Origin: a virus
Strand: one strand, 5' to 3'
IMG/VR virus record: IMGVR_UViG_3300017742_001896
Span: 1-44,690 of that record
DNA length: 44,690 bases
Shown: positions 1 through 44,690 of the stretch, in pieces
Layout of the letters: every line of letters begins with the position of its first letter
How positions within the stretch are numbered: the stretch's first letter is position 1
Made by a program: the position numbers and the translations under genes
The notes under the pieces: model-generated
What the model was told of the DNA's origin: nothing
The model's input: the letters and a program-made list of their open reading frames with translations, nothing else
Databases searched by the model: none

Positions 1-197
1 CGATCTAAATCTTCTTGTAATCCTCCCACAGTTGCGGCATTGATAACAACATGTGTAGGATTCTTTTGTAGTATATCTGTATATGTGCTTAGGTAATGTG
101 TATAGTCTGTTGTACTAGTATTACCACCATGAGCTTGTTTATACTCAGTATAATACTTTCCTACCAGTCCTCTATTGCCTGCAATATAATAAGTCAC
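1..197 (-). CDS. GDP-L-fucose synthase-like NAD(P)-dependent epimerase/reductase, N-terminal part (runs off left edge)
   Basis: About 65 codons are visible before the window ends. The frame opens with a GTG at 195-197 that overlaps the TGA of the upstream methyltransferase gene (GTGA overlap), the junction style used throughout this operon. Residues 5-13 read IAGNRGLVG, a Rossmann G-x-x-G-x-x-G dinucleotide-binding turn. Residues 50-60 read VVINAATVGGL, matching the N-terminal NADP-binding strands of the GDP-fucose synthase branch of the extended short-chain dehydrogenases, whose typical patterns are AGHRGMVG and AAKVGG. Such enzymes convert GDP-4-keto-6-deoxymannose to GDP-fucose in the cytoplasm. 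The catalytic Ser/Tyr-x3-Lys lies outside the window. The family-level call is fairly sure; the exact sugar is not. Confidence 0.7.
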   Translation of the reverse strand, partial: MTYYIAGNRGLVGKYYTEYKQAHGGNTSTTDYTHYLSTYTDILQKNPTHVVINAATVGGLQEDLD

Positions 198-1639
198 GGG
201 AAAACCACCAGATATTTTGAAAGTTCATTTAGTTTATAATCTTCTTTATAAACTCCAGTCCTTTCTAACCATTGCTTTGTTTCGCCGAGATTTTCAAAAC
301 TATCATATACCCAAGGTTCAGGATTTATAATAGCAACTCCGCCAGGGTTGAGATGTTTTCTTAAATTTTTAAACAGTATATCCCAATCGCGTTGATCGTA
401 AACAGTAAAGTAAGTATGATGCTTGTCGTCTTTGCCCTGTGTTTGCCATTCTCTGTTTAATGTTTTGCCATCATAATGTATTACGTCTTGTGTTTTCCAA
501 TATAAATTACTTTTAAATATTGTAATTAAATCATATTTTTTGTTTAGTTTAAAATCTTGTTGAGGCAACACTTCTAGTTCTTGTGGATTTAAATTAAACA
601 GTTTCCACAGTTGCTGAAACTCACCGTCAAGTGAAGTTCTGTGATTGTAACAATCCGTAGTATCTATATTAGTAAATCCTAACTTTTGCATAATATAAGG
701 CATTACACCGAACCACACACCAATATCAAGCCATTGAATATCTTTACTCATAACATTAATACCTATTTTATCAAGTGCTTTCATATGCACTTGCCAATAG
801 TCCATACTGGTTGTGATTGATTTGAGATATCCAGTATCGGATACTATATCATAGTATGAGCTCCAGTCGGTGTTTAGTAATTCTTTTTCAAATGATTCAC
901 TTATATTCATTGCTTGGCCTTGTTTGTCTAAGAATGTATTAACTATATTAGAACATATTTGTCTATCATAGTCAACTTGTATATTGTTTTTTTGCCAGTT
1001 ACTGGTTGACAAATCTAAATCTTCATAGTACTCAGTAGTAATATGGTCAAATGAACTGGTCCATATATCATCTTTGGTTGTCTCTTGAACTATGCCTCTG
1101 AAATATTCATAGTCTATACTGTGTACTTCTTCGTCTTGTGCATTGTGCCAAATGTTGTTGTATGTTGCAAGATATTGACTAATGCATTGATTTACTTTGC
1201 TCTTACGTTGTAACTTAATAGTTTTATCACTGATATTTAATAACTGTTCTATATGGTGTTGTTTTAATCCGTGATATCTCATAATTTTAACACACCAGTT
1301 GTCTAGTAGTTTGAGTCTATCTATTCTTATTTGTATGATGTTTAAAACATATTCTTTACTTGGGTACTCGTATCTTTTTATTTGTTGCATATTTTCATCA
1401 TAGTCTAGTATATGATGATTGTCTGGCATATTAGGTTTAAGATCATATGCTGTGTCCCAGTCTAATATTCCTAATGCTTTGTTAAAGTCATCACTGAGTA
1501 TATCTAAATTTAATTTAGAGCTCTCCTCTCTAGGCAATAACAAATCCATTGGACTTAAACATTCGTACAGAGGATTATCAAACTGACTACAACGAGCGTG
1601 ACTACCTGCTCTCGGTGTGCTTATCAATATTGTCCGCAT
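194..1639 (-). CDS. Two-domain protein: sulfotransferase-like P-loop N-terminus plus SAM-dependent methyltransferase C-terminus
   Basis: The 481-residue protein begins MRTILISTPRAGSHARC. Residues 7-14 (STPRAGSH) look like the PAPS-binding loop of sulfotransferases (STPRSGST), at the usual position right after the first beta strand. The C-terminal third is a class I methyltransferase: motif I is WLDIG at 303-307, followed by an acidic strand, and the late motif LNPGG lies at 430-434 in the chain FKNLRKHLNPGG. The middle is charged and unassigned. The ATG at 1637-1639 is supported by a strong GGAGG at 1646-1650 with six-base spacing, even though it lies 38 bases inside the upstream gene. Neighbours are sugar-nucleotide genes, so a sugar or glycan substrate is inferred. 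The methyltransferase assignment is firmer than the sulfotransferase one, because the first domain lacks a clear 3-prime phosphate-binding motif. Confidence 0.6.
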   Translation of the reverse strand: MRTILISTPRAGSHARCSQFDNPLYECLSPMDLLLPREESSKLNLDILSDDFNKALGILDWDTAYDLKPNMPDNHHILDYDENMQQIKRYEYPSKEYVLNIIQIRIDRLKLLDNWCVKIMRYHGLKQHHIEQLLNISDKTIKLQRKSKVNQCISQYLATYNNIWHNAQDEEVHSIDYEYFRGIVQETTKDDIWTSSFDHITTEYYEDLDLSTSNWQKNNIQVDYDRQICSNIVNTFLDKQGQAMNISESFEKELLNTDWSSYYDIVSDTGYLKSITTSMDYWQVHMKALDKIGINVMSKDIQWLDIGVWFGVMPYIMQKLGFTNIDTTDCYNHRTSLDGEFQQLWKLFNLNPQELEVLPQQDFKLNKKYDLITIFKSNLYWKTQDVIHYDGKTLNREWQTQGKDDKHHTYFTVYDQRDWDILFKNLRKHLNPGGVAIINPEPWVYDSFENLGETKQWLERTGVYKEDYKLNELSKYLVVFP

Positions 1640-2792
1640 GTACTACCTCCACTTCTGGCATTGCAAACACTAGTCTACCACCATCCAGTATCCAATCTTT
1701 TAATTTTTCAACAAATATATCTTTGAATCCAAAGTTTGGAACAAAAAGTAAATCTGCTTTTTGTAATACTTCTTTTTCATCCTCTATTAGAATATCAGTA
1801 CCTACTGTATATCTACCAATCTTATCTGGATGTATCTCTGCGGCTCCTTCGAAGTATTCGCCTAGTTTCCATATTTGTAGCATAGTATTACCTTTTGTAC
1901 TTGCGCCATATACATAACATTTACTATCATTCTTTTTTGCATCGCTGAGAATTGCTCTAAGAAGTACTCCGTGTTGTTTTATTTTTTCAAAAAATGATCC
2001 AATAGTTGCTATCTCTTCAAAGTAAGTTATACTACCACTATGATATAGTCCTGCATATATTTGGTAGCTACCGCCTTGTATGTCATTCTCTTTAACTTCA
2101 TTTATTTGTAAGCCATTACGTTCGTATAGTTCTACTAAACTTCTATAGCTGTAGTATTCTAAATGTTCGTGACAAACATTTCCCAAGTCTGTTTTAGCTA
2201 GCATAGGAGCAAGTGTCATTAGCTGTGCAATAAACACACCATCTTCTGTGAGTACATCTGCAACACCTTTTATAAAGTCATTGGGATCATCCATATCATA
2301 AAACATGCCAATAGCTGTAACTACTTTGCATTTGTGATGTAGCTTTGAACTATCCCACATTGTGGGCAACACTACATCAGCATGTTCACATAGTTTTGAC
2401 CACAAATTGCTAGCAGGTTCACATCCTATGCGGACTCTATCTTGTTCTACACCACTTAATAGTGTACCATCATTTGCTCCGATATCTAACACACAATCGC
2501 CAGTCTGTGTGTGTTGGTTTGCAATATCAGCAATGTCTAGTAGATTTTGTTTTAGTTTTGGATTTAATGCACTTTCGTACCAGTAGTGATCTCCATATAA
2601 TATTTGTGGATCTACTGTGTGTCGCATTTGTACTAGACTACAACTCAAACATTGATCTAGTATCATAGGCGCTTGGCCTTTATTCTTCTGTGGCTCGATA
2701 GGAAAATCGTTGATATAGATTTTACCAAAGTCGATGATTTCCATAACGTCTCTGCCGCAAACACGACATTGTTTTGCTTCATTGATTACCAC
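1602..2792 (-). CDS. NDP-sugar C-methyltransferase (TylC3/TcaB9-like family)
   Basis: This 396-residue protein has the three-part architecture of NDP-deoxysugar C3-methyltransferases. An N-terminal zinc site is formed by C9-x2-C12 and C48-x2-C51. A SAM-binding core shows VLDIGANDGTLL at 101-112. The family signature HEHLEYYS at 208-215 contains the His/Glu/His/Tyr cluster used for proton abstraction and branching methyl transfer. The C-terminal nucleotide-binding half begins at about residue 293 with YVYGASTKGNT. Family members transfer a methyl group to a ketosugar carbon in deoxysugar pathways. The start codon is GTG at 2790-2792, overlapping the TAA of the upstream dehydrogenase by a few bases, with AAGG about ten bases before it. 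Full length, nothing missing. This is one of the surest assignments in the cargo operon and implies a branched-chain or deoxy sugar product. Confidence 0.85.
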   Translation of the reverse strand: MVINEAKQCRVCGRDVMEIIDFGKIYINDFPIEPQKNKGQAPMILDQCLSCSLVQMRHTVDPQILYGDHYWYESALNPKLKQNLLDIADIANQHTQTGDCVLDIGANDGTLLSGVEQDRVRIGCEPASNLWSKLCEHADVVLPTMWDSSKLHHKCKVVTAIGMFYDMDDPNDFIKGVADVLTEDGVFIAQLMTLAPMLAKTDLGNVCHEHLEYYSYRSLVELYERNGLQINEVKENDIQGGSYQIYAGLYHSGSITYFEEIATIGSFFEKIKQHGVLLRAILSDAKKNDSKCYVYGASTKGNTMLQIWKLGEYFEGAAEIHPDKIGRYTVGTDILIEDEKEVLQKADLLFVPNFGFKDIFVEKLKDWILDGGRLVFAMPEVEVVHADNIDKHTESR

Positions 2793-4315
2793 GGATTGAT
2801 CACCTTACTATTTTCAGACGGCTCATGTCCGTACCATCTATCATGTGCTATTATATAACAATAATCGCCTTTTGTCAAATGGTCTTCGTAGTAGACAGTG
2901 CCTCCAAGTTTTTCTATATAGTCTGCAACTACTAAACTGTAACTGCCTTCAGTACTATCAACACCCGGCTTGTAACTTTTACCCAGTATAATCACAGGCA
3001 ATTCAGTTGCTACTGCACGTTGCGCCATCAGTTCAGCTTGTGCTAGTCTGGTTGTGTGTTGATTCCATGCAGGGTCATAGTTTAATTTCCTACTTACATA
3101 ACTCATCATTAAATTGTCTCTTGGATGACAAGGACCTCCGTCACCCCAGCCTGGTTTCATATATGCATTACTTGTTATTAATTGGTCTGACGAACCTAAC
3201 CATTGCATTACATTTGTAGCATTCGCATTGCCTACTGTTTCAGCTAGGTCACCTGCCCAATTGGCAAAGTTTATTTTTTGTATTATCCATGCATTATACA
3301 ATGCTTTGGCTAGCTCTGCTTCTTGCCATGTTCCCCAATGCTGTACTGCATAACTGATGCGTTCAACTAGTGTTTGAATTCTTTGGTCATACTCGCCGCC
3401 TATAAACCAACAGTCGGGTGTTGTTATACCTTGCATAACATTACCTTGACTTATTAAAAAAGGCATGTATATTAACTTGCAATCAGTTTCAATTTTAGCA
3501 CAAGTACCCGGACTAACTGTGCAACCAACAATAACTGTTTTGTTTGAAAAATTGCTTAGTGCTGACTTTAAGTTTGTGTAATCAAAATCTTTTTCACCTT
3601 CAACTGTTGGAGTGTCAACACAAATCCATATTATATCACATTTTTTTACACTGTCAAGTCCGTCATATTCATTTCTTGTATCATACCTCTTGACAACAAC
3701 GTTGTGTTGTGTTAGAGCATCATACAATACACTTCCAATATTACCAACTCCTACAATACCTACACTGGGCACAACTAAGTTTATATCTGGTCTGTATTTT
3801 ATTATTGCACTACTTTTGTGCAACTGTTTTTCAATTTGTTTTTTAGCATCTGGATCTATTGCACTGCGAACTTGCTTTGGTAATTTCATTTGTTCAATAA
3901 CACTGTCTATATGTTTGTGTCCGACAGGATTTAGATAGTCTAAGTTTATAAAATATTTTATATTATATGGATCTAAAAAACTTTTTTGTGTTCTAAAGTG
4001 AGGATCTCTGGTTAGGTCATTGCTGTTAATAAAATGTAAGCATTCTTGTAAACTGTAGTTTTGGTTTTGCATTGCCCGCCATATTTGTCCTGCTATTCTT
4101 TTATTTGGATGTCTAACAAATGCATATCCTGTATAGTCTGTCAGATCGTAGTCGTATTCTAGTGTATATCCAAACTGTTCTGCAAGGTGCATAAACTCAG
4201 TATTAGCATTTCTCCAAATTGGTACAAAGAATACTTTTTCCACAGCATTAACCCATATAGCATTTTCCCATATTGCCATATCAGTAACTTGTTCTATTAC
4301 TTGTTGTGGTTTCAT
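2786..4315 (-). CDS. UDP-glucose/GDP-mannose dehydrogenase-like enzyme with an extra sulfotransferase-like N-terminal region
   Basis: Residues 185-509 follow the nucleotide-sugar 6-dehydrogenase fold. The NAD site is VGIVGVGNIG at 185-194. The central helix has ELAKALYNAW with K337 and N341 at the usual substrate positions. The catalytic Cys is C396 in GGPCHPRD. The C-terminal domain has LGKSYKPGVDSTEGS at 444-458. The family performs two NAD-dependent oxidations of the sugar C6 to a uronate. The first 180 residues are extra: EKVFFVPIWRNANTEF near 26 and YAFVRHPNKR near 64-73 resemble family-2 sulfotransferases (FVRHPYER-type motif), but no clear phosphate-binding Lys/Arg loop is seen, so this half may be non-catalytic. 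The ATG at 4313-4315 overlaps the upstream TGA (ATGA). The dehydrogenase call is strong, the N-terminal one tentative. The substrate nucleotide is unknown. Confidence 0.8.
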   Translation of the reverse strand: MKPQQVIEQVTDMAIWENAIWVNAVEKVFFVPIWRNANTEFMHLAEQFGYTLEYDYDLTDYTGYAFVRHPNKRIAGQIWRAMQNQNYSLQECLHFINSNDLTRDPHFRTQKSFLDPYNIKYFINLDYLNPVGHKHIDSVIEQMKLPKQVRSAIDPDAKKQIEKQLHKSSAIIKYRPDINLVVPSVGIVGVGNIGSVLYDALTQHNVVVKRYDTRNEYDGLDSVKKCDIIWICVDTPTVEGEKDFDYTNLKSALSNFSNKTVIVGCTVSPGTCAKIETDCKLIYMPFLISQGNVMQGITTPDCWFIGGEYDQRIQTLVERISYAVQHWGTWQEAELAKALYNAWIIQKINFANWAGDLAETVGNANATNVMQWLGSSDQLITSNAYMKPGWGDGGPCHPRDNLMMSYVSRKLNYDPAWNQHTTRLAQAELMAQRAVATELPVIILGKSYKPGVDSTEGSYSLVVADYIEKLGGTVYYEDHLTKGDYCYIIAHDRWYGHEPSENSKVINPW

Positions 4316-5451
4316 AGTATTTTTTTAAATAACTCCAATTGACTTTGCATCCATAATGTATTATAGTGCTTGCGATTATATTCTAATATTTCTATCATAT
4401 CGTTGCTATATCCTTGTGTGATATCAATATTATTTCTTATCCAATCTAACGTTTGTAGTGCGGTATCTATACGCTGTTTTGCTGTATCAAGTTTATCATA
4501 ACGTTCATCCCAAAAGTCACCAAATGTGCGAAAACCTAAAGATCTAAGTTCATGCAAACTTCCTCTATCTCCAAACACTACAAAAGGTTTTCCTAATACA
4601 ATACTCCTACTTACTTTTTCAGTTAGAAATACTTTGTGATTACTACAATTAAATTCGCCAACAATATCTAAATAAGTTTGGTCACTGTAGTATTTTAAAT
4701 CTGTTATCTCAGGCATATGCTGTTTGTCTGTAACTGCACTATAACCATGATCCAATCTCTTTTTTAATTTTCTAAACGTTAGATCAATATCCTTAGAATT
4801 CAAATACTCGCTTAGGAACTTAGTAAACTCTTTGTTAGAAAAATTTTCTAAATCGTGTAAACTATATATACAGTTATCAAACAAGTCCATTTTGTATGCC
4901 TGATGTAGTGCATATACTCTGTGTTCTCTGCACCTTCTATTAAGCCATAAAAAATGTTTTTGCATTGGTGTTGTATTGTACAACACCTCAATGTTATGAG
5001 AGAATTCAAAGTATCTATTAAATGGTTCGTTATAATTTACTATGGGCCAATCGTCAAACTGTTCTACATATTGTATACTACTAGGACTTACAAAAGCACT
5101 GTTATCTAAGATGCTGTAGCGTTTACAAAGTTCATAACAAATTTTATAAAGGTCTAAACTAATTAAATTACCACTCAGCTGATTGTGCGTTTCATTTACA
5201 TTTACTGTGTGCCACCAATCTGTAAACATGAATATAAGTTTTGTTTTTCTATCTAATATATCCTGCCATACATCTGGATAGATAGTATCTAAATTTGAAA
5301 AATAATGTACTTGATCAAAAGGTATATCAGTGTGTGCTAAATGAAAAGGTGTATCCAACACCAGACAATGTTTACTGCCTTGAGAAATAAGATCAAGTGT
5401 AGTTCCACGCAACGGTCTGTGAGATTCACTAATGGGATGTAAGTTATTCAT
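4312..5451 (-). CDS. Glycosyltransferase-like protein (exostosin/fucosyltransferase-like C-terminal signature)
   Basis: I start this at the ATG at 5449-5451, giving 379 residues, because it overlaps the TAA of the upstream radical SAM gene and is preceded by GAGGA about eight bases away; an ATG 60 bases further upstream has no such support. Near residues 169-180 the chain reads LWLNRRCREHRVY, an arginine-rich motif seen in large phage and capsule glycosyltransferases. Near 271-320 it reads EFNCSNHKVFLTEKV, then GKPFVVFGDRG, LRSLGFRTF and WDERYD. The pattern TEK-x-GKPF-x-GF-TF-DE is typical of GT-B enzymes of the fucosyltransferase/exostosin sort, where it binds the sugar nucleotide. The function is inferred from these motifs plus the flanking sugar-nucleotide genes. 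Donor and acceptor are unknown. Confidence 0.55.
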   Translation of the reverse strand: MNNLHPISESHRPLRGTTLDLISQGSKHCLVLDTPFHLAHTDIPFDQVHYFSNLDTIYPDVWQDILDRKTKLIFMFTDWWHTVNVNETHNQLSGNLISLDLYKICYELCKRYSILDNSAFVSPSSIQYVEQFDDWPIVNYNEPFNRYFEFSHNIEVLYNTTPMQKHFLWLNRRCREHRVYALHQAYKMDLFDNCIYSLHDLENFSNKEFTKFLSEYLNSKDIDLTFRKLKKRLDHGYSAVTDKQHMPEITDLKYYSDQTYLDIVGEFNCSNHKVFLTEKVSRSIVLGKPFVVFGDRGSLHELRSLGFRTFGDFWDERYDKLDTAKQRIDTALQTLDWIRNNIDITQGYSNDMIEILEYNRKHYNTLWMQSQLELFKKIL

Positions 5452-6670
5452 GCCAGTATTCCTCAAATTCAGGTATAAACGAAAGTATGCTTTGTTTGCG
5501 TACTTTGTCAAGTTGATTTGTTTCTACTATAAACTGTTCCCACTTATCCGGATCACGCTCTGTATTCATTACATGCTCTAATAAACTGCGATTGTTTGAC
5601 ACCTCCCAATCTTCTGCATCAGCATTTTCTATTGCTGTGATAGCTTGTTCATAGCCTTTGTCTTTGAGTGATTGTGGCAAATGTATTGCATCCATCTGTG
5701 CAGGTTGTGTTACTTGTATTAGAAAAGGTAGAGTTGGGCCTATAGGCAATGTTGCTGTATAGTTGTACAAGTTACCTAAGTCGAGCCATGTTAAACTACT
5801 CAATGTACTGTGTACCTGTAATCGTAGTTTGTCCTCTCCTAGTTCTTGCTGTAGTTCAAATACTCTATTGAGATTACGTTCCCACTTGCTCCATTTGCCG
5901 GGCCATCTAACATATTCATTTACACCTTCAACACCATCACAACTCATGTTGATGTGTATGCTTTTGAACTGCTTCCACAAGTCGTATACTTTAGATTGTA
6001 TTGCTAGCATGTTGCTGTTGAACTGTACTACAATATCTTTGGATCTTCCGCTATCAATTATATGTTGTAGTATCTCATAGTACTTTGCATTAAACAATGG
6101 TTCGCCGCCTAGCATGTTTACATGTTTAAGTGTGGGTAATATTTCTGCAAATATTTTATCAAACTGTGGAGTGTAGTACCATTCAAATTTATCTTTGTTT
6201 AGATGTGGTGCAGTATCCCAAAAATCTAACTGAGGATTTTTATAAATCTCATCAGCCCACATACTGCTACTCCAAGGGTTACACATTCTACATTGTATAT
6301 TACATTTGTTGCCTAGTGTAAACTCTACATATTCAATTTTTATCTCATGTTGAAACTTATCTTTGGTACCACATTTAAAAATATCGTTCCACATATTACG
6401 ATAGCTTTCGCCACCATTAAGTTCACTTACCCAACATCTATCACAGAACGTGTGCTTGTGATTTTTTTCTATGTCTTTTCTTAATTCTACATGCGGTTGC
6501 CCTGTTAACAAGTCAGCAAGATTATCACTATTCCATATGCTTTTAAATTTCCATTTGGTATCTCTAAAACTTTGCTTGTGAAAGTTATAGTTACAACAAG
6601 GACGTACTTGACCTTGTGGGTCAATACTCAAATGATTGTAAGCCAATACGCAATAGGTTTCTTCTTCCAT
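5444..6670 (-). CDS. Radical SAM enzyme with N-terminal twitch-like domain (copy 1)
   Basis: The 408-residue protein has the radical SAM signature C123-x3-C127-x2-C130 (KCNIQCRMC), which holds the 4Fe-4S cluster that cleaves S-adenosylmethionine, and the GGEP motif at 188-191. Before the core lies a cysteine region with C7, C25-C26 and C76-x2-C79. Its spacing resembles the SPASM/twitch auxiliary-cluster domain, which normally sits at the C-terminus; the N-terminal arrangement matches the proteins known as twitch domain-containing radical SAM proteins. The sequence around C25-C26 (QVRPCCNYN) is a typical cluster-binding turn. The ATG at 6668-6670 shares one base with the TAA of the NTF2-like gene (TAATG), so translation is probably coupled. 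The substrate is unknown; neighbours suggest a glycan or a protein. Confidence 0.85.
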   Translation of the reverse strand: MEEETYCVLAYNHLSIDPQGQVRPCCNYNFHKQSFRDTKWKFKSIWNSDNLADLLTGQPHVELRKDIEKNHKHTFCDRCWVSELNGGESYRNMWNDIFKCGTKDKFQHEIKIEYVEFTLGNKCNIQCRMCNPWSSSMWADEIYKNPQLDFWDTAPHLNKDKFEWYYTPQFDKIFAEILPTLKHVNMLGGEPLFNAKYYEILQHIIDSGRSKDIVVQFNSNMLAIQSKVYDLWKQFKSIHINMSCDGVEGVNEYVRWPGKWSKWERNLNRVFELQQELGEDKLRLQVHSTLSSLTWLDLGNLYNYTATLPIGPTLPFLIQVTQPAQMDAIHLPQSLKDKGYEQAITAIENADAEDWEVSNNRSLLEHVMNTERDPDKWEQFIVETNQLDKVRKQSILSFIPEFEEYWHE

Positions 6671-6990
6671 TATTTTTTATATGCCTTGATACTTGTTATT
6701 TTGTCGTTACTAATAGTTAGTACGTCAATAACTGATAATTGTTCTTGTTCGTTGACATGCACTGTTATTTGTGCCATAACTTGATTTGTACTTGTAGCCA
6801 TATCGTGTACAGTAACATGTATTCCTGGTACTGCATCAAATATTTTTTGATTAGCACTGATAACTGCTTCTAGTCCACTTTCACTAATTTCCCAATCTGT
6901 TAGTGTTACTGCATCATGCAGTAAAGGTCTTAGTTGTTCTACGCTGTTTGCATTCCATGCATCAAAGTATTGCTGTACTAGTTGTTCCAT
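6670..6990 (-). CDS. Small NTF2-like / SnoaL-like protein
   Basis: This 106-residue protein opens with MEQLVQQYFDAWNANSVEQLRPLLHD, the helix pattern of the NTF2-like superfamily (F-x-A-W-N-x-x-D/S-x-x-x-L-x-x-L-x-x-D). It then shows VTLTDWE, a helix near 42-52, and alternating beta strands ending in LTISNDKITSIKAYKK, the usual last strand of this cone-shaped fold. Such proteins act as small enzymes (isomerases, hydratases, cyclases) or as binding subunits. The length is normal for a single domain. It lies between two radical SAM genes. Its ATG at 6988-6990 lies 28 bases inside the upstream radical SAM gene and has AAGGAT about nine bases upstream. A role as partner or follow-on enzyme for the radical SAM products is inferred only from position. 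Confidence 0.7.
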   Translation of the reverse strand: MEQLVQQYFDAWNANSVEQLRPLLHDAVTLTDWEISESGLEAVISANQKIFDAVPGIHVTVHDMATSTNQVMAQITVHVNEQEQLSVIDVLTISNDKITSIKAYKK

Positions 6991-7969
6991 AATTTCTATC
7001 CTTGTATTTTGTTATATAAATGTCTGTACCACAGTGACAGTGACTTTTTGGACATATCACACTTTCTGGCAAATCTAACTGTAAATTAGGATCGTACAAG
7101 TTTCCTACCTGAGGCATAACACCACAACTACCCATATCTATTTTACCTTCACAGTTAATAAAAATACTTTCCATTGGTATCAAACATTTCCATCCTTTGA
7201 AGTAATTACGACTTTCTGCTACCAGTCTATTACAATTAATAGGCTGTACTGATCCATCGTCATATACTTCAACACTTGCCATACCTTCAGCTTTAGCAGG
7301 TACACCAAACTTTATATCTTGTTCTAGGTTCGTAGTTTCTAAAAACTTTTTATGCTCTGGATTTTTATAGTTGTACGGTCGAGTGGTATGACTTAGTTCT
7401 TCAAATATCGGAACGTATTCAATACGCCAGTTTTCATCTTTCATCTCTTGCTTTATACGTTTGCTGAAATCTATTACTTGATCCCATGTGGGTTCATGCA
7501 TCATCATACGACCACACAAGTAATTTACTTTATCACTTAGGTATTTGTATATTTCCAAATAGTGATCACTGTCTACAAACTCTGGATGATAGCTTGCTAC
7601 TACGTCATCAAAGTAGTGTACATTCTTTTCCCACCATTTTAGTTTACTGCTTAAATTTGTGTTTACTGCAAACTTGACTTCACTCATTCCGCTTGCTAAT
7701 ATATGATCCATTACTTTAGTAAGTGGTTTCCAATAGCAAGGTTCACCTCCACTAAAGAATACTTTTAGTCTTGTATATCCTCTAGCAAGTTCATAGTCAA
7801 TCAGTTTGGTCAATCCTGCTTTTATAGCTTCAACATCTAAATTTAAATTACTACCATTCCAGTTGTATTCATTACAGTAGGTACAGCGAAAGTTACACAA
7901 GTTGCTTACTTGCCATGTAATATTAACAAACGGATCACCTGCTTGTTCTATTCTTGTTAGTTGATTCAT
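6962..7969 (-). CDS. Radical SAM enzyme, conventional architecture with Cys-rich C-terminus
   Basis: Unlike its five neighbours, this 335-residue protein has no N-terminal twitch-like region. The radical SAM motif is C25-x3-C29-x2-C32 (LCNFRCTYCN), close to the start, and GGEP lies at 74-77. The C-terminal third holds many cysteines (a GSCG segment, then CPKSHCHCG near the end), which fits a SPASM/twitch-type auxiliary cluster domain in the usual C-terminal place. Enzymes of this build often modify peptides or proteins. The ATG at 7967-7969 overlaps the upstream TGA (ATGA), with an AAAGGTG ribosome binding site. It is the only radical SAM gene paired directly with the NTF2-like gene. The substrate is unknown. 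Confidence 0.82.
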   Translation of the reverse strand: MNQLTRIEQAGDPFVNITWQVSNLCNFRCTYCNEYNWNGSNLNLDVEAIKAGLTKLIDYELARGYTRLKVFFSGGEPCYWKPLTKVMDHILASGMSEVKFAVNTNLSSKLKWWEKNVHYFDDVVASYHPEFVDSDHYLEIYKYLSDKVNYLCGRMMMHEPTWDQVIDFSKRIKQEMKDENWRIEYVPIFEELSHTTRPYNYKNPEHKKFLETTNLEQDIKFGVPAKAEGMASVEVYDDGSVQPINCNRLVAESRNYFKGWKCLIPMESIFINCEGKIDMGSCGVMPQVGNLYDPNLQLDLPESVICPKSHCHCGTDIYITKYKDRNYGTTSTAIL

Positions 7970-9243
7970 ACCAACACCTTTGCGGCAATATTAGGAAATG
8001 TACTAATCCAGTTTGTATTTCTATTGCGGTCCATAGTATCGTTAAATTCTCTAAATCTACTCAGTAACTTTTGTCTCTTTTTTTCTTCCATTGCATCAGA
8101 TTCTAATAATTTAATTGCTTGCTGTACTCCATGATTCCAATATAAGTTTAAGTTATCGTAATGAGGATCATAATTTTTAAGTCTATCAGCGGCTTCTTGT
8201 CTTACTTGTTTATCTACTATACGAATATCTAAGTACGGGGGATTATCTAAGACTATGGGAGACCATATATAAAGTAAGTTTTGCTCTTTGTGATTATTTT
8301 TAAACTGTACAACCCAATCTAAAATTTGTGGAATATCATCATAATTATAATTTTGTAATACAGTATAATGTTTTATTTTCCATGTATGGGGAAGTTTATA
8401 CCACAGTTTGTTTATGTTCTTTTCTACATGATCCCATTTAGTTGGGAATCTAATATATTCGTTTCTATCATACACACTGTCTATACTGATCTGCACTTCT
8501 CCGTTTTTAAACTGAGTAAGTGTATTGTAAAAATCTTCGTTCCAATGTGTTAAGTTTGTTGTTAGTGCAACATAACATTCATCATTGCCACTGCGGAGTA
8601 TTATATTCATTATTTCTATATTGCGCCGTATAAGTGTTGGCTCGCCTCCAGTCAAATAAAGTCTTTTAAGTGTTGGAGCAAGTTTTTGTATTGTATTGTC
8701 AAAGTCTTTACTTTGCCACCAATTCATGTTACTAGCACTTGCCATGTTAATTTCTTTTGTCCATTCGTCACGAATCCAACCAGGCAAACTATGATCTGTA
8801 TCTAATATTTTCATACGCTCATCATGTATTCTATCACTGCTTAGACTCCAACAGCTATTACATCTTAAATTGCAAAAATTACCCAATCTCAGTTCTAAAC
8901 TGTTTGGCAATGGAGGTCTACTGTGCATACTACTATCACGCCTTAGTCCGATATCGTTGTATTCAGTAAAAGCACTTTGTCTACTGCTTTGTATTCCTAA
9001 ATCTTCTAAACGCCAACATACATCACACGCTTTAGGCTTTTCACCTTTTAGTAATTGTGATCTTATATCTACCATATAATCACTATACCAAATCTCTTCT
9101 ATACTGTTAGTGCCAAAATTAAATTCGCTACCGTCGGTATTTTTTGCATGTATGTTTTCTGTAATGCTACAACACAACTTCACACTGCCTTCAGTATTGC
9201 TGTTTAAATTTACAAAAGGATGTAAGCAAAAAGTTTTACTCAT
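7966..9243 (-). CDS. Radical SAM enzyme with N-terminal twitch-like domain (copy 2)
   Basis: The 425-residue chain carries C124-x3-C128-x2-C131 (FCNLRCNSC) and a TGGEP motif at 198-202. The N-terminal cysteine set is C6, C24-C25, C73 and C76, the last pair in CDVCW, the same spacing as in the other twitch-like copies. The C-terminal 200 residues contain a radical-SAM-type partial barrel (DSVYDRNEYIRFP is the recognisable substrate-side strand) and a helical tail rich in aromatic and charged residues. The start at 9241-9243 overlaps the upstream stop (ATGA) and has GAGG seven bases ahead. It is closest by eye to the copy at 5444-6670. Function beyond radical chemistry cannot be read from the sequence. 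Confidence 0.85.
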   Translation of the reverse strand: MSKTFCLHPFVNLNSNTEGSVKLCCSITENIHAKNTDGSEFNFGTNSIEEIWYSDYMVDIRSQLLKGEKPKACDVCWRLEDLGIQSSRQSAFTEYNDIGLRRDSSMHSRPPLPNSLELRLGNFCNLRCNSCWSLSSDRIHDERMKILDTDHSLPGWIRDEWTKEINMASASNMNWWQSKDFDNTIQKLAPTLKRLYLTGGEPTLIRRNIEIMNIILRSGNDECYVALTTNLTHWNEDFYNTLTQFKNGEVQISIDSVYDRNEYIRFPTKWDHVEKNINKLWYKLPHTWKIKHYTVLQNYNYDDIPQILDWVVQFKNNHKEQNLLYIWSPIVLDNPPYLDIRIVDKQVRQEAADRLKNYDPHYDNLNLYWNHGVQQAIKLLESDAMEEKKRQKLLSRFREFNDTMDRNRNTNWISTFPNIAAKVLV

Positions 9244-10493
9244 GCTAGTGCCTCTGCTAATTCAGGTATTGCTACACGCCAATCTTCATGTCTAATAGGA
9301 TCCCATTCTTCAAGCTGGTGAATAGTTTTTTCTAATAAGTCACTGCGATCTTCGCTGTGTAAAAAATTAAGCATACCTTCTGCACTGCGAACAAAGTTTT
9401 GTCCTGAATCATATTGAGGATGATTTTGAACCCAATGAATATGCTGTTCCCATTTAGCTGTAATTTTATCTTTGAATGTCTTAGGCAATACTTGCATACA
9501 AAAGTAATCAGGATCTAGTAAGTTGTTGATACGCATTTGTCCTACTTTAAGTAATCCTTTGTTTACCCAATCTTCGTGAAAGTCTGGTAAATGATATACG
9601 TTCATACAACTTACTGTTGGTGTAATATCAAAATTAATGTTAGGAGTTTGTTCCATCATTAGTTGTCTATTAGCAACTATGTCACTCCATACTGTGCCTT
9701 TTCTAATATATTCAGCACGACTTCCCATACCATCTAAACTTGCTGTACATTCTACACTTTTAAATTTTTTCCATAAGTCTAATACATTTTGTCTTTTGTA
9801 AGTAAGCTGACTAAAGTTGGTTGTATACAAAACATTTACTTCATGAGCTCTGTTAGTCTCAATCCAATAGTTCATAATTTTCCAATGCATATCAGTTACA
9901 AGCGGCTCACCGCCTGCCCAGTAAACTTCCTCAACAGTATCCAAGTAGGGCCAAAGTTCTTCTTCAAAGCCTTTTTTGTTTTTAAGTTGTATAAATTTTT
10001 GAGGTGCAATATCGTTAGGTACCTCACCAAACTTTTTCATAAAGTCGTCATACCATTGTGTACTAAATGTAGGACTGCAACTTCTACAACTCATATTACA
10101 TAAATTACTAAATCTAAAATCCATGTATGTGAAGTTTACATTATTGTGCGTTCCGTCTTGTTGTGTTTCAAGAGTTTTGCTATAGTGCTTTTCACCAAAC
10201 TTTTTGTTCATATTAATGCGTAGTGTATGTGCATCGCCGTCAGCTTCTAATCTATAACACCTTGTACAAGTAGGGTGTGGTTTGTCTGCTAGCATATTAA
10301 GTCTAAGTTTTTTAGCAACATCACTGTTCCATAATTCTTTAAGTGTACTTTGATTTGTATTTCCGTAATCTCCTTTAGCAGGATCTGCCAAACAACAAGG
10401 AAATGCACGACCATTGGGCCATACATGCATATGAATCCACGGAGCCATACAAAAGAATTTGCTCTCAGTTAGATTATACTTTTTGTCGTTCAT
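9240..10493 (-). CDS. Radical SAM enzyme with N-terminal twitch-like domain (copy 3)
   Basis: I choose the ATG at 10491-10493 (417 residues) over one two codons upstream: AGAGG at 10500-10504 sits six bases from the chosen ATG but directly against the upstream one, and the chosen ATG shares a base with the previous TAA. The radical SAM motif is C132-x3-C136-x2-C139 (LCNMSCRSC) and the GGEP motif is at 194-197. Twitch-like cysteines are C15, C33-C34, C76 and C79, with the block FCMAPWIHMHVWPNGRAFPCC around the first three. The same block is nearly repeated in the next gene upstream, so the two are recent paralogues. The conserved ASLDGMGSRAEYIRKGT strand follows the core. The substrate is unknown. 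Confidence 0.85.
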   Translation of the reverse strand: MNDKKYNLTESKFFCMAPWIHMHVWPNGRAFPCCLADPAKGDYGNTNQSTLKELWNSDVAKKLRLNMLADKPHPTCTRCYRLEADGDAHTLRINMNKKFGEKHYSKTLETQQDGTHNNVNFTYMDFRFSNLCNMSCRSCSPTFSTQWYDDFMKKFGEVPNDIAPQKFIQLKNKKGFEEELWPYLDTVEEVYWAGGEPLVTDMHWKIMNYWIETNRAHEVNVLYTTNFSQLTYKRQNVLDLWKKFKSVECTASLDGMGSRAEYIRKGTVWSDIVANRQLMMEQTPNINFDITPTVSCMNVYHLPDFHEDWVNKGLLKVGQMRINNLLDPDYFCMQVLPKTFKDKITAKWEQHIHWVQNHPQYDSGQNFVRSAEGMLNFLHSEDRSDLLEKTIHQLEEWDPIRHEDWRVAIPELAEALA

Positions 10494-11779
10494 TACCATC
10501 CTCTGTTAACCACTTTCTCATAGTGATCACCGTACTCTTTAAGTTTTTCCAACTCAGTATAGACTTCATAGCAATCGTTGTTACGGATTTTATCCATCCA
10601 ACGTTGTTCATCATGAAACCTGTCTATAAGTTGAGAATTATCTTCACTCCATAGATATTTAAGCAATCCGTCAATCATACTTTGTACTATTGAAGGATCA
10701 TACTTCCAATCTGGGTGTGCTATATGAAATGCACGTTCAATATATTCTTGATGTTCAATCCAACGCTTCTCAATACGTTTTTTCAATTCTTGTGGCATAA
10801 CAGTCATACTTAAATATTCAGGATGTGTAAGTAATGTGAGGTTGAACTCTATAGGATCTACTAGACCTTCTTCTATCCATTCTTTGTGAAAATCGGGCCA
10901 ATGTAGTGCATTAAAGATGCTAATAGTACTGCTTAAAAAGAATCTTGTATTAGGACTTTCTCTAATCATCTCTTTGCGATTTTTTACAATATCAGTCCAT
11001 ATTGTATCTTTACGCAAATATTCTGCACGTTGCCAATTATCATCTAAACTAGCACCCACATGTACATTACTGAACTTATTCCAGTAATCAAATATATAAC
11101 GTTTACCTAATCTAGTTTGTGTAAAATTGGTTGTATAACTTATTTTTAAATCAGTATTGCCTGACTCAATCCATGTGTCTAACATCTCATAATGCTCTTT
11201 GGTCATCAGAGGTTCGCCACCTGCAAAATAAGCATGTTTGACTTCACCTATTAAAGGGAGTGCTTGTTTCCAAAAACTCTTGGGTAATTGTAGTAGTGCA
11301 GGTCCATCATACTCGTGTCTTTTGATACTGTCTTGATACCAACTACTGCTAAATTTTACACTACAACTCAAACATCTTAGATTACAAAGATTATTAAATC
11401 TAACATCCCAATAGTATATTTTTGGATCGTCGTGACTTCCATCTGCACTAGTAGCTTCTGTCCTGTGAAAGTAATCTGCAAAGTTTTGGTTTAGTTCTCG
11501 TCTTAGTGTGTATTGATTACCTGCTTGTTCTTGTTGTATGCAACGTTCACAAGTTTGACTTGGCTTGTCAGCAAGCATATTAACACGCAACTCTTTCATT
11601 AGACTGCTATTCCACAAATCAGATATACTATTGTCTCTGATATTTCCTAACTTTCCACTGAAAGGTTTATCTTCATCTGGCAATACAACACAACAAGGAA
11701 ACGCTTCCCCACTGGGCCAAAGATGCATTGTTATCCAAGGTGCCATACAAAAGTTTTTACTATGTAACAGCTTAGACAT
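10493..11779 (-). CDS. Radical SAM enzyme with N-terminal twitch-like domain (copy 4)
   Basis: This 428-residue paralogue of the gene downstream has C132-x3-C136-x2-C139 (LCNLRCLSC), GGEP at 187-190 and N-terminal cysteines C11, C29-C30, C77 and C80. The N-terminal block FCMAPWITMHLWPSG and the strand ASLDDNWQRAEYLRKDT are shared with copy 3, as are the MLADKP and TC-x-RC segments. The ATG at 11777-11779 overlaps the upstream TAA by eight bases; the ribosome binding site is weak, so coupling to the upstream gene is likely. The pair could form a heterodimer or act on successive positions, but that is inference from duplication and adjacency only. Confidence 0.85.
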   Translation of the reverse strand: MSKLLHSKNFCMAPWITMHLWPSGEAFPCCVVLPDEDKPFSGKLGNIRDNSISDLWNSSLMKELRVNMLADKPSQTCERCIQQEQAGNQYTLRRELNQNFADYFHRTEATSADGSHDDPKIYYWDVRFNNLCNLRCLSCSVKFSSSWYQDSIKRHEYDGPALLQLPKSFWKQALPLIGEVKHAYFAGGEPLMTKEHYEMLDTWIESGNTDLKISYTTNFTQTRLGKRYIFDYWNKFSNVHVGASLDDNWQRAEYLRKDTIWTDIVKNRKEMIRESPNTRFFLSSTISIFNALHWPDFHKEWIEEGLVDPIEFNLTLLTHPEYLSMTVMPQELKKRIEKRWIEHQEYIERAFHIAHPDWKYDPSIVQSMIDGLLKYLWSEDNSQLIDRFHDEQRWMDKIRNNDCYEVYTELEKLKEYGDHYEKVVNRGW

Positions 11780-13454
11780 AGCCTATCTGATCCTTAAGTT
11801 CATCTTTGTCATAAATTTTTGTAGGTAAGTTTCTAATACGCCGCCAATTTAAAATACTTTTTGCTAGCTTTGGGTGTTGCCAAACAAAATCATCGTCCCA
11901 ATGAAACTCTACAGCGGTTCCATCTATAGTATCTTTCATTAGGTATTGCTTACATTCATTATTATATTCAATGTTTTTAATATCTTCTAATGTAGCACAC
12001 AAGTCGTAATACTGGCTCATTTCAGGGAACACTTGTTTAAAGTTAGTACCTCTTCTTTTATCTGTTGCTTTGATAAACAGTATAAAATTTCTTCTAGCAT
12101 CATCAATTTGTCTACACTGTAGATATTGATTCTCATCAGTTTGTCTTACTTTTCCTCTTTGTTCTACAATACTGTGCCAATAGCTAATTACCCTATCCCA
12201 CATTTTAACTTCTTCTTTACTAAAGTAATTACTCCAAACTGTATCATGGTGATGTTTTGTATATTTGTCTTGATTATTTGCCCAACTCCATTCTGCAAAA
12301 TATTCAGTAATATACTCAAAATAACTTTCGTAATCATCTGGTAACCCTATCAATGAAAACTGATTTGGTTCTGTACAGTGTGGAATATCAAATGTAATCT
12401 TAGGACAATATGCTCTGTTGTGTAACTTACCTCTCCAGTATCTTATTTTTTCTAAGAACTTGACGTAGCTTGTAACACTTAGTATATTGAATGTATTCAT
12501 TATCTTAACACCACTAAAAATATGCTCGTCGTGATGTTCTAATCCTCTCATTACACTTTCTAAATTTGTTTCAAATAAATCCAAGTCTAATCCATTCCTA
12601 GCATATGCGGCTTGATCGCCCCAACTTTCAACACTTGTGAATACTGCAAACTTTTTTATTTTTTTCTCTTTGAGTAACTTATCAACTTTTTGTATTAACC
12701 TATGTACAAGTTTGTTTTTAACATTTAGGTTAGTATTGAGTTGAAAAATCATATCTTTACAATCGTCCGATTGTTCTAACATGTCTAGCCATTTCCATAC
12801 GTTTTGCTGTAGTAATGGTTCACCACCAGTTACCCTAATTACTTTGAGATCTTTTCTTAAACTGGGCCACCATTCCCAAAATGCATCTACATAAGGATTG
12901 CTTGTTTCTTCGTAAATTTCTTGTTCTACCACTTGTAAGTGTTCTGCATTTTCCAGTGGTCCTTTTAGTTGCATCTCTTTCATCCAAGCACTGCTAGCCT
13001 TAGGATGACAGTATGCACACCGCATGTTGCACTCATTGCCAAAACTTATTTCTAAGTATGTAGGATTGTAATCATGTTTCCAACCATTTTCTAATATAAT
13101 TTTGTGTGCTTCGGGTGTTAGCAGTGTTTCGTTTTTACTTTTTATAATCCTATCACTTATGTGTTCTTCGCCCATTGCTTCAACACGCCAACAGTAGTTA
13201 CATTCGCTAGGTCTATTACCTTTAAGCATTTGTTCTCTTCTGTCTTTTTTAAACTGTGTATTGTGTAATGCACTCGGATTCTTTTTAATTTCCGCTAATG
13301 GAATTTTATGAGGTAACGGATGATAACAACTGTGTGTTTCACCTGTTTGTAAATATATTGTACTACTTAAAAACTTTGCTGTACACATGGTATCACAGCC
13401 GTACACTTTTTTCATTACGTCACGTTCAGTATAGTAATCAATATTTTTAAACAT
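11772..13454 (-). CDS. Radical SAM enzyme with N-terminal twitch-like domain, long form (copy 5)
   Basis: At 560 residues this is the longest radical SAM protein here. C142-x3-C146-x2-C149 (ECNMRCAYC) and TGGEP at 209-213 mark the core. Its N-terminal cysteine region is sparser than in copies 1 to 4: C20 and C24, a single C43 in place of the CC pair, then C85-x2-C88 (CNYCW). A central insert before the GGEP strand includes PYVDAFWEWWP near 187-197, which is repeated almost exactly in the next gene upstream, showing that the two are paralogues. The C-terminal extension of about 200 residues is rich in Trp, Tyr and His. The ATG at 13452-13454 overlaps the upstream TAA. The substrate is unknown. 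Confidence 0.85.
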   Translation of the reverse strand: MFKNIDYYTERDVMKKVYGCDTMCTAKFLSSTIYLQTGETHSCYHPLPHKIPLAEIKKNPSALHNTQFKKDRREQMLKGNRPSECNYCWRVEAMGEEHISDRIIKSKNETLLTPEAHKIILENGWKHDYNPTYLEISFGNECNMRCAYCHPKASSAWMKEMQLKGPLENAEHLQVVEQEIYEETSNPYVDAFWEWWPSLRKDLKVIRVTGGEPLLQQNVWKWLDMLEQSDDCKDMIFQLNTNLNVKNKLVHRLIQKVDKLLKEKKIKKFAVFTSVESWGDQAAYARNGLDLDLFETNLESVMRGLEHHDEHIFSGVKIMNTFNILSVTSYVKFLEKIRYWRGKLHNRAYCPKITFDIPHCTEPNQFSLIGLPDDYESYFEYITEYFAEWSWANNQDKYTKHHHDTVWSNYFSKEEVKMWDRVISYWHSIVEQRGKVRQTDENQYLQCRQIDDARRNFILFIKATDKRRGTNFKQVFPEMSQYYDLCATLEDIKNIEYNNECKQYLMKDTIDGTAVEFHWDDDFVWQHPKLAKSILNWRRIRNLPTKIYDKDELKDQIGYV

Positions 13455-14907
13455 TATGCTTTTCTTTCCAATCTAAGAACAACTGTGCAAACTCCGGAAA
13501 TGTATGACTAAAATCTGTTTTACGTCTATAGTCATGTGCTCCAAAGAATCTAACAAAATTTTCTTCCGCATCTTGTTTCTGCTGGTCGTTATCAAATCCT
13601 TGCTTCATAAATTCAATACTACGATCAAATCTTTCAATTTGATGTGGTTTGAATCCTATCCATCTACTAGCTCTGTGCCTGTCTTGATTCTCTTTCATAA
13701 ATGCTAAACACTCGTCAGCAAGATACCAATGACTCTTAGGCGTAAGCTGTAAACTTTGCCACTCCGGATGTCTTAACATAGGTGTATCCAAAAATACTTT
13801 ACTGTGACCATATACTACAATTTTACCACTATCATCTCTTCTACTTTTTGTTACATTGTGAATACGCTGTAATTCTAATATACCTTCCATTAAACGTTGT
13901 ATGCTAGGTAAACTAAGCATGTTGAACGTTACAATAAACGTTACCAATCCTTCGTCCACTCTAGTTAGATAATTATTTACATTGTTCCACATGCGATCAA
14001 AGTCTAATCCATGACGCATATATTCAGCTTGTCTACCCCATCCATCTACACTAACAAACATACGAAAACGTTTTAGTTTTTTATACTCACTTATGAAACT
14101 TACTTTATCAACAAAGTTATTCCACAATTTATCAGGTACACTACAATTTGTAGTTACAGCCATTTCTAAATCGTCTCTGCCATTGTCAATAACATGATCT
14201 AAAACTTTGAATGTATTTTTATCCATGAGCGGTTCTCCGCCTGTCATTCTAAAGTTTTTTAGTTTTGGATAAAGTTCCGGCCACCATTCCCAAAATGCAT
14301 CTACATAAGGATTGTGATCTCTATTTTTAATAGGATATTGTCCTATTTGTTTAAAGTAGTCAATGCTATTGTGAGGTACTTTGGTTGGATAAGGTCCATT
14401 TTGTTCAATATCTTCTGCCCACTTACTGCTTAGATGCGGACTACAATAATTACATGCTAAGTTGCAAGCATGATTAAAATTGATCTCCATGCTTGTAGGT
14501 TCTATATCGCCATCTGCACCTTTTTCTAATACATCTTTCCAACCAGCTTGTGCCCAAGGTTCGCTACTTCGATAGTGTCTATCACTATTAAAATTACGAT
14601 CCATCTTTTCAATATTCCAACAGTAGTCACACCCGCTAGGTTGTTCTCCTTTGAGCATCATAGCTCGTTGTTCTTTTTTCTCTGGTGTATTGTGTAATGC
14701 TTTTGGATTATTTTTTAGATCTTCTGCATTAATTTTATGTATAGGAGGTAGGTAGCAACTATTAGTTGTTCCATTGGTTAAATGAATACTGGTCCACAAC
14801 CATTTAGCCATACACATACTATCACTTATTTCAGCAAGTTTTGGCTTTACTAGTTGTGCGGCTGTTTCCGGATCTGGATCAAGTTCGTAATTGTTTGTGT
14901 TTGTCAT
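13447..14907 (-). CDS. Radical SAM enzyme with N-terminal twitch-like domain, long form (copy 6 of the radical SAM series, paralogue of copy 5)
   Basis: The 486-residue protein has C148-x3-C152-x2-C155 (ACNLACNYC), GGEP at 223-226, and N-terminal cysteines C32, C51 and C93-x2-C96 (CDYCW). It shares with the gene downstream the segments ALHNT near 70, MLKG-x-xPS-x-C-x-YCW near 84-97, and PYVDAFWEWWP at 200-210. VSVDGWGRQAEYMRHGLD is the equivalent of the conserved substrate-side strand. The ATG at 14905-14907 overlaps the TGA of the nucleotidyltransferase-cupin gene (ATGA). This is the first radical SAM gene to be transcribed, directly after a sugar-nucleotide enzyme, which is the best contextual hint that the series is linked to glycan chemistry. 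Confidence 0.85.
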   Translation of the reverse strand: MTNTNNYELDPDPETAAQLVKPKLAEISDSMCMAKWLWTSIHLTNGTTNSCYLPPIHKINAEDLKNNPKALHNTPEKKEQRAMMLKGEQPSGCDYCWNIEKMDRNFNSDRHYRSSEPWAQAGWKDVLEKGADGDIEPTSMEINFNHACNLACNYCSPHLSSKWAEDIEQNGPYPTKVPHNSIDYFKQIGQYPIKNRDHNPYVDAFWEWWPELYPKLKNFRMTGGEPLMDKNTFKVLDHVIDNGRDDLEMAVTTNCSVPDKLWNNFVDKVSFISEYKKLKRFRMFVSVDGWGRQAEYMRHGLDFDRMWNNVNNYLTRVDEGLVTFIVTFNMLSLPSIQRLMEGILELQRIHNVTKSRRDDSGKIVVYGHSKVFLDTPMLRHPEWQSLQLTPKSHWYLADECLAFMKENQDRHRASRWIGFKPHQIERFDRSIEFMKQGFDNDQQKQDAEENFVRFFGAHDYRRKTDFSHTFPEFAQLFLDWKEKHNV

Positions 14908-15677
14908 CGTCTTATGATGTCCTCTTCAATACAATTTTCACCATATTGTACTTCTAATATATGTGCAGGTTTATCACCTTCGTTGGTTACTTTATGCCAC
15001 CAATTATTCTGTATCACAAAGTTTGTGTGTTCAGTTAGCATTTGTATTTGCCAGTCTCCATTGGGAAATTCTAAGTTAATTGTAACATCACCTTTTAACA
15101 CATACCAATGTTCACTTCTCATTTTATGTTTCTGGTCGCTTAAACTAGCTCCTGGGTTAATAACTAATTCTTTTACTTTTATAGTTTTCTTATCATCTAA
15201 TACACGCCAGTAACCCCATTCACGTTCAGTCTTTTGTGTCCGCCATTCATCTAATATCCAACTGCTTGAATTCTTTTTATCATTGCCGCCAACTCCAAAT
15301 GCAAATTCTACATCTGGATGATTACCGTACTCTTCGTATTCTGGAGTTGTAGTATTGCTTCTATCTCCACCATTTGCAAATATTAATTTACCAGCGTTGG
15401 TACATAGTGCTAAAAATATTCCTTGATTCGCTGTATCATCACTATCATCAAATCCAATTATTTTATCTACTACTTCTAATTCTCTGATAATTGACGCACG
15501 TTCTGCAAAAGGCATGAACGCTTTTCCTTTTTTACGCATTAGCCATTCGTCACTGTTTACACCAACGACTAGCTTGTCGCCTAATGCTCTAGCGGCTTTG
15601 AAATATGCTATATGTCCACTGTGTAGAGGATCAAATCCGCCAGTAACCAGTACTGTAGATTTATTCGATACTGTCAT
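14904..15677 (-). CDS. Fusion of HldE/TagD-type nucleotidyltransferase and type II mannose-6-phosphate isomerase-like cupin
   Basis: Read from the ATG at 15675-15677, the protein has 257 residues. Residues 10-80 form a cytidylyltransferase-like domain: VTGGFDPLHSGH at 11-22 with the nucleotide-binding H19-x-G-H22, then VVGVNSDEWLMRKKG, as in heptose-1-phosphate adenylyltransferase (RfaE/HldE C-terminal half) and glycerol-phosphate cytidylyltransferase. Residues 154-257 form a cupin: WGYWRVL, then KHKMRSEHWYVLKGD at 183-197 and LEVQYGENCIEEDIIRR at the end, the diagnostic tail of mannose-6-phosphate isomerase type II and GDP-mannose pyrophosphorylase cupins. A single polypeptide could thus isomerise and activate a sugar phosphate. 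The start overlaps the upstream glycosyltransferase gene by 17 bases. A longer in-frame start at 15752 lies inside that gene and is unlikely. Confidence 0.82.
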   Translation of the reverse strand: MTVSNKSTVLVTGGFDPLHSGHIAYFKAARALGDKLVVGVNSDEWLMRKKGKAFMPFAERASIIRELEVVDKIIGFDDSDDTANQGIFLALCTNAGKLIFANGGDRSNTTTPEYEEYGNHPDVEFAFGVGGNDKKNSSSWILDEWRTQKTEREWGYWRVLDDKKTIKVKELVINPGASLSDQKHKMRSEHWYVLKGDVTINLEFPNGDWQIQMLTEHTNFVIQNNWWHKVTNEGDKPAHILEVQYGENCIEEDIIRR

Positions 15678-16638
15678 CAACTTGGTTTTCTCTAACCATT
15701 GCACCAAGTCTGTGTGGATTTTTATAAACCTTCTTAAAGAATCTACTAGCAACTTTGTCCATATCTGAAATTTCTAAATCTAGCTCACCGCGAAGATCTG
15801 CACCAAGTTCTACTGTTTTCTTTTTAAGTTTATCCCAATCCCATGTTACTCCAGTGTTCACACACATTTCAGTTCCGTCTTCAAACTCAGGAAATAATTC
15901 TGTATTAAAAAAGTTAGTTAACCAATCAAAATCTCTCACATTACGCCAGTCCCACTTGCGTCTTTCAACATTGGTCATATGACAACCTAGTCTTGCACCA
16001 TAAATTGCCCATAAACCGTTTGTTGCATCTTCGCCTACACTCATCCATACTAATAGTCTTTTGTAATTTTCGTGAAATATTTTTTTGATATCTTTTGCTT
16101 CAACTACATCTCCACCTTCTAATCCCATCTTTACGCCTTCACGAAAACCTGCTCTCCATGCTTGTAGTGGACTAGCATTGTTAGCAACATCACAATAGAT
16201 GTTATTCATTTGTACATACTGTATGTTCCAACAAAAATCAACCTGTGCGGCTTTATCACTTTCAGGAGCAGCTTCATGTGTACGCATCTTGTTTACTACG
16301 TCTACGGGCCAACATTTGATGCCGCCGTTGCCATATACCAATCCGTTTACTGCATTTTTTCCTGCCCAACTAATAACATCTGTATCCTTAATTCTTTCCA
16401 TGTCTAGTTCGACATTAAAGAAGTCATCTCTAACTACATTATCTGCATCAACTGTAACAAATCTATCTGTATCACTCATTGCCGCAGCCGCTTTGTGTGC
16501 GGCATCACTGCCCCATACTCCATGACTACGTTTTGCCCAAGGACATTTTTCTAATAGATGTGCATAATTTTGTTCAGCGTTTGGTTCGTCATAGCTGATG
16601 AAGACTATATCAAATTCTGTAATTGGTATTAGTGGCAT
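15661..16638 (-). CDS. GT-A glycosyltransferase-like protein
   Basis: The 325-residue protein starts with FDIVFISYDEPNAEQNY, a first Rossmann strand followed by an asparagine-rich turn, and then shows RFVTVDADNVVRDDFF at 59-74. D64-x-D66 is a DxD motif of the kind that coordinates a metal ion and the nucleotide-sugar diphosphate in GT-A enzymes. GNGGIKCWPVDVV follows as the acceptor-side segment. Proteins with this opening are found in T4-like cyanophages (recalled, not searched). It lies just upstream of the nucleotidyltransferase-cupin gene and four bases after the unknown gene at 16643. Transfer of a sugar activated by the neighbouring enzymes is inferred. The acceptor is unknown. Confidence 0.65.
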   Translation of the reverse strand: MPLIPITEFDIVFISYDEPNAEQNYAHLLEKCPWAKRSHGVWGSDAAHKAAAAMSDTDRFVTVDADNVVRDDFFNVELDMERIKDTDVISWAGKNAVNGLVYGNGGIKCWPVDVVNKMRTHEAAPESDKAAQVDFCWNIQYVQMNNIYCDVANNASPLQAWRAGFREGVKMGLEGGDVVEAKDIKKIFHENYKRLLVWMSVGEDATNGLWAIYGARLGCHMTNVERRKWDWRNVRDFDWLTNFFNTELFPEFEDGTEMCVNTGVTWDWDKLKKKTVELGADLRGELDLEISDMDKVASRFFKKVYKNPHRLGAMVRENQVDDSIE

Positions 16639-16642
16639 ATGG

Positions 16643-17641
16643 CTAGCTTTCTGTTATATCAAATGTTGTGTTTCTATTTTCTTCTCGCAATAGAAATGCA
16701 CTATTTTTAAGGTCTAATTCGGACTCAATCTCTAATGTGACGTTATATCCGATATCTTTTTTAGGTAACATTAGTGTTCCTAGTAGTCTATTAGGGTCGT
16801 TTTTATCTGTAACATATAAACCCACATCATTATAAATTTTAACTGTTGACGGATCTTTAAAATTACTTCTCAAACTAAAAGAATTATCTTTAGATATTAT
16901 TGTAAAATCACACAGTACTTCGCTATTACTTATCTGTGGAATAATATGCCTTCTTCTAATACTTCTTCTACTTGTATAATCAGCACCAACAAATGTTGCT
17001 TTCTTTGTAACACGATAGGTCTTAAAGATTTTCTTTGTTAGGATACTCATTTCTCCAAGTCCGCAAACATTTCTAAATGCACTCATATCAAATAGCAAGT
17101 ACCCTTGTTCAACGAGTTCACCCGGATCAATATCAATTTTTTTAATTAAGAAGTTAGGATCTTTGTCTTTAATAATGTATAATGTAATGTTGTCGTATTT
17201 TCCATCTTTCTCTGGATTAATTGTTGCTTGTTTAAAATATCGTTTACCAGTCATTTTATAAAGTGTATCTTGGTCGAAGTTTACTTCCATCTTCCAACTG
17301 TTGATATACATAATAATGTTTACATCTGCTTTGGTTTTATCATTAACAGGAATCATACTAAGAGACTGTTCAGCTTCTTTGATACGCAATACTGCTGACT
17401 TTTCTGCTAGTATAAAACTATCTTCTGTTTCAAGTATAGAGAATTTTTTAGGGTCTTGTATACCCATAAGAATTTTTCGTGCATCATCATTTTCTGTAAA
17501 AAAATGAGGAGACTTAATTTCATCTAACACACGGTTAGTGACTGTTATAACTTCTCCAGAATCATCATCATAGTATACACACCATTTTTTAGGTGCTTTT
17601 TCTTTTTTTAGATTCTGTAATAAACTTGGTTCTGTAGACAT
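16643..17641 (-). CDS. Unknown protein between glycosyltransferase genes
   Basis: I do not recognise this 332-residue protein. It opens MSTEPSLLQNLKKEKAPKKW, a flexible charged head, then a beta-rich body (WCVYYDDDSGEVITVTNRV, VNIIMYINSWKMEVNFD, ITLYIIKDKDPNFL) and a very basic stretch RRSIRRRHIIPQ near 230. No signal peptide, membrane helix or catalytic motif is seen. It begins 53 bases inside the preceding glycosyltransferase gene, the longest overlap in the window, with only a weak ribosome binding site, so translation may depend on the upstream gene. The beta-rich, non-enzymatic look would fit a virion or scaffold protein that might serve as the glycosylation acceptor, but this is a guess from location. 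Confidence 0.6.
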   Translation of the reverse strand: MSTEPSLLQNLKKEKAPKKWCVYYDDDSGEVITVTNRVLDEIKSPHFFTENDDARKILMGIQDPKKFSILETEDSFILAEKSAVLRIKEAEQSLSMIPVNDKTKADVNIIMYINSWKMEVNFDQDTLYKMTGKRYFKQATINPEKDGKYDNITLYIIKDKDPNFLIKKIDIDPGELVEQGYLLFDMSAFRNVCGLGEMSILTKKIFKTYRVTKKATFVGADYTSRRSIRRRHIIPQISNSEVLCDFTIISKDNSFSLRSNFKDPSTVKIYNDVGLYVTDKNDPNRLLGTLMLPKKDIGYNVTLEIESELDLKNSAFLLREENRNTTFDITES

Positions 17642-18467
17642 GCATCACTTCGTCGGTTAAAAATGTTTCGTCGCTATAGTGAATAATTCCACTAGGTAGT
17701 ATATGGTTTTCTATTTGTATCCTTTGGTGATTGGTAACCCAGGTATTCATAAACTCAGTCCATCTTTCTGGAACATCTTCGTCAAATATTCCATGTGAAA
17801 ATTTATGTAGATCTATATGGTTGTTTACATAAATTCTTGAATCTATTTCTGCGTCTAAAAAATGTGTTACTAAGTTACACAGTACATTTTTCTCAAAATC
17901 TTGAGGTTTTTTATCAGTAAACACTTTATTGTATACATCTCTCCAATACTGGAGAACTGGATCTGCCATCTTAAACCATTCAATAGCCAATGGAGATTTT
18001 TGCTTCCAATATATCATATTATAATATAGTTTAGGAAGTTTATATTGTAGTTCGTATTGAAATCTTAGACCTTGTGCTGCAGAATATCCTCTATAGTTAT
18101 TAGCATTGCCAGGAAAACTAATGTCATTGGTTGACATTAGATCCCATAAAGTCTCTAAATCAGTATTAATCAGCAGTGTGTCGTAGTCTAAATATATGGT
18201 TTCGTCAAAAGGTGTACAATGATAAAGTTGCCATAAATTCATGCCATGGAAACCATCTTTGTAAGCACTGTTACCATAAGGTAATTCAACAATGTAGTCA
18301 AATATATGTTCATAATATTGGCTTACCATATCTAAACGACCTTTGTCAACTACTAAACAAATTTCAGCAGTAGGATCGATTATTTTTAAACTACAAGCTA
18401 GTGTATAACAGTACTTGATTTTATCTTCGCCTGTGTCAATACCTAATGTAATAAATCCTCTACTCAT
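17589..18467 (-). CDS. GT-A glycosyltransferase-like protein (GT8-like)
   Basis: The 292-residue chain starts GFITLGIDTGEDKIKYCYTLACSLK, a first strand and helix typical of GT8-type enzymes (a single-domain fold beginning with the nucleotide site). ETIYLDYDTLLI at 89-100 contains the D94-Y-D96 metal motif in the usual LDxDxL context. The segment KDGFHGMNLWQLYHCTPFDET just before it matches the family pattern of a Lys-Thr/Trp-rich acceptor loop. The start at 18465-18467 overlaps the upstream TAG, with a GGAAAAAG binding site. It is a diverged partner of the next gene upstream (similar order of motifs, DTDF versus DYDT). Donor sugar and acceptor are unknown. Confidence 0.65.
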   Translation of the reverse strand: MSRGFITLGIDTGEDKIKYCYTLACSLKIIDPTAEICLVVDKGRLDMVSQYYEHIFDYIVELPYGNSAYKDGFHGMNLWQLYHCTPFDETIYLDYDTLLINTDLETLWDLMSTNDISFPGNANNYRGYSAAQGLRFQYELQYKLPKLYYNMIYWKQKSPLAIEWFKMADPVLQYWRDVYNKVFTDKKPQDFEKNVLCNLVTHFLDAEIDSRIYVNNHIDLHKFSHGIFDEDVPERWTEFMNTWVTNHQRIQIENHILPSGIIHYSDETFLTDEVMHVYRTKFITESKKRKST

Positions 18468-19377
18468 TTACTTTTTCCGCCTCATCTAAATTTTCTAATA
18501 GACCAAAGTAATGTCTATCTAATGCCCGCTTGTTCATAATGTGTAGATTATTTTCTTTATGTCTAACTAATATATTTTTCCATTGTTCGACTCTGTTGTG
18601 TTTTAAAAATATAATGTCGTCGTGTCCGTTCATTCCTATAATATCATCTTTTTGATCCATGTTTAACAGCGGTGTATTTAGAAAGTCATGTACAAATTCT
18701 TCATTCGTAAACCCATTCATCAGATGTGTGGCAATACTTACACAAAAGTCTGTTCTAAATAATGATTTAGGAAACTGATACAACAAACTGTAGTACTCCC
18801 AATGTTCTTTTACATGAGCCCACATATCAAAGAATATCTTACTTTCTTCACTTTGATCAAAGTAAACCACAGTACTCCACCAATGCTGAATGCCACCCTC
18901 ATTTAATGTTATCTCATTTATATAAGGACGCTCGCTACCAATATATTCTGCATACCTGTGTAATCCAACAGGAATATCTGTTTCAAACAGATACTGGTAA
19001 AAGTCGTTCATAATTAAAAAGTCTGTGTCTAATAGCAATGTTTTTTCAAAAGGTGTTAGTTCAAAAACTTTATGCTTATTTGTATTGGTAAATTGTGCGT
19101 TAAACTCTGTCCAAGGACTATCCATGTGTTTACGCATATTTTGTTCGTGTTGCACATTGTTAATTATAATGTAATCAAACAACGATTTTATTTCTTGCTG
19201 TGTCTTAGTTTCGTTCAGCCAGTTTTCAGTACCTTCGTCAGTTATGAGAGCTACTTTTATTCCGTTCATATAATGCTTGGCATAACGTGAAGCCAGACTA
19301 GCAAATTTAGTATAATCTAGTTCTTGGTTATTGTATGCGAACATACATATGCCTTGAGGTTCAAATTTTTCTGCCAT
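18460..19377 (-). CDS. GT-A glycosyltransferase-like protein
   Basis: This 305-residue protein resembles its downstream neighbour in layout: an N-terminal strand (GICMFAYNNQELDYTKFASL), a second Rossmann unit (IKVALITDEGTENWL), then FEKTLLLDTDFLIMND at 110-125 with D117-T-D119 as the metal and nucleotide site. GGIQHWWSTVVYFD near 175 looks like the acceptor-binding region. No membrane segment is present, so it should act in the cytoplasm. The start at 19375-19377 shares a base with the TAA of the small gene upstream (TAATG), and no separate ribosome binding site is obvious. It is the second gene behind the dual promoter at 19750-19779. Confidence 0.65.
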   Translation of the reverse strand: MAEKFEPQGICMFAYNNQELDYTKFASLASRYAKHYMNGIKVALITDEGTENWLNETKTQQEIKSLFDYIIINNVQHEQNMRKHMDSPWTEFNAQFTNTNKHKVFELTPFEKTLLLDTDFLIMNDFYQYLFETDIPVGLHRYAEYIGSERPYINEITLNEGGIQHWWSTVVYFDQSEESKIFFDMWAHVKEHWEYYSLLYQFPKSLFRTDFCVSIATHLMNGFTNEEFVHDFLNTPLLNMDQKDDIIGMNGHDDIIFLKHNRVEQWKNILVRHKENNLHIMNKRALDRHYFGLLENLDEAEKVNE

Positions 19378-19724
19378 TACCAGTCCATTAATGTTTTAAT
19401 ATTTCTAGCTTTTTTAATTTTATCTAGTTGTACTTTATATTCATTTGTGGATTCGGTATAAGCACTAAGTAATGATTCTAAAAAATCAGATAGATCAGTA
19501 ATCTCAATAGGATTTTCTTTAGTGTCTAATATGATACTAAACGTTTTTCCTTTATCGATCAATGTTTTTATAAAACTGATTGTGACAGGATCAGCATGAA
19601 ACACACCATTATTATAGTGAACAGTTTGTAATACTAATGCTCGTTGCTTTAGTGTATTCTTCTGATTACTTAGAGTGATGCGATAATTTGCAAAGTCTAG
19701 AGCTTTCTCGAGTCTCTCATCCAT
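19377..19724 (-). CDS. Small protein of unknown function, first gene of the cargo operon
   Basis: The 115-residue protein (MDERLEKALDFANYRITLSNQK... ending ARNIKTLMDW) is predicted to be mostly helical with a short central beta section (VHYNNGVFHADPV, SIILDTKENPIEI). It closely recalls a small protein widespread in T4-like marine phages that also ends in KARN-x-x-x-LMDW, but its role is not known to me. It has the clearest translation start in the region: AAAGGAGA at 19731-19738, six bases before the ATG at 19722-19724. Being first behind a sigma70-like and a late promoter, it may be made in high amount. It could be a tail/neck accessory protein rather than part of the glycan pathway. Confidence 0.65.
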   Translation of the reverse strand: MDERLEKALDFANYRITLSNQKNTLKQRALVLQTVHYNNGVFHADPVTISFIKTLIDKGKTFSIILDTKENPIEITDLSDFLESLLSAYTESTNEYKVQLDKIKKARNIKTLMDW

Positions 19725-19785
19725 AGAGTTTCTCCTTTAGTTAACTACTACTATAACTTATTTATGCTGTGGTTGTCAAGTGTTT
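19725..19785 (-). promoter_or_regulatory. Leader region with sigma70-like promoter and embedded late-promoter octamer
   Basis: On the minus strand TTGACA (19774-19779) is followed by 18 bases and TATAGT (19750-19755), one mismatch from the host -10 consensus. Inside the spacer lies CATAAATA (19759-19766), a variant of the T4 late promoter. A perfect 10-base palindrome TAGTTAACTA (19738-19747) covers the expected early start site. The region precedes the gene starting at 19724 and is the only sizeable gap between 194 and 37747. Confidence 0.6.
19759..19766 (-). promoter_or_regulatory. T4-type late promoter octamer (CATAAATA variant)
   Basis: CATAAATA on the minus strand, 34 bases ahead of the ATG at 19724, with a good ribosome binding site in between. 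T4-like late promoters consist of such an octamer alone, recognised by the phage late sigma factor (gp55 family). One base differs from the classic TATAAATA. Confidence 0.5.
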
Positions 19786-20961
19786 TTAGCTGTCGTCTAC
19801 ACTTGTAAATGAATTAACAATCGAACATGCTGGATTTGGCGTGACATCTAAACTAGTTGCACCGCTTGTGATTGTGTCAGGCATTAAGATACTTAATGCA
19901 GGTGAGATTGTACCATCAATAATATTTGCATGAGCAGTATCGTCTAGTACAATTTTAAACTGTACACTTGCACCATTATCTACATATTTGCCGTACATTC
20001 TAAATTTTAACTGTTGGTAACTACTGTAAATGCTATAACTACTAACATAGATAGTATTACTATATGTACCGCCAATAACAGCTCTTTCAGCCCAATTTGG
20101 ATATATACCTTTTCCAGTTATATAACCATATGCTTGTCCGCCGCCATATCCGTAACCGTATCCATAACCGTAACTGCCTATTTGTCTACCTAGCGTAACA
20201 CCACTACTTTGAAATAGTAGTCCTTCGTTTGTTGCGGCTCCGTCGCTACCATCTCCGTACTTGTCTGTTAAATCGTAAAAACCTTTGCCTTCACTAGTAC
20301 CAAGTGTAGTTGCTGTACTTTGTGTCACTGTATCCCAGTCAAAGTTTAATACACCCATTTCATTGATAACATCTGCCCAGTTATAGTATCCTGCTGTACT
20401 ACCGCCCCTCATAGTTAAACTAAGTCTAAGCTGACCGCCTGCATTAAAAAAGTATCTTGCTTTGTTATAACTTCCCCATGTAAATTTGTGTTCACCTACT
20501 AGTTTAGTTTGCCAACCTGTGGTTCTATCATATGAGCCTCCGCCAGGTGTAATAGGTATCGCACTTGCATTTGTTGGATCAATAGTTAAATGTTTGTTAT
20601 TAAGTAAGACTGGGGAAAACTTGTCATCAATTTTATTTAGATCTTCTGCTCTTATAAGAGTTCCAACTCCTATATCAGTTCTATTAGTTGGTATTGTAAA
20701 AACTAATATACTGTCTGTTAGATCTGTGTGATTAATTGAAATATTCGTCTTTGCTACTAATCCTTGTAATTGTGCCGCTGTGATATCATCAGCTACCGCT
20801 ACAACTACGTTGCCTGATCCCCAACCATATTTGTGTGTATCAATTCTATTTGCATCTGTTACAGCCGCAGTAGAGTATATATCGCCAAATACTTTATTAA
20901 CTTTTGAACCAACTGCATTAAAATGTACAGCGGTTGCAATATCACCTGGGGAATTCGCCAT
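19786..20961 (-). CDS. Tail fibre / virion structural protein with Gly-Tyr repeat
   Basis: The 391-residue protein starts MANSPGDIATAVHFNAV and is rich in Gly, Ser, Thr and Asn. KARYFFNAGGQLRLSLTMRGGS near 167-188 followed by NWADVINEMGVLNFDWDT is a block found in fibre-type proteins of marine T4-like phages (recalled). A Gly-Tyr repeat (GSYGYGYGYGYGGG) lies at about 263-276 and is encoded by a short degenerate DNA repeat near 20141-20175. The C-terminal 80 residues form beta strands with a YSIYSSYQQLKFRMYGKYVD segment. The start lies three bases after the upstream stop, with GGAG upstream. It is probably a surface-exposed adhesin or fibre component. Exact position on the virion is unknown. 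Confidence 0.65.
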   Translation of the reverse strand: MANSPGDIATAVHFNAVGSKVNKVFGDIYSTAAVTDANRIDTHKYGWGSGNVVVAVADDITAAQLQGLVAKTNISINHTDLTDSILVFTIPTNRTDIGVGTLIRAEDLNKIDDKFSPVLLNNKHLTIDPTNASAIPITPGGGSYDRTTGWQTKLVGEHKFTWGSYNKARYFFNAGGQLRLSLTMRGGSTAGYYNWADVINEMGVLNFDWDTVTQSTATTLGTSEGKGFYDLTDKYGDGSDGAATNEGLLFQSSGVTLGRQIGSYGYGYGYGYGGGQAYGYITGKGIYPNWAERAVIGGTYSNTIYVSSYSIYSSYQQLKFRMYGKYVDNGASVQFKIVLDDTAHANIIDGTISPALSILMPDTITSGATSLDVTPNPACSIVNSFTSVDDS

Positions 20962-20964
20962 GGT

Positions 20965-21876
20965 TTACTTCGCTCCAACTACTACTTCTATCGTACCTGC
21001 TTCATCGGTAGTTTTATCTTCTAAAGCTCGTCCTACGACAAACTTCCAACTGTAATCATCTCCTGCTACCATACCCGTACCGGCTGTAGCACTTGACACA
21101 ATTCTATCACCTTTATCTACTTTTCCAATTACTTTGCAAGGTACTCTACCTGCTAGTGCAATATATGGATGTGTAGCATCTGTACCGGCACTTGCATTCA
21201 TTTCAAATGCTGGTGCAGTACTTACAACTCCAAAAACTTTAACATCATTTTCTGCTGTAGTTTGTGTGACTTCTTTGTCTCCACCTAGTCTGACTATTGT
21301 TCCAGCTGCATATTCTGCATCAGCTTCATAACGTTCTGCCAAATCAGCATATTCTGCTGTGGTTGCTGTACCCCTAAACTTATAGTCTGTTGTGCTATTC
21401 ATTTGTATGCCTGCTTGAATGCTTGCAAACTGTGTGCTTAGTAGTGTAACACCATCTTCTAGTTTTTCATCATTGTGAGGTGTCCATGCTATCGTATCAT
21501 CTGTCGTAATACTAACAATACTTCCGTCAACAATATGTTCTATTGTTTTATGAAAGTTACCACCTGTGTCTTTTCTGTTTCTAAACTCAATCTTTGTTGT
21601 ACCAGATCCGCTTATAATAACACTCCATACACCATTGTCATATATTTTAAGTTGACTATTTGCTGAATCATACCAAAGTTGACCTTCAGTTGGATTACTA
21701 GGAGCTGTACCGTTTGCAAAATTTTCTAACAAGTGCAACATATTTTCGTTTAGCGTTTCACCAAAACGTGTATAGTTTTTACCAATTAGTCCAATACTAG
21801 TGCTGGTATCTATCGTTCCGTCATTTACAACTATTGCTGTTTTTCCGCTGTTGCTATAATCTATTGTGTATGGCAT
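20965..21876 (-). CDS. Tail fibre protein
   Basis: This 303-residue protein has the layout of fibre subunits of T4-like marine phages. The N-terminal part NYTRFGETLNENMLHLLENFANGTAPSNPTEGQLWYD (about 31-68) is an attachment region, with the recurrent P-x-x-GQLWYD motif. After a beta-strand middle, the segment GTATTAEYADLAERYEADAEYAAGTIVRLGGDKEVT resembles the region that precedes or forms the fibre head in phage and S74-type fibres (ATSAQYADLAE... GTVV). The final part (VSTAPAFEMN, GRVPCKVIGKV-KGDRIVSS) is a compact beta domain. No intramolecular chaperone with its self-cleavage site is present. A good ribosome binding site AAAGGAAAAG precedes the ATG at 21874-21876. It probably contributes to host recognition. 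Confidence 0.7.
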   Translation of the reverse strand: MPYTIDYSNSGKTAIVVNDGTIDTSTSIGLIGKNYTRFGETLNENMLHLLENFANGTAPSNPTEGQLWYDSANSQLKIYDNGVWSVIISGSGTTKIEFRNRKDTGGNFHKTIEHIVDGSIVSITTDDTIAWTPHNDEKLEDGVTLLSTQFASIQAGIQMNSTTDYKFRGTATTAEYADLAERYEADAEYAAGTIVRLGGDKEVTQTTAENDVKVFGVVSTAPAFEMNASAGTDATHPYIALAGRVPCKVIGKVDKGDRIVSSATAGTGMVAGDDYSWKFVVGRALEDKTTDEAGTIEVVVGAK

Positions 21877-21887
21877 ATCTTTTCCTT

Positions 21888-22487
21888 TTACAAGTCTGCA
21901 AAACTTGATCTAATTCTTAATGTGTATATAACTTGTATTTTTCTGTTAGCACTTTTTTGTACTGGGTGAAAAATAACATGGGTTAACAAATCGTTGTTGC
22001 CCGAGTATAATGCAAGTTCATCAAATACATATGTTCCGTCCATGTTAGTAGCTGTATCTAAGGTATCTTGTCCTGTTACGCTACCATAGTCAAGTGTGCA
22101 TGTTGTTACTACATCACTGTATGTATTAGGGCTAGTATGAGAAAACTCTGTACCATTATCTGCACTACCTGTTACTGCTTCATCAACTGTTTGACTAAAC
22201 GTTTGATTGTATAATGCTCCACTAGCACTGTTGGTGTTAGTTGCTTTATATGTTACTGCGCCAAGACCGTCTATTGTAGTTCCGCCATTACCAAATCGCA
22301 TTGTAGCAACTTGATGTGTGCTGGTTGCACCACTTTCATTGGCTAACAGACTAGCTAATGCAATGCTCATATTTTCGTAATTAATTGCATTACGTCGACG
22401 TACTAGTACTTCGCCAGATTCTGGGTCAAGGATTTTAATATGTCCTTCTATCCCTATTAATGATGTGTCTATCTTTTCCAAGCTCAT
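21888..22487 (-). CDS. Tail/baseplate-associated structural protein
   Basis: I place the start at the ATG at 22485-22487 (199 residues), which has GGAAAG upstream and lies 20 bases after a late-promoter octamer; an in-frame start at 22571 would lie upstream of that promoter, inside the preceding gene. The text IEGHIKILDPESGEVLVRRRNAINYENMSIALASLLAN, then MRFGNGGTTIDGLGAVTY, is recognisable from marine T4-like phages, where such proteins are described as virion structural. The chain ends in beta strands (VFDELALYSG, LLTHVIFHPVQKSANRKIQVIYTLRI), a common pattern for fibre-connector proteins. Having its own late promoter suggests it is needed in more copies than the giant gene before it. Precise role unknown. 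Confidence 0.65.
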   Translation of the reverse strand: MSLEKIDTSLIGIEGHIKILDPESGEVLVRRRNAINYENMSIALASLLANESGATSTHQVATMRFGNGGTTIDGLGAVTYKATNTNSASGALYNQTFSQTVDEAVTGSADNGTEFSHTSPNTYSDVVTTCTLDYGSVTGQDTLDTATNMDGTYVFDELALYSGNNDLLTHVIFHPVQKSANRKIQVIYTLRIRSSFADL

Positions 22488-22506
22488 TGTTCTTTCCAAT
22501 TTAAAG

Positions 22507-22514
22507 TATTTATA
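22507..22514 (-). promoter_or_regulatory. T4-type late promoter (TATAAATA)
   Basis: An exact TATAAATA on the minus strand, overlapping the stop codon of the giant structural gene and 19 bases before the ATG at 22487. Spacing to ATG and the base after the octamer (C) are nearly the same as at 44514-44521, which supports both. Confidence 0.75.
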
Positions 22515-25500
22515 TCGATCCTTGCCCTGCATTTCTAATGAACGCATGTTCAGGTGAAATTCCTGCAGCACTTAGGCTTATTCCGCTGTCATTGTACGCT
22601 AAACGCAATCCGTCCTCATAATGTGAGAATTTTTGTACTGTTGGTATACGTTGACTTGGTCCTGCATTAGTAACAGTTGCACCGCTGGTGTGTGCTTGAG
22701 ATGAAGTTCCTCTTGTTCCTCTAGTGCAAAACACAAGATTTTCTCCACTTACTGCATTGTATTCTATTCTTTCAGTTCCTATCCAAACCACTCCAGGTAC
22801 TAATCCTATATCTCCGTCGCCTCTGTCTACTCGATCCATCAAACCAGCATCTACTAGTGGTATGGTTGTATCGGTTGCTGTTATATTAGCAGTTGTTGTA
22901 GTTTTGTAGGTATCAACAATAGCAACACTTTCTTGTAATCCTTGCGGTTCGTACATGTTAATTCTAAATGTTCTGGTATCTGCTGTCTCTGTGCTTCCGC
23001 TAGCATTTGTTTGTACTAGTATACTAATATTTTCTGTGTAGTCCACAGGCATTAATTCTTCTCCCCAACCTTCTTTATCTGGCTGGTCAAAAATATTACC
23101 ATCATAATCAAATTCAAAGTCTGCTGGCTGGAAGTTAAACATTGAATAATCTTCATCAGTCGGAACATTACTAGAAAATCCGCCGCCACTTAATACAGTA
23201 TCGCCTGCCCATGTTCTTAAGGTGTGATCTCCATGTTTGATAGTTATACATGTATTCCTACTTACTTCGTCAACTTCAATATTTGTTGATTCGCCATGTG
23301 TATTACTATCCATACTACTTAACAGTTTTGTATGGAAGGGTTTTACACTATTAAAAAAGTCTTCAACTGGTTCTATTGATGTTGGCTGATAAAACTTTTT
23401 GTTTAGTAACAGAGGACGTTTAACGTTTAAGTGTGTGTAAGTCGTTTTGAAAGCGAAATCATCTGCTGTGTTTTGTAGTAGTGCAGTAAACAACATTTTA
23501 AACCATAGCTTGTTATATTTCACTTTGTGGTGATTAATGAATATTTCTGTTCTCAGTAAGTCAAACAATTTGCTAATAACATTTTCACTTCCGCTATCAA
23601 AAGGAACAACATCAAAATTTGCTACATCAAACCCATGGCCAAACTTGCGTTGGAACCAAACTTCTTCACTTAGTTCTATTGTTGCTTTTTCCTTGAACAC
23701 AAGTTTATCAGCACCATTGATAAAGTGATACATTTCACTTCTAATAATATCATCACCCGAAGTGTTTTTAATTAATATATAGCTTCCATCTATTGGTTCA
23801 CCTGCATCAACATAGTCCTGCTTTGTATTGTATACTAAGTCTGGTACTGTGTTTGTAGGAAACTGGTAAGTTATATTATCATCAGCATCTCTTTCAATTA
23901 ATTTCCAGTCAACTAATGCAATATAATCGTTTATATCATAAGTTATCACACCTTCAGTGAACTTTGTTGTAAATGCATTTTCCCAGTTGTTAATCTCGTC
24001 AATTACATTTACTTCACTTAGTAATGAGTTTACAGTATAAACAAAGTTTTGTCTAGCTTCTTCTAACTCTCTATACAAACTTTGTCTAGGTCTTACTTGA
24101 TGTCCATATCTATTAAACTTATGTAGCTTTAAGTTAGGTATAGGCTGACTTCTTAAAATAGTTATATCGTTAATTTGTGTATTATTCTCGAATGAAAAAT
24201 CATACACTCTTTGCCAATGCGACATGTCGTTGTCGATGCTAGGTTTATTATTCTGATTACTTGCAACTCTACTTATGTAAAAATTTCCATCATTATCTCT
24301 CACTACTGCATCTGCCGCATAAGAAGTAGAAGGTGACCAAAGGCTATATGTTTTAGTAACACTAAATCGATTGAAGCCAGATAAACTGTCTCTAATTTTA
24401 ATATGTAAGTACTCTGGGATAATACTTTGAGGATCATCTTCTGCTAACATAAGCCAGTCTTGCATTGGTAGAGCATTAAACCTTCTATCAACATCTAATT
24501 GTACTACTGTATTTTCTGTAACTGAATTACTAATACCGGACAATAATAATGTATCTGTGCCTGCTGTGGCGCACCAACTTAAATTATATCCACTAGGGTC
24601 AGTTAATAATTGACTTAGTTGCAATACATTGTACTGTCTAACACCACTAAAGTTTGTTTTGTTTTTAACCCAGAAATAATATACTGATTCGTTTCTTTTT
24701 GTTCTGTTATTGTAATAAGATTCTTCTGTCCAGTTGTAAACTATTTCGCTATTAATCACTGTAGTAAATGCTTCTCCGCTTGCTACTTTTCCGTCAATAA
24801 CAATTTCTTGGTCTACTAGTTCAATCCATTTTTCTGGCAATACAGGAGATCTTGTCCATTCATATATATCTATAGTTGCACCGTCAAATAGCTTGCCCCA
24901 GTTGTTTTGCATATAATCTATGCTACCTTGTTCATAGTCTAAATAAACTGCGGTACTCAAATCCCACCAACGTTTTCCAACATAGCTACTTTGCCATGCA
25001 TTAATGTTCTCAACTGATCCGTCCAACGAATTGTAATTGTAATTTGCAACATCATTAGTTAGAATATAATCAATCTCATTCTTAATAAATCCAAATATAA
25101 TTCCCTTGACCGGGTCATATGTTTCTAAACTAGTAATAGTTGTTTGCTTAACAGCATCATATAGTTTAACATTATTAACCAAATCATTTCTTGCTTGCTT
25201 ATTGCCACTTCTAACTATTTGCCATTCGCCAACATTGCCGTTTATATCGTTCCATGTTCCTACCCATTTGTAAACTTGACTGCTAGGATTGCTAGCACTT
25301 CCATCATTGTCTACAAAAGCATATATAGGATGCAATGAATTATTTTGTCTAACACCTGAAAAATTATACTTGTAAATTCCATTTACTTTGGTTTGTCTAT
25401 CTGCTTCTAGTGCAGCGTAAGTACTAAACCTCATTTTTCTTAACGGATAAATGTTACCTGTGTGTCCTGTTTTTTCAATATATTGATCAATATAGAATCT

Positions 25501-28500
25501 TCTAATGTTGTTTGGATCTACCCTAGTAACTCGATGAATGCCATCGATACTAGGTACACTATCACTACCTCTAATTAAAATGTAATCACCAACTACTAGA
25601 TTATGTGCTTGCGTTTCACCATTCTGTCTAGTTACATCAATTTGTGCTTCGTCTGCATCTTCAATTCCGCCACAAGCATCGTGTGTGTACATGCCAAAGT
25701 CCATTGTTTGATAAATTTCATGTCCTAAGTTATAGTTTCCGAATTCACTATCATCTGCAACCCAAATACTAAAAATGTTTGGATCATTGGTCATTTGTTG
25801 AAATACTTGATTTCCATCACTTCCTACAATAGCATTAAACACATTACTTACATTGCCTGTTGTAGCACTATAAGTTTGTGCAGTTAAACCTAAGGTAGAG
25901 TTCGCAGTACCAGCTCCGACTACCAGTGTTGAATTTGTGCTTACAAGTTTAACTTTATTATTAGCAGATATCGCTGTCACACCTGTTATTGTAGCAAGAT
26001 TAATACTTTCTAATATGTCAGGCAAACTTAAACTTGCACTAGTTGTACTTGTAGTTGTACTAGCAGGTGTTATACCACTACTAAGACCTATAGTTGCATT
26101 TGCTGTTCCTGATCCTATAAAGAATTGACTCAAACTACTTTGCAATCTAATTAAATTTCCTAACACACTAGCAGTAACGCCTGTAATACTAGCATTGTTA
26201 ATTTGATCTACTACCTGTTGCTGAGTTAAATTAGGTGTTGATTGTACATTTGAACCTTGTGATTGTATAGTTTCTTGAGCACTATTAAATCCTACAGTGC
26301 CATTCATTGTACCAACACTAATTGTTAAATCAAATGCAACAGAAGGAGTACTAGTTGTTTTAGTAATTGTTAGTTGACTACTCGGATTGTTGCCAGCTGT
26401 AATGTTACTAATACCTGAGGCATTAATTCTGTTTACAATGTCAATCACTGAATACTGTTTAAATCCACTGCCAGATTGTGTTGCAACCACTGTGGTTACT
26501 GCAAAGACAGCTGGAGCATTAGCTTGTAGATATATTGCAATGTCATCAGTGAATACACCGTTATTCATTCGTCCTTGACAGGTTGCTATCTGACTTGGAC
26601 TAATTATCTCTGATCCGTTCGCTACATTTGTTCCTATGAAACTTGTACCCAACATATTGTTAATAAGAATTACGTCTTGGTCTAAAAATTGCTGTGCGGC
26701 TGTTGCTGTAGTGCCACCTAATTGTACTAGCGTTATTACATGAGAAATGTTTAGTCCTGCATTATTTGTATAGTAAGTTCCTAGCCATGTTGCCCATGCC
26801 GCTGCACTATTAGCCGCAATATATGCTGATCTTAAACTCTCAATTCTTGCAATTCTAGTTGTTGCTGTAGTTGCTATTGTGCTTTGGTTTTGTATCCAAC
26901 TGCTGCTATTAAAAGTATTCTCATATGCTTGTTGAGCTGTGATATTAGTATTTGTTGTAATTAATTCGTTAAAGTTAACTGTAGTTCCATCAATAATTAG
27001 TGTAGCAGTTGCACTACCTTGTATCATTGGGTTAACTGTAGTTCCTGTTTTAACAATATCATTAAACGTTGTTGTTATAACACTGTTACTAAATGTTATC
27101 GTTGAGCTTGATGCACTTGTTTGTCCTAATACCAATGTACTGTCATGTGCTACTTCATTATTAGTTCTAACATCTTGCGACCCATCAACTGTGATTACAT
27201 TTAATGTTGTACTTGTTGCACTTTTGGTTAAACTGATAGTAGTACCGTCAATTACTAATGTTTGTCCTACACTAGGAATAATAGGTAGAGTAACTGTACC
27301 AACAAGTTCAATAGGATTATTAGCTGTAGTCAACCCACTAGCACCATCCGGATCTAACATCTCCCATACTCTACCAGTATGAATTACTTTATCTCCTAGT
27401 TTATAACTAGTCTTGCTATCCCATTTGTCATAGTCTTGCCAATCCCCGTCAAAGTCATATGCTATTCTTGTTTCTGAAGGGAAAAGTAAGAAATCTTCTT
27501 TATTAAGTGCCCTATAGTCTGTTTCAGTTAATAACGGAGCACCAGCATTGATAAAGTCATTTGCAAACATACTGTTTTGATTTTGATCGTCATATGTTTT
27601 TATTTCTCTGGTTGTAAATTGTTCAGAATCTGGATTGTAAACATTTAGCGGACTAGTATCATCAATATCAATTACAATATCACTGAGTACATCATATTTT
27701 TGCCCACTTGTAAATCTAATAGGCTGAGGATCTGTTACTAATAGTCGAGGTGTTATTTGAAACTCAGTTAATTTTCTTTTGGCAGTATCTCCAAAGTCAG
27801 CCATTCTAACTGCCCACATCTCATTGAGATCAGCTGTAGCATCTCCGTTGAATAAACCTCTGTTTCTCATAAATGCATCTAATGCATAACGTGTACCTTT
27901 GTATTTGTATGTTCCTTTAACAAATTCATATACACTATCATCATCTAAATCTAGTGTATTGGCCCAATTTGGTTTATTGTATCCACTATTAAATCTAGCA
28001 ACATCACTAATTTGTTTATTGCTTAATGTATTTGTCTTAGCATAGTATTGATCTAATTGTCCAGCTACACTATCAAAGTTTGGTAATATACTATCACCAT
28101 TAACTATGTGTCCTGGTGTAAACAATTTACCATTCCAGTTTTTAGTTCTGTTGCCTCTCCATATAATTCTTTCGTGTATTTGTCCTATTTCACTCGAAGC
28201 TATAACATCATCAAAGTTAGTTACATTATCAAATATAAAAACATGCTCCATTTGTACTTTGTAAAGTCGCAAACCAAACATATTAGTTGTAGTTTCTTTA
28301 GTTTGAAACACAGTTTCTTCGTCCAATGACATTGAGCTTCTGTTAATAGCAATATCACTAGCACTAATTTGTTTACCTAAGTTACTAACAATATTATACA
28401 CACCGTCATATCTTGTGTTTAAATTATCAAAGTATCCTAATCTATCATCTTGTACTGTTACTTTGTTTGGATCTGGAATCAAATATAGTATTTCTGTACT

Positions 28501-31500
28501 ATTACCAGTTGCCCAATTACCAAAGTTACTGCCTGCGTTCTTCCAAGACTGTGTAAAACCTAAACTAGTTAAGTAATGTCCGTATCCTTGAATAAAGTCA
28601 TAAACTTCTTGTATTGTCTTTAGTTCTGTGTTATAGTCTAGTTGACTAATAGCAGTTTCAAAGTCTGTGTATCTTCTGACATCTACTTGTAATGTTCCAC
28701 TAAATGTTACTTTAGCACTCGAACTATTTGTTGCCGGTGCATTATAGTTAAAATAACCTAAGCTATTGTCATACCCATTAACAGTATAACCATTGGCTGT
28801 TTTAGTTACAATAATGCCACCAAAGAAATATTCAATGTCGGGTTTATTAACATATAAGTGTGTACTAAAGTTTTCTTCTGGCACAAACACTCTACCTTTA
28901 TCTTGACTACTTTCTAGAATAAAATTTTGATTATTGTTTACAAATCCGCCTGCTTTAATAATAGGATTGAATGTCATATTTTTAAATCTTTGTAGTATTA
29001 CGTCGGATGTTGTTCCACTTAATAGAGCATATGATGTAATACTATTACTAAATCCACTAAAGTAACGTCTAGTATCTTTTTCAATGACAGCCTCTAGTAC
29101 ACCATTGCCACCACTCAAAACTAGCCTAGGTGTATTAAAGTATTCCTGTCCTTGCTTTGTAATTCTAGCAGCAACTAATTTACCACCTTTAATACTAATT
29201 GAAATTTCTGCTCCTGATCCAAAGTTGTCATAAACTGTTACAGTTGGAGCACTAGTATAACCACTGCCTGCATCTTTTATTCTAACACTTTCGATAATAG
29301 CACCAATAATTTTAGCATCACTGAGATCTATATTGCTCCAGCTTGTTAGCTTTCTTTGATCCGAGTCACGTACTTGTGGATTATTATATCCTAAAGTGCT
29401 TATGATAGTTCTTTTATCAGTTTTAAAATATAAGTTAGTACCAATTAACGGTCTTGTTCGTAGCAATGCTAAAGCTGATGCAAATTTAAATTCACTACTT
29501 CTACGCCATTGCTCTTCTACCGGACCCCAATCTCCGTATACAAAATCTTTTTGTCTATCTGCAAGTACAGGAGTTGTTACTACACCTGCTGTCACTGGAT
29601 CATTTAATACTCCTAGTAGTGTTACTAATGTATTTGTTGACCAATCATATGAAGGGTAACTATAGTCTAAATCATATACTTGTAAATTACTTGCTAGTCC
29701 AGGATCACTGATATTACCATATTTTAATGCTGTAATCAATGCTGTACGTTTACTCGCATCTGTCCAACTATAGTTTGCGTCCCACCATGTAGGTTTTTCA
29801 TTATATCCCATCATCTCCCAAGGATCAGTATGAGGTTTGTCAGTATTAAAGAAGTATCGGTATAGCCCTCTCCATCCTCCAATATTCGGAGTAACACTAC
29901 TGTAGTTCCAAGTGAACTTGTCAGACCCGCTATAGTAAGTAGATGAATTAAAATTAGTTACATTGTTTTCTGTTTTCCATTTATTGTATTCGCTTCTAAT
30001 AGTATCTTGAAAGTTTTTCCAAGTATAAGGAGTATTTCTGCTTGCATTGGGCCAATACTGTTTTGAATTGACAACTAATGGTAACTCGACACCTAAGTTA
30101 TTAGATATCCGCAATTCTAAATCCCAAAGACCTGCGTCTACTGGATCAAAGCCTACTACTTGTCTATCAAATAATTCTGTTCCATTGCGTACATGAACAT
30201 TACCATCATGTCCAATAATTACACTATCAGTTGCTGTACCTGTACTATCTTTACTATAGTTACTTCTTAGTTCAGGTGTAACAGGTCTTGTTAATCCTAG
30301 CTTTACACTACTTGGTGGTACAAAACTTACACTATCTCTTTTGTACCATCTAAAATGTAGGTTATTTTGACCACTACCCGGAAATGTAATTCCACTAAGT
30401 GTAATAATAATCTGAAAATTATTGAATGTATATTCTTCTGGATACTTCAATGCTCTCCATGTGTGAGCACCTGCTGCATCTGGAATTTGTACCCATGCTT
30501 GTGTGTGATTAAAGGTATCATCATACTCATTAACAGTAAATGGTAAGTCAAATGTAGGCGTTTGATTCAATACCCAACTAAAATTAGCTTCTTCATAATC
30601 TCTGTACATTGCCATTTGACTTCTAGCAAATGCACTTGTTTTGTTTCTGCCAATGTTTATTGCTTCTAATGTTTTGTCAACTAGTTTATAAACAGGCTCT
30701 GTAATATCAACGCTTTCATTTAACTGTGTAATTTTTGTTTTGAAAGATCGAATAAAGTTTTTATAACTGTTACTACTATACTGTAAACTACTAATTGGAT
30801 CGGTGTCATTTTCAGTAAACAACTGATTAATAAGTTCAGTTGAATAAGGTTGTTGCCTAATTATGCCGCCAAATGTATGGTCGTGTGGAATATTTCTATA
30901 GTTATTAAATCCGGCCCATTCACCTGTAAAAGTTGGAATCTGTGTCATCTGAGATTTTAAATGTAATAGTAGATCTCCATAGCTAACTTTTCCAAATGTT
31001 GAATTTTGTGGATTAAATTTATGTGTATCTACTACTTCAAAATTACCTTCAGCAGTATCACTATATTTTGCAGTAGTAAACACTGAAACTTGATATTGAT
31101 CTTCTTTTCTAAGACCACTACTAATTTCTAGTATATTCCCCGTCAACGTGTAGTTTGTAAAACTAGCACCGTTTTTAGTAACTTTAATATTTGTCTCTTG
31201 TGTACTTGTATGTAGATATACAACACCAAAGTTATCTGGACTTGCTGCTAATCTATATTTAAAACTGTTAATAGTTGGGCTTGCTATTACAAGATTAAAG
31301 TCATCTCCCGACCCTGGTGTTCTTGTGATTCCGCTACTTAATGTTGTCCCATCCATATCAACAAATTCTAGTTCGGCTTGTGGAAACTGTGTACGAATAA
31401 AGTAAGTTGTGCTTGTGTTCAAATACAAGTTTGGAAGTTTACCATCTAATCTGTTGACTCTACTAGTATCAATAATATCATTGCTCTGCACTGCTAGCAA

Positions 31501-33807
31501 GTCGTTTTCTTTAAATATTCTATAATATCTATCTTTATCAAAGTTATTGTGTCCAACATCAAACTTTAAAGGAACAGTTGAATTTGTAACTGTCTTATCG
31601 ATTACTCTTCTTACAGGCTGTCCGTCTCTAATAGTGGACCACCCATTATAATATCTGTTGTTGTTTAAATTTTTATAGTAGTAGTGTCCAGTTATTTCTC
31701 TTGTTAAATTCTTTTGGAAGTCTGGACTTTGCTCAGTATAATTAAATCTAGTATGTAGTAGTTCTACTTGAAAATTTAAACCTGGATTATTTCCGTAGTC
31801 TACATATTCTGGTTTAAATCCAAGTGCATCATCATATATATTAGTTGTACTGTGTGTGAAATTAAATATACATCCACCAGTATAATCACTAAGTGGATAA
31901 GTTGTTGTATTATCCAATTTGATCAAATTAACATCGTAAAGTTCGTTTCGTATTCCAGCACTTCTATGTTCTTTTTGCTGTCCATATATCCATGCTGTTC
32001 CGTTCCAATATATCTCTGCACCGCTAAAAGGATCATCTTTTTCGCCTCTATCAGTATTAACAATATTTGAAATATCTAGTGTGTTAAACCCGTTTAGGAT
32101 AACAATCTTGTCTCCTGAAACTAATTGTGTAGCACTGTTAGAACCGTCACTGTTATAAACCTCTGTAAGTGTAATACTAGATTGTACTCCTCCTACTCTA
32201 AAAATTTTATTTTTGTATGCAACATTTGCACTCTCAAAAAATATAATTAGATCATCATTTTCTAACTCAACAGGAACAATTTGTTGCCAAACGTCTTGGT
32301 TTGTTGAATCTTGTGGATTTGTTGGTGTTGCATGATTCTGTATACATTCCCAATATGTAATAACTTGATTTGGTGCTATACCATTTGTAACTTTTACTTT
32401 GTCTTTTTTAGTTGCACCTGATACCCTACTCCACTCAGTTGTTATTCCACTAACTGTTACACTATAATTTGCTTTACCAACAATAGTTAGTGCTGGATCT
32501 TCTATGCTTTCTAATGCATGGTCAATATTTGTTAGGTGTCTAATACCAGTGTTATATTTTTCAATATTTTCTTTAAATTCAATGATAGGTCTTACACCTC
32601 TACACTTGTCTAACAAGTATGTAGAACTATCTAATCCACTAAATGTAAGCATAGCTTGAGCCGCATCTTCGTGTATCCACAAGTTGCTTCTTGCCCATGC
32701 ACTTTGATCTGTGCTACATCTTTGCTCTACTAGGTAATCTCTTGTTGTTAATCTATGTTCTCTAAGGTCATAAGGTCTGAAATCAAAACTGCTATCGTCT
32801 GCATCAAATCCGCTAGGCTCTTGGTTATTATAAACTGTAACATTTACCCATTGTCTTTTTCCATATTGTCCTGCGGCAATTCCAGCATCAAATTGTTTTG
32901 TAAATTTAATACCGCCGGGTTGACCTACATTATCTACAATGTAGATTTCATCAATATTATTTGTTCCACTATTACTTGTTGCATAGTATGTGTGTATCTC
33001 TACTTCTTGTTGTAGTGCTGGTGCTGTGTTTAATGTTACAACACCAGTTGTATTGTTGTATGAATAAGTTGACGGTGCTAGTAGTACATTATCTAAAAAT
33101 ACTTTTACTCTTACTGCACCATTTGCCATGCCGGCTGTAAAAGTAGCATTGCCTACTACTGTCTGAATTCTTCTTGTAATATCTGTTGGAGAGAATACTA
33201 TACGCATTCCGTCTTGTAATGTCAAGTCTTTTCCGTCAAAAAGATTTGTGTATGTGTATGTTGTTTCACCTATTGCATCATCAATATCAATGTTAAAATT
33301 TGGTTTACCTTTAATCTCACAGGGAGGAATTACATCTACTAACCAAAAATACTTTTGGTGATTTACAAACATGTCATAGTTAATTGGTAAGTCTAATGTA
33401 TATCCTAGTTCACTTAAAACTCTATTATGATTGTTAGTTTCTACTTCATTATACTTCAATGATTTAAGTAAATCGTCATATGCTAATGTTCCACTAACAG
33501 TTTTATCTTCGTTTCTATTAACAAATCCTTGAGCAAACTGATATGGATCATTGCTTCTGTTATCTATTAGATAATCGTCAGTTATATCTCTATTGGCAGT
33601 TTTCTTGCCAACAATATTCCTAATAGGCTGTAAACTACCACTTGACATTAGTTGTTCAAATGTGCTATCAAAAAACTGTTTGTTTACTGTAGTCTGTAAA
33701 ATACTTGGGAGTAACTTAGTAACTTCTCTAGAACCTGTATGCTCTAAAGATTCGCCGGGCCTAGTGGATAAAGGTTTTACAATTGGTTTTGCTTGACGTT
33801 CGCTCAT
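22510..33807 (-). CDS. Giant baseplate/tail structural protein (gp7 position), 3765 residues
   Basis: This is the largest gene in the window. It follows the gp6-like gene directly (TAATG overlap, GGAGG seven bases upstream), the place of gp7 in the T4 order, although T4 gp7 is much shorter (about 1030 residues). The N-terminus (TVNKQFFDSTFEQLMSSG) resembles large wedge/tail proteins of marine myoviruses. The body is beta-rich with many aromatic repeats. One GSGYTSAPTVTV unit at about 1514-1526 matches a repeat in the gp6-like protein. A Thr/Ser/Asn-rich insert at about 2165-2650 contains three diverged repeats. Near the C-terminus PGVVWIGTERIEYNAV and FCTRGTRGTSSQAHTSGA form a phage structural motif. 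No enzymatic motif is seen. It could be a wedge protein with fused fibre or sensor arms. Confidence 0.7.
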   Translation of the reverse strand: MSERQAKPIVKPLSTRPGESLEHTGSREVTKLLPSILQTTVNKQFFDSTFEQLMSSGSLQPIRNIVGKKTANRDITDDYLIDNRSNDPYQFAQGFVNRNEDKTVSGTLAYDDLLKSLKYNEVETNNHNRVLSELGYTLDLPINYDMFVNHQKYFWLVDVIPPCEIKGKPNFNIDIDDAIGETTYTYTNLFDGKDLTLQDGMRIVFSPTDITRRIQTVVGNATFTAGMANGAVRVKVFLDNVLLAPSTYSYNNTTGVVTLNTAPALQQEVEIHTYYATSNSGTNNIDEIYIVDNVGQPGGIKFTKQFDAGIAAGQYGKRQWVNVTVYNNQEPSGFDADDSSFDFRPYDLREHRLTTRDYLVEQRCSTDQSAWARSNLWIHEDAAQAMLTFSGLDSSTYLLDKCRGVRPIIEFKENIEKYNTGIRHLTNIDHALESIEDPALTIVGKANYSVTVSGITTEWSRVSGATKKDKVKVTNGIAPNQVITYWECIQNHATPTNPQDSTNQDVWQQIVPVELENDDLIIFFESANVAYKNKIFRVGGVQSSITLTEVYNSDGSNSATQLVSGDKIVILNGFNTLDISNIVNTDRGEKDDPFSGAEIYWNGTAWIYGQQKEHRSAGIRNELYDVNLIKLDNTTTYPLSDYTGGCIFNFTHSTTNIYDDALGFKPEYVDYGNNPGLNFQVELLHTRFNYTEQSPDFQKNLTREITGHYYYKNLNNNRYYNGWSTIRDGQPVRRVIDKTVTNSTVPLKFDVGHNNFDKDRYYRIFKENDLLAVQSNDIIDTSRVNRLDGKLPNLYLNTSTTYFIRTQFPQAELEFVDMDGTTLSSGITRTPGSGDDFNLVIASPTINSFKYRLAASPDNFGVVYLHTSTQETNIKVTKNGASFTNYTLTGNILEISSGLRKEDQYQVSVFTTAKYSDTAEGNFEVVDTHKFNPQNSTFGKVSYGDLLLHLKSQMTQIPTFTGEWAGFNNYRNIPHDHTFGGIIRQQPYSTELINQLFTENDTDPISSLQYSSNSYKNFIRSFKTKITQLNESVDITEPVYKLVDKTLEAINIGRNKTSAFARSQMAMYRDYEEANFSWVLNQTPTFDLPFTVNEYDDTFNHTQAWVQIPDAAGAHTWRALKYPEEYTFNNFQIIITLSGITFPGSGQNNLHFRWYKRDSVSFVPPSSVKLGLTRPVTPELRSNYSKDSTGTATDSVIIGHDGNVHVRNGTELFDRQVVGFDPVDAGLWDLELRISNNLGVELPLVVNSKQYWPNASRNTPYTWKNFQDTIRSEYNKWKTENNVTNFNSSTYYSGSDKFTWNYSSVTPNIGGWRGLYRYFFNTDKPHTDPWEMMGYNEKPTWWDANYSWTDASKRTALITALKYGNISDPGLASNLQVYDLDYSYPSYDWSTNTLVTLLGVLNDPVTAGVVTTPVLADRQKDFVYGDWGPVEEQWRRSSEFKFASALALLRTRPLIGTNLYFKTDKRTIISTLGYNNPQVRDSDQRKLTSWSNIDLSDAKIIGAIIESVRIKDAGSGYTSAPTVTVYDNFGSGAEISISIKGGKLVAARITKQGQEYFNTPRLVLSGGNGVLEAVIEKDTRRYFSGFSNSITSYALLSGTTSDVILQRFKNMTFNPIIKAGGFVNNNQNFILESSQDKGRVFVPEENFSTHLYVNKPDIEYFFGGIIVTKTANGYTVNGYDNSLGYFNYNAPATNSSSAKVTFSGTLQVDVRRYTDFETAISQLDYNTELKTIQEVYDFIQGYGHYLTSLGFTQSWKNAGSNFGNWATGNSTEILYLIPDPNKVTVQDDRLGYFDNLNTRYDGVYNIVSNLGKQISASDIAINRSSMSLDEETVFQTKETTTNMFGLRLYKVQMEHVFIFDNVTNFDDVIASSEIGQIHERIIWRGNRTKNWNGKLFTPGHIVNGDSILPNFDSVAGQLDQYYAKTNTLSNKQISDVARFNSGYNKPNWANTLDLDDDSVYEFVKGTYKYKGTRYALDAFMRNRGLFNGDATADLNEMWAVRMADFGDTAKRKLTEFQITPRLLVTDPQPIRFTSGQKYDVLSDIVIDIDDTSPLNVYNPDSEQFTTREIKTYDDQNQNSMFANDFINAGAPLLTETDYRALNKEDFLLFPSETRIAYDFDGDWQDYDKWDSKTSYKLGDKVIHTGRVWEMLDPDGASGLTTANNPIELVGTVTLPIIPSVGQTLVIDGTTISLTKSATSTTLNVITVDGSQDVRTNNEVAHDSTLVLGQTSASSSTITFSNSVITTTFNDIVKTGTTVNPMIQGSATATLIIDGTTVNFNELITTNTNITAQQAYENTFNSSSWIQNQSTIATTATTRIARIESLRSAYIAANSAAAWATWLGTYYTNNAGLNISHVITLVQLGGTTATAAQQFLDQDVILINNMLGTSFIGTNVANGSEIISPSQIATCQGRMNNGVFTDDIAIYLQANAPAVFAVTTVVATQSGSGFKQYSVIDIVNRINASGISNITAGNNPSSQLTITKTTSTPSVAFDLTISVGTMNGTVGFNSAQETIQSQGSNVQSTPNLTQQQVVDQINNASITGVTASVLGNLIRLQSSLSQFFIGSGTANATIGLSSGITPASTTTSTTSASLSLPDILESINLATITGVTAISANNKVKLVSTNSTLVVGAGTANSTLGLTAQTYSATTGNVSNVFNAIVGSDGNQVFQQMTNDPNIFSIWVADDSEFGNYNLGHEIYQTMDFGMYTHDACGGIEDADEAQIDVTRQNGETQAHNLVVGDYILIRGSDSVPSIDGIHRVTRVDPNNIRRFYIDQYIEKTGHTGNIYPLRKMRFSTYAALEADRQTKVNGIYKYNFSGVRQNNSLHPIYAFVDNDGSASNPSSQVYKWVGTWNDINGNVGEWQIVRSGNKQARNDLVNNVKLYDAVKQTTITSLETYDPVKGIIFGFIKNEIDYILTNDVANYNYNSLDGSVENINAWQSSYVGKRWWDLSTAVYLDYEQGSIDYMQNNWGKLFDGATIDIYEWTRSPVLPEKWIELVDQEIVIDGKVASGEAFTTVINSEIVYNWTEESYYNNRTKRNESVYYFWVKNKTNFSGVRQYNVLQLSQLLTDPSGYNLSWCATAGTDTLLLSGISNSVTENTVVQLDVDRRFNALPMQDWLMLAEDDPQSIIPEYLHIKIRDSLSGFNRFSVTKTYSLWSPSTSYAADAVVRDNDGNFYISRVASNQNNKPSIDNDMSHWQRVYDFSFENNTQINDITILRSQPIPNLKLHKFNRYGHQVRPRQSLYRELEEARQNFVYTVNSLLSEVNVIDEINNWENAFTTKFTEGVITYDINDYIALVDWKLIERDADDNITYQFPTNTVPDLVYNTKQDYVDAGEPIDGSYILIKNTSGDDIIRSEMYHFINGADKLVFKEKATIELSEEVWFQRKFGHGFDVANFDVVPFDSGSENVISKLFDLLRTEIFINHHKVKYNKLWFKMLFTALLQNTADDFAFKTTYTHLNVKRPLLLNKKFYQPTSIEPVEDFFNSVKPFHTKLLSSMDSNTHGESTNIEVDEVSRNTCITIKHGDHTLRTWAGDTVLSGGGFSSNVPTDEDYSMFNFQPADFEFDYDGNIFDQPDKEGWGEELMPVDYTENISILVQTNASGSTETADTRTFRINMYEPQGLQESVAIVDTYKTTTTANITATDTTIPLVDAGLMDRVDRGDGDIGLVPGVVWIGTERIEYNAVSGENLVFCTRGTRGTSSQAHTSGATVTNAGPSQRIPTVQKFSHYEDGLRLAYNDSGISLSAAGISPEHAFIRNAGQGSI
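25866..26455 (-). repeat. Three diverged in-frame repeats inside the giant structural gene
   Basis: At about residues 2450, 2530 and 2594 the protein repeats a unit of roughly 60-80 residues with the pattern I-(V/L)-x-x-INxAxITGVTA, then a variable turn, L-x-S, and GxGTANxTxGL. The clearest pair are VVDQINNASITGVTASVLGN and ILESINLATITGVTAISANN. The pattern recalls repeats in flagellar hook-cap proteins (FliD-type INxxxxGVTA). The repeats are protein-level; DNA identity is low. Confidence 0.55.
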
Positions 33808-36800
33808 TAATAGCCTCCTCCACTGCCACCGCTTCCACCGCCTCCGGTGCCGCCACTTACACTTACATTAGTACCAGTGTTTTGTGAAATTGTAGTACTA
33901 TTTCCAGCTAGTGTTTTCGTAACAACAATATTTGAACTTGCTAATATAGGTAAAAATAATTCATCGCTATCACTAGTTATCTCAAATAATGCAGTGTTAT
34001 TTTCTATACTACTAACTGGGTTAATTGTTATTTGACTTATTTCACCTATCATATTATTATGTATGAAAGCTGCCATTTCAGTAAAGTAAAACTCTTCGCC
34101 AAAGTCCCAGTTATCAATATTAAAATAAGAGTAGATTAGATTAATAACTCTCTGTTGTATTTCTGTATCACTAAGTGTACTGTTTACAGTTTTTGTTACA
34201 TTAAATCTCGCTTGAAGTTCTCCACTTGCTAAATCTCCAAATAGTATTTTATACTTAACAGGTCGATATATAACTTGATCACTAATACTTTTCTTTTCGT
34301 TTAAGCTATCAAACAACTCTCCTAGTTCACTTACAGTTGGTGGAGTAGGTTTAGTTTCAATTCTACCATCGTATTGTGCCCATGTTCTAAACTGTGTATT
34401 GTAGCTGTTTAACAATACATAAGTGTCAATGATATTTGTGGTACTTGGATCAATCACTTGATTAATGTCAGCAATTCTGTTATACTGAACATGTAAATCA
34501 CAAGCTCCATTTACCTGTGTAGTTCCATTTGTATTATCAACTATACTGTAATCGTATCCATCAACTGTGGTTGTGCCTAAATTTATAGTTTGATTTGCTA
34601 TTATCTGGTTAAATGCTTCAGGGTTATTAGGATATCCGTCATTGTCAGGGTCAGCTAAACTAACTCTCAAATTATGAGGATCTGTGTATCCGTCTGCATA
34701 TGTAAATGTTCCAAATGCGTTAAACTTATAATCTATACCCATTGGGTCTGGATTTGTTTTGCTCTTAGGATTAATTTTCAATATCTTAATATTATCTCTC
34801 AGAGGTTTGTGTGTTTCGCTACTGAACGAGCTATTAAAGTTTAAGTTTGTAAATTTAAGTTTTTTAGGACTTCCTAATACAAACTGTGTTTTTCTTGCTA
34901 ACATTTCCCATTCGGTCGCACTATAGTTAAAACGTAATACCCAACTGTTATCTATTCCAGTACTTGATCCGTCTCCTTCAAACTGTCTATTCCAGTTAGT
35001 AGGATCATTTAGTGTTGCAGTATTTGCAGGCAAGTTTGAACTGTCAATAATTATCCACTGCTGACTTTCTGCACTATATCTTAATGCAAAACTATTTCTA
35101 CTGTCAATTTTATCAATAACATTTTGTCTAGTTGTAGCTGTCAAATCTATTGCAATCTTAGGAACAATACGCTTAACTCTTGCACCAGTTGGTATAATAC
35201 CGTTAATTACTACTGAGCCTTTTCCAGTATTATCAATCCCTGATGGTGTACCAGTACTATCATCTTCGCCGAGTCCATCTTTATAAATTCTATCAATTTT
35301 AACCCATTGTATATCTGCGTTAACAATCGTTGCTACTGCACTTGCTCCAGTACCACCACCGCTAGAAAATGATATATTTGTACTCTGATCATATCCGCTT
35401 CCGGTATCGGTAATTGCAACACTAGTAACTGTACCGTTTGCTACTGTACATGTTGCTGTTGCTCCGGATCCTTTTCCTATAACTGTTACTGTAGGTGTAC
35501 TAGTATATCCGCTACCTCCATTGGTAACAGTAGCTACACTAATATAACCTTCTTTATAAGGACTACTAATAAATTCCACTAGTCCATTGAGATCTGCTTT
35601 TTTCAAACTGTTTGTAGCTGTTAATCCTACTCGTTGTACATTTGAATTTAATGTAAAGTAACCACTACATCCGTTTGCGCCTTTTGTTACTTGTGTCCAA
35701 CGAAATGTATTAGCATCAGATGTACCCAAGTATGTTATTCCACTTGTACTATCTGAAAAATCTGTTTGTGCATCATGTGTTGTAGTACTATAACCTTGTC
35801 TGTTATAGTAGAAATTACTTACTTCAGGATTAGCAAGGAGATGTTTGATATGTTTGTTGAATATACTTGCGCCTGACAAGTTAGTAGGTAAATTAATTAC
35901 ACTTCTAGTTGTTATATTATTTTCGTACAAGTAAGCGTCATCTGTATATTGTATTGCATCTGCATAAGTTGCTGTTGGATCATATATGTCACGGAATCTA
36001 CTGTGTCCACTATGTACTCTATTAATACTTTTAATTTTACGAATGTTTTCACTTACTGTTACAGGAAAAATGCTGTAATCTTCTGCTGTTACCATTCTAT
36101 CCTGTGTTGCAAAGAATCGAGGAGCGTTAGCTTTAATACTTGCTACACTTTCTCTTGTACTTGCATTTGTAACATTTGTTTTTAAACTTGCATTAAACAT
36201 TGCACTGTATGTGTTTCCGTTTGATCCAATATATCTAAGTGTAAAACTAGTAGTGTTAAAACTGTCTGGAGTTAAGCTGTATGTTTGATTAAGTCCAGTT
36301 CTATACCATACTCTAATAATCCCACGTGGAGTATTTCCAAAATTGCCGTCAGCAAACACAACACTAATTTGATCATCTTGTCTACTTGCAACACTAAAAA
36401 TATCTCTAATAGCATTGTTCTTTGCATTAAACAATGTTCCGTTTCCAAATAGTCTGTCTACTTGTGTCCAATTCTTTTGAATTTGACCTACTTCGTCTAT
36501 TGTTTGTACCCAAACATTTCCATTTGCTACGTTATCAGCATTAATATCTAATACCAAATTTGGTAGACCTTCTGTAATTTGAAAGTCTTTGTGTTCTAGT
36601 TGTCCTTGTTTAAATCCTACAAAGAAACCTGTGTTAGGACTGCTATTACCACTACTATCGTTTTTGTACAAAAAGTCAACTACTGCATAAGGGTTAGGTG
36701 TTTTTTCGTTTACTGTCTGTGTGGTGTTGTTATACTCTGGACTATAAAAACTAAAATTAGCTTGTGCTCCATTAACTTTGTTTGAAAAGTTTCTTTCAGC

Positions 36801-37385
36801 TGTATTAGATGTGCTATTTGTTCTATAAATTTCGTTGGTAACTCCAGTAGTACTAAAACTACTATAAGGTGAACCAAATTGACTACTTGCTTGAAATATT
36901 GCGTTCATAATGGATAGAAAGTTTTGATAGCTGTTGGTATCAGTTAAGTCTTCAAACTGTACAGTACTATTAGCTAGACTATTGCCATTTGTGTCAAACA
37001 CAGCTTCGTCAGTTTTTACACTGTCAATTTTTAAATATCCGTTTGCAACAACATTTCTAGTTGGCTTGTATCCTAAAAATTCAGCAATACGCAAGGCGCT
37101 ATCTCTACGTTCTGCTGTGCTAAGATAATTTTCTCTGCTAGCTAAGTCTGCTCTAAATGCTAAGTTATGTCCCAAAAATGCTAAAAGTTCTAGTAGTGCT
37201 ATAAATTCACTGCTATTAATGTAGTCATTAAAGTTTTCTGGATAGTTTGTGCTTATATAATCAACCATAGCGTTTCTTATGGTTTCAAAATCATATGCTT
37301 GAAAGTTTGCTTCGCTGAAACTTTCGTATGCTACGCTAAAGTCCTCTGCGGCAAATAAACTACTCTGTCTTGCGCCTTGTGCCAT
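33807..37385 (-). CDS. 6: Baseplate wedge protein, gp6-like (baseplate J family)
   Basis: The first 120 residues read like gp6 of T4-type phages: DFETIRNAMVDYISTNYPENFNDYINSSEFIALLELLAFLGHNLAFRADLASRENYLSTAERRDSALRIAEFLGYKPTRN. This is the wedge dimerisation/core region. At 1192 residues it is nearly twice T4 gp6 (660). The extra length includes a beta-repeat insert near 615-685 with GGSGYTSTPTVTV at about 622 and GSGYDQSTNISF at about 660. The C-terminus tapers into a Gly/Ser tail (GGTGGGGSGGSGGGY). In the virion gp6 rings the baseplate and triggers sheath contraction. The start overlaps the gp25 stop (TAATG) with AGGTGAAG upstream. Confident identification. Confidence 0.85.
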   Translation of the reverse strand: MAQGARQSSLFAAEDFSVAYESFSEANFQAYDFETIRNAMVDYISTNYPENFNDYINSSEFIALLELLAFLGHNLAFRADLASRENYLSTAERRDSALRIAEFLGYKPTRNVVANGYLKIDSVKTDEAVFDTNGNSLANSTVQFEDLTDTNSYQNFLSIMNAIFQASSQFGSPYSSFSTTGVTNEIYRTNSTSNTAERNFSNKVNGAQANFSFYSPEYNNTTQTVNEKTPNPYAVVDFLYKNDSSGNSSPNTGFFVGFKQGQLEHKDFQITEGLPNLVLDINADNVANGNVWVQTIDEVGQIQKNWTQVDRLFGNGTLFNAKNNAIRDIFSVASRQDDQISVVFADGNFGNTPRGIIRVWYRTGLNQTYSLTPDSFNTTSFTLRYIGSNGNTYSAMFNASLKTNVTNASTRESVASIKANAPRFFATQDRMVTAEDYSIFPVTVSENIRKIKSINRVHSGHSRFRDIYDPTATYADAIQYTDDAYLYENNITTRSVINLPTNLSGASIFNKHIKHLLANPEVSNFYYNRQGYSTTTHDAQTDFSDSTSGITYLGTSDANTFRWTQVTKGANGCSGYFTLNSNVQRVGLTATNSLKKADLNGLVEFISSPYKEGYISVATVTNGGSGYTSTPTVTVIGKGSGATATCTVANGTVTSVAITDTGSGYDQSTNISFSSGGGTGASAVATIVNADIQWVKIDRIYKDGLGEDDSTGTPSGIDNTGKGSVVINGIIPTGARVKRIVPKIAIDLTATTRQNVIDKIDSRNSFALRYSAESQQWIIIDSSNLPANTATLNDPTNWNRQFEGDGSSTGIDNSWVLRFNYSATEWEMLARKTQFVLGSPKKLKFTNLNFNSSFSSETHKPLRDNIKILKINPKSKTNPDPMGIDYKFNAFGTFTYADGYTDPHNLRVSLADPDNDGYPNNPEAFNQIIANQTINLGTTTVDGYDYSIVDNTNGTTQVNGACDLHVQYNRIADINQVIDPSTTNIIDTYVLLNSYNTQFRTWAQYDGRIETKPTPPTVSELGELFDSLNEKKSISDQVIYRPVKYKILFGDLASGELQARFNVTKTVNSTLSDTEIQQRVINLIYSYFNIDNWDFGEEFYFTEMAAFIHNNMIGEISQITINPVSSIENNTALFEITSDSDELFLPILASSNIVVTKTLAGNSTTISQNTGTNVSVSGGTGGGGSGGSGGGY

Positions 37386-37747
37386 TATTCTTCACCTATA
37401 AAATTTAGAAACAATTCTTCTGCTGTTCCTGTATCGATATACTCAAGCCTTACCTTAATGTTCAATGAATGCTCATCAGGTTTTGTTAGTAGTGTTTCCA
37501 ATGGTTTCCATCGTGGATCATTGTTTACTATTGTTTCGACGTCGTCGATTGCTAATTGCTCTGTCTGTGCATCAAGAGGTTCAAATACTAGATCCGGAAG
37601 TATACTTCCAAATGTAGGATTTTGTACACGTTCTCCTCTGCGAGTGTAAAAATGATTTAATAAATCTCTTCGAGCAATATCAACATCAGTTAGTGTTTTA
37701 CTACCGTATGTTGTGCCTACTGTGCTATATCCTATATACGTTACCAT
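37385..37747 (-). CDS. 25: Baseplate wedge protein gp25 (GPW/gp25 family)
   Basis: The 120-residue protein shows the GPW/gp25 fold signature: DVDIARRDLLNHFYTRRGERVQNPTFGSILPDLVFEPLD at about 22-60, followed by VETIVNNDPRWKP. The RRGER...NP-x-FGS-x-L-x-DL pattern is the hallmark of the family, which has lysozyme-unrelated wedge function at the tail-sheath/baseplate junction. The length is normal (T4 gp25 is 132). It is directly followed by gp6, as in T4. The start at 37745-37747 is unusual: there is no purine-rich ribosome binding site, and a CATAAATA octamer ends only five bases upstream. No other Met is available near the start, so the assignment stands. Function is sure. Confidence 0.9.
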   Translation of the reverse strand: MVTYIGYSTVGTTYGSKTLTDVDIARRDLLNHFYTRRGERVQNPTFGSILPDLVFEPLDAQTEQLAIDDVETIVNNDPRWKPLETLLTKPDEHSLNIKVRLEYIDTGTAEELFLNFIGEE

Positions 37748-37752
37748 ACAAG

Positions 37753-37760
37753 TATTTATG
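37753..37760 (-). promoter_or_regulatory. Possible late promoter octamer (CATAAATA) directly before gp25
   Basis: CATAAATA on the minus strand within the 32-base gap before gp25. It ends five bases before the ATG, so a transcript from it would have almost no leader. It may therefore be inactive, or give a leaderless gp25 message. Confidence 0.35.
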
Positions 37761-37779
37761 GTAGAATTAACTGCTGAGT

Positions 37780-38697
37780 TTATATTTTAATGGTAGTTGC
37801 AATGATATCGCCAGTATTCATAGTTTTACTAATTGTAAGTTGATCATCTACTATAGTAAAGTCATAAAAATGCTGTTGAATCTCTCCATTTATAGTAACT
37901 GATAGCTTTTCTACCGGACTCATACTGGCAGTTTGTTCTAATGTAAACGTACTAGTGCCACTATATGTAAAGTTCTTAGTTAATAGCGTCTTGTTGTATT
38001 CTTTAACAACATCACGCTGTATGCTTTCTGGACTAAAAGGTAAAAAACTACCTGTTTCGGCATAATATGCAAATCTAGCTCTGCGTAATTGTTCAGGGGA
38101 TAAGGCATCTCTTTCATTGAATGAACGCATTTGATGTATTCCAGTTGTCCTTGACAAGGTCCTAGATTTAAAAGATCCGTAATCTGCTAATCTTAAAACT
38201 GTAGCAGCTTTAACACAAAGAGTTCGATTTTTAGAGCTACGCATCATCATGCTTGCAATAGTATCATAATCTTTAGCTTTTAAAACTGATAACATTTCAT
38301 AGGTAGCTTCATTTGCTTCAATAGTAAAAACTCTTCCTGTTGCCCAATGATGCAATACTAGTCCATCGTAAACAGATTGTGGTAATGCAGGTATAACTGC
38401 CGGAGATTCAATACTATTTTGTGTAATTTGTTTCTTCACAATAGTTTGTTGTTTATTAAAAGCTGTAAGCCATCTGTCGTATGATTGTTGTTCAGTTAAC
38501 CCTTGACTAAAATTACCTTCTCCGTATGCAGTTTGGTCAAAACCACTATACCCGCTGAAGAAATGTAGTGCTAAAGATATAGCATTATCACTTGCTGTTA
38601 ATTTAGTTACATCAATTTCGGTTGTATAAGCTGTTGTATCTTTTACAATATAATCGGTCCATACTGTTTGAAATTTTCTATCTACAGTAGTTGTCAT
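37780..38697 (-). CDS. Virion protein, possible degenerate lysozyme-fold domain
   Basis: The 305-residue protein lies between gp5-like and gp25. Residues 40-125 follow the order of a phage lysozyme: NAISLALHFFSGYSGFDQTAYGEG, then LTEQQSYDRWLTAFNKQQTIVKKQI and ALPQSVYDGLVLHHWATGRVF, which parallels the lysozyme scheme with a catalytic Glu helix, an LTE-x-x-A helix and LxxxxFDALVSFxxNxG. The catalytic Glu is replaced by Ser (FFSG for FxEG), so activity is doubtful. A C-terminal beta domain (TYSGTSTFTLEQ, LSVTINGEIQQHFYDFTIVDD) looks structural. The start overlaps the upstream TGA (ATGA), with GAGGTGG upstream. Position next to the spike suggests a tail-tip protein that kept the fold of the lysozyme domain T4 gp5 carries. 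The fold call is tentative. Confidence 0.5.
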   Translation of the reverse strand: MTTTVDRKFQTVWTDYIVKDTTAYTTEIDVTKLTASDNAISLALHFFSGYSGFDQTAYGEGNFSQGLTEQQSYDRWLTAFNKQQTIVKKQITQNSIESPAVIPALPQSVYDGLVLHHWATGRVFTIEANEATYEMLSVLKAKDYDTIASMMMRSSKNRTLCVKAATVLRLADYGSFKSRTLSRTTGIHQMRSFNERDALSPEQLRRARFAYYAETGSFLPFSPESIQRDVVKEYNKTLLTKNFTYSGTSTFTLEQTASMSPVEKLSVTINGEIQQHFYDFTIVDDQLTISKTMNTGDIIATTIKI

Positions 38698-40265
38698 CTA
38701 GGACCACCTCTTCTAAATGTTTGTTTTGCTGACGACCCTGTGTATCCTTTTGAAACTGCATATGCTCTTTCTCCGTCGGTAAGCTCAACTTGAGCAGCTC
38801 CTCCACCAATTGATTCATTAAAGCCACGTAACGATTCAACTCGATCTATATCATCTTGGGTAAATGCCCTTGGGTTTTTAATAATTTTTGGCTCAAAATA
38901 ATTGGCAATAGCTTCGTCTCCTTCTAACGTTGTTGAGAAACCATCAGACTCTGATACAGTCCTAGGCGGTTGGGTTGAAGTATTTCTAATCTGACTGATA
39001 TCAATATCTATAGCTAATAGATCAATGTTTGGACTAGCAACGCAAGGTAAAATTTCTTGCTCTTCGGTATGCCCGCCCCAAGGTTCGTGTTCTGGAACTC
39101 GATCAGCAATACTTTGTTTAATGTCTCGGTTAGTAGTTATATTGTTATCTTCAATTTTTGTTGACTCTGTAGCTTCAGGACCATTCATATCAATCATCTT
39201 GGCTGTAGTTCTCATATTACCTTTACATTTGATATGTCCGTTGAGATCTGTAGTTAATTTAATATCTTTGTTTGCATGTAAATTAAATTCACCTTTAAGG
39301 TTTTCTATAGTTGTACCACCATCACCTCTAGCTTTCATATTAATCGTATCTGCATCTAAGTTAAAATCTCCTTCAACATGCAAGTTAAAATTTGTTTTGG
39401 TATGCATACTAATATCATTGTCTGTATAGATATCTAAGTTTCCGTTACCGTTAAGTTGTATCCAACAACTACCTCTATGATTTGAAAGATAAACTATCTC
39501 TGCTCCATCATGCATCAAAAGTTGTGCGCCTTTTCCACTTCTCATTCTTGTTAAGTTACTCAGTCCTTGTTTTCTATTTTTATCAGGAGTCAGGCACTCG
39601 TCAGTATTTGCTCGTGTGCCGTCATCCATAATAAATTGATGCCCGCCTGGTGTATTAAATCCAAAAACATTAGTTGGACTTTCTCTTCGTTGACTGCTAC
39701 TACTCAAACCTCTAATTGTATCTAATGGTATACCTTGTTCGTTAACATAACGTTGCTCAGGATTTTCAGGTCTTTCATTTTTGCCTGGATCTTTGAGAGG
39801 ACTTGGGTCAAAACAATGTGCAGGTACATCATCTTCGCCTTCTACAAATCCAGCTGGATTTGACGGAATAGATGAATTACGAGTAGTATCAGGAAGAACT
39901 CCAATTAATATACCTACATCACTATTGTGTACAAATGCTATTAATACTTCTGTACCTGGAGCAGGCGGATGACTGCTCATACCGTATGATCTAGTATGAC
40001 CTGAGGCTTGGTAATGTCCTCCGTACGGGCTTGCTCTTCTAACACGAACATATCGTTTTCGGTCTTCGGCGCTAGTACTATAATCACCTAAATATTCATG
40101 TCCTATAATCTCAACATAAAGAAATCCTTCATATCTATCATCAACAATATCCATTACTTTAGCAAGAAATAATCCTGTTTGTTTGTGTATGCCACCTACG
40201 TTAGTTGATTTATCGTACATTTTAGGTACGCCGCCGCTTGTCTTATTTTTACCCATGTATCTCAT
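38694..40265 (-). CDS. 5: Baseplate central spike protein, gp5-like, without lysozyme domain
   Basis: The 523-residue protein has the OB-fold of gp5 at about 30-127: GLFLAKVMDIVDD, YVEIIG, RYVRVRRASPYGG, and HPPAPGTEVLIAFVHNSDVGILIGVLPD (99-126), the best signature. Residues about 245-361 are the repeating strands of a triple-stranded beta-helix spike: GAQLLMHDGAEIVYL, GNLDIYTDNDISMHTKTNFNLHVEGDFNLDADTINM and LTTDLNGHIKCKGN. The lysozyme domain between OB-fold and spike in T4 gp5 (575 residues) is absent; a disordered linker at 128-240 takes its place. The ATG at 40263-40265 is preceded by AGGAT seven bases away. It forms the membrane-puncturing tip with the hub protein upstream. Confidence 0.85.
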   Translation of the reverse strand: MRYMGKNKTSGGVPKMYDKSTNVGGIHKQTGLFLAKVMDIVDDRYEGFLYVEIIGHEYLGDYSTSAEDRKRYVRVRRASPYGGHYQASGHTRSYGMSSHPPAPGTEVLIAFVHNSDVGILIGVLPDTTRNSSIPSNPAGFVEGEDDVPAHCFDPSPLKDPGKNERPENPEQRYVNEQGIPLDTIRGLSSSSQRRESPTNVFGFNTPGGHQFIMDDGTRANTDECLTPDKNRKQGLSNLTRMRSGKGAQLLMHDGAEIVYLSNHRGSCWIQLNGNGNLDIYTDNDISMHTKTNFNLHVEGDFNLDADTINMKARGDGGTTIENLKGEFNLHANKDIKLTTDLNGHIKCKGNMRTTAKMIDMNGPEATESTKIEDNNITTNRDIKQSIADRVPEHEPWGGHTEEQEILPCVASPNIDLLAIDIDISQIRNTSTQPPRTVSESDGFSTTLEGDEAIANYFEPKIIKNPRAFTQDDIDRVESLRGFNESIGGGAAQVELTDGERAYAVSKGYTGSSAKQTFRRGGPR

Positions 40266-40269
40266 ATTG

Positions 40270-43014
40270 TTATCCTGTCATAATTGTTTTAAGCCACTGT
40301 GGTGCATTATCTCGTCTGATGCGTCCTTGATCATCCGGAAGTCCTCCCCAATAACTAGATCCGCCGTCAGCTTGTCCGTATTGTGCTGCATTATCAACAT
40401 GTATCTTATTATTTCCCATGTATCCATTTCCAGCACCAATACCAGTTGCTCCTGCTTTCTTTGCTTCTATAATAAAATTTTGTATTAGTGGAACATCAGC
40501 TGGATTATCTAAACTTAGTACTCTGCCATCTGCTCCGCTTAGTTCGATATCAGCTGCATGACCGTTATCGTGTCTGGTAGTTCCTACTCTATTAGTACTT
40601 GTGCCTTTAGCTGGCTGTCCGCCACTTGTAACTTTAACATTAAGTCCACTTTCTTGTCCAGCTGTTGTTAGTATTTGCTTTAAGTCACTTGCAATAAGTT
40701 GTTTTCTAACACCAGCTACGGTTGGTTGAGCTTCTGTCACAGTCCCATTTCCAGTTCCATCTGTTACTGTTCCTAGGTCATCTCCTGGCTCCGGAGCACC
40801 TGGAATAAATCCTCTATCACCTGGTCTATCTCTTTGTTCTTTGTAAGGCTCTTCTTGTCTAACTGGGTTTGTATCAATTCGACCAGTTGAAATTTCTTCC
40901 CAAAGTAGTCCAATATTAGAATTAGTATCTCTAAATGCTTCTATAGTCATATCAAATCGACCGTCTCTATAATTAGCTACAACTCTATAAACACGATACA
41001 GTCCAATTATTCCAAAGTTAGCTTCCGGAATGTTCATTAATCCAGTTTCGTGACTTGGATAAGTTGGAAAGTTCATATTTAAGAAATACATACAACCGCC
41101 CATTGTATAGTTAGCACCTGATTTACCAGTTACATCATTAACTTCGTTCAGTACAGTATGAGCTGATTTAGGTTTACCTAACCAATACGGATCTCCTCTA
41201 ATCTGTATTTGTTGTTGTACTAGATCGGCCATCGTGTTTAAGTTTAGTTCAACGGCACCTAAAAGTACTGCTCCGGCAGTATCGCCAACATCAGGACCTG
41301 CGTTAGCTTTACTGCTGATCGGTAATGGAAGATAACTGACAGGCAACTCTTGATCTTTTTCATTTTGTATATTTTGTCCTACTAGTTCACTTTGTGTTAT
41401 GTATCTTTTCTTAACAGGTTGTATTTTCCTTAAAGTTTCTTTATCTTTTAAGTCTTGAACTACTTTTAGAGATTTTTTAAATGCTTCACTTAATTCTTCT
41501 TGGTTACGCTTATTTTCTTCTTCAAGTGCTTGAGCATTTTGTTCAGCTTCTCGAGCGGCTATTTCTGCTCCTTCAGTGCTGCCGAATTCTGCAGTAGCAC
41601 GACCAGGACTTTGTCCTGATCGATTTTCTCTAATTTCTACTGCTCGCTGTTTAAGTTTCTCAATTTTAACTTTGTTGGCATCAATTTTTTTCTTTATAGT
41701 TTCATATTCAGTTTGTGTAACATTGATTTCGTCGTTTGATCCGCTTGCGCCGCCAATAGCTTTTGCTCTTGCACTTAATCGACCGCTGTTTATTGCTTGT
41801 AACTGATAGTATGTATTGTTTAATGTTACGTCTAATCCTAGTACTTCTGTATTCAATCCAGTATATGTATAATCAAACCGCTTTCTTAATAATCCGTTGT
41901 CAAGAATTTTTTTAAGTCTTTCTTTCTGCACACTCGCATCTGATAGCATTGATTGGTAACTAATAGCATCATGATTTAGTTCAGGAACTACAAATTTATG
42001 AAGATCATAGTGTATCGTTTTGGAATATCGTTTTGCTGTTTTATCATATAACCCAAACAGTACTTCATTATCAAATATAAACCATTGACTAAGATCCTTA
42101 AAAGTTTTTGGCTTTGCTTCTGCATCATCTGGATGATCTTTATGAAAACCACCTTCAGCTGTGGGAAGTTTTCTAAAATAATCAGTTTGTAATAGTGCTA
42201 CAACCATCGCATCACTAACACTAGTACCTGGTTTAATGTTAAATGTAAGTGTGCCATCTCCTTTAACACTAACACTACTTAAAGAAGTATCGCCTCCGGC
42301 ACCAGTTGCTCCGAACGGAAGATCTAACCAAGCTGTTTCTTTACATCCTAGTTTATAGTCGTCAAATATATCTTTACTAGGACTTGCAAAAGTAGATCTT
42401 TGTTCTTGTTCGTTTACTTCTTTTTCTAAAGCAGTTAAAAATTCTCCAAACGTGCTGGCTGTTAGATTAGGTATTTCTTGTTTAATATGTAGTGTTTGTG
42501 TTTCGTATGCTCGTTGATGTGTTTCGAGCATATCAGCCGTATATGTTGTTGATCCGTCAGCATAGCTAAAACTTAAATTTATCATATGCGTCATGTAGTA
42601 AAATGGACCAACATCACATACTAGTGGTTGACCGTTTTCGTCATATCCTAAAAACTTTAGTTCTAGTAGATAACATGCCATTAAATGATTTTCGATTTCT
42701 AAATCTCTTGCTGCCTTAATAATCCTAGTAAACAATGTTGCGCCACCTGGTTCAGATAACTGTATGCCAAACATGTTTGCAAAACTACTTCTATCTTGAT
42801 TTTGCTTAAACGCAAGATTCATTATCTGTTCAACACCTTCAATGTTAATTTCCGACTCTACACCACTATGAGCGATAGTTTTAACATTATTTTCAGTTAT
42901 GTTTTTCTCAAACTTGCGGGCATTCGCAGGATGAACCATGTGAATTGCCCAGTTATAAGTGTAGTTGTCATACTGGTTAAGAACATTGTCTTGATAGATA
43001 TTTTGTTTAGCCAT
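40270..43014 (-). CDS. Baseplate hub-type protein with C-terminal M15-like peptidase domain
   Basis: The 914-residue protein precedes gp5, the place of the hub. Its N-terminal 400 residues (NYTYNWAIHMVHP, GVEQIMNLAF, FFTYMTHMINLSFSY-type strands) are beta-rich and may be gp27-like. Residues about 440-540 are a charged coiled coil. Residues 635-715 are another beta domain (GDPYWLGKP, VYRVVANYRDGRFDMTIEAFRD). The final 150 residues look like a zinc D,D-peptidase of the M15 family: RHDNGHAADI with H815 and D822, and NKIHVD with H872 and D874, matching the S-x-H-x-x-G-x-A-x-D and H-x-D metal motifs. It would cut peptidoglycan cross-links at the tail tip. The start overlaps the upstream TAA, with AGGAT upstream. 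Confidence 0.75.
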   Translation of the reverse strand: MAKQNIYQDNVLNQYDNYTYNWAIHMVHPANARKFEKNITENNVKTIAHSGVESEINIEGVEQIMNLAFKQNQDRSSFANMFGIQLSEPGGATLFTRIIKAARDLEIENHLMACYLLELKFLGYDENGQPLVCDVGPFYYMTHMINLSFSYADGSTTYTADMLETHQRAYETQTLHIKQEIPNLTASTFGEFLTALEKEVNEQEQRSTFASPSKDIFDDYKLGCKETAWLDLPFGATGAGGDTSLSSVSVKGDGTLTFNIKPGTSVSDAMVVALLQTDYFRKLPTAEGGFHKDHPDDAEAKPKTFKDLSQWFIFDNEVLFGLYDKTAKRYSKTIHYDLHKFVVPELNHDAISYQSMLSDASVQKERLKKILDNGLLRKRFDYTYTGLNTEVLGLDVTLNNTYYQLQAINSGRLSARAKAIGGASGSNDEINVTQTEYETIKKKIDANKVKIEKLKQRAVEIRENRSGQSPGRATAEFGSTEGAEIAAREAEQNAQALEEENKRNQEELSEAFKKSLKVVQDLKDKETLRKIQPVKKRYITQSELVGQNIQNEKDQELPVSYLPLPISSKANAGPDVGDTAGAVLLGAVELNLNTMADLVQQQIQIRGDPYWLGKPKSAHTVLNEVNDVTGKSGANYTMGGCMYFLNMNFPTYPSHETGLMNIPEANFGIIGLYRVYRVVANYRDGRFDMTIEAFRDTNSNIGLLWEEISTGRIDTNPVRQEEPYKEQRDRPGDRGFIPGAPEPGDDLGTVTDGTGNGTVTEAQPTVAGVRKQLIASDLKQILTTAGQESGLNVKVTSGGQPAKGTSTNRVGTTRHDNGHAADIELSGADGRVLSLDNPADVPLIQNFIIEAKKAGATGIGAGNGYMGNNKIHVDNAAQYGQADGGSSYWGGLPDDQGRIRRDNAPQWLKTIMTG

Positions 43015-43316
43015 TAGCTAGATCCTGTTACTCGATAGGTCTTTGGAACCACTATCTTTGTACCTGCCTTAAAATCAAATATTGGATCTTTTATTATGTC
43101 TCTATTATAGTGTGTGAATACCCACCATAGTCTTGCACTGCCATACAAGTTAAATGCTAGCAAATCAGGACGTCTATCAAATTTATTCTGTATGATAATA
43201 GTGAGTGTTTCTTCGTCTAGACTATCAGCACTAATTTTAGGATTATATAAGTCCAAGTTTCTTCGATTAAGTCCGGTTGTTGAATAGTTACTGGTGTTGC
43301 TATAAGATACTGCCAT
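43014..43316 (-). CDS. 53: Baseplate wedge protein, gp53-like
   Basis: The 100-residue protein contains RPDLLAFNLYGSARLWWVFTHYNRDIIKDPIFDFKAGTKIVVP at about 52-94, the segment that defines gp53-type and LysM-like baseplate proteins (R-x-DL-x-A-x-x-LYG-x-x-x-LWW-x-x-x-x-YN). The T-x-I-x-VP ending is LysM-like. T4 gp53 has 196 residues; this one is about half, keeping only the core. In the wedge, gp53 links neighbouring wedges around the hub. The start shares one base with the upstream TAA (TAATG), with a GGAT sequence about nine bases ahead. Identification is good. Confidence 0.8.
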   Translation of the reverse strand: MAVSYSNTSNYSTTGLNRRNLDLYNPKISADSLDEETLTIIIQNKFDRRPDLLAFNLYGSARLWWVFTHYNRDIIKDPIFDFKAGTKIVVPKTYRVTGSS

Positions 43317-43918
43317 TAGATAAATCCATCCTTATATGCTTGTCCTCCAATAAAACTATTGGTTGTAAATTTTCTTTTTTGTCTATCAGGGTTTTGTTGT
43401 ACTGACAAATCAATAAACATATTTTGTAAGACTGGAAGCTGTTGCCCACCTTTAAATAATTTAAGATCCACGTTACTGTCGAAGTTAACAGAAAAAGCAG
43501 TGACCACAACTGGAATTTTGTAAAACTGTTCTGTTCCAAAAGCACTAAATTCTAATACGGGAGGAGGAGTACCTGCTGTTGGAAAACTTTGATTTAATCC
43601 ACTAAACATTTTTGAAATACTTCTCAAAAAGTGTATTACACCTAATGTGTAAGCTCCTTCTTCTTCTGTCACACTAGCAAACTGTGCATTCATTTGTATA
43701 CTCGGACTAGGTGTATTTCTATAAGCATTAAACGTATAATTTGTATGTACCATATCATATTGACTATATGCAACACTTTGTTGATAAGTGATATCAGGCT
43801 GATACGGAAATAATATACCATTATGTTGTCGTAATGGACTTGCAGGTCCATTAAAATAAATTCCTGGTGCACTTCGTTTCAGTGTTAACTTTGCTCTGTT
43901 TTCAGCCAGCACTGCCAT
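43316..43918 (-). CDS. Tail-tube-associated baseplate protein (gp48/gp54-type candidate)
   Basis: The 200-residue protein starts MAVLAENRAKLTLKRSAPGIYFNGPASPLRQHNGILFPYQPDITY, then VAYSQYDMVHTNYTFNAYRNTPSPSIQMNAQFASVTEEEGAYTLGVIHFLRSISKMF. The alternating strands followed by a helix with HFLR fit the tail-tube fold used by gp19, gp48 and gp54 of T4. The PVVVTAFSVNFDSNVDL and DLSVQQNPDRQKR segments end the domain. Its place between gp53 and the nucleotidyltransferase suits the baseplate-tube initiator/cap. The start lies 17 bases inside the upstream gene with AAGGAT nine bases before it. Whether it corresponds to gp48 or gp54 cannot be decided from sequence alone. Confidence 0.55.
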   Translation of the reverse strand: MAVLAENRAKLTLKRSAPGIYFNGPASPLRQHNGILFPYQPDITYQQSVAYSQYDMVHTNYTFNAYRNTPSPSIQMNAQFASVTEEEGAYTLGVIHFLRSISKMFSGLNQSFPTAGTPPPVLEFSAFGTEQFYKIPVVVTAFSVNFDSNVDLKLFKGGQQLPVLQNMFIDLSVQQNPDRQKRKFTTNSFIGGQAYKDGFI

Positions 43919-44495
43919 TTAGCTTATCCTTTACAAAATCAAATACATTAGCATTAATACTTCCAAAAAATTCTCTAAACTTCATCATTTTTTGATTGTC
44001 ATCCAAACTATCATTTTTCATTACTGTTCTAAAATCAGTAGCACTCATGCCGCCTTCTTGTATTCCTACTTCAAGGATGTATGCTCCTTGGTCACTAGGC
44101 ACCATTTCAGCACCTGATTCATAATCTCTTAGGAAACCTCCACGTTTTAGTCTACCTGCATCTTTAGCACTAAAAACTAGTACTACCGCAGTGTTAGCTG
44201 GATTTTTACCAGTTAAACTAACATCGGGTCTGTAGGGTTGTGTTTGCACAACTTGTTTTTCTGGTATCCCAAACATCTCATTCATTATCTTTTTCTTCTC
44301 ATCAAAGCTAAATGGATCACGATCCGCTGTTGCAGTTTTGCTAACTGTAGTAGCGATAAATACATTAGAGGAACCAAACTGTTCCACTAGATCCATATAG
44401 ACCTTATGATGACCTTTGTGCATAGGCTGAAATCTGCCGCCATAAAAAACAGCAATATCAGAAGCTATGTCTTCATTTAGTTGTGCATATCTCAT
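43902..44495 (-). CDS. Nucleotidyltransferase of the NMN-adenylyltransferase/cytidylyltransferase superfamily
   Basis: The 197-residue protein has FYGGRFQPMHKGHHKVY at 18-33 with H26-x-G-H29, the nucleotide-triphosphate-binding motif. The C-terminal GGMSATDFRTVM is the counterpart of the ISSTxIR motif that contacts phosphates. In between, PYRPDVSLTGKNPANTAVVLVFSAKD carries the substrate-side strands. Such enzymes transfer AMP or CMP to a phosphorylated substrate (NMN, pantetheine phosphate or sugar phosphate). A related protein lies beside baseplate genes in marine T4-like phages (recalled). Being first in the tail operon, with the strongest late promoter and AGGAGA upstream, it may be made in large amount. 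A virion role cannot be excluded. Confidence 0.75.
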   Translation of the reverse strand: MRYAQLNEDIASDIAVFYGGRFQPMHKGHHKVYMDLVEQFGSSNVFIATTVSKTATADRDPFSFDEKKKIMNEMFGIPEKQVVQTQPYRPDVSLTGKNPANTAVVLVFSAKDAGRLKRGGFLRDYESGAEMVPSDQGAYILEVGIQEGGMSATDFRTVMKNDSLDDNQKMMKFREFFGSINANVFDFVKDKLNGSAG

Positions 44496-44513
44496 CGAAG
44501 TCTCCTACACTTG

Positions 44514-44521
44514 TATTTATA
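44514..44521 (-). promoter_or_regulatory. T4-type late promoter (TATAAATA) of the tail operon
   Basis: Exact TATAAATA on the minus strand, 18 bases before the ATG at 44495, followed by a strong AGGAGA ribosome binding site. It probably drives the whole tail operon from 44495 leftward. Confidence 0.8.
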
Positions 44522-44526
44522 GTAGA

Positions 44527-44544
44527 AATAACTGTGTAGTTATT
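44527..44544. promoter_or_regulatory. Inverted repeat between the divergent promoters (possible operator)
   Basis: AATAACT-GTGT-AGTTATT is a perfect 7-base inverted repeat with a 4-base loop. It starts six bases from the late octamer, and its right arm covers the first two bases of the rightward -35 box. It lacks a U-tract, so an operator is likelier than a terminator. Confidence 0.4.
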
Positions 44545-44571
44545 GACAAGCTCTATCTTAGGTAGTATAAT
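44543..44571 (+). promoter_or_regulatory. Sigma70-type (early) promoter
   Basis: TTGACA (44543-44548), 17-base spacer and TATAAT (44566-44571) give a perfect host consensus. The expected start is near 44578, leaving a short leader with AAGGA at 44583-44587, eight bases before the ATG at 44596. Host RNA polymerase should read this gene right after infection. Confidence 0.85.
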
Positions 44572-44595
44572 TAACACAAAGTAAGGAACCATTTA

Positions 44596-44690
44596 ATGAG
44601 AAAACAAAACTATCTCAATAACAAAGATATGTTAAAAGAAATACACAAAAGTAAATTAACGTACTGTTACAGTTTATCAGAAGAATACGA
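44596..44690 (+). CDS. N-terminal part of a rightward early gene, unknown function (runs off right edge)
   Basis: Thirty-one codons are visible: MRKQNYLNNKDMLKEIHKSK and onward to SLSEEY, with no stop. The start is well supported by an ideal sigma70 promoter and the AAGGA site eight bases upstream. The text is charged and helical, resembling the N-terminus of a small conserved protein of marine T4-like phages that I recall but cannot assign a role. It is the only gene on the plus strand in the window and marks the switch from leftward late genes to a rightward early block. Confidence 0.7.
   Translation, partial: MRKQNYLNNKDMLKEIHKSKLTYCYSLSEEY

Follow-up and report, generated by a model that had tools for sequence, protein, structure and literature searches.

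A candidate composite early/late promoter, with a late octamer nested in a sigma70 spacer, in a marine T4-related phage fragment

How might a phage express one gene block both early and late in infection from a single intergenic gap? The question is raised by a 44.7-kb virus fragment (the window, that is, the whole stretch of 44,690 nt that was analysed), in which all main genes lie on the minus strand and the right half holds genes for T4-type baseplate and tail proteins. Judged by its baseplate protein, the nearest named relatives are jumbo T4-related phages, e.g. Phosso, SCTP-2, GAP32 and CBB (34–39% identity). Along the minus strand, from position 1 to the tail genes, the 61 nt at 19725–19785 form the one intergenic gap that exceeds a few bases, bearing out what a sequence-only reading of this DNA had said. 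That gap probably holds one composite early/late promoter (a probability of roughly three in four); from sequence comparison we infer use of both starts, their timing and a handover between them.

The gap, its signals and the gene that follows

On the minus strand the order is TTGACA ACCACAG CATAAATA AGT TATAGT AG TAGTTAACTA AAGGAG AAACTCT ATG (Table 1), so the sigma70-type promoter and nested octamer were correct to the base as the sequence-only reading had described them. The sigma70-type promoter matches 11 of 12 consensus positions, with an 18-base spacer, upstream of a gene. CATAAATA begins 7 nt past the -35 hexamer, lies 34 nt before the ATG, and conforms to the sequence of a T4-type late promoter, an octamer NATAAATA (or RCTAAATA) shortly 5′ of a gene. 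Both promoter types lie directly 5′ of the same gene, the arrangement of the overlapping early/late class.

Table 1. Coordinates of the promoter elements and associated genes in the window
Feature	Position	Strand	Basis or remark
-35 hexamer TTGACA, sigma70-type (early) promoter	19774..19779	-	sequence; sigma70 promoter in 84/84 distinct relatives
Late octamer CATAAATA, nested in spacer	19759..19766	-	sequence; motif enrichment; TAAATA core invariance
-10 hexamer TATAGT, sigma70-type promoter	19750..19755	-	sequence; kept in relatives
Palindrome TAGTTAACTA, over predicted early start	19738..19747	-	most likely incidental
Ribosome-binding site AAGGAG, common to transcripts from either start	19732..19737	-	sequence; AGGAGAA top upstream motif in relatives
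115-aa first gene, ATG at 19724	19377..19724	-	predicted DUF4376-like fold
Downstream gene block	1..19377	-	continues past window edge; genes overlapping or nearly touching
5-nt-spaced octamer, CATAAATACTTGT/ATG, of gp25-like gene 37385–37747	37385–37760	-	sequence

The downstream block encodes radical SAM/SPASM proteins, a nucleotidyltransferase/cupin protein, a UDP-glucose dehydrogenase, a methyltransferase and unknowns. Searches for a terminator between the block and the upstream tail genes, for an Rfam family over the gap and for a tRNA in the window found none, and a nucleotide search of the promoter region against isolates gave no match. Two 12/12 sigma70 promoters were also noted on the minus strand inside coding sequence of the block, at 2878–2850 and 3657–3630; one of the pair is about 60 nt 5′ of the methyltransferase gene, and both are also present in the near relatives G012 and G014. 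At the other end of the window, 44514–44571 contains a divergent back-to-back pair, a minus-strand late octamer TATAAATA, belonging to a minus-strand nucleotidyltransferase-like gene, and a plus-strand 12/12 sigma70 promoter.

Each scan with the 115-aa protein reported 540–550 homologous stretches. Pfam and PHROG searches assigned it no family, the DUF4376 Pfam profile matched none of nine family members even at an E of 10, and tblastn in named phages gave no match. Single-sequence folding was poor; an AlphaFold2 model from an alignment of 65 relatives reached a pLDDT of 90.6. A fold search of the PDB with this model returned nothing significant, and most named viral Foldseek matches were DUF4376 proteins (probability near 1.0, E 0.002–0.02, query TM 0.47–0.65). 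Phage fibre chaperone genes typically sit directly after their fibre genes, and the 115-aa gene is preceded by two structural genes, of which one has tail-fibre matches. The predicted fold looks DUF4376-like, resembling a tail-fibre chaperone, and we take this as a fold-level lead rather than as membership; in Alteromonas phages DUF4376 is a domain found in tail-fibre chaperones (PMC7289586, PMC10579305). The block had been called a cargo operon, a description to be amended for its first gene: going by the model the operon probably opens with a gene of fibre-assembly type before the sugar/radical-SAM genes.

The sigma70 site by itself is unremarkable: the window has six sites with at least 11 of 12 matches, against a mean of 2.8 (maximum 7) after shuffling. 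TTGACA-N3-9-ATAAATA occurred at a mean of 0.16 in the shuffled window. Across nine relatives plus the window (1.13 Mb), nested sites with a good -10 numbered 12, against a shuffled mean of 0.1. The looser pattern TTGAC-N6-13-octamer, counted genome-wide, was mildly above control (11, against 3–9 for scrambled octamers), and it was the -10 requirement that sharpened the contrast. Window counts alone do not decide the matter; because the nested arrangement is conserved in relatives, we judge that it is not due to chance.

Conservation of both signals at two genes

Relatives of the 115-aa protein were gathered and 84 distinct upstream regions compared. The sequence-only reading had named such an alignment as a check, and both promoters proved to be conserved. 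The sigma70 promoter was present in all 84 regions and a late octamer in 67, lying inside the spacer in 62 and adjacent to the promoter in 5. The 62 nested octamers comprised 48 of the form NATAAATA and 14 of the form [AG]CTAAATA. The remaining 17 regions, mostly from distant lineages, had the sigma70 promoter alone without a recognisable octamer, from which it appears that the late half is dispensable to the locus in some relatives. We had considered that every lineage without NATAAATA had lost the late site; this was partly rejected, as 14 of the 84 have [AG]CTAAATA in the same register. In L065, L067, L076 and L380 the octamer is found just upstream of TTGACA rather than within the spacer, and its reappearance beside the promoter where the geometry differs suggests that the pairing has been retained.

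Conservation is sharply bounded within the spacer. Where the spacer was 18 bases long (30 distinct promoters), identity was 40–77% over its first six bases and 100% in the TAAATA core, with the -35 at 100% and the -10 at almost 100%. The octamer was separated from the -10 hexamer by exactly 3 nt in 50 of the 62 nested cases. On a tree of 81 proteins, members of a lineage tended to share a promoter state, and the states changed at least 12 times; the tree is built on few columns and many of its forks are unresolved.

When the large relatives G001 and G005 were classified gene by gene, both signals were found together only at the 115-aa gene and at a T4 gp20-like portal gene, and scans of other relatives agreed. 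The portal loci are the upstream regions L221–L300, G001:62048–63733 and G005:86127–87809. Here the octamer was nested in 34 of 51 distinct upstream regions, typically as TTGACA-N5-NATAAATA-N3-TATAAT. Another 13 had an octamer without a promoter passing our rule, several of them keeping TTGACA with a weaker -10; three had the octamer after or overlapping the -10, and one had neither signal. In the nested portal promoters ATAAATA is invariant, with variable bases on either side, and the early promoter is a consensus or near-consensus sigma70 promoter. A full early promoter on the portal gene, a structural gene, was unexpected in these marine phages. Six isolated jumbo relatives lacked the nested design at their portal genes.

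The octamer as a late signal, and predicted leaderless transcripts

We compared 7-mers de novo in the upstream regions of seven large relatives. The top-ranked words were those containing TTGACA, ATAAATA, and the ribosome-binding site (AGGAGAA). ATAAATA was counted 93 times within 33.7 kb of gene-upstream sequence, as against 39 in the 858 kb of coding sense strand, an enrichment of about 60-fold, and the base preceding it was free genome-wide in the relatives. The form [AG]CTAAATA, the documented late consensus of Aeh1 (PMC1524935, PMC2988020), was enriched 27–40-fold upstream of genes, with at most 2 of 15 instances coming from the 115-aa gene locus. At the portal gene, the Agrobacterium phage Atu_ph07 has CTAAATA where Phosso has ATAAATA.

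Genes preceded by the octamer alone include those for tail sheath, tail spike and virion proteins, and look late; among those preceded by the sigma70 promoter alone are the gp55 gene and genes for an exonuclease, a QueE-like enzyme and endonucleases, and they look early by the same sequence classification. A late sigma of gp55 type, matching phrog_12791 as well as phrog_234, was found in 9 of 11 large relatives. It was not found in G002 or in the nearest relative, G012 (a 68-kb fragment), both of which are incomplete; its presence in this particular phage is presumed from the group, the window being a fragment. For CBB, RpoD-like and ATAAATA promoter classes and a gp55-like sigma have been reported (PMC5259590).

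Within the window, all four minus-strand ATAAATA copies lie 5–34 nt before a gene start, if the likely internal ATG is counted for the one at 22514. That copy, TATAAATA at 22514–22507 on the minus strand, is near the end of a 3765-aa gene and some 19 nt ahead of an ATG inside ORF 21888–22571. Its position suggests that the listed GTG start of this ORF is too far upstream and that 22514–22507 is probably a late promoter.

Evidence for leaderless mRNAs emerged when the late start of the nested promoter was calibrated. In seven relatives the distance from octamer to start codon was bimodal: it was 5 nt exactly in 22 genes, hardly any fell at 9–17 nt, and a broad group lay at 18–40 nt. A ribosome-binding site was present in none of the 22 genes at the 5-nt spacing, against 73 of 88 in the 15–40 group. 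Counted independently of gene calling, ATAAATA-N5-ATG occurred 31 times, against 2–9 times for spacings of 2–4 and 6–8, and scrambled octamers gave a flat profile. The same 5-nt spike is present in Pelagibacter phage HTVC008M (8 genes) and absent in S-PM2, Syn9, CBB and RB49. Octamers at this spacing without a ribosome-binding site were noted at genes among G001–G009 and in HTVC008M, and the window has one such spacing (Table 1). In T4, late transcription begins six bases past the octamer, which occupies -13 to -6 (PMC1524935). Together with the 5-nt spacing, such a start predicts leaderless late mRNAs from these genes, with the 5′ end at the A of ATG. A light literature search found no published report of leaderless late mRNAs of this sort.

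Readings of the composite promoter and its place among known systems

In the composite reading, host RNA polymerase with a sigma70-type factor would act early in infection on TTGACA-N18-TATAGT, starting near 19743. Later the same core polymerase, redirected by the phage gp55-like sigma and clamp partners, would use CATAAATA and start near 19753, where the late +1 is predicted as six bases past the octamer. In a T4 late promoter the octamer is the sole element; it stands roughly one turn 5′ of the start, and no -35 element is needed (PMC2988020), so nesting in a sigma70 spacer is mechanically possible. Because the sites overlap, one holoenzyme at a time would be bound, making for mutual exclusion and thus for handover rather than addition. 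Both transcripts would keep AAGGAG and start with the 115-aa gene, so that the block would be expressed in both phases. The dual early and late use advanced by the sequence-only reading fares well to this extent: both promoters are conserved and separable, a gp55-type sigma is present in the group, and the gene classes fit. Late expression of the block could also come about without the nested octamer, by read-through, given that the tail genes have a late octamer of their own at 22514–22507 and that no terminator was found.

A sharper form of the composite reading can be offered tentatively, at something short of an even chance. The exact 3-nt separation of octamer and -10 would space the starts by about one helical turn, and the site would act as a relay, passing from host sigma70 to gp55 by mutual exclusion as replication begins. 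As part of the same tentative proposal, the 115-aa gene and the portal gene, which are unrelated, would both have acquired or retained the design.

A variant of the composite reading, differing in time course alone, is a middle-mode promoter with its peak at the early/late transition. The same proposal was made for RB49, S-PM2 and Syn9, but quantitative PCR of a small number of such genes in S-PM2 gave no middle profile (PMC2984593), and the portal protein, a structural part, has the same design here; we regard a middle mode as unlikely.

Alternatively the promoter might be early only, the octamer-like bases being just an AT-rich sigma70 spacer that has been conserved, or a remnant with no late activity. 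The sigma70 half is universal while the octamer is missing in 17 of 84 relatives, and late transcripts could enter from upstream as described above. However, invariance ends exactly at the octamer edges, the first base is free as in the genome-wide late motif, and the octamer reappears beside the promoter where the spacer geometry differs. Nor would an AT-rich spacer yield one 7-mer that is both depleted in coding sequence and enriched 5′ of structural genes, and on this evidence we consider an early-only promoter improbable. The converse, a promoter that is late in practice because, in its natural host, the sigma70 hexamers work weakly or not at all, could draw on the suboptimal 18-base spacer and TATAGT and on a first gene that looks like a fibre-assembly gene; it is very improbable, given that TTGACA and the -10 are better conserved than the octamer (84/84) and that 17 relatives have the sigma70 promoter alone. 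The suggestion that the perfect palindrome TAGTTAACTA is the operator of a repressor-controlled early promoter can hardly be sustained, for although it spans the predicted early start, it is kept in just 6 of 84 distinct relatives, and ten-base palindromes are not over-represented in the window, which has 42 against 59 after shuffling.

Having preferred the composite early/late promoter, we can compare it with known systems. Overlap of an early with a late promoter has been proposed before, in the T4-like phages RB49, S-PM2 and Syn9, which lack MotA/AsiA (PMC2984593). The likeness is that the same gene is served by a sigma70-type signal (early) and by NATAAATA (late); the difference is that the present octamer falls within the sigma70 spacer, where its spacing hardly varies, and that it has been conserved throughout a large clade of marine phages. 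RB49 has no TTGACA-N3-8-ATAAATA site. Isolates do have single nested sites: in S-PM2 (117302) and CBB (105282), TTGACA-N17-TATAAT encloses GATAAATA, and Atu_ph07 has a minus-strand site at 323464 (L519, about 323380–323464), just 5′ of a tRNA-like sequence (the tRNA judged by eye). All three share the nested anatomy, and their hexamers are consensus or close to it, but the downstream genes differ.

With the late class of T4, S-PM2 and CBB (gp55-RNAP, TATAAATA/NATAAATA/ATAAATA) the promoter shares the octamer sequence and its free first base, the placement before structural genes and a gp55-like sigma gene in relatives. It differs in that the octamer overlaps a full sigma70 promoter, and in that sister lineages have [AG]CTAAATA, the Aeh1 form, in the same place. 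The more than 100 distinct promoter sequences at the two genes make a large natural comparative set, one that bears on how T4-like phages without MotA bridge genes between the early and late programmes, and the conserved nesting predicts two starts about 10 nt apart. The kind of promoter is known in T4-like phages; what is new, and well supported by sequence comparison, is that the octamer's nesting in the spacer has been conserved at both genes throughout a large clade of marine phages.
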